From contig NC_092660.1 in NCBI RefSeq assembly GCF_032118995.1, positions 6,463,501-6,527,500 on the forward strand: a DNA stretch of 64,000 bases. Direction: 5' to 3'. Positions 1-64,000 of this stretch are shown here, in pieces. This DNA is from Asterias amurensis. Taxonomy: Eukaryota > Echinodermata > Asteroidea > Forcipulatida > Asteriidae. The notes beneath the pieces were generated by a model that saw only the letters and a list, made by a program, of their open reading frames with translations, was not told the origin of the DNA and did not search any database. Numbering within the stretch: position 1 is the stretch's first letter; every line of letters begins with the position of its first letter. A program made the translations under genes and the position numbers.

Positions 1-219
1 AAAGTCTACCTCTTTTGGTGGTCCCCCTTCTGGCAAATCCCACTCCTGCTACTAATTGTGCTGGTACCTCGCCTCACTGTTGCACAGACTTTACAGCAGA
101 ATGTTTTATCTCAGCCAGTTAACTTATGGCAGTTGTATGAACAAGACATAGCAACGGTTACCGTGGCACCTGAGGATGCCACTTGTGGGATGCAGGAAAA
201 GGAAAAGATCTGCTCTATG
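1..219 (+). CDS. RTK exon: signal peptide and start of LN domain
   Basis: The frame is open from base 1 and encodes a run of leucine, isoleucine and valine ending near LTVAQ, a credible signal-peptide cleavage region, followed by mature sequence with a TCG...IC pattern typical of the start of LN domains. The exon ends in phase 0 at ATG|GTTAGT. No in-frame ATG precedes the hydrophobic core inside the window, so the true start is probably just upstream. Confidence 0.75.
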
Positions 220-3200
220 GTTAGTGGTACTTTTTTAAATTTGGGTGGTCTTTGAAAATATATTGCTTTGTATTCATCATTTCTTTGAGTATAAAACATT
301 CAAGTAAAGTTTTTACTAAACACCTTGTACTTGAATTGAACCTGTATCATTCAAAATCCCCAAGAAAACATCTGCTCTTTCGTTAGTGACTTTTAAAAAT
401 ATAACCGTTGACGGTAAATCTTCCAAAATAAGCAGACTAATTTGTCTGATCCTGACTAATTTCGCAGGGTAATATTATTCCTTTCAGTGGCTCTACTCAA
501 GTTTAATACTCTTTGGATTATTCCTGTTCAAGTTGTTTTTGATTATCTAGCAGACCCTTTGGGGCCAATTCAAAATCGTCAATTATACTTATTTTATTGT
601 TGATGTTCGTTTGCAATTGTTGTGAAATTTCTGTACGGGATAGCCACACCAGGCGGTTGTGCAGTAGCTAACAGATGCAGATGCAGAACCACAAACTTAG
701 ATTTTCAAATACTGACTGACTATTCACTTTACAGTATACACTGAGAAACAAAGTGCACCAAAGTGTATGAAATGAATAATATAATTAGACCAATGCTCTA
801 ATAGTTCAAGGGACTTCCATGAGCTTTTCCTGGCTTCCAGCATGTAGTTTTGTAGTAAGAACAAAAACGAAAAATAATTGCAAAACACACAACTTTTTTG
901 TTATGGTATTTTTTTCTTCCTTTTGTTCTTTATCAACTGAATTTTGATTTTCAGTTGGGCCAGTTTTTCTTTTGTATGGAGTCATTAAAGTGGCATAGAG
1001 CAAAAGAAATTTAAAGTCATAATAGATTTACATATCGCAACTATGGCTTAGGCTTCAGTGGCAGTTGACTTATGCTAAATTAATTTGAGACATAAGTCTT
1101 AGTTATGACTTTCTTTTATTTTTGTCATTGTCTCTTTGCTTTTGTATATAATAATAACAAAAATAATAATAATGCATTACATTTCTGGTGTGCCCTCTTT
1201 ATCTGAGGATATTCATTGGAAACAACATCAAGAACAATGATTAATCTGAATGGCCCTTGAAAACTAAATTTCATCCACAAAACTAACCGCATCATGTCTT
1301 AATTTCTTTCAGACGGATCCAGTCATTTGTGAGTACTGCCTTGCTTCCAATGAGTCCATATCCCATCCACCTAGCCTCATCCTAGACCCAAACGACCAAA
1401 CCTACTGGCAGTCCTCACCGTGGCAGTTCTACCCTGCTCCTTACATCATCAACATAACCGTCTCCCTCCGTGACAAGAAGAAGTACATTCTCACAGGAGA
1501 TATCGTCTTACGATTTAAGTCCGTGCCACAGGAGGTTGCAATGAGGCTGGAAAAATCCCAAGACGGTGGAATAACGTGGCAGATATACCAATATTTCTCG
1601 ACAAACTGCACTAAAGATTTCAACATGAGCAAGACGAAATCAAACTGGAACATGAAAAATGTCCTGGATGTAACATGTGCGAATTCGTCTCTCACTCAAC
1701 AAACGAGTAATTTGACAGAATTTAGATTTGATTTGGAGGGGAGGATTAACGCAATCGTGGCAAGTGGTGGAGGGTCTTGGGAATATTTCTACCAGGAGTT
1801 GGAGAAACAGGAGTCTCTACGGGACTTTCTGATGGTTACTGACTTGAGGCTTGTGTTTATGAGACCGCAGAGTGATGAGAAGGATGCAGGAATGGGCAGA
1901 GAGAGAATGCATTATGCTATTTATAGTGTTGATGCTAATTTACGGTACAACATTCAAGAACATTTTAAAGTTATTTTTGTTTGTTTGCTTATTTTTTGTT
2001 ATCCAGGGTCGAATATTATAGCTGAAAGCCAGTTTTGGTTAAAGGGCTAAAAGAAGAAAATATTTAAGATGAATCAAACTTGAGGAACTAAGGCAGGAAT
2101 TGATCATTCTAAAACCTCTTATCAGCATTCTGTTCAAATTTTGTTTTGTACATCAGAAACAAGTGAGGCTGCTCTATATTCTGACACCCTTTTGTTCTAA
2201 AAAGAACCACCCGTGTCATTTGATTTGATAAGTTTTGATTTGATTTGAAATGGTTTATTAAAAACAAAGACCACCCCAGGCTAAGGCTGAATTGCAGTCA
2301 AATTACAAAGAGATGACAAATATACACATTTCAAAGAGTTAAAACTACAAGAAAAAAATTGCTAATTAAAGGGTTTTTGTTAGGGCATGGTGAGGGTTAG
2401 GGTTAGGGAAACACACAAGTAGTGTTGGAACATAACGGTGTCGAAACATAGAGTCATCACCTCAGAAACTGCTTCTTAAAAATTTAGTACATGTATATGT
2501 TTTTTGTTTGATTCCTTAAAGTTGTGACTGCAATGGCCATGGAACCCACTGTGTTCTAGTCCCCTCTGAAAGACGCGTCCAGTGTAACTGCGTACATAAC
2601 ACTGATGGACAAAGCTGTCACCGGTGTATGGCAGGATACCAGGCATCACCATGGCAAGCAGGATCTTATCTGCCCTTTCCTGGAGGAACAGCCAATGAGT
2701 GTAAAGGTAAGGTCCCCTTAACATTTGCATGTTAACTTGAAACCAATAAGAATTGGGGATGCTGCATATTGCAAGGAATATCATATAGCAGTGTTGTAAC
2801 ACAGGGGGACATGTGCCTCCCCCACATATGTCCATGCACCCCCCCCCCCCCCTCATTTGAAATCTGGACATTTGAAGGAGAACAACATAAGACTTTACTG
2901 TTGCATCAAACAAAATGTAGTCATATAATTTTGTTCAACTATTTTTCTTTATACACAAAGACAATTGAGACAATTGTAAGTGTTTCCATCTCCGTGCGTT
3001 TCACATATATATATATATATATATACAAACGAAAGATCTACAGTTTTGCCTCCCCCCCCCCAGAAAAAAGCTCCCCTCAAATGATGCAAGACATATGACA
3101 TTCCACCTCATCAGCCCCAACCCCAACCCCCTAAACAAAAATAAATAAATAAATAAATAAATAAATTAAAAAAAACACTGATAGCTGTTTTTTTTACTCT

Positions 3201-6200
3201 TCCAAATCCCAATGATGTGTTTTTATCCATCCAATTTTTAATGTCCAAAAATGACAATTAATATTCAACATGCTGTATTTGCTGAAATCTTTGCTTCAAT
3301 ATAATAAATAAGCTTTGCCAAAATGGGCTTATAAAAAAATAAAAAAAATCAATTTTAAGTCTGGGACATTTTAATTTTAAACAAGCATAAACAGCAAACA
3401 GAAAAAACCCATTCCCAGTCTAAGAAAAAGGTTATATACTTACAACGTCAACAATGGTGTTGGCACTCTTTTCAATTGTAACCAAAAACCTGTCACAGTC
3501 TCACCCTCGCATCATGAAGTAATCTTGTTCTTGAACACCCCCATCATGATGCATGGTATTACCCCACACTTACTGGCAAATGATGCTTTCATAAACGTCA
3601 TAATTAGCATAAGAAAGGAGTACTTTTTGTTTGGTGTTCAACAGGCTGGGTTAAATACAACCAGCATTGTCAATGGAGTGCCAGAAATTGATGTATGTTG
3701 TTGATCATGTATTACATAGTTTAGGACTCAGTGGTTACCTTTAGGCTTAAAGCCTTTCAGTAGTGCGAAGGAGGAAACTTGACTGTGGTTGTACCATATT
3801 GGTGCTGTATACAGAACTGTATTGGGAATGTACAGTCTACCAAACAGGACAAAGTTTGCCAACAAAATTTAGTTTTGTCAGGCCATTGCTGCATAGGAAT
3901 TTATGGTCAGCATTGTTAAGTGTTGACAGTCTGCTGGTAGAGTGCTGACCTGTAGTTGGAAATTTGGATTAACCCGTCTCTGAAAGTGACTGACAGCAAT
4001 CTTGGATTTGGGATTCTATCGGATTGGATAACTGGGTTTTATTGGAATCTGTGTGTGAACTAGGACTCTGGACCTGCGAGCGAGTGGAGGACCATTTATA
4101 ATTGTGATGGAGAGACGGACATTATGGAGATTGTGTGCCTCTTTTGCATTGGTGTTAATTGTTTTTATGCAACTTCCGTATTTGGTGAAGTCACAGAACA
4201 CTACAGGTAAAGTTCTTGGTCATGATTTTCTTTAAATTTGTCTCAACATGTTTGATAACTAAAACCGATTGATAATAAACCCATTTAAAGTATTAGTATA
4301 ACTGTAAATATTGTACAATTTTCTGTATGGTGCCACCACTTTTTCGCTTGTTTTTGCAAAAAGGGATATCTCATTGAGGTAAAATACTATATTATTTCAT
4401 ATCGAATGAAAAAGTAGTGGCGCCATACGGAAACTTTTCCTTCATCTTTGTAGCTTATTTCTTCCATGGGTTTTTCCATCAACTTCGAGTCACTTGGCCT
4501 TAGACAACTGAAAGTGCAAAGCATAGTCTGCCAGACAGTTGCATTAATGCAGTTTCAAAATTGCTTGCTTGATAAATTAATGGTAAATAATTACTAGTTG
4601 GTATTGTTATTATATTTGAGTCGACTTTGTGTAACGACAGTACACACTTACAGGCATCGGCTACAATGATATACAAGGAACAAAGTAAAACCTTGTAATA
4701 AAATCATACATATAAACCATGCAGTAGGCCTGAATAAACAAAAAATACACAAATTGAGAACAACGTTGAATAAAAATGCGGAGGAGTTTTTTATTACCTG
4801 TTTTCAAAAGGTCCAGTTTGCCAATAATAATACAAAATTTAAACTACAAATCTATGTATAATATAAAATTCTGGTTGTATATTATAAAATTCTGGTTGTG
4901 AACTTGTGAAGCCAAGGATTTCAGAAAGCAAACTTAATCAATACGTATAGCCAAGAGCCCTATGGCAACAAGACAAGGAATTCAATTTCAGATGTGGGAG
5001 GAAAACCCTGAGATAAATATTCGATGGAAAACCCACGCAGTCAGGTAGGGCCTGAAAACCCAATCCACATAGCACCACTGGAGGGATTCAAACTGGGGTC
5101 CAAGAGGTGGGAGGCAGACCGCTTTGCCAAACAAACCGCCTCGTCATGCAAGAAGATAAAATTCAGTTTGATAACAATCAAAGTCCTCTGTTGGTCGATT
5201 TAGAACCGCTTTCAAAAACCATCTTATCTCCCAGTATATAGCATAGTTTACTTGTACATGGGTCTGTCCACACTAATGGGACCATTTGATGTGACTTTTT
5301 TTTATAAATGGGTGACAAAAATAAACAAGAAGAGTTTTGTCAAGCTTGTTTCCCATGCACATTCCAAATCACTTCAAGGTTTTTGTTTGCAAAGAGCAAG
5401 ACACATTTATCTGTATTTTAGCAATAACTGGGGATCATCTTCAAGATGATTATGTTTGTAACAGGGGAATGTTGGACAGACATTTCGTACATAAATGGTG
5501 AGAAAGGCATAATAATATAAACAAATTGCCAAAAATGTTGTCCCCTACAATTCTGTTGTCCCTGCAAAGAATGTTTCTAGGCAAAACCAAGACATCTGCG
5601 TGGGTACTCAAGAAACTACAGAGAGTTATCTTGAAGATATTAGGTTTGTAACATGGACAGATATTTGTCACAATATGTCTGTCCATGTTAAAAACAAACA
5701 TTCATACCAGCTGAAAAACCTCAAGGTACTCTTGGTTTTTACAGATAACCATAAAAATAGGGGCAATGGGTCTAACTTAACTAACCTTTGAGTAAATCAA
5801 TTAATTAATTATTTGTGTCATCCATTTCTAGTCAATTCCAATACAAAATGTCTGTCCTCGTTACAAACAATGTGTCTTAAAGAAAACTGCGTAACTTCTT
5901 AAATAATAAGACATTTGTTATACTGTTTGGTAAGCACACTCACTATCAGCAGAGAATTGTACAAAACAAAATACAGGGAAAAATTTTGTATTTTGTGTAC
6001 CCTCCCAGTCACAGTCCAAAAAGGTATCTTTGGAACCAAAAAGACCCATTAGCGTGGACAGACCCATATTTGTATTTTGTCTTGCTTTAAATGTGCTTTA
6101 TTTTGCTTGGTACCTCTTTTATTAACCGTGTCGTAATGTTGCATAAGTCAGTATGATGTCTACTACAGTTTATGTCCACTCCGTTTGTTTGTCTGTTTTT

Positions 6201-9200
6201 GTTTCATTGTTTTGTTTTGTTTTGTCTTTTGTATTTTGTTTTGCTTATTCTTTATTGTTTACTTAAGTCTTTGTTTAAGGCATTCCGTTTAAAAGCTTCG
6301 GCTTCCTGGGTAATGCCTCCACGTATTAGTTTTATTGTATCTATTGTTTTGTTTTCTTATGAAGTGATTACCCTTTGTGGAAATAAATGTTCGTTGAATT
6401 GAATTGAATTGAATCTTGAACACCTTGTTCATATAATGTGAGATGAGGTCCTCCTTCAAAGGAACAAACAAATTAAATGATTTTTTAATTTTTCAAAATT
6501 CACTTCAGGGACACAAAGAAAGGGCCATACAAATAATAATTATTAGTATAACCAATGTGAATACACTAAGATACAATACAAGAATAAATCAGGAAAACCC
6601 TTAAGTAAGGAGCGTTATGTAATACGTAATGAAAAAGAATAGTTTTAGCCTTTTTAATTGGTTGAAAGAAACCAATGATTTGACCATGGCAGTTTATGTC
6701 TTAGACTGCATAAGAAGAAGACCTATATGAATGATTACCTGTAGGGTTAACCATGTTTAAATATTCAGAGCAGATTTTGTGAGGAGGTTCAAAGGCCTAA
6801 GGTTTTAAGCAACTTCATTAATACATACAGGGGCATCGTATAAAAACAAGTCAGACAAATACAATCAATTATAGTTTGTTCTTTGCATAGCAGCATCAGC
6901 TTGACTGTATTTCTCTAGATAATTGATAGGCCTGTATATACATATAGTTCAAACATTCAGGTTAAAAAATGACAATTATAATATTCACATGGAGGTAATA
7001 CAAAATATGGAGAATGAATGGCAAGAGTAAACGTAATTAAACAAATCAGATTAAAAACTGACAGGTAATATTCCCAAAGAGGTAATACAAATTTAATTCA
7101 CAAGTTAGAATAGCCACTAGTTCCAATACCATTAAAGCCAAACTCATAATATAATAATTTACTATTTATATCAGATGATAGGTTCCTATTCCTAGTAGTG
7201 CAGGGCTTCAAATTAACATTAGACTACTGGCCCGAGGCCAGTGATTTCAGCACCAGGCCAGTGAGCACATGACTCAACAAGTCTGGCTGTCTTGTGTTTT
7301 TGTTCAAAAACACTTCAAATATTGACTTTCAGTCTGGTAACGGTTGTGATGAGTAAATTGAAGAATATGCCTACATGTACAAATTACACTTGCACATACA
7401 TGTGCTCGTCTCTCAGGGCTTGTTCACATTTTAAACTGTTCAAAGCTTTTCTTTTGACTGGTCTTGTGAAACAACATCAGGCCCTGTAATATTTTGAGCT
7501 GATATAAAGTACAAGCCCTGTAGTCAGTGTGGATTTCCTACCCAAATTTGAACCATTGTCATACACTTGTACATAGGTCTACCAACCTTAAACTGTGAAC
7601 AGAAGGTAAACAATTGCTGCATCCAAATGTCACATTTTTTCACTTGTTATGATCACAATCATAATCTAATCAAGGGGTTGACATTCTGGGGAGAAGTCCA
7701 CGAGACTGCAGTACTTGTAGTTCACAACTTTTCTTGGACCAGAAGTTTTTACACAAAAGCCCTGTATTGTTGAGGTGTTATTGCAGATGGTTTGTCCTAA
7801 ATTTAGAATCGTCCCAACTAGTCCAAACTCGAGTGTTACAGCTCGGATTGCCTGATCGTACACCAGTAGAACCAGAATGATTTGGGAAATAATTTTCTGC
7901 AATTACACTGTAGATATCAATCATGGAAAAACTTAAGGAAGAACCACATGGTACAAAATAGAATAAGCAATGAAAGGACACCATTATTCAGTTTGTTCAA
8001 CTTTTAATCACACAATATTTGTAAATGTTGCTGGGTTTTTTCTTCTGTTTTAAATGTAGCTAACTGTGTAATATTGAATTCCATTGGTACCAGCAGAAAT
8101 GCATAGCTACACATGTACGTGTTTTCTGTACGTATATTCTGAGTAATCAATAGCACTGATGTCACAGTAATCTGACGTATAGTATGCAAATTCTCATAAA
8201 GGGATTTGGTGTTGCGTGTTTGTAAAGAAGTTATCATAAATTTTGCTGGGGGATATTTCATTATAAACTTTGTTGTGTACGTGTAAAAGATATGTACTCT
8301 GTTGTAAACCTAGTAATTTGTACACAAAACTGTAAAATCTAAAATTTTAAGAGCAAAATTAGATAATGTAGAAAGTACTTCTGTAGGAAAATTATTTTAG
8401 TATTAACTACATTGCTAATGTAAACATGGCATGCCACAGATAGTTTTAAGCTTTGTAAGTCCTGGTATTTCACATGTATTTCTGGTGGACCTTTGTGTTA
8501 TCTAAACATTCAAGGAAAACATTTAACGATAAAACCAGTGCAGTGTCTGTTAAAAGAACCAAGCCAAAACAATTAGCGTGGGAAAGTACATGTGAGTAAA
8601 CAAAACAACAAGGCCATCCAAATTCTGGTTTGAACACATTTGAAGGCAGTGAACGATTTCCCTTGTATATCAGAGCAAAATGCTACGCAAAATGTGTCAG
8701 TTGCTTCTCAAAAATCATCAATGTTTGCTACTCAATATTATTAGAGTTCAGTTTGCACAAAATCTCTTCCGTCAAAATATTTTGCTAAGCAAAATTGCTG
8801 GTTGAAATCGTTCCCTGGAAGGTAAAAATTTGAAGGTAAAAACAAAATAATTCAGATGTATTGTGTCATTGGCTCAGTGCTATGATTGCAACTTATTCAT
8901 AATGATCAAAGGGTCACATAAATATTGAAAAACAACCACTTTTTTTGCATCTCTTTGGAACTGCTTGCTTGGTGCATTCCTTCCATCCTACAATCTAGAT
9001 TTTAAAAGAGGAATATAGTTCCTACCTTTAGCTCCCCTACATGCATACCAAGAGTGACTTTTCTCAAAGTTGGTAAATAGCATCTAAAATAGTTTGTTGA
9101 TATTCAGAGAAAATCAACCCCCTAAAAAAAACAAAAAAACAACAACAACAACAACAGCAACTAGGGACAACTATGTCACCCCCCCCCCCCCCAACTACAA

Positions 9201-12200
9201 AGTGTGTGCATCATTTGAATTTGTCTCATTGGTTTGTTTTAAGATGTTTTCCTTAATAGCATACTAACACCAACAAAACAAAAACAACAGCAACAGGGAC
9301 AATGTGTCATTGTTTCATTTGAATTTGTTTCATTGGTTTGTCTTAAGATATTTTTCTCATGACACAATTTACTCCTTCAGTGCTGTACATACATGTACAA
9401 TACCTTTTAAATGTTATAACTGAAAAACAAATTTGATTAAATTTTAGGGGCACCATTGGTAATTATTTAATCAATAATGAATCTTGTTTTAATTACACCT
9501 TGTTAAAGAAAAACCAATAACAAACTAATTACTCAACTCAAGTCATTCAATTAGTTTGCAAAATTAATTTACTGTGTAATCAGAAAGTGATCAATCAAAA
9601 AGGTTGTAGAGTCTGTTTTCTCTTTCAGGAGACTTGGCTACATTTATGAATGCACAAGAATAACTGTTAATTTGTCAAATTTGTCCTTGCTTTAACTTTA
9701 AAAATAAAATCTACGTACGTCACAGTTTTCTGTTTTCATAGAAACACTGAGCTACAGTACGTGCATGTGTGGTAACTACACCAGTAGGCCTACGTCTTTG
9801 TAATTTCGTTTAACAATGATATTGTTGAATGTAAAACTGTTGTTGTTTAAGCCACCTACACAATCTGTCATTTTTTACTGGTACATATCTGACATGCAGT
9901 GATGTAAGCTTTATTAAGAAACCATTATCCGAATGAGAGATTTGAGATGTCATCAGGAATAAAATGTATTATTGAAAGTTTCGTCATATTTATATTTGAC
10001 CGATGCGTAAGTCTGAAGCAGAGTGTACCGATTTCTGAAAATTGTAAACGGGAATTGTGACGCCAAAACCAGACACTTTTTGCAAAAAATCTCAACTTTA
10101 TTTGTTTGTTTGCTTGTTTGTTTGCTTTGTTGTGGGGTTTAGGGGTGTCTTGGTGATCAAAAAGAAGAGAATAAGAACTTAGTGATTTTTCAGGCAGTGC
10201 ATGGTGGGCTTCAATGTACATGTATATGTTTGGTTTGCCGAAACACCATGTGTAAAGCTACTGTGCTGTAAAGATTTTGTTATTTTGAGAACTTGACTTG
10301 TTATTTATTCTATTCTGCTGTAGCGGAGTAGATTTCAACTTAGATGTAGTAATACTTAATTTGTTATCTTGGAAGTTGTTCACAACATAGAACTTTTAAG
10401 ACATCACATTCACATGTAGGGTGTTGTAGCCGAGCTAATAAGCGCACCAAACTCAAGCTCTGGTGCTTCTGTTCAGCAGAGTGGGTTCAAATCCTGGTCA
10501 TGACACTTGTGTCCATGAGCAAGACACTTAACTATAATTGCTTCTCTTCACCCTGGGGTAAATGGGTACCTGTGAGGGCAGAGATGGTTCTTGTGATTGA
10601 TTTAGCCGAGTAACGCAACTTAATGTTGCACAGGTTGTAGGGCCTAGTTACTCCCCACCAGGTAGCTGAGGTGGTTTAAGGAATGTTTAAGGCCCAGTGA
10701 CCAGGGGTTACAATGTTGGAAGCGCTTTAAGACGCCCTCTGGGTGTGAAAAGCGCTATATAAAAACTGGTTATTATTAATATTATATTATCAAGGCTGAT
10801 GTTTCAGTTGTCTTCACTTTCACTAGTTTTCAGAACTGCCTGGTTTTTACGTGAGGCGTAACAGATGAACTTCTCTTGAACATTTGTACCTTAGAGTACT
10901 TGTTGCATATTGCAGTACAGGAAGAGCACTGGACTCGAGCTCTGTTTTTTAATTTTTTATGAGGATAAATTATAATAATGTTGGAGCGCCATGAGCGACG
11001 GTTTTGAGCAATTTATATGACAAACCACTTTTATTAAAGTAAAAAAGAAAGTGTTAATCCATCAGTTATCATTGATTTTATCCCTTTTGTAGTATCTCCA
11101 ACTCAAGAAACAAACATCTCTACCGAGCCCCCCAATGATGCTGACCCACGAGCCTGCACCCCCAGCCCATGCCTCAATGGAATATGCAAACCGGAAGAAA
11201 CAGCCGCTGGTTACAAATGCAGCTGTGATATTGGATATGCGGGTATGTTATGTTGCAAAGATCATCGGGTTTAAAGGCATGGGAGTTGATTTCACAAAGA
11301 GTTTGGACTAGTTCTAACTTAGGGCTGCTTTAGTCCTAGGAGATATTGACAAACTTAAGCCTAGTCCTAAGTTAAGACGAGTAACTCATCCTAAGTTGAG
11401 ATAAGACTAGCATGCCTTGAATTTCATCTTAGAGAGGGCAAGGTTATTTTCTTTTTGCAAAGGGCACTTCTCTAAGAAAATCTTCAAGTCTATGGGAAAC
11501 TTTTGATAGGGCACCAAGGCCAAGACCAGGGCAACAAAGGCCTCTGTGGCTTCCTTGTTATTCAAGGCTTGGACTGGTTTTATCTCTGTGTGAAATCCAC
11601 CGGCCTGGACACTACTCAAAATTATTGTGTGCATTCACACTTACTTGGTAACAAGCAATAGGGAGAGCTGTGGATATTATAAAACATTTTGAGAAATGGC
11701 TACCTGTAAAAAGTAACACCGTTTTTGGGGGTAAGAGTAAGAGTTTCTCGCTCAAATAATAAAAGACTTCAAGCCTGAAGCCTTTAATTATGCATCTGAA
11801 AGCACAAAAACTTACAACTGCAACAAAGGTGTTTTTTCTTTCATTGTCTTGCAACTTCAATGACCAAGGTAGCCAACATTTTCGCAGAGTTGTTACCTTA
11901 TGCGTATGTTGGGATACACCAAGTGAGAATACTGGTCTTTGACAAGTACCGAAGGTATCACTTTCCAGTGCTTTTAATATTCCTGCTTTCATGTAATAAG
12001 AGAATTGCATCATTAGCCCCTTACTGACAGACATGATGTTCAGACACCATGGGGTATTGTATTCCATTTTTTAAATGGCATCTGGCATGTTTGAAGCATG
12101 TTGGGTCAAGTTTCTGATAGCTCTCAAGTTGCAAACCACTGTGTACTCAATACTCTGTGTCTACTCTAACAAAAGCTATGAAACCCTGTAAAAGTACAGT

Positions 12201-15200
12201 ACTACCATAGGACAGAGCCATCAGACAAATACATTAATAACTTGTAAAAAAGTAGGAACCCAGAATGTAAGTAAAATATAATTGGAGAGAGATACACTGT
12301 AACTACAGGCCTCCAAAACCTACTTGTGTCTCTGTGTTTCTTTTGTAAGAAAAGTAATGAAACCCTGTAAAATTAAAGAAGGCCAAGAACGCAAAACAGA
12401 GACATCAGACAAAACTACAAAATAGTCTGAGAGAGATTAATAATCACAGGTATCCATAACTTAGTCAGGCCTGATACTTCACAGAGGCAACAGAGGCGAT
12501 TGCCTTCATGCCCTAGTCATTGCATTGGTGCCCTTCAAATGCTCCTATAGAAAACAATTTCCTCCGAGGGTGCTATTTACCAAGGAGAAAATGACTTGTG
12601 CCCTTGCCCTTTCAAAAACGAAGCATACTTACTGGAAAGTAAGCAGTTTTCAATAGCTATCTATTTTCTTGGAACATTTTCTAACTTTCAAAGTTTACAA
12701 TTGTCATAAAGTCATGAACTCTCCTTTTGTTTTTCATCAGGTTATTCCTGTGAGATAAACCTCAACCCGTGTCGGAGCAATCCATGTGCTGAGTTAAATG
12801 AGGCATGCGTGAGTGAGCGGTACAATCATTACAAATGCGTACCGTGGGCTTCAATAAATGGCACAGAGCCACCAGTAGTTACAACCCCAGTCCCTTTGGT
12901 GAGTTTACAATCAGTTTATATCATTTTTACAATAGACAAGAGGATCCAGAATTGTGTTTTACAACTATTTAAGATACTTAAAGGGTAGCTATGTGTTTGC
13001 TAATCACTCCTAAAATAATGGCAAACAAAACTAATATGTAAGCTCAGCATGACTGTACTTTTCACTACTTAAACTTAAGAGTTCATCTCCTGGTTCATTA
13101 GTTAAAAAAAGGAGAGTTTGTTTGGTCATCAATATTTAAACATTTCTTCATATGAGCTAACCTGAGCAGCTTTCTCCAGAAGACGATCAGAGCATCTGAT
13201 CGCAACAATGAGTTTAAACCAACGGTTCTTCTCAGAACTACCCCAATTCATTTAGAGATAGTCATTACATGGTGTCACTGCAAAGCTTTCCATATTGTAT
13301 TTATGAAAAGTTTCAAATCCTACTAACCTAAGTACTAAACCTAAGGGGTAGTCTGGGCCTATTTGGTCTTGTGTAGGAGGTGCAAGTAAGATGGTCCGCT
13401 CACATTCCAATGAGCCACAGTTATAATGAGATCTACAAATCCTGACTGCGTCTAAATAATGTCATTGGAATACTAAAGCCACCTTTTACATGACAACAGA
13501 GATCCTTTTGATAACGGAGCCATTCATGAAGATAGCCCTTTATTTACTCAAGGTTTTTTCAAAGAGATTTGGTTCTGAAAAGCTTTCATAGAGCCCTACC
13601 CCCCCTCGCCCCCATTGATGACTTTAGGGTGTGTAGTCATATCAAGATTGACCACTTCACCCTGGTTAAACTGAAGAGTTGACATTTGTAGTATCATCAG
13701 TAAAGCTTGGGCAGTTATGATGTCAATTTTTTTCCTTGAGCAGATGTTAAATTTGGAATGTAAGTATTTGTATATGATCTTAGGACAGTCAGTTGTTGTG
13801 TACGAGGTTCGTTTAGGAGTAGAACAGGCTTTAGTTAACATAGTATCGCCATTTAATCTGTTGGTACCACCAATCTGGCTAACCGATATACTGTTTGTTA
13901 GTGTTGTTATGCTTGTAAAGGGGTCCACATGAGCACCTTTTGTGTCACACTTGGTATCACGTTTTGTATCAGAAAACACACTTTTATGAAAAATTGTGAG
14001 ACAACTACACAATGAAAACACTTGTTCCATTGATAACTTTTACCTTTTCCGAGTATATCCATGTATATGCTCTCTTTTAGTTTCAAAAGTTTGGTGATGT
14101 ACGTGTAGGGCATAAGTTTTCATTTCAATTTTTTTAAGTATGGTTAAAGTTTTTCCAACTTTATTCTCAAGGGCCCAACTTTATAGAGCTGCTTATAATC
14201 ACAAAAAATAGCTGGGTAAAACAAATACATGTATGTGATTCCAGATATAGGTTACCATCTGAAGTGCCATTTAATATAACCCTTTTCGACTGGTTTCTTG
14301 TTATTTTTGCAATATGAGATTGGGACAGGTTCTTTATTCATTTGTAGAATATTTTGGTGATTTTTATGAGAAAATTATGTAATCCTGAGCGACTGATTGG
14401 AGCTTTCATATGTATCTAAAACCACTGCAAACTCAAATTTCTCAATACTAAATTTTTAAATTCCACTCTAGTATAAACTGTTTGAATTTGTGTCTTCTTG
14501 ATAGAACACTGGTTTGATTGGCCCTACTATTGGCATCATCATCGGAGCCCTCCTCGCTGTTTGTCTCTTCTGTTTATGGATCGTTTTGATCGTTTGGTGC
14601 ACAACATGGCGTCACCTTCACGGCAATGACAAGTTTAATCTGAAGTATGCTGACGAGGCTGAGAAAAAATACAGCAATAATACAGTAAGTGGGATGAAGA
14701 AAAACTTCCTTGAAACGCTATGGTGGCAGCAGAAATTGGTACAAATCCATTGTTCTCGAAATATGTTAACAATGGAAATTTACCCAACATATCTGCTGCC
14801 ACCATGACTTTCTCCAAATGTCATTATCACTTATAAAGAACAGCCCCCTCCAAACTCTTATGACTTTGTTGTTATATTTTCACAAAAAAACAAAATTCTG
14901 TAAAATCAAACATAAATTGTTTTTTTTGTGTTTTTGGGGCCTTTGCTTTTTAAATTGTGTCTCTGTGAAGCGTCTTTTAGGCAGACTTTGGAGCTAAGTT
15001 TTCGTTATTATTATTATTATTTTTGTTAATGTATTCTTTCTTCAAATGACAATTAAGGATCTATGAGTAAGTTTTAAAAAAAATTGAATTAATTTCATTC
15101 AAGCATTATGGCAGAATATAATCACCTAGTGAAATCTGACTTTTCTATTTCACTTAGCTTTGCCTCAAGAAATGGAATAGCAGACATTTCATTTTGTGAT

Positions 15201-18200
15201 TTTGTTCTGTGACAATGAATTCGGAAGACGTTATCAATATTGTAGAACATGATGTATTAGATGGTGTATGTGATAAAATTTTATTTTTGTGTATAGTTGC
15301 TCAACACCTACAGTACATTGTACATTACTCCAATGCTTAAATGTTTCAATATAGAATAGAAACCATGTTGTAAATTTTTGAGAAACCTTCTGTAAAATCA
15401 AACATAAATTATTCATTATATTTGTTAATGTATCCTTTCTTAAACAGTACAAGATGGGAGGTGCAAAATCTTGGTTAGTTCCTGACGGTCGTAGCTCAAT
15501 GAGAGCTCACAAACTTCGAGATCGATGGATCATCGACGAAACACTGTTGGATCTGGGCAAATTGATATACAGCGGGGAGTTTTCTTACATCTGCGAGGGA
15601 ACCTACAAAAATAAAGAGAAAGACACATCGAGTAAAGTTGTTGTTAAACTATTGCGAGGTTTGTGAAATCCGATATTGGTTCTTTCAAAAGTACAAAGTT
15701 TAACCAGTTTATTTTGTAAAACAGTTTAGTCAATATGAGTTTATTTCAAGATATCAATATTAAATGTAGGGCCTAATGATTTGAGATTATTTTATTTTAT
15801 TTTATTGTTGGGTTGTTTTGATTTGGGGTTGAACAAATGACTAAAGTGGGATTTGAACCAACGAGGTCCAGATTAACGAGCTAGCATTCTCTAGCCATAT
15901 GATTACAGTCTTTCTATGAATAATGTTTATTATTATTATTACTATTATTATTATTTAAACTGACGTGTTCCAACAGATGAGAAAGACACAGATTCTTTGA
16001 ATGAGTTACAGAATGAGTTTGAGGTGATGGCATGTATGGGACGTCATCCTAACATTGTCTGGCTCCAAGGAACCTGCAGCAGAGTCTTGGAAGAAACAAG
16101 TAAGTGCCTCACCTCCTTTAAGGGCCTTGTCATGCGAGGCAACCTTTACAGGCAACTTGGAGGCAACCAACTGCAGTGCATACTACAGGAGGACTTTTCA
16201 AACAATGTCTTAAGATCCCAAAGAAAAATAATGTGTGAATCATATTTAAATGTGGATGACTTTTCTTCTTTGAGATTGCGTGGAAGTGATTGGCTGTAAA
16301 TTGCCTCTTGGACATGAACCTCACAGTCAACAGTCTTTATTATATTCAAACTTTTTTTTAAATGCTTTTTTTAGGTATTTGGATTAGTTTCTTTAATTTC
16401 ATGGCAAATCCACAATTGTGTCTCTGTTTGGAGGCATTTAACAATTAACCAGCAGTCACCAGGCCACTCTAAATGCGGAACAATGGAAATGAACAATTAA
16501 CAAAACAAAGAAATTTTAGCCACTGAGCAACATCTACCCTTGCAGGTTATACCCTGGGTGACGAGAAGCGATTATAGAAATGCATCTTGTGGGTTCGAAT
16601 CCTAAGTCATGATTAGGATTCACATCAACATCCTGATGACTTAACCACTAGAACTTGACTATGATGCTCTTAAATGCTCAGCCATGACACCCTACATCAT
16701 ACACAGTACATGTAAAATTGAAAATTGTCAAGTTCCAAAATGCAAGAAATATTCATATTTCTCTTCATGTGTTTTTTGGGTTTTTTTTTTTTACAGCTCA
16801 GACCTGTCTGGTGAATGAGTTTGTTGCTCGTGGTGATATGCTTCGTATCTTAAGACGTGGTCGCTGCAGGCGGAGGGACCAGCCACCGTACTCACCAACA
16901 CCTGTAGATGAACTTCTAGGCTTTGCTTGTGACATTGCACAAGGAATGAGACATATTACACTACTGAAGGTGAGTAGTCAGTCTTCCATATACATGCACA
17001 GTGACTTAAAGGCACTGGACGCCTTCGGTAATTGTCAAAGACCTGTATTCTCACTCCTTTCTCTTCAACTTGGTTTGTGGATTGGTCATGGGATCCCCTA
17101 GACGCCTATTGTTTTTGGATCCCCTCAGATAAATATTAAGCTGGTTATGGCTAAAACAAAAGAAATGTTGTCCGAGCGACGTTTCAAGAATGACTTGGCG
17201 TATCAACTCCAAACTTGGGTTGTGGATTGGTCATTGGATCCCCTAGACACCTATTGTTTTTGGACCCCCTCAGATAAATATTAAGCTCATTTTGGCTTAA
17301 ACAATAACTCAAAAAGGACTTGGCGTAGCAACTCCTATCTCAGCGGGGCATTTGTGTTGTCAACACCCTTCTTGTTTCTGTATGCTTTCTAACCCCATTC
17401 ATGTATTTCCACTTCACTGCTTATGTTTCACTTAGTTACCTGTTCATGTTTGTTGTGTTCTCATTTAGCCTTTGAGAAAGGCTAGGGTCGAAAAGTCAGG
17501 CCATTAACTAGTTTTTGCAAAAAGAAATTGTGAAAATGTTTACTCAATTGGCCACCAAAATTTACTTCTTGTGTATAGAAATTCCTATAGAGAAAGTGTC
17601 TTCTAATGGCTGTCCGATTCCATGAGTCGTACTGCCTAAATTGTCTCAAAGTGATCCAGCTGGCTTGTTTGTTGTTAAAAGCATCCCTATTTAATATAGT
17701 TACTTTGTCAAGATGGTACGGGGTCCATGAGTGTCAGGGTTATCCTGTTTCCTTAAATACGTGTTTATGTACCTTTTATTTTAAATATTATGGATTTTTA
17801 TCTTCTCCATTTATTTGAGGTTTGTGAAATAAATAAATAAAATAATTATTGACAAGTGAAAACGCAGGTGGACTAATGAAATGCAAACAATTTGTCTTGT
17901 TGGATTGACTAAAAAACTTTAGGGCTAGTTCTGCAAGTTAAATTTTACCCAAACTGTCAGCAATTTTACCATGATCTAAATAATTTTTATTTGTGTTTTT
18001 TTTATGCACAGTATGTGCACATGAATCTATGTGCCAAGAATGTCTTTATAACCTTCAACAACAAAGCCAAGATTGGAGACTTTGGCATGGCGAAAGAACT
18101 ACCGGAATCGTCGGGCTACGTACGATACACAGAACATCGAAATGTGAGTAATGATGAAATGCTTATAATGAAGGGAATATTAAAATGGACGAGCTCTTGG

Positions 18201-20767
18201 GTTTGATTAAAAAGGCTAAACGATCAGGGCACAAATTCGTGGCTCTGCTCACCCCAAAAATCTGCGCGTGTCATCACCATTCTCTGCTCACTCTGCAAGT
18301 GCAGATATTTGTGTGCTAGCTGTGTCAGTGAGGAATGCCTAGTAACGTGGAGTACGCATGAGCAAAAGCAAGAAGTCCCAGGTAACCTGTGAAATACGCT
18401 TGATAAAAGCGTGGAATTCCCTGCTTCCGTAAGCACCGATTCATTGATTGCAGCAAGAAGAACCATGAAATTGGGCCCTGGTCCTACCGGTGAAAAAATA
18501 TAGTATTTTGTATACAACCTTTTGTTTGGTATGTCATTTTGTCAAAGCACTATAAATAAACTTGAATTTGCTTCTTTTAAAACAATTTAGAAACATATAA
18601 AGAGATGGATGGCTTATGAAGCATTGTGTGAGGACATCTACAGTGTCAAAAGTGAAGTGTAAGTTATCCTCAACTTCAATCAATTTATGAAAAAGTATTG
18701 ATTTTCTTTTAGCATACTAGATAATTCTGTCTTAAATGTTGGCACTTGGCTTTGACACGTAGTGTTTTTTTACAGGCAACCTGGAGGCAACCAACTATTG
18801 GTAAAGCTTGCAAAAGGATTGAGCTCTTCAATGACACAAGATGCATTTTTCATTCTTATTATTCTTATATATTTCTGTTAATGAAACCAATGATGCCTCA
18901 TAAGTGCACTTAATCACTGTAGCTTGCAATGTCCCATCTGAAGGATAAAGGAATTATGATAAAGTTTCTTGTTCAAGGATGACTCAAACTGCTCTAAGTT
19001 TAAATCTTGCAGACCTACTCTGTTTTATCAGCTTGAATTTTGAACAGTTTCATCTTACAATTTAATAAATTCTTTTAATTTTTTTTTCTTGTACATATAG
19101 GTGGTCCTTTGGAATTGTTCTGTGGGAGATAATTACGCTGGGTGAGTAGCTAAAAATCATTCATGCATACTTTTTAATGTTCACTAAATTGTTTTTACTT
19201 CATAAATACTCTGGAAATTTTTTTTTTACCCAGTATTTACTCTATAGCTACACCAAGATTTGCCATTCGCCTTTTACTCAGCCATTTCACATTAGTTTTT
19301 AAACTAAATGTTTGCATCGTTTTCTTTTTACTCATTTTATTGTAAGTGAAGGCATGTTTTAATCCATTATTATCACGATTTATTTATTTCTCTTTGTTAG
19401 GTGGAATGCCATATCACAACATCAAAACAGCCGACTTGGTGAGCGAGCTGCGAGACCACACCCGCATGGAATGGCCCCGTCACTGCTCCCCAGAAATCTT
19501 TGATCTAATGCTCCGATGCTGGCATCGACGACCGGAGAGCAGGCCCTCGTTTGACATGTTGTACACAGAAATCAAGAAGATGAAGACAATGGCTAAGGTA
19601 ATTTCATGAAATTTGTCTATAGTGTGTGTGCGTTTTGCGTTTGTTGAGGAGATGATGGTCTTATATTCAATTTGTCTCGCTCTTTATCGGAATTTAGGTG
19701 GTATCTCTGGATCAAGGTGACGCATATTTGTGTGCTTTATTTTGTATAATGTGCATGTTTGTAATGCACTTTTTACTCCTTTTTGCTTTTTTGTTAACTG
19801 TTGTGTATTTTTAATCAAATTTCAATTTCTGCCCATGTTTTTTTTTCTGCAGTATAATGAATTGAATTGAATTGAATGGTTTATTCGTCAAGTATATAAA
19901 AATACATGAAATTTACAATCCTATTGTACAGCAACATATAAAATATTAATATGTAAAATTGCACGAGTATAATATAATGTATTTGACTGTACGGTGCTTT
20001 GAAACAGTGCAAAGCACTGTATATAAATGCAATCAAGTTAAGTGAAAATAGATTCTTGATTGTTACTGTACTGCTGAACTTGTTACTGTTGTTTCTTTGT
20101 GTGCAGACGTGCCTATCATTTATTTGTTGTTGTGTAGTCTACACATGGTTTTAATGTGAACTTTAGTTTTTGAATTTTGATAGTTGTGAGACTTACAAAC
20201 CAAAAATGAATTCTATATAATCGTGGGACAATAAATCAGACTTAAACTGACTTTTGACTGGATTGAAAAAAAGAAAAAAAGAAAGTTTGTCCTCCTTTAT
20301 CATGATTTAAAATTGAATTTCTAAATTGTAACAATTTCTGCCTGAAAATGTATTGTTTTTCAAATGCAACTATACTTTAAACATTCAAAGTTGATTTCTG
20401 TTGCTTGTGTTCTTTACGCCCCTTTGTTTGCCTGTTTTCCATTTGTATTTTGACCCTTTTCGTACGTTGCTTTTTTCATATTTTTCCAAGTCAACTGGTA
20501 AAAAAAAACATTAAAAAAGACTCCATTCCAGGTCATTTGCTGGCATGCAGAAAACTGTAGGCTTACTGGGTATATATGAGAAATTTAGCATTTTGTGTTT
20601 TGTCACTTATTGTAATGTTTTTAATTTACAATTCTCTTCATTCTTTGATCTTTTTTTTCAAACAGAAACATTTCAACTTGAAGGATTATACTTATCAGAA
20701 CTACGTTCCAGTAAAGTTGGAAGAGGATTTAGTCATGGACAGCGTCCAAGACTCAACGTTTGTCTAA
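1..20767 (+). CDS. Receptor tyrosine kinase-like protein, laminin-N-terminal/LE/EGF ectodomain (5' partial)
   Basis: Coding exons by GT-AG boundaries: 1-219, 1313-1944, 2522-2706, 11093-11242, 12741-12898, 14505-14684, 15448-15658, 15977-16099, 16797-16969, 18012-18143, 18591-18658, 19101-19141, 19401-19597, 20666-20767 (stop TAA). All phases fit; the sum is 2571 nt, 856 codons plus stop, counted from the window edge. Residues about 5-30 are a hydrophobic signal segment; about 55-284 a laminin N-terminal (LN) domain; 285-345 one laminin-EGF repeat with all eight cysteines; about 361-397 an EGF repeat; about 403-425 a shorter four-cysteine EGF-like stretch; about 454-476 the membrane helix; about 535-818 a tyrosine-kinase-like domain; 824-856 the tail. 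It should be a single-pass surface receptor. The start codon probably lies just left of base 1. I recognise no named family with this order. The exon joins are inferred, but fourteen consistent phases make chance unlikely. Confidence 0.87.
220..1312 (+). other. RTK intron 1
   Basis: AT-rich intron of about 1.1 kb from the donor at 220 to the CAG acceptor at 1310-1312. I see no second gene in it, only a short AAT-rich stretch near 1149-1172. Confidence 0.6.
1313..1944 (+). CDS. RTK exon: body of the laminin N-terminal domain
   Basis: Encodes about 210 residues of LN domain. It shows the CEYC pair, the TYWQS motif (the netrin/laminin TWWQSE region), the RLEKSQDGGITWQIYQYFSTNC strand region (written here in part: ITWQIYQYF) that matches the SxDxGxxWxxYxYFxxxC signature, and the closing YAIYSVDANLR that leads into the LE repeat exactly as in laminins and netrins. 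Ends in phase 2 at CG|GTACAA. Confidence 0.88.
2522..2706 (+). CDS. RTK exon: single laminin-type EGF (LE) repeat
   Basis: Begins CDCNGHGTHC and holds eight cysteines with LE spacing, ending in TANEC. Laminins, netrins and usherin follow LN with several LE repeats; here one repeat is seen before the sequence changes to ordinary EGF modules. Acceptor AAG at 2519-2521; donor AAAG|GTAAGG, phase 1. Confidence 0.85.
2707..4106 (+). other. Intron with simple repeats, upstream of an alternative first exon
   Basis: Part of the 8.4-kb intron between the LE and EGF exons. It contains poly-C runs near 2838-2852 and 3050-3061, an AT dinucleotide run at about 3005-3025 and an AAAT run near 3139-3167. No coding exon is recognised before 4107. 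A promoter for the alternative exon would have to lie at the right end of this stretch, but I see no decisive promoter motif. Confidence 0.5.
4107..4206 (+). CDS. Candidate alternative first exon: second signal peptide
   Basis: An ATG at 4107 opens 33 codons: a basic start (MERRTLWRL), a hydrophobic core (ASFALVLIVFMQLPYLV) and a polar KSQNTT end, which is a classic signal peptide. The frame stops at a strong donor, ACAG|GTAAAG, in phase 1. That is the same phase as the LE exon donor at 2706, so this exon can splice directly to 11093 and give secreted-start, EGF, membrane and kinase parts without LN or LE. It could instead be a chance signal-like frame; the coincidence of ATG, signal core, strong donor and phase argues against that. 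No transcript evidence is available here. Confidence 0.55.
4312..4440. mobile_element. MITE, GGCGCCACCACTTTTTC family
   Basis: Terminal inverted repeats around TGGTGCCACCACTTTTTC on the left and GAAAAAGTAGTGGCGCCA on the right, about 130 bp in all, with no coding capacity. A second member at 33235-33366 shows the full ends and an 8-bp target duplication. Confidence 0.75.
4441..5257 (+). repeat. Intron stretch with a tRNA-like dispersed repeat (about 4980-5150)
   Basis: Mostly unremarkable AT-rich intron. The part at about 4985-5155 (GGGAGGAAAACCC ... GGGATTCAAACTGGGGTCC) has an RNA polymerase III B-box-like sequence on the minus strand and reads like an old SINE fragment. A duplicated TAATATAAAATTCTGGTTGT-like stretch lies near 4858-4897. 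Confidence 0.4.
5258..6067. mobile_element. Non-autonomous DNA transposon with 23-bp terminal inverted repeats
   Basis: The left end ATGGGTCTGTCCACACTAAT and the right end, which contains TTAGCGTGGACAGACCCAT, form inverted repeats of 23 bp with one mismatch. The 810-bp interior has no transposase frame. It repeats the end motif inside, including a hairpin around 5651-5691 built from ACATGGACAGATATTTGT and its complement. Confidence 0.75.
6068..10418 (+). other. RTK intron, mostly unannotatable
   Basis: A 4.3-kb AT-rich intron stretch. Near 6395-6415 GAATT repeats follow an AATAAA-like tail, as at the 3' end of a LINE or SINE. GGCCAGTG-rich repeat sequence lies near 7220-7270. ACA repeats and a poly-C run lie at 9135-9192. 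I see no exon whose phase would fit between the LE and EGF exons and no convincing gene on either strand. Confidence 0.45.
10419..10790 (+). mobile_element. tRNA-derived SINE
   Basis: The head has an A-box-like TAGCCGAGCTAATAAGCG and a B-box GGGTTCAAATCC at tRNA spacing. A body follows (CAAGACACTTAACTATAATTG, CTGGGGTAAATGGGTACC), then a 3' end GCGCTATATAAAAACTGG and a TTATTATTAAT tail. This is the full layout of a SINE of about 370 bp, not a functional tRNA gene. Fragments of the same family lie at about 62108-62215 and 63675-63790. Confidence 0.8.
11093..11242 (+). CDS. RTK exon: threonine/proline linker and first EGF repeat
   Basis: After a short linker it encodes CTPSPCLNGIC...GYKCSCDIGYAG, the first five cysteines of an EGF repeat; the sixth is in the next exon. 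Phase 1 at both ends, as usual for EGF module exons. It can follow either the LE exon or the alternative first exon at 4107-4206. Confidence 0.85.
11243..12740 (+). repeat. RTK intron holding MITE-derived repeats
   Basis: Near 11283-11410 is an inverted-repeat element (CTAAGTTAGAAC-type arms). About 11620-11960 is a diverged member of the TTAA family described at 63027-63401 (ACTTACTTGGTAACAAGCAA, GATATTATAAAACATTTTGAG). About 12490-12715 is another dispersed repeat; 12541-12712 recurs almost unchanged at 34670-34835. Confidence 0.55.
12741..12898 (+). CDS. RTK exon: end of EGF 1, partial EGF-like repeat, juxtamembrane stalk
   Basis: Starts GYSC, completing EGF 1, then NPCRSNPCAELNEAC...YKC with only four cysteines, so the second EGF-like unit is short. 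A TEPPVVTTPVPL stalk follows and ends in phase 0 at TTG|GTGAGT. Confidence 0.82.
12899..14504 (+). other. RTK intron
   Basis: A 1.6-kb intron. An open frame on the minus strand at 13596-14030 has no recognisable domain. Around 14168-14215 is a fragment resembling the GGGCCCAATTTCATAGAGC element seen whole at 63424-63673. Nothing else is recognised. Confidence 0.45.
14505..14684 (+). CDS. RTK exon: transmembrane helix and juxtamembrane segment
   Basis: Encodes a 23-residue helix (GPTIGIIIGALLAVCLFCLW and onward) with a GxxxG-like small-residue face, then a basic stop-transfer TTWRHLHGNDKFNLKY. Phase 0 on both sides. This places the EGF part outside and the kinase part inside the cell. Confidence 0.88.
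14685..15447 (+). other. RTK intron
   Basis: A 0.76-kb intron. An inverted repeat of about 30 bp, at 14705-14738 and 14778-14808 (TGGTGGCAGCAGA-type arms), forms a hairpin just after the donor, probably a small MITE. Nothing else is seen. Confidence 0.4.
15448..19597 (+). CDS. RTK exons: tyrosine-kinase-like domain, probably catalytically dead
   Basis: Seven exons encode the fold. The glycine loop is degenerate (IYSGEFSYICEG). The beta-3 lysine is present (KVVVKLLRG), and so is the helix-C glutamate (LQNEFEVMACMGRHPNI, similar to the FGFR/VEGFR pattern). A basic, proline-rich insert (RRGRCRRRDQPPYSP) precedes helix E. The catalytic loop reads HMNLCAKNV where active kinases have HRDLAARNV. 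DFG is intact (IGDFGMAKE). The APE motif is AYE (WMAYEAL), and the helix-F aspartate is glutamate (EVWSFGIVLWE). RPSF near the end is normal. Loss of the catalytic aspartate predicts no or very weak phosphotransfer; nucleotide binding may persist because K and DFG remain. Confidence 0.86.
16100..16796 (+). repeat. RTK intron with MITE and SINE fragments
   Basis: Around 16120-16330 is an inverted-repeat element with CAGGCAACTTGGAGGCAACC near the left and its complement type (ATTGCCTCTTGGACATG) on the right; part of it recurs at 18775-18798. About 16550-16615 has a B-box-like GGGTTCGAATCC of a SINE fragment. Confidence 0.5.
16970..18011 (+). repeat. RTK intron with local duplication and LINE tail
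   Basis: About 17072-17150 and 17214-17296 are two copies of one segment (GGATTGGTCATGGGATCCCC). About 17585-17850 looks like the 3' end of a LINE, ending TTTGTGAAATAAATAAATAA. Bases 17640-17750 of it recur inverted at 34838-34930. Confidence 0.5.
18219..18482. mobile_element. Degenerate MITE in RTK intron
   Basis: The stretch between CAGGGCACAAATTCGTGGCT and CCATGAAATTGGGCCCTG carries imperfect complementary ends of the GGGCCCAATTTCATGG type that recurs in the window. It has no coding capacity. Boundaries are approximate. Confidence 0.45.
19598..20665 (+). repeat. Last RTK intron with LINE-type tail
   Basis: At 19855-19876 a GAATT repeat joins GGTTTATTCGTCAAG, the minus-strand 3' end of a non-LTR element. 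The rest is AT-rich intron with nothing recognisable. Confidence 0.45.
20666..20767 (+). CDS. RTK last exon: C-terminal tail
   Basis: Encodes 33 residues from KHFNLKDY to STFV, then TAA. The tail has three tyrosines in YTYQNYVPV. YQN fits the YxN pattern bound by Grb2-type SH2 domains. The end STFV fits a class I PDZ-binding motif (S/T-x-hydrophobic). These are short-motif predictions. Bases 20714 onward are duplicated at 34933. Confidence 0.8.
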   Translation, partial: KHFNLKDYTYQNYVPVKLEEDLVMDSVQDSTFV

Positions 20768-22250
20768 ATCTATGGATTTTTTCCCCCTTTGCTATGGATC
20801 ATCTTTCTACTGAACACTTGACTTATTTGGTTTCCTCTCTAATCCGATCAATATACCGAGCCAGTAATCCAATCCAATCCAGGGGCCTTTCTCAAAGCTC
20901 GGCTTAGGCTCTTTCTCTGGCTTAGGATCCGTGGCTTAGGCTCTGTCTCTGGCTTAGGATCCGTGCGGTGCATACGCAGTGGAATCGCAGCTCAGGCCTA
21001 TACATTTTTAGAGCAGCATGTATTTTGCACGCGATGGTGGTTTGAACATCAGAGTGTACCCTCTGTAGTGGATCAGTGTTGTCTATGGATCGTCTATGGA
21101 ATCTGCCTAAAACATGACAGGAAATACAATAAAAGTTACCTCTCGACTCTACATCCATCACATTAGCAGTTTTTCTAATGGTTGTAATTTTGTTTTCAAA
21201 TACCTGAAACTACCAGAAAGTGTTTTAAGTTTTCAATGGACATTCAGGCATAATACAATTTGATGTAACCAACTCCTTTTGAAGCCCTTTAGGGTTATAA
21301 TCAGATACAATCATTGAACAAACTGAGTATAGATAAGCTGTTCACTTTATTGTGTTTCCTGTCAAATAAAAGTGTCAGAATTACTGGTTTTTATTTTTCA
21401 ACTTTACATTTGCACTTTACTCGTGTACAAACATTTTACTGTACACTAACCTGAAGCCAGGAAACCTGATGCAAAATATTTATGTCAAATTTGGGAGTTT
21501 GATGTTTTCAATCATGGGTAGTTTGAAATGTGTTGCCACTTTGTTTTTTATTATCAGAATTTTTTAAACTAAACTTATCGGCCTGTTTTGAATTAATACT
21601 GTACATAGCCTGGTGCATGGTATATCTTAACAAAATATAAAATTATGGTTTTGAGTTTTTGCTGGTTTAATTAATACTGTAATTAAATAATTAATGCAAC
21701 TGTCAACCTGTTTGATGATATGCTTTTACTGTATAACAATTACCCTATGTATAGGAGCAAGAAAGAAATTTAAAAAGTTAAACCGTGTTACTTAAAAAGG
21801 TATCAAAATTAACCCAAACACAGATATGTTCTTTTTCTATATGAGTTCTTCAGCACAATACCGGAGGAATGCTGCAAAACTTATTAATAATACTTACTTG
21901 TAATACAGAATATTCTGAAGGAAAAAATATTTGAAACAAAAATACAAAAATTGGGCGAAAAAAGAAAAAAAATTAATATCAAGTAATAAACCACTAAACT
22001 TTGTTCGACCCAAAATGAATGTTTAAAAACAACTAATACTCTGAAATTAAACATCTCCAATTATTTTCACAACTCTTTCTATTAACCCTGACATAGTTCA
22101 ATAATTTGATTATCAAATGTTTTTTTAATTGGTGAGTCTTCGCAATGAAAGGGTGTAGTATATGTATGTTTATTTGTTGGTATTGAATATTTTTATAATA
22201 AACATTTCCGATTGATTTTTAAGTTATGTTGTCCTTGTTGTTTTCATCTG
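20768..22250 (+). promoter_or_regulatory. RTK 3' untranslated region with poly(A) signals and a MITE remnant
   Basis: AATAAA occurs at 21128-21133, 21365-21370 and 22197-22202; any of these could end the transcript. From 20881 lies half of a MITE (AGGGGCCTTTCTCAAAGC) followed by two units of a 32-bp GGCTTAGG/GGATCC sequence at about 20901-20965. The same spot in the second copy grew into the array at 35113-35640. Confidence 0.5.
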
Positions 22251-23197
22251 TGACAGCTGTGATAATTCAGCCGCGTTACCTGCTGAGCGTGCCATATCAA
22301 TACATATCCTCACTAACTGTTATTATAAAAACTTACTTGGTCCTGAGCAATGGAGAGCTGTTGATAGTATAGAACATTGTGAGAAACAGCTCCCTCTGAA
22401 GTAACATAGCTTTTGAGAAAGAGGTAATTTCTTACTCAAATATTTTGTTACCACACACAATTTGAGCTACAAGAGTGTTTTTGTTTCGTTTTTTTTCTTG
22501 CAACTTGAATGATCAATTGCGCCCAAATTTTCACAGATTTGTTATTTTATGCATATTTTGAGACACAACCGATGAGAAAACAAGCTTCTCTTTAACAATT
22601 ACCAAATGTGTCATTTGCCTTTTATAATAAATGTCTAATGTACAGCATTTGGATATTCCAAAGTCGCACTTCCAGCGGTTACGATCGAGCAATCCTATCA
22701 CCTTTTAAAGGGTACATGTATATGTACTTTTTCCTAACAAAAAACACATTGATTTACATTAAACTTGCACAGTTTGAAGATTATGATAGTAGAAAGCTTC
22801 CCTTGAAATTTTATTTACTGAGGTGCTGTAGTTTTTGAGAAATGAGTAAAAGTAATAATTCTCGACTCAGTTTTAGCATGTAAAAACGTATTGACCAATT
22901 ATGCTATGGTTTTGGTATACATGTATATCATAACTGGTTAAGGGGATTTTACATGCTAAAATCATTTTGGTCTCATGAGACCAAAATGAACTTGTGACTT
23001 GTTTTACTCATTTCTCAAAAACTACATAACCTTCGAAGTAATATTCGAAGTGAGGATTTCCACTATCCTTATCTTCAAACCCTGTAAGTTTAATGTAAAT
23101 CTGTGGACATTTTGAAAAAGTACCCAAATCAGAATCTCAAATTTATACCTGTCATAAAATAATGAGTGCTATACAACGAGTGCGATTCATTTTGATT
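22251..23197. repeat. Intergenic MITE cluster
   Basis: About 22320-22600 is a TTAA-family fragment. About 22690-23130 is a foldback element: TTTTAGCATGTAAAA and its complement flank a central hairpin with GGTCTCATGAGACC, and the outer arms (GAAGATTATGATAGTAGAAAG and complement) extend the palindrome. No gene is seen. The second copy has the same at about 36850-37375. Confidence 0.55.
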
Positions 23198-23203
23198 TTT
23201 ATT
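23198..23203 (-). promoter_or_regulatory. Poly(A) signal of LRRC41-like A
   Basis: AATAAA on the minus strand, 79 bases past the stop codon of copy A, a suitable distance for its 3' end. Confidence 0.5.
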
Positions 23204-23281
23204 AATTCAATTCAGATAATATCAAAAGCAACTTATGTGTATCAACGATGTTGACCATACAAATTTAAGGAAAGGTGAGGT

Positions 23282-26200
23282 TTACATTTGGGATAAATGT
23301 TCCACCATTAAATTCTCAAAGTTGATCCGACCCCCCTCCCCAAAATGCCGATGCTGGACATTTTCAACTTCCGTGATTGTCATCCCAAGGGCTTTGGCGA
23401 CTCTCAGATACTCCGAGTCACTATGGTGATGGTGGTACTTGGCCATCGATGTGATCAGGTGGCAGGGTGGGTTGACCCTAAGTCCTGGTGTCTTGCTGGC
23501 ATGGTGGAGGGTCCTGAAAAATGCCTCTAGACCCTCGTAGGTCACTTGGAAGTTGTTACTGTTAAGGAAACAAGGGATATGTGCTAATTAAGTAAGACCC
23601 ATGGAGCTACATATGGTGTGATCATTGGTAGAACAATTCTACCTCCATGGTGTGATCAACTCATTTTGTATCAACTGGGCAGGGTGGGACCATGGAGGTG
23701 GGACAGATGCTTGTCATTCCGATAACTTCCAAATCCCTAGGTCTTTTTCAATAGCTGGCCCCTACCATTGGAATAACATTCCAACCAACAACAGGAAGTG
23801 TCTTACTTCTTATTCACATTAGCAAAGTATACTTTCCAATTCTTCTTTAGCAGAGCCCAGAACACATTGTTAAAGAGTAGAGGTTGACCCAGTGTTTTCT
23901 GGTCCGCATAGAAAGCGTCCTTAATTACAGGTTTACCTCAACTAGTGGTTTAACCCGCCGAGGCCTGGTTCTTGATAAAGTTATCAAGAACCAGGCCTCG
24001 TTGGGTTTAAACCACTAGTTGAAAACCTCTTTACCACACATTGATTCCCTTATTGGTACATGTACATGTAGCTCATTATTAAGTCAGACAGAACCTGAGA
24101 CCTTCTCACCTTATATCAAAGCAGAGTCGTGGGGTGAGGATACCATTCTCGGGCGTGTCTGGTGAACGGCAAACAAACACCTCAGCGAAAAGTTGCAAGC
24201 AGCGATCCCCTGAGAAAACATAACAATAATTAATAATTTATTGATCTTATATTGCGCTCTCTCCAGAACCAGCCTGTTCGAGGGCGCATGACAGTAAAAA
24301 TTGCAACATACAATAAGTGAAAATTTTAAAAGTACACCCAGAAAATATATAAGCAATAATAAACACAAATAAGCAATAATAAACACAAATGTTTGACAAA
24401 AATGTAATCTGACCACGAAGTAAGACTTTCCAGGACAATTGGTGGCAGTAGACTTACCAGGTAAATCTGTTGTTTATGCATAGAACTTTGTAAACAATGG
24501 GAACAAAAACAGTATTGTGTGTGGGCATTCCAAATTTTCTAATCTAATAATGCTGGTAAAAAACACAAAATGTTCTAAGCAAAGTAATCTTTGGGTGAAC
24601 ACTGTTCATTATGTGCTTAGTTGTGCCACCATACACAACGCATGTAGTTTTCAAGTGACATCTCCCCAGAAATGGTCCCGAGAGATAACATTGCAGTACT
24701 TACTGAGGATGTTTAGTGCCAGACCCAGCTGACGAAGGGAAAGATTATTTCGTAGAGCTGTTATGAAATCATTGGCATGTATCCAACCTGGTTGATAATT
24801 TAAAAACAAAATTAAAACAGTAGGAAATTTGAATTTGAAAAATACAGTATTTTTAATGGAGTTGCAAAAAGTGAATCTCTTTCAAAGAAAGACTTCAATA
24901 ATTTGTATGTGTACACTCAGTTTGTTTGCAATTAAAGGTACTGAACACTATTGGTAATTGTCTAAGACCAGTCTTCTCACTTGGTGTATCTCAACATATG
25001 CACAAAATAAGGAACCTGTGAAAATTTGAGCTCAATCGGTCGTCGAAGTTGTGAGATAGTAGTGAACAAAAAAACACGCTTGTCACACAAAGTTGTGTGC
25101 CGAGACCTCAAATTCTAATTCCGAGGTCTCAAAATTCGTGGAAAATTACTTCTTTCTCAAAAACTATGTCACTTCAGAGGGAGCCGTTTCTCACATCGTT
25201 TTATACTATCAACCGCTCCCCATTACTCCTCACCAAGTAAGGTTTTATGCTAATAATTATTTTGAGTAATTACCAATAGTGTCCACTGCCTTTAAAACAA
25301 TTATTTATAGACTAAAAAAACAGTTAAAGGAAGATATATGTAGATCCGTGGTACCTTGTAGATTGAATTCACATCCAACTAGGTCCAGCTTAGTGAGTTT
25401 GTTGCTCTGTAGAAGCTGCACCAAGCCAGAAAGCTGACCAGTCCGCCCAGGGGTGTAGGTGTTGAAATTAACGTTCAATTCTCGCAAACTTGGACTATCT
25501 GTGAATACAACAAATTTTTATTAAACTTAAATCTTTATTAAATCTTTATTAAACAAAATTAACAATAGAAAAGTTTCCCCTAAAAATAAGATAAGGTTAA
25601 ATGGTGCTTTAAAGCCATTATACACTTTTGGAACAGAAAAAAATAAAAGTTCACAGATCTACAAACAACTTACAGGGCTTACAGAAGGTAATGGTGAAAG
25701 ACTTCTCTTGAAATATTATTACATGAAATGCTTTACTTTTTGAGAAAACATTAAAACAATTATAAATTCTCAACATCGAGAATGATGGATTATAGTAAAC
25801 ACATATCATGACACGGCAAAACATGCGGAAACAAGGGTGGGTTTTCCCGTTATTTTCTCCCGACTTCGATGACCGATTGAGCCTAAATTTTCACAGGTTT
25901 GTTATTTTATATATAAGCTGTGATACACGAAGTGTGGGCCTTAATTTAGGCGATAATGCTTACCGAAAATGTCCAATGGTTAGGAGGCACTTTGAATCCT
26001 ACAAAAATGGGATTCAAACCGCCTCTAGCCACCGGGCTACAATCCCGGCCAAAATGCTTGGGCCACCCTTTCCTGATACAACAGTTCCCTGTGCACTTCT
26101 CATTCATATTCACATTCAAAAAACATTTGCCCCAACCCCCGCCCCCCGCTCAATATTGACTTTAATTCGGAACACAGTCGGCAAATGGAACCAACATTGA

Positions 26201-29200
26201 AAGGGGGCAGGGGGCAGGGGGCCCAACGAGTTATGGCCGGGATTGTAGCTCCATGGTCTCAGTGGTCAAGCATAGTGAAGGTCTTTCCGATCCAACCCAA
26301 GTGATATGCCCGTAGATTTTTGTTCACGGGCTTCGTGAGAAAGCACTGAGTTAGTATACAGTGCTTAAAACACATCGGTGTAAGGGCAAAAACAAAATAA
26401 TAGGCCTAAGCTTTATGACAACGGAAAAATTTAAATGCACTCGTGTATGCAACCATGGACAACTCTCACCCTTAACCTCAACAGAGGGCACCATTTGAGC
26501 TTTATTACATCATACCTAAAGGGGCTTCTTCACAACATCTTGCATCCTTACCCTTAACATGTAAGAAGAAAACGTCAAGCATTTCTGTAGTTAGTTGACA
26601 GCTTTCTAAGGCCAGATGAGTGATGTTGCTGTTTGGATGCAATAGCGCCCTCTCTAGGTAGAGAAGGGATCTCAATTTGTTTTGGCTCAGATTGATGGTG
26701 CGAAGCTGGCTGAAGGCTGTGATGGGGTTGATAAGGACAAAGAAAGACTGATAAGAATGGATGCATTCATATCTCAAAAAGTGTTTTCCTAATAAAATGG
26801 CTGTAATTTGTTTCGACTTTTATGGCCAAGAGCTTTATTCCATGTATTGCATCGCTTTGGAACTCCTTGCCTGGTGCATGTTTCCCTCCATCCTACAATC
26901 TAGACTGTTTAAGAGGAATATCTATTCCATCCTTAAAGCTCCCAAGTTGTTTCCATCTTTAATACTTGTCCTCTTGTAGGCTGTTACCAAAAGTGGCTGT
27001 TTACCTTGTTTGTGGCAAACTTGCATTACGAAAAACCAAACAATGACCTACCTTCCGCTATTTCATCCAGTAATAGCTGCTCATTGCTGCCATTTACTGA
27101 TTCCGCATCAGACAGAAACTCAAAATCAGTTGACTGAAGCTCAAGGGTTTCTAGATTAGAACTGTGGAAAGGAGAAACAAAAATGCAAAATTCTGGTTGC
27201 CAGTATTTACTCAAAATACAGCGCAAAGAAGTCCAACCTCTAGAATTACTGTTTCAGTGCTTGTTTTTGTACGTTTTGGACCTAAAATGCCCAGCTTTGT
27301 GTGAGGTTTTACAAGATTATGCACACAAATGAAAGGGACAAGTCTTTCTTAACAAACAAATTGTGTCTTACTGATTTGTGTTGCCTTGGTACATTTCAAA
27401 GTCAATAGTTTTTCATGTTATTGAAAATGGCCTCTCATTATAAGACGGTGACTGTCTGTTCGTATGTCTGTAAATGTTTTTGTCGTTTGTGTCCGTTGTC
27501 TGTCTTGTTCTGTATGGCATCCCCAAATCAAGCAAACGCTTACCGGGGATTGCCAACATTTCAACTTCTCTGTCCTTTTCTTACTATTATTAAGTATTAT
27601 TAGTGTATTCTGTTTTAATGTAAATCATTATTTTGTATGATACTTGTAATACTTGTTTTTTTTTCAAATAAATGTTGTTGTTGGCCGATACGAGAACAAT
27701 TGCAGACTCTTTTCAAGTACATAAAACAGATCGCTCATGTTTGACCTTAGCACAAATGAAATGAAAACAAGAATGTTAGAAAAATAAAGTCAGCAAACCT
27801 CAACATGAGATGTCTAAGTGCTGGGAGATTGCAGTCTTGGATTGAGTTCTCTTCAAAGCGCAGTCTCCGCAGTGACTGCGTGTGGCGCTGGCTGATTGAC
27901 AAAGCTTCAAGCATCTTCTGTGAAGATTCCCCATACATTACTACAAAAAGAGGGGGAAACAACAACATGACAAAAAATATGCGTTCACTGGCTCAAATAT
28001 TTTAGTATGAAATTACACCTTTCTCAAACACTACATTACTCCAGAGGGAGTTCTTTCTCACAATATTTTATACTATCAACAGCTCTCCTTTGCTTATTAC
28101 CAAGTAAATTGTTTTGCTACATTTTGAGTAGCTACCAATAGGGTCCAGTACCCTTATTACATATTGGTAAATGGTCAAAAAATTTTTTTAGAATAGCACA
28201 ACTTACGATTGTCTACAAACTCCAGCTCTTGAAGGCCTGGCCATAAACTCAGAGCTCTCTGAAACATATCACTGTACTCTAGCTCTTGTAGCATAAAACT
28301 GCACAATACAAGATGCTGTATACAATGTGTGGTTTGACTGAGTCGAAAAACTCCATCATCACAATCACAAGCTTTAACTTCATCGAGATCAATTCCATGC
28401 CAACTTGGAAATGGCGGGTCTAATTTGACAATACTGCCACCATTGTTGTTTTCTTGAGGGCTCTTACTCAAATCTAATTCTACCCTGATCGGTTCGGCAA
28501 AGCAAAAGTCATAGAGGTCTTGTCTGGAGTCTATCTCCTCTGTCTGTGTTGGTTCTCCCAGTTTTGGCACCATCCTATGTCTATCATCTTGCGTTGAGCC
28601 ATAATTTTGTATATCCAGGGTCCTGTTGTCAGTACATTCTATCCTCTCTACTCGCTCCCTCTGTGAAGATCCTATTCTTCCTGTGTCATGTTTCTTTAAG
28701 CAACCTTGCTTCGTTCCATTACAATATGAAGATGCTTCGTTGTTGATCTTCCTCTTGCACGACCTCCTTGTCTCTATACTATCTTGTACATCTTCAACGC
28801 GTCTTCCAGCACAGACTTCCAGAATACTGAACAGCTCACCTGGGGTAAGACACTTTGGGTGCTTGAGAGTCAGCTTTCTGAGGACGCCTCCATGGATCAG
28901 GTGCTCCAAGAATGTCTTTAAGACTTGTTTGTACTTGGGTAGGTAATGGGACAGTACAAGCTCCTTGAGATTTCTTTGTAGGGAATACATAGAGACAGGA
29001 TTGGCCTGGATATTAAAAACAAAACATCAATTAATCAAGATTAGTTTAAAAAGCTTTAGATTACCTAAACAACCAAAAATCAAGAAGAGGTTTCCATAGG
29101 CCAATTTCAAAAAGAAAGTGAGCAGATACTTGTGTTCTCTGTAGCAAAATTTCTATTTCAAATCCCCTGCTTAGCAGAGGAGCCTTTTATTATTATTTAT

Positions 29201-32200
29201 TGTAATAAACACTTGCCTGATGAGCCATATTGACTCGGGACAAACTTTACTTGATTTAAATGGAAACATTTGCGTCCACAAACCTGGATGTATGGAAGGA
29301 GGCGACTTTCCAGACGCAGAGAGGATGGGAAGTAATCCTCCAGGGGTTTTCCCTTCCGGCTGATGACATCATCGCTTGGATTGTAGAATGGATTGTGCAG
29401 TATGCTCTGCACCTTCAAACTCTGAATATCTGCAGAATGTGACAGTAACAGATTTTGAGAAATGCAATACAATTGTTCACAGATTCCTTACAGTTAAGTG
29501 AACCTTAAAAACGGTGCAAAATCCTACAAAATGTAGGATAATATCACTAAAGGCATATATAACACTTGTTCTTAAACAATCTTTTCAAAGTCCAACATTT
29601 TAGGGTTGAGGTACCATTCAGTGGTGCGTTTGTAGGACTTCATACTTGCAGGAATAACACAGTGTACAATTACACCTGTGAAGAAATGGTCTACATGTGT
29701 CAGCTTGATTTGACATCACCTAGTTGGACCAATAGATTGCCCAACTTGTGTGCACTAGAGCTATGGAAGGCTCAACTCTAGTTGGGACAATTACTCAAGT
29801 TAGGCCATGATGCTTCAGTCTCCCTCATACTCACCATGTTGTTGTTGAAGCTCCTCTGGCTTACAATGCTCTATGGCTTGGAGCTTTTGCTGACATGTCT
29901 TATCAAGGAATATTTGTCGCCAATCTTCTTGGGCAAATGAAGGGTCGTGGAAAGCACACTGTTGGGCCCTCTTGTCTCTCTTGAAGACATCTCTGTTCAA
30001 TTTCTGCCAGTGATGCTGTACACTAACACCTGTAAAATGGTTAGAAATCATTTTACCTGTTACAATAGCATTAACTCTTTCTTGCATAGCAGAGTACAGG
30101 CAGTTTCTGTCAATGGTTCACACTCCCCGTGGGAAAATGTCTCATCGGGTGTTCCTCAGGGCTCGATCCTTGGCCCCGCCTTATTCCTACTATACAAAAA
30201 TGACATCCAAGATAACATCCAGTCAAGCATGCGGTTGTTCGCCGACGATAGTATTGTTTACAGGGAGATAGAGAACCAAAATGATCACCTTATCCTTCAG
30301 AGAGATCTTGAAGCCCTCGCAGATTGGTCCTCAACCTGGTTGATGCACTTCAACGTTAAAAAGTGTGCCATCCTTTCTATAACGAAGAAGTGCAACCCAA
30401 GTACCTTCCATAACAACATCTTTGGACAGACGCTCGAGCGAGTTGACCAACACGAGCATCTCGGAGTCACCATATCTCACGATCTTCGATGGGACAACCA
30501 CTGTAACAAAATCACACAGAAGGCCAGTCGCACCCTTGGATTACTCCGTCGTACTCTGTCTCCCTGTACCAAGGAAGTCAAGGCAAGAGCATACCAGGCC
30601 CTAGTACGCCCCCAATTAGAATATGCTTCGGAAGCCTGGAACCCGTACACAATCAACACAGTAAACCGCCTTGAACAAGTCCAGCGGGCTGCTGCAAGGT
30701 TTGTCTTCAGCGACTTTCGGAGAACAACATCTGTGACTAGCTTGATTAATACTCTGGGCTGGGAGCAACTCCATACTAGACGACTTGTCTCCCAACTAAC
30801 CATGTTCTACAAGATTCATCACGGACTAGTAAACATACAGTTCCCATCCATCGTCCAAACAGCACCATTTCTTGGAAGACATGACCATCAGTTAAAGTTC
30901 ACCATACCAGTCACATCCATAGATCCGTACAAATACTCCTTCTACCCTTGATCCATCCGACTATTGAACCAGCTCCCAGCAGCCACTGTAATGTCTCCTT
31001 CAATAGCAGCCTTCAAGGAAACTGCCCTACCAGCTATTAGAGGGATGAGGCTACCAGTGGGCTCACATCTCCTCTAAATCATCCGTCAGTTTTTATGCAC
31101 CCTAAGTTATCGTCTTTTGTTATCAGTCTTTTTGTCTTCTCGACACCTTAACTTCACCTTATTTCTTATGCACTTTGCCTGTGACGTCTCTTCTGCACCA
31201 TCCTAGTATAGCTATAGATAGCTGAATAAGGATTCCACCGTTGAAGATTGAAGAAACACTCAGCAGAGAAGCAAAATAAGTGAACAGGCAAGTCATAGAA
31301 AAAGTTGTATTTCCGTCCCATACTCAAAAGGTATTATTACTGGATTAGAAGGATAGGGCCTACAAAACGATGTGTTTAATATTTTACTGATTACGAAGTT
31401 CACACATGAATCTGTTTCTAAGAAATATTTCTCTCTTTTAGAAAGTGAAGCAATTTCAACGAAACATTTATCCGAAGGCCTAAAAGTTGCAACAAAAATT
31501 TTAATAGATGGAAATACTATACCTTTCCTGAGAAAAATTGGATGCAGTACGGCAAGATTCCCTGCACTCAACAATGGGGCAAGATCCAATAAAAGTTGGG
31601 TTGGCAGTACTGCAATTTCTGTGAAAAATTGCAAGATTGTTATTAGTTGATGATCGCATAGTTGCAATAACATTGACCCATGTTTCTCATTACAGAATCA
31701 ATCAACCCTCCTCCTTATGCCCGTCGGGGAAGGGTCACGTTATCGCAACTAACGGTCATGATCAGAATCCAGATCCTTCATCCTGATAGTCTGGGGAATG
31801 GCTAAACAAAAATAGGATCATCGAAAGAGTTATATTACAGTCGTTTGACCAGTTCTGGATCACTTTTTGAATTCACATTGTTTTTTGTTGCAATCTCTTT
31901 GATATTTTAAACAAAAAAGTTGATCAGTTTACCTAAACATGACATAAAACTCACCAAGTATTCACTGACAAAAAAGATTAGTTCTTTTGAAGAGGCTTTG
32001 AGAAAAGTATCGTCACCTGTTTGACCAGTTCAGGGTCAGTTAAATCTATTCTGAATCAGTAGCGTGCCCTTATTGCCAACCCATACTCCCATTCATAAAA
32101 CTGTCTCTCAAGGACACAAAACTTCAGAGGTGTGTTGGCATGGACTTGGACTTCATTTGTTTAGTGAATGTCATGCAAGTGTCTTCAATAGCAGCGCAAA

Positions 32201-33099
32201 AACCCAGTGACAAAACCACAAAACAACAGCAAAGGCAAATGAAAAAGTGAAGCGAACCTAAAAAGCATTATCGACCCCTCCAAGTTCAAATTTCTCAAAA
32301 AAAAAAAAATCTAAAAGAAATTGTTGAAGTAATGTTTCTCAAAATCATCTGAATAAACTTTCTACTGCAGTAGTATGATTTTACCATACTTAGTAAGTTA
32401 GTGCGGCACCATTTGACGCAATGAGATGTTGAGCTGGTCAATGGTAAGTTGCCCCCCTAAAGAAGATTTTGGTAACTTCGTCTCCTCAAAAAAACAAGAT
32501 GTCTGCACAGTATTTACAGGAATGTTTTTTTACACATTTTTATCATTTTACATAAATATTTTTTGCCCCGGCACTCCAATTCTAAAGGTAAGAAGTTTTA
32601 ACAGTGTTTTTCAACCAACATTTTTAAACAAAAAAATGATAAATTTCGCAGACAACCTTCAGGAAAACAGCCATAATTTATTTGCTGATGATGTTTGGCA
32701 CCTTATTTTGGGTTTGTTGGTTTAATGGGTGTTAATCTTCACATTTATCAACAGAAATTGGTAATAATGAGAAGTGATATAACTATTTGGTTATTGCAAA
32801 GTTGAAGTGATCCCGAACTGGTCAATGATCCCGAACTGGTCAAATGACTGTATAATCTGAAAAAAAGTAGAGCTTCGAATAACAACAACATAATTTTATT
32901 GTTAATTTCTGCTGACTGCAGAAAGATTGAAATCCCCGATTTGAAATATAAAACAACTACAATTATATGCCATACCCTCTAGACTGCAATAACCAACGTC
33001 TGAGACTGATTTTGATACTTGCTGTAAGCAGAGAGAAGTCAATGTATCAAAAGAACGCTCCATTTCCCGAACCTCCACATGTCCATGTGTTGCTCTCAT
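23282..33099 (-). CDS. LRRC41: LRRC41-like leucine-rich repeat protein, copy A
   Basis: Twelve minus-strand exons: 33099-32976, 31618-31523, 30029-29835, 29429-29284, 29005-28207, 27940-27799, 27161-27052, 26716-26552, 25498-25355, 24787-24704, 24209-24110, 23558-23282. The 2382 nt join in one frame, 793 residues, close to vertebrate LRRC41 (about 810). Residues 19-28, TLTSLCLQQV, fit the elongin BC-box (S/T/A)LxxLCxxxV. Residues 42-187 match the LRRC41 N-terminal region (LLLDLAPLLSAG, HHWQKLNRDVF). Exon 5 holds HLIHGGVLRKLTL, a basic stretch, and DLYDFCFAEP, the conserved DLYDF spot. Exons 6-11 hold leucine-rich repeats (SQLRTINLSQNKL, LTKLDLVGC, SLRQLGLAL). It is probably the substrate receptor of an elongin BC-cullin ubiquitin ligase, with the LRR part binding targets. 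The orthology call rests on motif order and length by eye. Confidence 0.82.
24932..25295. mobile_element. TTAA-flanked MITE family 1 in LRRC41-A intron
   Basis: Ends TTAAAGGTACTGAACACTAT and ATAGTGTCCACTGCCTTTAA are inverted repeats. The element is in the intron between exons 9 and 10 and also at the same place in copy B (39917-40285), so it predates the duplication. Confidence 0.75.
25605..26010. mobile_element. Truncated TTAA-flanked MITE family 2 in LRRC41-A intron
   Basis: Starts AAAGCCATTATACACTTTTG, the left end of the intact element at 60527-60899, runs through TTTACTTTTTGAGAAAACAT and a cat/atc-type hairpin, and loses its right end near 25990. Copy B has the same truncated piece at about 40572-40935. 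Confidence 0.6.
26011..26551. other. LRRC41-A intron, low-complexity and SINE-like sequence
   Basis: Contains a G-rich run GGGGGCAGGGGGCAGGGGG near 26203-26221 and a pair of inverted CTACAATCCCGGCC segments at about 26037 and 26234 that enclose about 200 bp absent from copy B. No exon is seen. The inverted ends suggest an insertion in copy A. Confidence 0.45.
26770..27000 (+). repeat. LINE-derived fragment in LRRC41-A intron
   Basis: The plus frame around 26840-26960 reads WNSLPGAC-like and ILQSRLFKRNIY, the usual C-terminal 'WNxLP ... FK' sequence after a non-LTR reverse transcriptase, with frameshifts. It is present in both copies. Confidence 0.5.
27415..27682 (+). repeat. LINE 3' untranslated tail
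   Basis: GTCTGTTCGTATGTCTGTAA through ACCGGGGATTGCCAAC to AAATAAATGTTGTTGTTGG is a LINE-type 3' end with a GTT repeat tail, lying in the LRRC41 intron; copy B carries it at 42168-42438. Confidence 0.5.
28010..28165. repeat. TTAA MITE family 1 fragment
   Basis: TTTCTCAAACACTACATTAC through CCAATAGGGTCCAGTACCCT is the right part of family 1 in the intron between exons 5 and 6. It lies inside the 941-bp segment missing from copy B. Confidence 0.5.
30075..31252 (+). mobile_element. 5'-truncated non-LTR retrotransposon (reverse transcriptase 3' part), copy A
   Basis: The plus frame shows GVPQGSILGPALFLLY, the catalytic LFADDSIVY, then LGVTISHDLRWDNHC, AYQALVRPQLEYASEAWNP and QRAAARFVF, the order found in CR1/Jockey-type reverse transcriptases. 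The 5' part and endonuclease are missing. The frame stops at TGA 30949-30951 where the family has an arginine (YSFYP-stop-SIRL), then runs on to TAA at 31075. It sits in intron 2 of LRRC41-A on the opposite strand. The same copy with the same stop is at 44718-45895, so it was inserted and broken before the duplication. Confidence 0.85.
31659..31751. mobile_element. MITE with TAGTTGCRATAA ends, copy A
   Basis: A 93-bp element between TAGTTGCAATAAC and GTTATCGCAACTA. It lies just upstream of exon 2 of LRRC41-A in the intron. Its counterpart in copy B was itself hit by another member (48772-48857). Confidence 0.65.
31752..32975 (-). other. LRRC41-A intron 1
   Basis: A 1.2-kb stretch of the intron between exons 1 and 2. 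TGATCCCGAACTGGTCAA occurs twice near 32809-32845 and GACCAGTTC motifs occur near 31837-31850 and 32021-32034, which looks like the arms of a degenerate inverted element at about 31830-32850. Copy B lacks most of it. No exon is seen. Confidence 0.45.
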
Positions 33100-33377
33100 C
33101 TGTTTGTTGACAAAATTAATTCATACATAACAAGAACGCCCTCACACGATTACGTTTTGCCATGCAGGATATCTGACTATTTAGTATGTTTCTCGCAATG
33201 AAATACAAAGACGTCAGGGCCCAGTGCGGTTTTCGGAAAAGTTTCCGTATGGCGCCACCACTTTTTCAGTCGAAATAAAATAATATAGTATCTAATTTAC
33301 CCGATTGATATATCCCTTTTTGTAAAAATGAGTGAAAAAGTGGTGGCGCCAGACGGAAAGTTATCCCGGTTTTCAAA
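33100..33377. promoter_or_regulatory. Putative bidirectional promoter between LRRC41-A and a plus-strand first exon
   Basis: The two ATGs face away from each other with only 278 bp between them, 138 bp once the MITE at 33235-33366 and its duplicated target are removed. The plus-side start lies in TTTTCAAAATGGCAG, which resembles the YY1-type AAnATGGCnGC element found at starts of TATA-less head-to-head genes. Promoter function is inference from geometry. Confidence 0.45.
33227..33374. mobile_element. 132-bp MITE with 8-bp target-site duplication
   Basis: Element 33235-33366 runs from GGAAAAGTTTCCGTATGGCG to the complementary right end GACGGAAAGTTATCC. It is flanked by CGGTTTTC at 33227-33234 and 33367-33374. 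The second copy of the region has the uninterrupted site GTGCGGTTTTCAAAATGG at 58564-58579, which proves the 8-bp duplication. Confidence 0.9.
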
Positions 33378-33412
33378 ATGGCAGGGCCCATGGAAAAATT
33401 TCTGAAGATTTG
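33378..33412 (+). pseudogene. Orphan first-exon copy (head to head with LRRC41-A)
   Basis: ATGGCAGGGCCCATGG then a donor TTG|GTAAGA. Compared with the copy at 58576-58611 it lacks one A in the A-run, so its frame after codon 7 differs. By position it is the duplicated 5' exon of the transporter gene, now cut off from it by the duplication. It may still be transcribed but is unlikely to give the original protein. Confidence 0.4.
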
Positions 33413-33589
33413 GTAAGAAAAATGAATGCGTTTCCTTTTGTGATTATGACTTTAGTGTTCGAACATATTCAAACATGATACATGTCAAGTTGTTTAGAAT
33501 TTGTTTTCACTGTTACTGTTCGACTATTCTTAAATTTCGAGTAAGGACAACGAAAATGGTTTTTTTTAACCGAGTAGGATAGAATTTTG

Positions 33590-33779
33590 TAGTTGCGATA
33601 ACCATGGAGGTAGGATACCCTCCTCCCGACGGCCGCTAGGTCGGAGGGTTACGAGTTTGTTTCGAGCGGAAACGGTTGATCTGGTCCAACACGTACAATT
33701 TCGACAGCTAGTCACCAGATTTGCCCCATTTTTATCACTTTCAAAAATCATGACACAAATTCTGAGGGTACGAACTTTA
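33590..33779. repeat. Left arm of a TAGTTGCGATAA-family foldback element
   Basis: From TAGTTGCGATAACC through CCTCCTCCCGACGGCCGC and GGAAACGGTTGATCTGG this matches the left arm of the complete element at 58792-59333. The match to the second copy ends at GGGTACGAACTT, the right limit of the duplicated block. Confidence 0.6.
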
Positions 33780-34667
33780 TCTTTACCTTGTGGATCATGT
33801 GACCCGGCAACGAACTTCGGTGAAAATTTACCCTTATATATGTTTTCTCCACAATATCAAAAATTTAGAGATATAATATTTTTGGCTTGCTTGAAAGCTC
33901 CACTCAAAGTTGTCCTACCTACTTCACTTTTCCTGTGCAAAGTACATGTACATTGTCCATACGTATGTATATCATGATTTTGCTTGGGGACCATAGACCC
34001 CTTTACAGATAGGCCGGAAGTGGTGATTATGATGCATTTTGGGAGAGTTTACGAGTAAGCTATGCACGTTTTATGCGTGACGAACATCCCAAAACATCGC
34101 TTCCTATCCCAGAATGCATTGTTTTTTCCTATCTGTAAAGGGGTCTATTATAGCCTTGATATACATGCGTATGAACAGGGATAATCTTCCGGTCGTCGCC
34201 ACCAATTTATCCGCCGTTAATTAACTTCAAAACTATTGTATTTCTAATTTTTCTATATTGTGGAGAAAACATGTAAGGGTCAATTTTCACCGAAGTTCGT
34301 CCCCAGGTCACGTGATCCACAAGGTCAAATTCAAGGTCAAAGTAGAGGTCAAAAGGTTATCATACCTAAACATGTTCCTACAAAAAAGGTGAAGACATAT
34401 TTGGAAAGCTTACACAATTTCCTTTCCAAAGACACCAATTTCAACCAATTTGACCCAAAGGTTACCGATTTATGGTCGTTTGAATGTCAGAGGTCAGGCG
34501 CATTTTGACCGAAATCAACAAGAAAGAGCATGCCGTAGCGCGAAAACCGTTTATCGGATGGAGCTGAAATTTGAAATTTGAGCTTGTTGAGCCACGATTA
34601 CCCCATAAACCAAATTTGAAGAGGGTAGGGTTTAACCCATTGGGTGATTTGACACGGAATGACCCTC
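33780..34667. mobile_element. Foldback element with a nested 154-bp MITE
   Basis: The arm at 33785-33858 (ACCTTGTGGATCATGTGACC ... CTCCACAATAT) is complementary to 34255-34326. Inside, 33994-34147 is a MITE with ends TAGACCCCTTTACAGATAGG and its exact complement. To the right, 34330-34667 has no recognised feature. The whole lies at the junction between the two duplicated blocks. Confidence 0.65.
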
Positions 34668-34932
34668 CTATAGAAAACAATTTCTTCAGAGGGTGCCACT
34701 TACCAAGGAGAAAATGACTTGTGCCCTTGCCCTTTCAAAAACGAAGCATACTTACTGGAAAGTAAGCAGTTTTCAACAGCTATCTATTTGCTTGGAACAT
34801 TTTCTAACTTTCAAAGTTTACAATTGTCATAAACCTGACACTCACGGACGACCCCGTACCATCTTGACAAAGTAACTATATTAAATAGGGATGCTTTTAA
34901 ACAACGAACAAGCCAGCTGGATCACTTGAGAC
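34668..34932. repeat. Junction patchwork copied from RTK introns
   Basis: 34670-34835 matches RTK intron 12541-12712 in the same direction, then 34838-34930 matches 17640-17750 inverted, then the RTK last exon begins at 34933. Either both pieces are dispersed repeats or they were copied during a replication-based rearrangement. Confidence 0.5.
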
Positions 34933-35094
34933 AAGTTGGAAGAGGATTTAGTCATGGACAGCGTCCAAGACTAAACATTTGTCTAAATCTATGGAGCTTT
35001 TTCCCCTTTGCTATGGATCATCTTCCTAACGAACACTTATTTGGTTTCTTTTCTAATTCCATCAATATACCGAGCCAGTAATCCAATCCAATCC
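34933..35094 (+). pseudogene. Truncated duplicate of the RTK last exon and 3' UTR
   Basis: Starts abruptly at AAGTTGGAAGAGG, matching the receptor from 20714, mid-exon and without an acceptor. The frame meets a stop four codons early (GACTAAACA where the gene has GACTCAACG). It cannot encode a receptor. Confidence 0.85.
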
Positions 35095-35640
35095 AGGGGC
35101 CTTTCTCAAAACTTGGTTTGGGCTCTGTCTCTGGCTTAGGATCCGCGGCTTAGGCTCTGTCTCTGGCTTAGGATCCGCGGCTTAGGCTCTGTCTCTGGCT
35201 TAGGATCCATGGCTTAGGCTCTGTCTCTGGCTTAGGATCCATGGCTTAGGCTCTGTCTCTGGCTTAGGATCCATGGCTTAGGATCCATGGCTTAGGCTGT
35301 GTCTCTGGCTTAGGATCCATGGCTTAGGCTCTGTCTCCGGCTTAGGATCCATGGCTTAGGCTCTGTCTCTGGCTTAGGATCCATGGCTTAGGCTCTGTCT
35401 CTGGCTTAGGATCCATGGCTTAGGCTCTGTCTCTGGCTTAGGATCCGCGGCTTAGGCTCTGTCTCTGGCTTAGGATCCATGGCTTAGGCTCTGTCTCTGG
35501 CTTAGGATCCATGGCTTAGGCTCTGTCTCTGGCTTAGGATCCATGGCTTAGGATCCATGGCTTAGGATCCATGGCTTAGGCTCTGTCTCTGGCTTATGCT
35601 CCATGGCTTAGGCTCTGTCTCTGGCTTAGGATCCGTGCCT
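35095..35640 (+). repeat. 32-bp minisatellite grown from a MITE in the duplicated UTR
   Basis: After AGGGGCCTTTCTCAAAAC, the unit GGCTTAGGCTCTGTCTCTGG + CTTAGGATCCAT is repeated about sixteen times from 35113, with some half units. The parent place at 20901-20965 has only about two units. Confidence 0.88.
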
Positions 35641-36280
35641 TGCATATGCAGTGGAATCGCAGCTCAGCCATCAGGCCTATACATTTTTAGAGCAGCATGT
35701 ACTTTGCATGCGATGGTGGTTTGAACATCAGAGTGTTAGTACCCTCTTAGTACTCTGAAGTTAAACATCTCAAATTATTTTCACAACTCTTTCTATTAAC
35801 CCTGACATAGATCAATAATTTGATTATCAAATGTTTTTTTAATTGGTGAGTCTTCGCAATGAAAGGGTGTAGTATATGTATGTTTATTTGTTGGTATTGA
35901 ATATTTTTATAATAAACATTTCCGATTGATTTTTAAGTTATGTTGTCCTTGTTGTTTTCATCTGTGACAGCTGTGATAATTCAGCCGCGTTACCTGCTGA
36001 GCGTGCCATATCAATTCATATCCTCACTAATTGTTATTATAAAAACTTACTTGGTCCTGAGCAATGGAGAGCTGTTGATAGTATAGAACATTGTGAGAAA
36101 CAGCTTCCTCTGAAGTAACATAGTTTTTGAGAAAGAGGTAATTTCTTACTCAAATATTTTTTTAGGCATCAGAAAGCACACACAATTTGTGCTACAAGGG
36201 TGTTTTTGTTTCGTTTTTTTCTTGCAACTTGAATGACCAATTGCGCCCAAGTTTTCACAGATTTGTTATTTTATGCAAAT
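35641..36280. repeat. Intergenic copy of the RTK 3' flank
   Basis: Matches 20970-21060 and then jumps to 22036-22570, so about 970 bp (including two poly(A) signals) are missing relative to the first copy. No gene is seen. Confidence 0.6.
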
Positions 36281-36803
36281 GTCAATAATAATAATAACAA
36301 TATTTATTCGAGCAATCACATTTACAAGCACATATGCATACATTAAAAATATTTAAGAAAACAAAGTAAAACAACAGTGGGGTGCCCAGGAGAGCATAAA
36401 AGTTAAAAAAATAACTGTCGCCAAAAGGAGTATGTCTCCTAAAACCCTAAAAATACATTAAGGCAAGAGGGGGCATATAAAAAAAGCACAGAAGATAATA
36501 CAAATCACTAAACAATTTAAAAAGGCAAACAGGCAAAGACATACACAGAAAAACACACCTAAAATGATATACAATAAAAAAGCAAGTCTATACATCAAAA
36601 TGGTTTAAGAACAAAATTCCGATGAGGGGACACAAATGAAATGACATTGTAAACAGGCAAGTAACTCTATCTAAGAGCAAAACTGCAGGGGGTGGAAAAA
36701 TTTGAACAATTATAAAAATAACTAAAAAGCATAGAACATGAAACAAAACAAGGAACAAAAAAGGCAAACGAGCAAAACATGAACTTTAAAAAGCCAAGAC
36801 ACC
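36281..36803 (-). mobile_element. Retroelement 3' fragment inserted in copy B flank
   Basis: About 520 bp absent from the first copy. It starts GTCAATAATAATAATAACAA, i.e. a minus-strand TTATTATTATTGAC tail next to AATAAATATTGTT, as in LINE/SINE 3' ends. No domain is recognisable in it. Confidence 0.55.
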
Positions 36804-37560
36804 ACCGATGACACAAGTAGCTGCTCTTTAACAATTACCAAATGTGTCATTTGCCTTTTATAATAAATGTCCAATGTACAGCATTTGGATATTCCAAAGT
36901 CACACTTCCAGCGGTTACGATCGAGCAATCCTATCACCTTTTAAAGGGTATATGTACTTTTTCCTAACAAAAAAACACAATGTCCACAGATTTACATTAA
37001 ACTTACACAGTTTGAAGATAATGATAGTAGAAAGCTTCCCTTGAAATTTTACTTACTGAGGTGCTGTAGTTTCTGAGAAATGAGTAAGAGTAATAATTCT
37101 CGTCTCAGTTTTAGCATGTAAAAACGTATTGACCAGTTATGCTATGGTTTTGGTATAACATCATAACTGGTTAAGGGGATTTTACATGCTAAAATCATTT
37201 TGGTCTCTTGAGACCAAAATGATTTTGTGACTTGTTTTACTCATTTCTCAAAAACTACATAACCTTCGAAGTAATATTCGAAGGGAAGCTTTCCACTATC
37301 ACTATCTTCAAACCCTGTAAGTTTAAAGTAAATCTGTGGACATTTTGAAAAAGTACCCAAATCCTTTAAACCCTCAGAATCTCAAATTCATACCTGTCCT
37401 AAAATAATGAGCGCTATATGTACAACAACTGTTTAGTCAATTTCATTTTTATTAATTTAATTCAGATAATATCAAAAGCAACTTATGGGTATCAGCGATG
37501 TTGACCATACAAATTTAAGGAAAGGTGAGGTTTACATTTGGGATAAATGTTCCACCATTA
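36804..37560. repeat. Second copy of the intergenic MITE cluster
   Basis: Corresponds to 22590-23311 and contains the same foldback element, with its GGTCTCTTGAGACC centre. A minus-strand AATAAA lies at 37448-37453, about 870 bp past the stop of LRRC41-B because of the insertion at 37561. Confidence 0.6.
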
Positions 37561-38300
37561 ACAGACCTACCAAGTCTCACGCATTAGGCGTGAGACTCAC
37601 GCATTTGGGCTCTGTCTCACGCTCACACGCACAGCAACCATTTTCTCACGCATTCGGGCCAGACCGGGGAAAAAATAAAAATTAACGACATGCATTGCCA
37701 AATCGCGCTCGTGTGTACAAAAAACGCAATCTACAATGTTTGCACAATCTTCAGATTGCACGCAGTTTATCAGAATCATCATTTGTGTACAAACTTTGTA
37801 CAAACAGAGCGCAAGTTTGCAGATTGCGCACGCTTTTGCTCTTCCAGCAGGTTCAGCTAAAATTCGACAGAGCGCAGAACGCTTATTGCGCACAAGTTTT
37901 TCCCGATTCGTTTTAGCAAACTCGTTAAATGCGCTCCTCTAGCGAAGACACAACAGGCAGAAGAAGTGAGCGGAGGATTTTGGACATCATTTATAGTCGA
38001 TCTTTTTTAAATTTGGAAGGAAATAATCTGACACAATTGTACCTCCACATTAACCATCAACATCTCCTGTGTACCTCATGTGAGTTTTAATTATTCTGAA
38101 GAGGTTTTTGATGCATTTTGGAACACTTTTTGTCCACAATTAAATTTCGGATTTTTTTTTATTTTATAAAAAAAAGAAAAAAGTTGGGCGGCGATTTCGA
38201 AAGGCCCTCTAAAACTGGGGGAAAAAAAATCCGGGGGGGGGGGGTTGAGCTTTGAAAAATCTCACGCATAGCTGGCCTCTGGACTTGGCGTCTCTGCATT
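37561..38300. mobile_element. 740-bp insertion at the 3' end of LRRC41-B
   Basis: Interrupts TTCCACCATTAAATTCTC of the first copy; CATTA(A) is found on both sides, giving a 5-6 bp target duplication. The ends CAGACCTACCAAGTC and GGACTTGGCGTCTCTG are imperfect inverted repeats. TCTCACGCA motifs recur within it. No transposase frame is seen. Confidence 0.65.
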
Positions 38301-38320
38301 AAATTCTCAATGTTGACATT

Positions 38321-41300
38321 CTACCTAAAATGCTGAACTTCCGTGATTGTCATCCTGAGGGCTTTGGCGACTCTAAGATACTCCGAGTCACTATGGTCAT
38401 GGTGGTACTTGGCCATCGATGTGATCAGGTGGCAGGGTGGGTTGACCCTAAGTCCTGGTGTCTTGCTGGCATGGTGGAGGGTCCTGAAAAATGCCTCTCG
38501 ACCCTCGTAGGTCACTTGGAAGTTGTTACTGTTGAGGAAACAAGGGATATGTGCTCATTAGTAAGACCCATGGAGCTACATATGGTGTGATCATGGGTAG
38601 AACAATTCTACCTCCATGGTGTGATCAACTCATTTTGTATCAACTGGGCAGGGTGGGACCATGGAGGTGGGACAGATGCTTGTCATTCCGATAAGTTCCA
38701 AATCCCTAGGTCTTTTTCAATAGCTGGCCCCAACCATTGCAATAACGTTCCAACAAACAACAGGAAGTGTCTTACTTCTTATTCACATTAGCAAAGTATA
38801 CTTTCCAATTCTTCTTTAGCATAGCCCAGAACACATTGTTAAAGAGTAGAGGTTGACCCAGTGTTTCTGGTCCACATAGAAAGCGTCCTTAATTACAGGT
38901 TTACCTCAACTAGTGGTTTAACCCGCCGAGGCCTGGTTCTTGATAAAGTTATCAAGAACCAGGCCTCGTTGGGTTTAAACCACTAGTTGAAAACCTCTTT
39001 ACCACACATTGATTCCCTTATTGGTACATGTACATGTAGCTCATTATTAAGTCAGACAGAACCTGAGACCTTCTCACCTTATATCAAAGCAGAGTCGTGG
39101 GGTGAGGATACCATTCTCGGGCGTGTCTGGTGAACGGCAAACAAACACCTCAGCGAAAAGTTGCAAGCAGCGATCCCCTGAGAAAACATAATAATAATTA
39201 ATAATTTATTGATCTTATATTGCGCTCTCTCCAGGACCAGCCTGTTCGAGGGCGCATGACAGTAAAAATTGCAAAAGATTAAGAAAATAACATACAATAA
39301 GTGAAAATTTTAAAAAGTACACCCAGAAAATATATAAGCAATAATAAACACAAATAAGCAATAATAAACACAAATGTTTGACAAAAATGTAATCTGACCA
39401 CGAGGTAAGACTTTCCAGGACACTTGGTGACAGTAGACTTACCAGGTAAATCTGTTGTTTATGCATAGAACTTTGTAAACAATGGGAACAAAAACAGTAT
39501 TGTGTGTGGGCATTCCAAATTTTCTAATCTAATAATGCTGGTAAAAAACACAAAATGTTCTAAGCAAAGTAATCTTTGGGTGAACACTGTTCATTATGTG
39601 CTTAGTTGTGCCACCATACACAACGCATGTAGTTTTCAAGTGATATCTCCCTAGAAATGGTCCCGAGAGATAACATTGCAGTACTTACCGAGGCTGTTTA
39701 GTGCCAGACCCAGCTGACGAAGGCAAAGATTATTTCGTAGAGCTGTTATGAAATCATTGGCATGTATCCAACCTGGTTGATAATTTAAAAACAAAATTAA
39801 AACAGTAGGAAATCTGAATTTGAAAAATACAGTATTTTTAATGGAGTTGCAAAAAGTGAATCTCTTTCAAAGAAAGACTTCAATAATTTGTATGTGTACA
39901 CTCAGTTTGTTTGCAATTAAAGGTACTGGACACTATTGGTAATTGTCTAAGACAAGTCTTCTCACTTGGTGTATCTCAACATATGCACAAAATAAAGAAG
40001 CTGTGAAAATTTGAGCTCAATCGGTCGTCGAAGTTGCGAGATAGTAGTGAAAGAAAAAACACCCTTGTCACACTAAGTTGTGTGCCGAGACCTCAAATTC
40101 TAAATCCGAGGTCTCGAAATCAAATTCGTGGAAAATTACTTCTTTCTCAAAAACTATGTCACTTCAGAGGGAGCCGTTTCTCACATCGTTTTATACTATC
40201 AACCTCTCCCCATTACTCGTCACCAAGTAAGGTTTTATGCTAATAACTATTTTGAGTAATTAGCAATAGTGTCCACTGCCTTTAAAACAATTATTTATAG
40301 ACTAAAAAAACAGTTAAAGGAAGATACATGTAGATCCCTGGTACCTTGTAGATTGAAACCACATCCAACTAGGTCCAGCTTAGTGAGTTTGTTGCTCTGT
40401 AGAAGCTGCACCAAGCCAGAAAGCTGACCAGTCCGCCCAGGGGTGTAGGTGTTGAAATTAACATTCAATTCTCGCAAACTTGGACTATCTGTGAATACAA
40501 CAAATTACTTTATTAAAAAAAATTAACAATAAAAAAGTTTCCCCTAAAAATAAGATAAAGTTAAATGGTGCTTTAAAGCCATTATACACTTTTGGAACAG
40601 AAAAAATTAAAAGTTCACAGATCTACAAATAACTTACAGGGTTTACAGAAGGTAATGGTAAAAGACTTCTCTTGAAATATTACATGAAATGCTTTACTTT
40701 TTGAGAAAACATTAAAACAATTATAAATTCTTGCCATTGAGAATGACGGATTATAGTAAACGCATGTCATGACACGCCGAAACATGCGGAAACAAGGTAG
40801 GGTTTTCCCATTATTTTCTCCCGACTCCGATGACCGATTGAGCCTAAATTTTCACAGGTTTGTTATTTTATATATAAGCTGTGATACACGAAGTGTGGGC
40901 CTTAATTTAGGCAATACTGTTTACCGAAAATGTCCAATGGCTAGGAGGCTCTTTGAATCCTACAAAAATGGGATTCAAACCGCCTCTAGCCACCGAGCTA
41001 GCTCCATGGTCTCGGTGGTCAAGCATAGTGAAGGTCTTCCAATCCAACCCAAGTGATATGCCCGTAGATTTTTGTTCACGGGCTTCGTGAGAAAGTACTG
41101 AGTTAGTATACAGTGCTTAAAACACATCGGTGTAAGGGCAAAAACAAAATAATAGGCCTAAGCTTTATGACAATGGACAAATTTAAATGCACTCGTGTAT
41201 GCAACCATGGACAACTCTCACCCTTAACCTCAACAGAGGGCACCATTTGAGCTTTATTACATCATACCTAAAGGGGCTTCTTCACAACATCTTGCATCCT

Positions 41301-44300
41301 TACCCTTAACATGTAAGAAGAAAACGTCAAGCATTTCTGTAGTTAGTTGACATCTTTCTAAGGCCAGATGAGTGATGTTGCTTTTTGGATGCAATAGCGC
41401 CCTCTCTAGGCAGAGAAGGGATCTCAATTTGTTTTGGCTCAGATTGATGGTGCGAAGCTGGCTGAAGGCTGAGGTGGGGTTGATAAAGACAAAGAAAGAC
41501 TGATAAGAATGGGTGCATTCATATCTCAAAAAGTGTTTTCCTAATAAAATGGCTGTAATTTGTTTCGACTTTTATGGCCAATAGCTTTATTCCATGTATT
41601 GCATCGCTTTGGAACTCCTTGCCTGGTGCATGTTTCCCTCCATCCTACAATCTAGACTGTTTAAGAGGAATATCTATTCCATCCTTAAAGCTCCCAAGTT
41701 GTTTCCATCTTTAATACTTGTCCTCTTGTAGGCTGTTACCAAAAATGGCTGTTAACCTTGTTTGGGGCAAACTTGCATTACGAAAAACAAAACAATGACC
41801 TACCTTCCGCTATTTCATGCAGTAATAGCTGTCCATCGCTGCCATTCACTGATTCCGCATCAGACAGAAACTCAAAATCAGTTGAATGAAGCTCAAGGGT
41901 TTCTAGATTAGAACTGTGGAAAGGAGAAACAAAAATGCAAAATTCTGGTTGCCAGTATTTACTCAAAATACAGCGCAAAGAAGTCCAACCTCTAGAATTA
42001 CTGTTTCAGTGCTTGTTTTTGTACGTTTGAGACCTAAAATGCCCAGCTTTGTGCGAGGTTTCACAAGATTATGCACACAAATGAAAGGGACAAGTCTTTC
42101 TTAACAAACAAATTGTGTCTTACTGATTTGTGTTGCCTTGGTACATTTCAAAGTCAATAGTTTTTCATGTTATTGAAAATGGCCTCTCATTATAACATGG
42201 TGTCTGTCTGTTCGTATGTCTGTAAATGTTTTTGTCGTTTGTGTCCGTTGTCTGTCTTGTCCTGTATGGCATCCCCAAATCAAGCAAACGCTTACCGGGG
42301 ATTGCCAACATTACAACTTCTCTGTCCTTTTCTTACTATTATTAAGTATTATTAGTGTATTCTGTTTTAATGTAAATCATTATTTTGTATGATACTTGTA
42401 ATATTTTTGTTGTTGTTGAAATAAATGTTGTTGTTGGCTGATAAGAGAATTGCAGACTCTTTTCGAGTACATAAAACAGATCGCTCATGTTTGACCTTAG
42501 CACTGCAAGAGTTAACTGTGTGCAGAACATGTCTAAGAAGGTCTATGAACATTCACAGACTGGGAATGGATGGCCAGCATTCGAGGACAAATGAAAATGA
42601 AAACAAGAATGTTAGAAAAATAAAGTCAGCACACCTCAACATGAGATGTCTAAGTGCTCGGAGATTGCAGTCTTGGATTGAGATATCTTCAAAGCGTCTT
42701 ACAGCACAGACATCCAGAATACTGAACAGCTCACCTGGGGTAAGACACTTTGGGTGCTTGAGAGTCAGCTTTCTGAGGACGCCTCCATGGATCAGTTGCT
42801 CCAAGAATGTCTTTAAGACTTGTTTGTACTTGGGTAGGTAATGGGACAGTACAAGCTCCTTGAGATTTCTTTGTAGGGAATACATAGAGACAGGATTGGT
42901 CTGGATATTAAAAACAAAACATCAATTAATCAAGATTCGTTTAAAAAGCTTTAGATTACCATAGGCCAATTTCAAAAAGAAAGTGAGCAGATACTTGTGT
43001 TCTCTGTAGCAAAGTTTCTATTTCAAATCCCCTGCTTAGCAGAGGAGCCTTGTATTATTATTTATTGTAATAAACAATTGCCTGATGAGCCATATTGACT
43101 CGGGACAAACTTTACTTGATTTAAATGGAAACATTTGCGTCCACAAACCTGGATATATGGAAGGAGGCGACTTTCCAGACACAGAGAGGATGGGAAGTAA
43201 TCCTCCAGGGATTTTCCCGTCCGGCTGATGACATCATCGCTTGGATTGCAGAATGGATTGTGCAGTATTCTCTGCACCTTCAAACTCTGAATATCTGCAG
43301 AATGTGACAGTAACAGATTTTGAGAAATGCAATACAATTGTTCACAGATTCCTTACAGTTAAGTGAACCTTAAAAACGGTGCAAAATCCTACAAAATGTA
43401 GGATAATATCACTAAAGGCATATATAACACTTGTTCTTAAACAATCTTTTCAAAGTCCAACAATTTAGGGTTGAGGTACCATTCAGTGGTGCGTTTGTAG
43501 GACTTCATACTTGCAGGAATAACAGTGTACAATTACACCAGTGAAGAAATGGTCTACATGTGTCAGCTTGATTTGACATCACCTAGTTGGACCAATAGAT
43601 TGCCCAACTTGTGTGCACTCGAGCTGTGGAAGGCTCAACTCTAGTTGGGACAATTACTCAAGTTAGGCCATGATGCTTCAGTCTCCCTCATACTCACCAT
43701 GTTGTTGTTGAAGCTCCGTCAGCTTGATTTGACATCACCTAGTTGGACCAATAGATTGCCCAACTTGTGTGCACTCGAGCTGTGGAAGGCTCAACTCTAG
43801 TTGGGACAATTACTCAAGTTAGGCCATGATGCTTCAGTCTCCCTCATACTCACCATGTTGTTGTTGAAGCTCCGTCAGCTTGATTTGACATCACCTAGTT
43901 GGACCAATAGATTGCCCAACTTGTGTGCACTCGAGCTGTGGAAGGCTCAACTCTAGTTGGGACAATTACTCAAAGTAGGCCATGATGCTTCAGTCTCCCT
44001 CATACTCACCATGTTGTTGTTGAAGCTCCGTCAGCTTGATTTGACATCACCTAGTTGGACAAATAGATTGCCCAACTTGTGTGCACTCGAGCTATGGAAG
44101 GCCCAACTCTAGTTGGGACAAATACTCAAGTTAGGCCATGATGCTTCAGTCTCCCTCATACTCACCATGTTGTTGTTGAAGCTCCGTCAGCTTGATTTGA
44201 CATCACCTAGATGGACCAATAGATAGCCCAACTTGTGTGCACTCGAGCTGTGGGAGGCTCAACTCTAGTTGGGACAATTACTCAAGTTAGGCCATGATGC

Positions 44301-47300
44301 TCCAGTCTCCCTCATACTCACCATGTTGTTGTTGAAGCTCCGTCAGCTTGATTTGACATCACCTAGTTGGACCAATAGATTGCCCAACTTGTGTGCACTT
44401 GAGCTGTGGAAGGCTCAACTCTAGTTGGGACAATTACTCAAGTTAGGCCATGATGCTTCAGTCTCCCTCATACTCACCATGTTGTTGTTGAAGCTCCTCT
44501 GGCTTACAATGCTCTATGGCTTGGAGCTTTTGCTGACATGTCTCATCAAGGAATATTTGTCGCCAATCTTCTTGGGCAAATGAAGGGTCGTGGAAAGCAC
44601 ACTGTTGGGCCCTCTTGTCTCTCTTGAAGACATCTCTGTTCAATTTCTGCCAGTGATGCTGTACACTAACACCTGTAAAATGGTTAGAAATCATTTTACC
44701 TGTTACAATAGCATTAACTCTTTCTTGCATAGCAGAGTACAGGCAGTTTCTGTCAATGGTTCACACTCCCCGTGGGAAAATGTCTCATCGGGTGTTCCTC
44801 AGGGCTCGATCCTTGGCCCCGCCTTATTCCTACTATACAAAAATGACATCCAAGATAACATCCAGTCAAGCATGCGGTTGTCCGCCGACGATAGTATTAA
44901 TTACAGGGAGATAGAGAACCAAAATGATCACCTTATCCTTCAGAGAGATCTTGAAGCCCTCGCAGATTGGTCCTCAACCTGGTTGATGCACTTCAACGTT
45001 AAAAAGTGTGCCATCCTTTCTATAACGAAGAAGCGCAACCCAAGTACCTTCCATAACAATATCTTTGGACAGACGCTCGAGCGAGTTGACCAACACGAGT
45101 ATCTCGTAGTCACCATATCTCACGATCTTCGATGGGACGACCACTGTAACAAAATCACACAGAAGGCCAGTCGCACCCTTGGATTACTCCGTCGTACTCT
45201 GTCTCCCTGTACCAAGGAAGTCAAGGCAAGAGCATACCAGGCCCTAGTACGCCCCCAATTAGAATATGCTTCGGAAGCCTGGAACCCGTACACAATCAAC
45301 ACAGTAAACCGCCTTGAACAAGTCCAGCGGGCTGCTGCACGGTTTGTCTTCAGCGACTTTCGGAGAACAACATCTGTGACTAGCTTGATTAATACTCTGG
45401 GCTGGGAGCAACTCCATACTAGACGACTTGTCTCCCAACTAACCATGTTCTACAAGATTCATCACGGACTAGTAAACATACAGTTCCCATCCATCGTCCA
45501 AACAGCACCATTTCTTGGAAGACATGACCATCAGTTAAAGTTCACCATACCAGTCACATCCATAGATCCGTACAAATACTCCTTCTACCCTTGATCCATC
45601 CGACTATTGAACCAGCTCCCAGCAGCCACTGTAATGTCTCCTTCAATAGCAGCCTTCAAGGAAACTGCCCTACCAGCTATTAGAGGGATGAGGCTACCAG
45701 TGGGCTCACATCTCCTCTAAATCATCCGTCAGTTTTTATGCACCCTAAGTTATCGTCTTTTGTTATCAGTCTTTTTGTCTTCTCGACACCTTAACTTCAC
45801 CTTATTTCTTATGCACTTTGCCTGTGACGTCACTTCTGCACCATCCTAGTATAGCTATAGATAGCTGAATAAGGATTCCACCGTTGAAAATTGAAGAAAC
45901 ACTCAGCAGAGAAGCAAAATAAGTGAACAGGCAAGTCATAGAAAAAGTTGTATTTCCGTCCCATACTCAAAAGGTATTATTACTGGATTAGAAGGATAGG
46001 GCCTACAAAACGATGTGTTTAATATTTTACTGATTACGAAGTACACACATGAATCTGTTTCTAAGAAATATTTCTCTCTTTTAGAAAGTGAAGCAATTTC
46101 AAAGAAACATTTATCCGAAGGCCTAAAAGTTGCAACAACAATTTTAATAGATGGAAATACTATACCTTTCCTGAGAAAAATTGGATGCAGTACGGCAAGA
46201 TTCCCTGCACTCAACAATGGGGCAAGATCCAATAAAAGTTGGGTTGGCAGTACTGCAATTTCTGTGAAAAATTGCAAGATTGTTATTAGTTGATGGTCGC
46301 ATTTATCGGTACAACTAAGGAATGCAGGTACACTTCGAAGCTTCGACTGCACCTCCGTGGAGACGGAGTCGCGGTGACGTTCATACGTACACAGTACACC
46401 GGAGTTGAGGTCGCGCTCTGTTGCTCAACTATAAATATTTGGCAACCTAGGGGGCACTCTGAAAGATGCACAACAGCGCCCTCATTAGGCTCGAAAATAC
46501 ACAACTGCGCTATAGCTAATGCGCAGCTGTGTTGTCAATTTATTTTATACGATAACTCACAAGAGCCCATTAGAGGATTATTTCAATAATTATGGGAAAG
46601 GAAGCCCGAACTCCGTACAAATAGTTAATAACTATTAATATTGCCGTACTACATATTACCCTAAAAGAGGATTATTTCCAAAAGGGAAATAGTTAAAGGC
46701 CGAATCCTAATACACTTGACCCCATTAGAGGATTATTTAAAAAAGGGAAAGAAAGCCCGAATTCCGTACAATTATTAATATTGCCCTAATACACTTGACC
46801 CCATTAGAGGGTTTTTTTAAAAAGGGAAAGAAAGCCCGAATTCCGTACAATAATTAATTTTGCCCTAATACACTTGACCCCAATAGAGGATTATTTAAAA
46901 AAGGGAAAAAAAGCCTGAATTCCGTACAATAATTAATATTGCCCTCATACACTTGACCTCATTAGAGCATTTAAAAAAAGGAAAGAAAGCCCGAATTCCG
47001 TACAATTATTAATATTGCCCTAATACACTTGACCCCATTAGAGGATTATTTAAAAAAGGGAAAGAAAGCCTGAATTCCGTACAATAATTAATATTGCCCT
47101 AATACACTTGACCCCATTAGAGGGTTTTTTTAAAAAGGGAAAGAAAGCCCGAATTCCGTACAATAATTAATATTGCCCTCATACACTTGACCCCATTAGA
47201 GGATTATTTAAAAAAAGGAAAGAAAGCCCGAATTCCGTACAATAATTAATATTGCCCTCATACAATTTGACCTTATTAGAGGTTTTTAAAAAAAGGGAAA

Positions 47301-49156
47301 GAAAGCCCGAATTCCGTACAATTATTAATATTGCCCTCATACACTTGACCCCATTAGAGGATTATTTAAAAAAGGGAAAGAAAGCCCGAATTCCGTACAA
47401 TAATTAATATTGCCCTCATACACTTGACCCCATTAGAGGATTATTTAAAAAAAGGAAAGAAAGCCCGAATTCCGTACAATAATTAATATTGCCCTCATAC
47501 AATTTGACCTTATTAGAGGATTTTAAAAAAAGGGAAAGAAAGCCCGAATTCCGTACAATTATTAATATTGCCCTCATACACTTGACCCCATTAGAGGATT
47601 ATTTAAAAAAGGGAAAGAAAGCCCGAATTCCGTACAATAATTAATATTGCCCTCATACACTTGACCCCATTAGAGGATTATTTAAAAAAAGGAAAGAAAG
47701 CCCGAATTCCATACAATAATTAATATTGCCCTCATACACTTGACCTTATTAGAGGATTTTAAAAAAAGGGAAAGAAAGCCCGAATTCCGTACAATTATTA
47801 ATATTGCCCTCATACACTTGACCCCATTAGAGGATTATTTAAAAAAGGGAAAGAAAGCTCGAATTCCGTACAATAATTAATATTGCCCTCATACACTTGA
47901 CCCCATTAGGGGATTATTTAAAAAAAGGAAAGAAAGCCCGAATTCCGTACAATAATTAATATTGCCCTCATACACTTGATCCCGTTAGAGGATTATTTAA
48001 AAAAGGGAAAGAAAGCCCGAATTCCGTACAATTATTAATATTGCCCTCATACACTTGACCCCATTAGAGGATTATTTAAAAAAGGGAAAGAAAGCTCGAA
48101 TTCCGTACAATCATTAATATTGCCCTCATACACTTGACCCCATTAGAGGATTATTTAAAAAAGGGAAAGAAAGCCCGAATTCCGTACAATTATTAATATT
48201 GCCCTCATACACTTGACCCCATTAGAGGATTATTTAAAAAAGGGAAAGAAAGCTCGAATTCCGTACAATAATTAATATTGCCCTCATACACTTGACCCCA
48301 TTAGAGGATTATTTCAAAAGGGGAAAGAAGCCTTCATGATTGCATCATATGCCCGTCTTCCTAAAAACGCCCTCCATCGGCCATTGCCAACACCGCGACT
48401 CCGCGCCTCCAGGTTCCCCGTCTTCACGATTGCATTAAATGCACGTCTTCCTAAAACGCACTCTATCGGCTGCTTCACCTACCTCACCACTCACGTCACA
48501 CTTTGACTCCCTACGACCCTAACATTTTATCTGTTGTATTCATCAATTGCACTCAATACAATCAAGTAGTATCAGTATGTATAGTACGACCAAGTTACTT
48601 AAAACGTACATGACCGCGACTCCGACTCCGCCTCCGCGGAGGCGCAGATAGAGCTCCGAGTGTACCTGTATTCTATAGTTACTCCAGTTGCAATAACATT
48701 GACCCATGTTTCTTATTACAGAATCAATCAACCCTCCTCCTTATGCCCGTCGGGGAAGGGTCACGTTATCGTAGTTGCGATAATCGTAACCCTCCTCCCG
48801 ACGGCCGCCCTCCGGCCTGGGCGGCCGTCGGGAGGAGGGTTACGATTATCGCAACTAACGTTATCGCAACTAACGGTCATGATCAGAATCCAGATCCTTC
48901 ATCCTGATAGTCTAGGGAATGGCTAAACAAAAATAGGATCATCGAAAGAGTTATATTATAATCTGAAAAAAAGTAGAGCTCTTCGAATAACAACATAATT
49001 TTATTGTTAATTTCTGCTGACTGCAGAAAGATTGAAATCCCCGATTTGAAATATAAAACAACTACAATTATATGCCATACCCTCTAGACTGCAATAACCG
49101 ACGTCTGAGACTGATTTTGATACTTGCTGTAAGCAGAGAGAAGTCAATGTATCCAT
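38321..49156 (-). CDS. LRRC41-like protein, copy B (shortened, open frame)
   Basis: Eleven minus-strand exons: 49156-49081, 46261-46166, 44672-44478, 43294-43149, 42900-42635, 41913-41804, 41468-41304, 40488-40345, 39772-39689, 39177-39078, 38528-38321. All junctions keep phase; 1590 nt give 529 residues. Compared with copy A it starts at a new ATG (MDTLTSLC...) but keeps the BC-box, lacks most of exon 5 (including DLYDF and the basic region) through a 941-bp deletion that fuses exons 5 and 6 in frame, and ends about 23 residues early (TEVQHFR-stop). The leucine-rich repeats are complete. It may be a functional short paralogue or a young pseudogene that happens to be open. Its promoter is interrupted by a 9.2-kb insertion. 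Confidence 0.65.
39917..40285. mobile_element. TTAA-flanked MITE family 1, copy B
   Basis: Counterpart of 24932-25295, with TTAAAGGTACTGGACACTAT and ATAGTGTCCACTGCCTTTAA ends, in the corresponding intron of LRRC41-B. Confidence 0.7.
43560..44480 (-). repeat. 156-bp tandem array duplicating the exon 3 splice donor
   Basis: Six copies in exact 156-bp steps, the GT of the donor CATG|GTGAGT falling at 44477, 44321, 44165, 44009, 43853 and 43697 (minus strand). The first is the true end of LRRC41-B exon 3; each further copy carries the last about 19 exon bases and the intron start. Copy A has only one unit at about 29700-29835. Confidence 0.92.
44718..45895 (+). mobile_element. 5'-truncated non-LTR retrotransposon, copy B
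   Basis: Duplicate of the element at 30075-31252 with the same internal TGA (45592-45594). Further decay is visible: the catalytic block reads LSADDSINY instead of LFADDSIVY and LGVTIS has become LVVTIS. Confidence 0.85.
46309..48678. mobile_element. Inverted-repeat element enclosing a 79-bp satellite
   Basis: The left arm (TACAACTAAGGAATGCAGGT ... GGAGTCGCGGTGACG, to about 46390) is complementary to the right arm (about 48600-48678, CGCGACTCCGACTCCGCC ... ACCTGTATTCTATAGTTAC). The space between, 46590-48330, is a head-to-tail array of about twenty units of about 79 bp containing AAGCCCGAATTCCGTACAAT and CCCTCATACACTTGACCCC. It lies between exons 1 and 2 of LRRC41-B; copy A has no trace of it. 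Confidence 0.85.
48763..48866. mobile_element. 86-bp hairpin MITE with 9-bp target-site duplication
   Basis: Element 48772-48857 is a near-perfect palindrome from TAGTTGCGATAATCGTAACC to its exact complement around a CTCCGGCCTGG loop. ACGTTATCG flanks it at 48763-48771 and 48858-48866. It has landed inside the end of an older member of its own family; copy A has the intact site at about 31736-31755. Confidence 0.92.
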
Positions 49157-49870
49157 GGAGCCGCTATTCCTTCCTCCGTGATGTATCAAAAGAAGGCTCC
49201 ATTTCCCGAACCTCCACATGTCCATGTGTTGCTCTCATCTGTTTGTGGTAATTCACCAGGCTGAAGTAAGTGAGCGCCGTGTTTGTATGGAACGCCAAAG
49301 AGGCATTTAATCATCGGTGATGGTCGTTTGCAACCGGTGATCAAATTTGTCATCGGTGGTGGTCCTATGCGATCGGTGATCAACTTTAGCAATCGGTGAT
49401 AAAACACGATCGGTGGTCCATTTTAGCGATCGGTCATGCATATTCATGATCGGTGATGGCTTTTTGCAATCGGTGGTCAACTTTAATGATCGGTGGTGGC
49501 TTTTTGCAATCGGTCAACTTTAGTGATCGGTGATGGCTTTTTGCAATCGGTCAACTTTAGGGATCGGTGATGGCATTTTGCAATCGGTCAACTTTAGTGA
49601 TCGGTGCTGGCTTTTTGCAATCGGTCAACTTTTGCAACCGGTGGTGGAACTTTGGGATATCCGAATTGTGCGTTCAAAACCTATGATTGTGTAGATTGTG
49701 GATATTAATTGTTGTTATTTTCTAGTTCACACCACCATGGGGGAATATTACACTCACCAGCGGGTTGACTGACTTGCCAAACATTTTTAGAAGAGTACCA
49801 TTTTATAACTATGTAAGGGGGAACGCAACAAACATCAAATTAATTAGCTCTTTGTAAAAAAATAATAATA

Positions 49871-51755
49871 ACAAATGGGTAGGAGAGGGTGGGTTAGGGT
49901 ATCTTTAGGCCTTTTCACACGAGGAAATTAAGGGGGCTCTTTGATATGCTAGTATGCAGCTCATGAATACGTATATCTTTCGTCAGACATCAGACAACAC
50001 AGGATGTGAAGTAAATGAATTATTCATTTTGACGTCCAATCACGCACTTCTCTTATCACAACCTTTGGACCCTATCATGCTCACTGAGCGTCCGTGGTGG
50101 TACTGGTGTGATGTACACATGTCTCGTCTTTCGCGGGCAATATGGTGATGAGTTGACCGTGGGAACTCTTCACTTATTATAGTAACTGGCGGGATGCCGC
50201 GCTTCGCGCGGCACCCCGCTAGATGAGGAGGATTCTAGTATGCAAATGTTGTAAAAGGTAATGTGGGGTCAAGGGAGGTATTCTTACAGGTAATAATCAT
50301 TTCGTAAGATTGGATTAGAAATTGTATTTATCATCGGTATGGAAATTTGTCATTCATGTTGTATTTTGATAAAAATTCTGAGCGTGCACAACTTAGTTGT
50401 GAACGTCGCGACGCGTCGCCTCCCCTCTCACCTTCTCTCTTGCGTTCTCCAACTAAAGGAATTGGTGTTTGTTTCTGGAATTGAGCTTTAATATTGGGGA
50501 TGGGTATACTTGGCAATGATGGTACTTGGCATGATATGTAGGGTATTTCGTAATGTTTTAGTGTTGATCGAGCGGGCCAATGCATTATCCGCAATGTGGA
50601 TTATGTTTCGCCTCTTTTACGCATAGTTTTAATGCAATCGGCTTTGTCATTGTACCAATTTTATCCACTGCACTGAGTATTTCCCAGCTAAGATGACTGT
50701 AAGGGTAATAATGCTTAGTCGACTAAAAATATAGCACGTACACTGCTCCAATGACACTTATTTTATTGTGTTGAGCACATTTGGTATAATTCAGTTACAC
50801 TTGGCAAAATGGACATCCTGAGTCCCGCCCAAACTGCTTTCATTATAGTTACGAACTTTGTGAAATATGTGCCTTGTTATTTTGAGGGTCTGTACGTCCA
50901 GTTTGGTTAATTTATATGGAGATGGGCCAATCGGACAATGTATAACACGCTGAATTTGGAATCAGCAGTGGTATTTGGTTCCCTTAGCAACAAATCCATA
51001 GTCACCGATAGCCACGGATTTGAGTGGTCTAAGTCTGGTCTCCCCCCTCAACAATTATCACCGCTGCTAATAGCAGAGGAGAAATCCGACTAAAAAGGCA
51101 TGTATGAAAGTGGTACCCTCTTTTAAAACAAACTCATAATCACAGCCACTAATAGCCGCGGAGTTTATCTGACTGAAAAGGAAGAAGTTCTGGCAAACAG
51201 CAGATAAACAAAAACCGCGCCAGTTGGTATGGACTTTAACGACAAAGTCAATTTCTGCAAAATTGTATTGAAAATAAATATATTTAATGATTGGTTGCTA
51301 TAATAATATGTTGAATGATTTTTGCTTTGTTTCCAATTTTATATGTTATCATAATTATCTGTGGAACCCTATACAAACTAAAATAATAGAGACGGTAATT
51401 GTATTGGTCTTTAATAACTACTCCTACATTCTCTCACTTTTAAAATTCACTTTCAGAAAACATTTGCCTAGTTATTTTGAGGGTTTGTATGCCAGCTACC
51501 CCTACATCCTCTCACTTAATTCACTTTCAGAAAACATTTGCCTTGTTGTTTTAAGGGTTTGTAGGCCAGTTTGGTTAATTTTGTATGGAGAAATTCGTAA
51601 AAAGTACCCGATTCAGCTGCACATGAGGGCTCTTTCGATAACAAAACCCGACGGCCGATATACAAAACGGATTTGGCAAAATCTACATCCTGAGTCCTGA
51701 CCGAACTGCGTTCTAACAATGTTGCTTCAGAACTTTGAATGGAATGGTCGTTTAC
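49871..51755. other. Interior of the foldback element, left part
   Basis: No gene recognised. It contains a strong hairpin at 50188-50219 (GCGGGATGCCGCGC / GCGCGGCACCCCGC), a two-copy tandem duplication at about 51411-51565 (unit about 75 bp, AAACATTTGCC...TTTGTA), and TTTCATTATAGTTACGAACTTTGTG at 50837-50862 (here in part), which is complementary to 52876-52903. Confidence 0.5.
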
Positions 51756-52852
51756 TATGGGGCGCCGTCTGTCAATTAATTCTCTCAAGTCCGCAACGGA
51801 ATTTGACTGTATATCTATACTGGAAATGACAGAGGTCAGAGGTCAAACTACACGCCGATTTTACAATATTTTTGGAGCCCGGTCTCTGGCGTTATTCACG
51901 AGCCTCATGCAACAGTCAGCAGTGGGCAACCGTACACACACCCCCACGTACGGGGCGAGACATGTACACGGCGGGCGTTGCGCGACTATCGCTCAATGGG
52001 AAGGAGGTTGAATTAATTGACAAACGGCACGTATTGTTTAGCGGTTTTTTATGGTTTGTAAGCCATGATCTGTGAGTGCACATATAGTTATGGTTTATAA
52101 ACCATGATTTGTAAACCATATTTGATGCCTCAATTTTAATGGTTTATAAACCATGAATTTGATGCTTCAGTTTTCATGGTTTACAAACCATGTTTTTACA
52201 ATGCCTCCGATTTCATGGTTTATAAACCATGAGTTTCACGTTTCAATTTTCTTGGTTTATAAACCATGTTTTCAAGATGCCTCAACTTTCATGGTTTATA
52301 AACCATGATTTGTAAACCACGTTTTTCATGCTACGATTTTTATGGTTTATAAACTATGATTTGTAAACCATGATTTTCATGTTTCGATTTTCATGGTTTA
52401 TAAACCATGTTTTTTAAATGCCTCCATTTTTATGGTTTATAAACCATAATTTTTAAACCATGATTTTTGTGCTCCTATTTTTATGGTTTATAAACCATGA
52501 TTTTCATGCTTCAATGATTATGGTTTATAAATCATGTTTTAAAGATGACCCAATTTTCATGGTTTATAAACCACGATTTGTACACCATGAATTTGATGCT
52601 TCATTTTTCTGGTTTGTAAACCATGTTTTAAAGATGCGTAAAGTTTCCATGGTTTATGAACCATGATTTACAAATGTTTGTTGCATGTTCATGGTTTGTA
52701 AACCATAAACTTACACCAAAAAAATACTACTGGTATGTAACCATAAAAAGGATTTGGCAACACTTTCTATGGTTTACATCTAATTGCTATAAACCATGGT
52801 AAAAACATGCCTTAAAAGTGCCAAACAATTAATTGACAGACGGCGCCCCATA
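51756..52852. mobile_element. Nested inverted-repeat element filled with palindromes
   Basis: TATGGGGCGCCGTCTGTCAA and its complement TTGACAGACGGCGCCCCATA end the element (26-bp repeats including flanking TA). From 52040 to 52800 the palindrome TGGTTTATAAACCA or close variants recurs about seventeen times at irregular spacing of some 30-65 bp. No coding capacity. Confidence 0.85.
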
Positions 52853-53750
52853 GTTTACAGCTTCAAAACAGCCGTTGATGTTTCACAAAGTTCGTAACTA
52901 TGAAAGCATACTATTCTTAAACGGTGATTTCATGTACTCTTTTGTAGGTTTAACTGGCAAAACCTATACAATGTATATGAAAAGAATCAGTAATGTATTT
53001 ACTTTCTTTTTGAAAATGTTTCAACTTTTGCGTGTATACGTTCGTGTGTGGGGATGACATAAAAAAATATGGACTGTACCACTAATGGTGCAGAGTTAAA
53101 TGGAACAAATAAAGTTTCACAACAATGGGTTGCTGTTTGATGCGTTTAAAAAATGCTGGAAAGTTGGGTAGGCCTACATGAGTGACTTAATTGTAATAAA
53201 CACATATGTAACAGATGCATGTATAAAAGCCTAATGTTTTTATTTAACACGCGAAATTAAACCCCCTGTACAAAATGGTATATACACAATGCCATTTACC
53301 CCTCTGCGAAACATCAATCAGTCACTCTGGAATGTTAATGGGAGACCGAGGTTGCCACCCACTTAAAGAGGTGGCTGTGTGTGCAGCCTACAGCTTCCCC
53401 CCCCCCTCTCTTAGACCAACAGGTGGCCCATATCAAAACCAGACAACCACAGAGGTGACTCTGTGTGCAGCCTACGGCTTCCCCCTTCGACCAACAGGTG
53501 ACCCATATCAAAACCAGACAACTACACATGTAAGGAGATATCGCTCGTGACTCCAGCCAATCAGACAACTCGTAAGAGGGAGTTCGGTTCAGGGTTTTGT
53601 AGACTTGCAACCCGACGTCTGTAACGACAAAACCGTGTTGGATTCCACAAGGATGCCATGCCACTGGACCTTCTAATTTTCAATCCAAGATGGCGCGGGT
53701 TACGCTTTTAATAGTATAGATGAGGTCAGTGACACATTTTACGCACAAGT
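52853..53750. other. Interior of the foldback element, right of the palindrome array
   Basis: Contains a two-copy direct repeat at about 53369-53530 (GTGTGCAGCCTACAGCTTCCC, written in part) and a poly-C run. No gene seen. Confidence 0.4.
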
Positions 53751-54090
53751 ATCACCGATGATTATTTGCCTCTTTGGCGTTGGCGCCACGCCAAAGCGGC
53801 AAATAATAATCGGTGATGGTATTTTGCGTCCGGTGCAAGCCTATTTCAAAACCTATGTTTGCAGATTACGCCACTCACCAGTCTGTTTGACTGACTTGTC
53901 ATACATTCATAGAAGAGTCCCATTGTTCAGGGGGACGAAATATCAAATTAGCTATAGCTCTTTCTAAAATGTAAAATAAAAACGGGGTATGAGAGGGTGC
54001 GGAAGGGGATCCATGTCCCAATTGGTTGTCGTCCTCAAGAAATGGTGTGGGAATACAAATATTTTTAAATGTTTTTTGAACAACTAATAC

Positions 54091-55830
54091 GAGTCTGTAC
54101 CGATAATTTTTCTAAATTTCATGATTGCTCTATGAAATTATGACAAAATACTCTCATTTTGTTTGACAAGTGACCCTACTCAGATTTCTCACATATTCGC
54201 TTTTGTTTGGCCATGGTTGGTGTGTCTTTGTGTGCATATAGTTCAGGGAATGAAATTTTGCCCCTTTGTTCAAAGGAGAAGTTAGCTTTGTTCAGAGGAG
54301 AAGTTGAAACTTTAGATACGGTAGATTTACAGATTGAGTTTGGAAAAGGAAATCACTAGTTTTTGTACGAGTATTTGAACTGGAGATTTCCAAATTCTAG
54401 AAGATATAGACATACAGATGATCAATGAAGTGAGACCAGTCACTCAAGTTGTCCCCACGCCTTTGGGTATTGTTAATTTATTGTTTCCCATAGCCACTGC
54501 ACTAAAGCTTAGTTCTTATTAAAACGTGGTACGGTTTAACAATATTTTATAATGATATGCAGCCAGGTGGTTAAAGATATCTATACTACAGTACAGTACA
54601 TGGACACAGGAAGACTCCTGCTGGGGACGTCCAGAGATGGGTGTTGATCGGGACATTCCTCCATGATTGGGAGATAAACTATGAGATAAACTGGTAAAGT
54701 GAATGATTATTCAGTGAAGTACAGTCCCCCATGAGAGTGTCATACCACGTCAGAGCTTTGGCGATTTTCTCGAATTGTCAATGCTATTGAATTAGGTTTA
54801 AAAAAAAAAAAATTATGATTATGTTATCAATGACTCACAGTCAGATACCACACCGATAACATGTTTTCCTTTTCCAAACACCTCCACCCCCCCCCCCTGA
54901 CACTGGATTTGAGACAACTGGAAAAGCAAAACAACTGGAAAAGCAAAACAGCTTTAATTCGAACGCATGAAAATTAAATTGACTGCTCATTTGCCGAATT
55001 TGACCGAGAAAACCTATATTTGCACTTTCAATGTCATTCTGGGCATATTCCTGGAACTATTCTGTACAACAAATCAGCTTGTTAAGAGCTAGAATTTTAC
55101 CATCAAATGGATGATTTATGAAAGTGTTTGATTTGGAAAAAACCTCCGCGGATTTTCAAGGACTTTTAGTATGTTATTCGATATTCATATCCTGAAAGAA
55201 AATCAGCTTGTATTGAGCTAGATCCGGGTTAAATCTAAGGGGTCTTGTCAAAACTCATCCTGGACAGACCACAGGACGAGGCTCGTCCGATGTCATATTT
55301 TTGTCGGACGGGCCACAGGATGGGAGTTCATATGGAACAAGGTTCCACACGATGAAATACTACAGTACAGTACATGGACACTGACACTGGATACTGACAC
55401 TGGATTTGGTTGAGAATTTCTCGCTCCTGTATTATTTCCGCTTTAGTACTTTATAACACCTGTTTCGCCTTGCGCCCCCCCCCCCCTAAATTAAGAACTT
55501 TATACAGTACGTTTTTCACTTTGGATTCAATTAATACATGCCTCTCCGTTTAAAAGGAAATATTTGTATAATACTTTACCTAGCCTTTTATAAAACGTGT
55601 TGAGTGCGTCCCGGTTTTACTATATCTGTGCTTGTCCTAAAAAAAACACATTCATATGATGCACATAAAAATTATGTTTTTTCGATCAAAAACGATTTTT
55701 GAGTGGTCATAATGTTCTCACCTCCGGGTCTGTTTACACGGGGCTACTTGTATGATTTCAGATTTCCCCTAACACACAAAACTATCGGTAAAGGCTCTTG
55801 TTCAAAAACATTTCCCTTCACTGAATATTA
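54091..55830. other. Foldback interior, no gene seen
   Basis: AT-rich sequence with poly-A and poly-C runs, a doubled GGAAAAGCAAAACA near 54919-54950 and TACAGTACAGTACATGGACAC at both 54586 and 55361 (in part). No open frame with a recognisable domain on either strand. Confidence 0.4.
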
Positions 55831-56738
55831 CTATTTGTATTTCCCCGGCGTAAACCATTTCCGGAAGACGACAACCAATTGTGGGACATAGATCCGCTTG
55901 CACACCCTCCCTACCCCTTTGTTTTGTTAGAAAGAGCTAATTAGTTTGATGTTTGTTGCGTTCCCCCTTATAGTTATAAATAGGTACTCTTCTAAAAATG
56001 TTTGGCAAGTCAGTCAACCCGCTGGTGAGTGTAATTTATTCCTCCATGGTGGTGTGAACTAGAAAATAACAACAATCTACACAATCAAAGATTTTGAAGT
56101 AGGCCTGCACCGACCGGACGCAAAATTCGGATATCCCAAAATTCCATCACCGGTTGCAAAAGTTTACCGATTGCAAAAAGCCACCACCGATCCCTAAAGT
56201 TGACCGATTGCAAAAAGCCACCACCGATCCCTAAAGTTGACCGATTGCAAAAAGCCAGCACCGATCCCTAAAGTTGACCGATTGCAAAATGCCATCACCG
56301 ATCCCTTAAGTTGACCGATTGCAAAAAGCCATCACCGATCCCTAAAGTTGACCGATTGCAAAAAGCCATCACCGATCACTAAAGTTGACCACCGATTGCA
56401 AAAAGCCATCACCGGTCGTGAATATGCATGACCGATCGCTATATATCATCACCGATGATCATGAATATGCATGACCGATCGCTAAAATGGACCACCGATC
56501 GTGTTTTATCACCGATTGCTAAAGTTGATCACCGATCGCATAGGACCACCACCGATGACAAATTTGATCACCGGTTGCAAAAGACCATCACCGATGATTA
56601 ACTGCCTCTTTGGCGTTCCATATGTTTGGGCCCAACACTAAATCGGGCCCAGCACCGAAATTCTCCTCAGCGCCGAATTAAAAAAATCCGCAAACGACCG
56701 TCAATACACGTCGACACCACCAGGGATGCTTTATCAGC

Positions 56739-58290
56739 TTACCTAACTTTAACGGAATTTGTGACACCTTTAAATTATGAAAATTCAAGATTTTCTTTCA
56801 GGGATATGTTTGTTACATCCCTGATCACATCTCCTGGGCGGAAAAATAATCTCAGATTACTAATTAGCTCAGCCCAACTAATTAAAGATTGTCTCAAATT
56901 AGCATGTGTATAAATAATGTACTAAGTGCGGCAGACATACCTAACTTTGACGAAATTTGTGTCACTTTTAATTTATGAAATTTTAATTTTTTCTTTCATA
57001 GATATGTTTGTTACATCCCTGACCACATCTCCCAGGCGGAAAAATAATCTCAGATCACTAATTAGCTCAGCCCAACTAATTAAAGATTGTCTCAAATTAG
57101 CGTGTGTATATAGCCTATATCATGTACAAAGTGCGTGTATAGACATACCTAACTTTGACGAAATTTGTGTCACCTTTAATATATGAAATTTTAAAATTTT
57201 CTTTCATAGATATGTTTGTTACATCCCTGACCACATCTCCTAGGCGGAAAAATAATCTCAGATCACTAATTAGCTCAGCCCAACTAATTAAAGATTGTCT
57301 CAAATTAGCGTGTGTATATAGCCTATATAATGTATAAAGTGCGTGTATAGACATACCTAACTTTGACGAAATTTGTGTCACCTTTAATTTTTGAAATTTT
57401 CATATTTTCTTTCATAGATATGTTTGTTACATCCCTGACCATATCTCCTGGGCGGAAAAATAATCTCAGATTACTAATTAGCTCAGCCCAACTAATTAAA
57501 GATTGTCTCAATTTGGCGCGTGTATAGCCTAAACATGTACAAAGTGCGTGTATAGACATACCTAACTTTGACGAAATTTGTGTCACCTTTAATATATGAA
57601 ATTTTAAAATTTTCTTTCATAGATATGTTTGTTACATCCCTGACCACATCTCCTGGGCGGAAAAATAATTTCAGATTACTAACTAGCTCAGCCCAACTAA
57701 CTAAAGATTGTCTCAAATTAGCGTGTGTATAGCCACATTAGTGTTTCCAAAGTGCGTGTATAGACATACCTAACTTTGACGAAATTTGTGTCACCTTTAA
57801 TTTATGAAAGTTTAATATTTTCTTTCATAGATATGTTTGTTACATCCCTGACCACATCTCCTAGGCGGAAAAATAATCTCAGATTACTAACTAGCTCAGC
57901 CCAACTAACTAAAGATTGTCTCAAATTAGCGTGTGTATGGCCCAGTAATGTACAAAGTGCGGGTAACATACCTTTAAACTTTGACGAAATTTGTGTCACT
58001 TTAAATATATGAAATTTTAAAATTTTCTTTCATAAATATGTTTGTTACATCCTTGACGATATCTGCTGGGCGGAAAAATAATCTCTCAGCCCAACTAATT
58101 AAAGATTGTCTCAAATTAGCGTGTGTATAAAGCCTATATAATGTACAAAGTGCGTGTATAGACATACCTAACTTTAACTAAATTTGTGTCACCTTTAATT
58201 TATGAAATTTTAATATTTTCTTTCATAGATATGTTTGTTACATCCCTGACCACATCTCCTAGGCGGAAAAATAATCTCAGATTACTAACT
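56739..58290 (+). repeat. 206-bp satellite, eight units
   Basis: The landmark GATATGTTTGTTACATCC recurs near 56802, 57001, 57210, 57417, 57623, 57830, 58035 and 58229. Each unit includes TTTGACGAAATTTGTGTCAC, CTCAGCCCAACTAATTAAAG and, except the first, AGTGCGTGTATAGACATACC-type sequence. The open frames in it repeat with the unit and are not genes. Confidence 0.88.
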
Positions 58291-58295
58291 AGCTC

Positions 58296-58461
58296 AGGGG
58301 CCTTTCTCAAACCACGGCTTGGGCTCCGGCTCAGGCTTAGGCTCCGCGTACTGTGTACGCAGCTTGCATTTAACCTGCATTTTGGAGCAGCGCGTATTGC
58401 ACGGATATCAGCACACGGAGCCTGAGCCGGAGCCAAAGCAGTGGTTTGAGAAAGGCCCCTG
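58296..58461. mobile_element. 166-bp hairpin MITE, AGGGGCCTTTCTCAAA family
   Basis: The ends AGGGGCCTTTCTCAAACCAC and GTGGTTTGAGAAAGGCCCCT are exact inverted repeats, and the next bases (GGCTCCGGCTCAGGCT) continue the pairing. It is an intact relative of the half element in the RTK 3' UTR at 20881. Confidence 0.85.
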
Positions 58462-58462
58462 G

Positions 58463-58963
58463 TATTAATTCATACAGAACAAGAACGCCCTCACACGATT
58501 ACGTTTTGCCATGCAGGATATCTGACTATTTAGTAATGAAATACAAAGACGTCAGGGCCCAGTGCGGTTTTCAAAATGGCAGCGCCCATGGAAAAAAATT
58601 CTGAAGATTTGGTAAGAAAAATGAATGCGTTTCCTTTTGTGATTATGACTTTAGTGTTCGAACATATTCAAACATGATGCATGTCAAGTTGTTTAGAATC
58701 TTTTTTCACTGTAACTGTTCGACTATTCTTAAATTTCGAGTTAGGACAACGAAAATGTTTTTTTTAACCGAGTAGGATAGAATTTTGTAGCTAGTTGCGA
58801 TAAGGACGGATAACGTAACCCTCAGGCCGGAGGGTTACGAGTTTGTTTCGAGCGGAAACGGTTGATCTGGTCCAACACGTACAATTTCGACAGCTAGTCA
58901 CCAGATTTGCCCCATTTTTATCACTTTCAAAAATCATGACACAAATTCTGAGGGTACGAACTT
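58463..58963. repeat. Right end of the duplicated block, copy B
   Basis: Matches 33117-33779 without the 132-bp MITE, from TTAATTCATACAGAACAAG to GGGTACGAACTT. It includes the first-exon candidate at 58576 and the left arm of the element at 58792. Confidence 0.75.
58576..58611 (+). CDS. Candidate first exon of the plus-strand transporter gene
   Basis: ATGGCAGCGCCCATGG... encodes MAAPMEKNSEDL and ends at TTG|GTAAGA in phase 0, in a TTTTCAAAATGGCAGC start context. If joined to the acceptor at 61285-61286 the frame ends two codons later (GTC TGA), so it would be a 13-codon upstream frame in the leader of the transporter; otherwise it belongs to a gene whose next exon I cannot find. Confidence 0.4.
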
Positions 58964-59333
58964 AATCCGCAATGTCTAACTCTAATGCAGCCTGCCATAA
59001 TCAGATAATACTCAAAACACCATTTAGGAAATATTTCGAAGAAAAATTGACAAAAACTTACCAGATCCCGGGGCGAAATCCCGGGTTCATATTTTGAACC
59101 TGTCGCATCACTTTGCAAACGCATTATTTTGTTGTTGGGCTAAACCATTCTGTAAAAAAAGGGGTGTTACAATGTTGCAGTGCTACAGTGCGTGCGCGCC
59201 GCGCCATTACGACGTGCAATACAAACGGACAGCGCGCACATGTGTTGGACCAGATCAACCGTTTCCGCTCAAAGGAATCTCGTAACCCTCCGGCCTGGCG
59301 GCCGTCGGGAGGAGGGCTACGTTATCGCAACTA
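58792..59333. mobile_element. 542-bp TAGTTGCGATAA-family element with long inverted arms
   Basis: The left arm TAGTTGCGATAAGG ... GGAAACGGTTGATCTGGTCC (to about 58880) is complementary to the right arm ending CTACGTTATCGCAACTA at 59333. The same ends define the MITEs at 31659 and 48772. No transposase frame. Confidence 0.78.
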
Positions 59334-59418
59334 AGAATTTTGTTGCTGCTGCTGGCGCTGCACAAACACAATGTCAATGCAATGCAAGTTTGAACATAAT
59401 ATAGTCAACTCGACTATG

Positions 59419-59530
59419 GTTCCCCAATCCGTGCGTTGTGTACAAACATATGGACACGCATCTGGGAACTACGAAGAATAGTTCCCATACGCGTGTCCGT
59501 ATATTTGTACATGAAGCGCGGATTGGGGAC
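59419..59530. mobile_element. 112-bp hairpin element
   Basis: TTCCCCAATCCGTGCG... pairs with ...CGCGGATTGGGGAC over about 50 bp each side of a CGAAGA loop (GGGAACTA / TAGTTCCC at the centre). A MITE-like foldback without coding capacity. Confidence 0.75.
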
Positions 59531-59794
59531 AATCGGCATATCGGCAGTAGCGGTAAAAGAGCGTTAGTTGAGAAAATGCACACGCAAAATTCACTTGATT
59601 TTTACTCAAAATCTGTGATACCTATTTGAACAATTCTAAGTGTAGTGCTATCTGCAACTTCTGAAGCATTAGAACGGTAAGTTTCATGATGCAGAACGTT
59701 GCAGATGGTTTTTCAAGGAAGCGAAAGGTTTTGATATCAGTGGTGCTGGGGCCAAGGATACGGAGTGGATTGGACTGATTTATGGGGCTACTCT

Positions 59795-60526
59795 AAGACC
59801 AGCCTTCTCACTTTGTATATCTCAACATATGCATAAAATATTATAAACCTGTGTGGAAATTTGAGCTCAATCGATCGTCGAAGTTGGGAGACAATAATGA
59901 AAGAAAAAACACCCCTATCTCACGAAGTTGTGTGCTTTCAGATGCTTGACTTCGAGACCTCAAATTCTAAATCTGAGGTCTCAAAATCAAATTCATGGAA
60001 AATTACTTCTTTCTCAAAAACTACATCGTTTCAGAAGGAGCCGTTTCTCACAATGTTTTATACCATCAACCTCTCCCTTTTATGCTAATAATTATTTTGA
60101 GTAATCACCAATTTATAGTGTCCACTGCCTTTAAGTTAAAAAAGTCACAAAAGTAATGTTATTTGTTTAAATTTAACAAACATCATTATTTTCATGACTT
60201 GTTTTACTCATTTCTCAAAAGCCACAGCACCTCACTCCTCAGTAAGTAATATGTTAAGGGAAGCTTTCCACTATCATTATCTTCAAACCGTGCAAGTTTG
60301 GTGTAAATCTGTGGACATTGACTGTGTTTTGACAAAACACAAAACCTTTGTGTACGTCCTACAAGTACAAAGAGTACACAGACCCTTTAATAATCACACA
60401 AGAGGTAATTTCATTTCATAGTAGTCAGACACTCCAACTTTCCAGCGCAAAATCCAAGAGGTTTCTCTTGGTTTCTCTTGCAACAAATTGCTGTGTGCCT
60501 GTTTACAAGAAGTCAATGCGACTTTG
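59795..60526. repeat. MITE fragments upstream of the transporter
   Basis: About 59795-60137 is family 1 without its left end, ending GTGTCCACTGCCTTTAA. About 60190-60330 is a piece of the foldback element seen at 22690-23130. No gene is seen here. Confidence 0.55.
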
Positions 60527-60899
60527 TTAAAGCCATTATACACTTTCGGTAAACAGTAATGTCCAAGTCCCACACTTCATGTATCACAACTTATATATGT
60601 AAAATAACAAACCTGTGAAAATTTAGGCTCAATCGGTCATCAGAGTCGGGAGAAAATAACGGGAAACCCACTCTTGTTTCTGCGAGTTTCGCTGTGTCAT
60701 GACATGTGTTTAAAATAAATCTGTAATTCTCGCTATCGAGAATTGTTATTATTTTAATGTTTTCTCAAAAAGTAAAGCATTTCATGGATAAATATTTCAA
60801 GAGAAGTCTTTCACTATTACCTTCTGTAAACCCTGTAAATTATTTGTAAATCTGTAAACCTTTTTTTTTTCTGTACTGAAAGTGTATAATGGCTTTAAA
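60527..60899. mobile_element. Intact TTAA-flanked MITE family 2
   Basis: The ends TTAAAGCCATTATACACTTTC and GAAAGTGTATAATGGCTTTAA (21 bp each, here named by position 60527-60547 and 60879-60899) are exact inverted repeats beginning with TTAA. Length 373 bp; an internal palindrome TTCTCGCTATCGAGAA lies near 60727. Confidence 0.85.
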
Positions 60900-61286
60900 G
60901 ACAATCGCAAAATGATAGTTGTTGAGCGCTGAATGACACCAGCTTCTTCAGCAACTGCACACATGGTGCCAACCAGAAATAACAAATCTGTGAAAACTTG
61001 GACTCAACTGGTCATCGGAATTGCAAGAGAAAAATGAAAGAAAAAAAACTCCCTTGTTGCACAAATTTGTTTGCTTTCAGATGCATAATAAAAGGCTTCA
61101 GCCCTGAAGTCTTTTATTATTTTGAGTAAGAAATCACATTCTCACAAAGTTTTATACTATCAACAGTAACATTGCATTGCACCAGGTAAGTTTGTATATG
61201 CTGACAATTATTTTGAGCAATTACCAAAAGTGTCCAGTGCCTTTTTATAAAAATAAGATATCTTCAATTGTTGTATTTCTGGACAG
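60900..61286. repeat. TTAA family 1 fragment before the transporter exon
   Basis: About 60975-61243 is a diverged family 1 member (AAATCTGTGAAAACTTGGAC ... CCAAAAGTGTCCAGTGCCTTT). The acceptor TTCTGGACAG for the transporter exon follows at 61286. Confidence 0.5.
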
Positions 61287-61319
61287 GTCTGATTTGGAGA
61301 AACACCTCACCCCCTGCCC

Positions 61320-62912
61320 ATGAAACTAACCCATCAGCAGCAGCTTCCAGTTGAGGGGGACGACACTCCTCGTTCCCATCACTGCTGCAAGATGTCTTCT
61401 CCCACCAAAATCTCCAGCTCCCGTATTGTGGCCCTGTGCTCCATGGCTAACTTTATCAATGCCGCGGACCGTGTGATCATGCCGATTGCTGTAGTACCAA
61501 TGTCAGATGATTATCACTGGAACATGGGTGTACAGGGATGGATTCTCAGTGCCTTTGCATATGGCTATATCAGCAGTCAGGTGAGGCCAAGTAAAAAAGA
61601 AACATGTTCAGCGTCCCTGCCCGCTTCCTTTTCAGAGGCCGCCGCCCCCTTTTTTTTTCTTCTTTTTTAAAGGGATGTGTTTTAACAGTCTCATCAAGAA
61701 AATACTTTAAAAATGTTTTGGGCAGTCATTAAATAAAAAGGGTCCTCTTCCTTTCTTGTTGTTTAAATCTTGAAAATAAAAAATAAAAAAATAGTAAGCC
61801 CCTCCTCCTCCCCAGTTTCTTAGAAACTCGGACGCTAAACATTTTCTTTTTTTTAGACGACCTAAGAAGAATGTTTTTGTGAGGTGTCTTTCAGCAATGA
61901 CTCCTAATTGCAGAGACTGTGCAATATTGTACATCAAACCCAAGTCAGGCTTGGGCATAGAGGCCATGGTCATCATTGCCCTAGTCTTGTCCTTGGTGCC
62001 CCTTTAAATTTTCCAATAGACTTTTAAGATTTTCCAGTAGAAGTTTCCTAGATGTAAAATGAAAATGACCTTTCCCTCTCAAAGATGAAATTCCTGGCCT
62101 GCCAAGCTCAAGTGGCTGTGTCGTTGGAGTGTGGTTCAAATCCTAGTTGCTTCTCTTCAACCAGGAGTAAAGGGCACCTGCAGAGGAACAGATTGTTGGT
62201 TTGAATGATTAGTAACCTGTGTGCCAATAGACCGATCCAGTAGGCTCCGCCCAGTACGCAAGTGTGAGCAAGAACATGTGGGGCTCTCCAATGCCTTTCT
62301 GCACAACTCTGCAGCGCGCGCCAAGCGTACACGCACGCATGTTGGACCTTAGTGTCGACCTTCGTTGCGTTGTGATTGGTCAATATGCAATGGGGCGGAG
62401 CTTAATGAATCGGTCTATTTGGCTGCTGGGTTGAAATGGTTTAGGAATGATTGGGCCCATGGTACAGGGTAACACATTTTGTGGTGTTGTAGGAATAAAT
62501 CTTTCCCATTTTCAAATGCATTCCAGAGTGTACAAAATCTTAACAAAAACAACTTTAAAAAAAAAAGTTTATGCGTTATTAAAAATCCACTTAAATCTTT
62601 CTCATTTTCTTATTATCTCTTTGTTCTCTACACATTCAGGTGATTGGAGGCAAAGCAGCGCTCAGATTTGGCGGCAGAATGACCCTTGGCCTGGCTGTTG
62701 CAGTCTGGTCTCTGGCAACCTTCCTTACTCCAATTTTCTCAACGACGGTCAACGCTCTCATCCTGTCCCGTGTCATTCTTGGTTTTGCAGAAGGCTTTTG
62801 TCTCCCAACAATCTTCCACATCTTCGCTCAGCATGTGCCAGTTGAGGAGAGATCTAGAGCCTTTGGCTACCTGGTTGCCTTGGGATCAGTGGGACAGACA
62901 ATTGCTTCCCTG
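61320..62912 (+). CDS. SLC17-like major facilitator transporter (3' partial)
   Basis: Two coding exons are in the window: 61320-61580 (87 codons, donor CAG|GTGAGG, phase 0) and 62640-62912 (91 codons, donor CTG|GTAAGA, phase 0). The gene continues beyond base 64000. After about 38 polar N-terminal residues come helix 1 (IVALCSMANFINAADRVIMP), the IAVVPMSDDYHWN loop, helix 2 (VQGWILSAFAYGYISSQ), the loop motif VIGGKAALRFGGR in the position of the MFS A-motif, then helices 3-5 (LAVAVWSLATFLTPIF, ALILSRVILGFAEGFCLP, FGYLVALGSVGQTIASL). The order R-xxMPI, WN, Q-xxGG, FGG(R/K) is typical of SLC17 organic and inorganic anion carriers, including the SLC17A9/plant ANTR branch. Which anion is carried cannot be told. 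The start at 61320 is chosen because the acceptor-proximal frame has a stop; ATG 61392 is an alternative. Confidence 0.75.
61581..62639 (+). other. Transporter intron
   Basis: A 1.06-kb intron with a dispersed repeat at about 61955-62095 related to that at 12490-12715, a SINE fragment at about 62108-62215 (TGTGGTTCAAATCCTAG), and the MITE at 62226-62420. Confidence 0.5.
62226..62420. mobile_element. MITE in transporter intron
   Basis: AATAGACCGATCCAGTAGGC and GCTTAATGAATCGGTCTATT are inverted ends, both followed inward by GCTCCGCCC or its complement. About 195 bp, non-coding. Confidence 0.78.
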
Positions 62913-63026
62913 GTAAGAAAATTAACCTCTTGTTTAACTATAAAGAGGTGATAACAGATAAAGATTGTCCTGAAGATTTTAGAGCAGGTTTGACACTTTT
63001 GCATTATGCATTCCATTGTCAAATGG

Positions 63027-63401
63027 TTAAAGGCAGTGGACACTGTTGGTAATTACTCAAAATAATTATTAGCACAAAACCTTACTTGGTAACAAGTAAT
63101 CGGGAGAGGTTGATAGTATAATACATTGTGAGAAACGGCTCCCTCTGAAGTGACGTAGTTTTCAAGAAAGAAGTAATTTTAATCAAATTGGATTTCGAGA
63201 CCTTAGAATTAGAATTTCAGGTCTTGAAATCAAGCGTCTGAAAACACACAACTTCTTGTCACAAGGGTGTTTTTTCTTTCATTATTATCTCGCAACTTTG
63301 ATGATCGATTGAGCTCAAATGTTCACAGGTTTGTTATGTTGAGATACAGCAAGTGAGAAGACTGGTCTTTAAAAATTACCAATAGTGTCCAGTGTCTTTA
63401 A
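63027..63401. mobile_element. Intact TTAA-flanked MITE family 1
   Basis: The ends TTAAAGGCAGTGGACACTG and ATAGTGTCCAGTGTCTTTAA are inverted repeats beginning with TTAA. Length 375 bp. The interior has AATTACTCAAAATAATTATT, GAGACCT palindromes and CTCGCAACTTTGATGATCG, shared by all family 1 members in the window. Confidence 0.85.
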
Positions 63402-63423
63402 GAGTATCGAATTCAAGTTCTGG

Positions 63424-63673
63424 GTCCAATTTCATAGAGCTGCTAAGCACAAAAATTTGCTTAGCATGAAATTTTGGCCTTCATTAAAACAGGATTTCTA
63501 ACAAAATTTCCAAGTGATTTTCAGGATATAAGCAAACAACAGCTTAATATCAGTACAGGCAATAATTTTGTACACATCAAATGGAAATTTTGTTGGGTAT
63601 CATGTTTTTTTTTCGAGGAAGAAATTTCATGCTAAGCAAATTTGTGTGCTAAGCAGCTCTATGAAATTGGGCC
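63424..63673. mobile_element. MITE, GGGCCCAATTTCATAGAGCTGC family
   Basis: The left arm GGTCCAATTTCATAGAGCTG continues through CTAAGCACAAAAATTTGCTT, and the right arm ATGCTAAGCAAATTTGTGTG ... ATGAAATTGGGCCC is its complement. About 250 bp in the transporter intron. Confidence 0.82.
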
Positions 63674-64000
63674 CTGGTGGTTAAGTCATCAGAGTGTTGG
63701 TTTGAATCCCGGCCATCGCACGTTTGTCCAATTGCTTCTCTTCATCCAGGGGTATAAATGGGTACATGCCAGGGTAGAGGTTGATATTGTGTATATTGAA
63801 GAAAAGGTGAACTTAACATAACATTTACATTAGGTTCGGCCCATGAAAAGATGGACGTCTGAAACCAAGATGCCCCAGAGTCGTTCTGAACTTTTCATGT
63901 ACTTAATTCAGAAGTTGGTTCGGTGCAACTTTTGAGCGCCTGTCTGAAACGGGTGTAAGTGAAACTGCATTTCACTGAAACTGCATGTCACCTTGTTTTT
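63674..64000 (+). repeat. SINE fragment and intron end of window
   Basis: About 63675-63790 has the B-box-like GGTTTGAATCCCGG and the CAATTGCTTCTCTTCATCCA body of the SINE at 10419. The rest, to the window edge, is unrecognised intron sequence. Confidence 0.5.

Follow-up and report, generated by a model that had tools for sequence, protein, structure and literature searches.

The window, meaning the whole 64-kb stretch of DNA analysed here, carries a gene model of 14 exons on its + strand between positions 1 and 20767, which we rebuilt with consistent phases and with GT/AG at every border. The joined product has 856 residues and a single stop, at its end (20767). Such a series of 14 exons had been claimed in the initial annotation, with emphasis on the junctions 1944/2522, 2706/11093, and 12898/14505, and all three were reproduced exactly. 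The exons, together with a candidate alternative first exon lying between exons 3 and 4, are as follows.

1-219, + strand: exon 1, a signal-peptide-like stretch (FWWSPFWQIPLLLLIVLVPRLTVA, hydrophobic by sequence) and the start of the LN region; phase 0 out.
1313-1944, + strand: exon 2, bulk of the LN domain (Pfam Laminin_N 3e-35), netrin-G-type by structure match and tree.
2522-2706, + strand: exon 3, LE1 repeat with a SYLPxPxG insertion (EGF_laminin 2.1e-06; alignment).
4107-4206, + strand: candidate alternative first exon, whose ATG opens MERRTLWRLCASFALVLIVFMQLPYLVKSQNTT; ends in phase 1; donor score 3.8.
11093-11242, + strand: exon 4, Ser/Thr/Pro linker and EGF module (rebuilt model; Pfam EGF sub-threshold).
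12741-12898, + strand: exon 5, end of the EGF, a partial second EGF-like stretch, and stalk, by sequence.
14505-14684, + strand: exon 6, transmembrane helix and juxtamembrane region, by sequence.
15448-15658, + strand: exon 7, kinase N-lobe with a degenerate glycine loop (YSGEFSYI) and the beta-3 lysine (VVVK).
15977-16099, + strand: exon 8, helix C (glutamate present) to beta-4.
16797-16969, + strand: exon 9, hinge, helix D, insert, and helix E.
18012-18143, + strand: exon 10, catalytic loop HMNLCAKN (HRD changed to HMN), with DFG present.
18591-18658, + strand: exon 11, WMAYEAL (changed APE motif).
19101-19141, + strand: exon 12, helix F region.
19401-19597, + strand: exon 13, end of the kinase C-lobe.
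20666-20767, + strand: exon 14, C-terminal tail with YTYQNYVPV and the stop TAA.

The left edge of the window cuts through exon 1, and the initiator methionine therefore lies outside the window. At the other end, no 3' end could be assigned to the kinase gene, as neither AATAAA nor ATTAAA was seen in 20700-21000. Splice donors were scored with a hand-written matrix, by which the donor at 1944 was the lowest of the 14 scored (-1.8) and that at 2706 the second best (7.4). The weak donor at 1944 could be a sign of an assembly or exon-calling artefact that joins unrelated loci. It is offset, however, by the outcome of the LN-LE1 splice, which restores the RCDCNGH start of LE1 in a form that can be aligned with netrins and laminins. 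Moreover, the window contains no N, the model borders are all GT/AG, and a single strand carries both halves in a span of 20.8 kb; we regard such an artefact as highly improbable.

A Pfam scan of the joined product detected Laminin_N (122 bits, 3e-35), EGF_laminin (28 bits, 2.1e-06), and PK_Tyr_Ser-Thr (231 bits, 2.5e-68), all well beyond chance level, bearing out the LN domain, the single LE repeat, and the tyrosine-kinase-like domain that had been described from the letters. The membrane helix described with them was also recognized, by eye and directly from the sequence (LIGPTIGIIIGALLAVCLFCLWIVLIVWC). The claimed order, from LN and one LE to EGF, membrane helix, and kinase, holds in that the parts are in phase on the same strand and could be joined by default splicing, but the plural "EGF modules" was too generous, as one EGF-like match (6.5e-04, 20.4 bits) lies below the Pfam cut-off of 21.5 bits and a second is only partial. 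The predicted receptor has the layout of a receptor tyrosine kinase, with a signal peptide (by a hydropathy script), an ectodomain, one membrane helix (by eye), and a cytoplasmic kinase domain; the Pfam scan of the model gave no Ig or cadherin match. It departs from a laminin chain, which has an LE array and a coiled-coil region, in having one LE repeat and no array, with no laminin domain beyond LN and LE in the same scan.

The LN-LE1 head comprises 345 residues, which stay open through three spliced exons with the key cysteines kept. Compared with solved structures, it scored highest against netrin-G1 (194.8 bits; best PDB match, 3zyj), followed by netrin-G2 (175-176 bits), and lower against netrin-1 (100 bits), netrin-4 (74 bits), laminin alpha-5 (73 bits), and laminin gamma-1 (71 bits). 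For scale, netrin-G1 scored 167 bits against netrin-1, and laminin gamma-1 scored 363 bits against netrin-1 and 135 bits against netrin-G1. The identity was 39.3% to netrin-G1 over 285 aligned positions and 34% to netrin-1. A tree of five sequences could not place the root, and laminin beta-1 and netrin-4 were added to make seven. In the resulting tree, the head grouped with netrin-G1 and netrin-G2 with an SH-aLRT of 98 and a bootstrap of 98 under LG+G4, and with 99/98 under both WAG+G4 and the chosen model. Among the three topologies tested, those joining it to netrin-1/laminin gamma-1 (AU p = 0.005) or to laminin beta-1/netrin-4 (AU p = 0.038) were rejected. In the alignment, the window and netrin-G1/G2 have insertions in common, namely one that precedes LRDF..VTDLR and another, SYLPxPxG, that closes LE1, and at the fully split columns the window agreed with both netrin-Gs at 12 and with netrin-1 and gamma-1 at 7. 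Against the grouping speak its long branch (1.24 in the seven-sequence tree), the seven netrin-1/gamma-1 columns, and an identity of 39% versus 34%. Judged from its sequence, the head is of the netrin-G type and deeply diverged. The initial annotation had considered the head a basement-membrane polymerisation or netrin-like module. Its netrin half stands, narrowed to netrin-G by score, tree, and insertions, and this similarity makes polymerisation the weaker half; a polymerisation head is disfavoured by sequence, at 195 bits for netrin-G1 vs 73 bits for laminin alpha-5. Prokaryote genome contigs (24 matches) and viral contigs (3 matches) to the LN-LE1 pattern included no relative, as expected for an animal gene.

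Netrin-Gs usually go on from LE1 to LE2 and LE3, have a GPI-anchored C-terminus, and bind NGL (LRRC4-type) partners. The window likewise has LN followed by LE1, but no second LE-like pattern was found on either strand of its 64 kb, a search that an intron-split LE could escape. The search used a relaxed pattern that admits two residues between the middle cysteines and matched five of five control LE repeats. The rest of the window showed no further LN pattern, and the only in-frame continuation of the head with recognizable domains is the EGF-TM-kinase part, with hidden exons possible. The absence of LE2 and LE3 after LE1 would also suit a partial and recent netrin-G-like copy that landed upstream of a receptor, in which case the join would be an accidental read-through without function. 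The neighbourhood is indeed mobile, with a duplication (22.5-31.7 kb vs 36.8-46.3 kb, pieces 90-99% identical) and two reverse-transcriptase-like ORFs. However, the 345 residues are open over three exons with intact key cysteines, and none of the 25 longest self-matches involves a duplicated block that reaches into 1-20767, so that we consider a stray copy unlikely.

Among the best 60 of 1745 distinct chain sequences matched, the solved single kinase domains closest to that of the window were those of FGFR4 (185 bits) and RET (184 bits); the top row was a tandem EGFR construct, in which the scores of two domains are summed, and was set aside from this single-domain ranking. The kinase domain of the window retains the beta-3 lysine (VVVK), the helix C glutamate, and DFG. 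HRD is changed to HMN, which lacks the catalytic aspartate, the glycine loop has the sequence YSGEFSYI, and APE has become AYE. Thus, from the motif set of an intact receptor tyrosine kinase (GxGxxG, the VAIK lysine, HRD, and DFG), the lysine and DFG are present, and the glycine loop and HRD are altered. HMN in place of HRD, together with the degenerate glycine loop, points to weak or dead catalysis, and the domain is probably a pseudokinase, or a very weak kinase at best. These three changes, and the lack of an Ig or cadherin match in Pfam, set the window protein apart from FGFR and RET. ErbB3 (HER3) is a receptor pseudokinase in which the catalytic-loop aspartate is replaced by asparagine and which signals through an active kinase as its partner. 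By comparison, the HMN of the window would represent the same Asp-to-Asn change, whereas the ectodomain of ErbB3 is unrelated and the glycine loop of the window is more degenerate. Two YxN tyrosine motifs also occur in the predicted dead-kinase receptor, YSNN in the juxtamembrane region (14505-14684) and YQNY in the tail (20666-20767). We take them to resemble pYxN adaptor sites, and the motifs are only suggestive of such a use.

Three fates of the LN-LE transcript are compatible with the DNA. Firstly, it may be spliced from 2706 to 11093, where the donor is strong (7.4) and the phases agree; this transcript should skip 4107-4206, since first exons carry no acceptor to splice to. Phases, strand, and GT/AG borders all allow the LN-kinase join, making it a possible one. 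Secondly, retention of the intron after 2706 would lead to a stop nine codons past the donor (GKVPLTFAC). Thirdly, the transcript may end in one of the candidate phase-1 terminal exons in 2707-4106, which are located at 3064, 3645, 3745, and 3764 and would add tails of 11, 15, 12, and 61 residues, respectively. The candidate at 3064 has a pyrimidine tract of 0.93 and an AATAAA at 3140 (76 bases on), and lies in C-run and A-rich low-complexity sequence; AATAAA occurs within 3140-3338. An LN-LE-only product is, hence, possible on the sequence. As for base composition, the CpG observed/expected ratio was 0.23 in 2707-4106 and 0.09-0.66 in the introns; per kilobase, it was mostly low over 1-20 kb (0.19-0.78) and slightly higher in the flank at 20.8-45 kb (0.46-0.54). 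The CpG and skew profiles do not discriminate between a single gene and two.

The candidate first exon at 4107-4206 ends in phase 1 and would join 11093 in frame, giving a complete receptor without LN, encoded by 545 codons with the stop counted. Its leader is convincing on sight, with V and S at -3 and -1 before QNTT (by eye). When the window was scanned for signal-peptide ORFs followed by a phase-1 donor, this exon was the sole match on the + strand in 64 kb; on the - strand, the same scan gave one other match at two looser settings and zero at the strictest. In first-order Markov sequences (n = 20), 0.05-0.15 matches were expected per 64-kb strand, with thresholds set post hoc. A first scan with a donor score of at least 5 had missed exon 4107 (3.8) and found one unrelated phase-0 match; the threshold was cut to 3.5, and phase 1 was required, after exon 4107 had been seen, which makes the rarity estimate post hoc. 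The singularity of the scan match and the quality of the leader suggest that an EGF-TM-kinase receptor without LN is probably real. With this signal peptide on exon 4107-4206, and with four terminal-exon candidates or a retained intron upstream, the scenario that had been set against the join from the beginning, in which the LN-LE exons end before 4107 and the EGF-kinase part starts separately, is alive by the sequence.

In its fullest form, that scenario would place two adjacent genes on the same strand, one for a netrin-G-type LN-LE1 protein that is short and either secreted or anchored, and the other for an EGF-TM-pseudokinase receptor from 4107, with the terminal exon of the upstream gene in 2706-4107 or with intron retention as in LaNt alpha-31. 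Both the signal-peptide-like exon at 4107 with its phase-1 donor, subject to the same post hoc estimate, and the four candidate phase-1 terminal exons with AATAAA at 3140-3338 speak for it. LaNt alpha-31, an LN-LE short form made from LAMA3 by intron retention, likewise consists of LN, LE repeats, and a short intron-derived tail, according to PMC9788559. However, none of the four tails looks domain-like by eye or carries a lipid-anchor signal, the candidate at 3064 lies in low-complexity sequence, and the LE2-LE3 pair usual in netrin-Gs was not seen in the window. We give two adjacent genes a substantial but less than even chance.

The reading that we favour over two genes is one receptor locus with two promoters, which would produce receptors with and without LN, and we put its probability at about 0.5. 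An upstream promoter left of the window would yield a type I membrane protein in which a netrin-G-type LN-LE1 head is carried on a short EGF stalk, followed by a single membrane helix and a tyrosine pseudokinase closest to the FGFR/RET group (among the best 60 of 1745 matches). An internal promoter at ~4.1 kb would yield, through its own signal-peptide exon, the same receptor minus the head. The LN transcript would skip 4107-4206, with the strong donor at 2706 meeting 11093 in phase 1. Both transcripts are presumed to exist; the head may bind a partner on the cell surface or in the matrix, and the pseudokinase may signal either with an active kinase as its partner or as a scaffold, perhaps via the pYxN-type tyrosines.

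The two-promoter locus is supported by 14 of 14 exons in phase, by the strong donor at 2706, by exon 4107-4206 as the sole + strand candidate, and, weakly, by the interval 2707-4106 being as CpG-poor (0.23) as introns. It is also supported by the lack of a second LE-like pattern after LE1 on either strand of the window, since an ordinary netrin-G continuation is then not visible before the EGF-kinase exons. On the other hand, the EGF-kinase half does not need the head to be complete, as much as 8.4 kb (2707-11092) separates the two halves, a phase match between 2706 and 11093 would arise by chance one time in three, and extracellular modules usually have phase-1 borders. The stop in the retained intron (GKVPLTFAC) and the terminal exon at 3064 also permit an LN-LE-only product. 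A precedent that favours the two-promoter locus is LAMA3, in which one promoter gives an LN-bearing chain and a second an N-terminally truncated chain (PMC9788559). LAMA3 and LaNt alpha-31 would thus parallel the window in the proposed pairing of LN-bearing and truncated products from two promoters; LAMA3 differs in that it encodes a laminin chain, not a receptor, and its LN is of the alpha type. Taken together, we tentatively propose, at somewhat below even odds, a non-vertebrate receptor pseudokinase with a netrin-G-type LN-LE1 ligand-binding head that is switched on or off by promoter choice.

The closest known relatives of the head, netrin-G1 and netrin-G2 (NTNG1 and NTNG2), resemble it in the LN-LE1 unit (best match 3zyj, 39.3% identity, common insertions). 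Unlike them, the window head was found without LE2-LE3 or a lipid-anchor end, and EGF-TM-pseudokinase exons come after it. PMC4706652 describes netrin-Gs as exclusive to vertebrates, and PMC9788559 (section 6) places their origin at the beta/gamma laminin ancestor, from which older relatives would be predicted. If the present reading is true, netrin-G-type heads predate vertebrates, which would agree with that section, and an adhesion module that is elsewhere lipid-anchored, with no cytoplasmic part, would here be coupled directly to a cytoplasmic domain with a kinase fold. With the fusion, this would be a receptor tyrosine kinase architecture, combining a synaptic-type adhesion head with a pseudokinase, that was not met among the open-access matches listed. 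Neither an LN-bearing receptor kinase nor an invertebrate netrin-G appeared in the titles and abstract starts of those matches, most subscription journals being outside them. PMC8662651 discusses a wide shuffling of receptor tyrosine kinase ectodomains, and "laminin" and "netrin" are absent from its main text; the same two words are absent from that of PMC9953206. The main text of PMC10381214, a review of the echinoderm matrix, contains neither "netrin" nor "tyrosine kinase".

Several other features lie in the window. A dispersed repeat at 11640-12000, with ten more partial matches in both orientations within the window, looks similar to repeats of sea-star genomes. The direct duplication spans 22561-31659 and 36797-46302 (offset about 13.9-15 kb, pieces 90-99% identical), and each copy has - strand ORFs that look leucine-rich by eye; two ORFs of the first copy were tested and gave no Pfam match. 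Two near-identical reverse-transcriptase-like ORFs of 336 aa lie on the + strand at 29941-30951 and 44584-45594, the first matching RVT_1 in Pfam (4e-13). Satellite arrays occupy 46563-48329 and 56740-58297, with self-match offsets of about 79 bp and about 205 bp, respectively. Finally, the + strand at 61293-62951 holds likely exons of a major facilitator transporter, in which MFS_1 was matched at 4e-15 by the second ORF and at 3e-4, under the cut-off, by the first.
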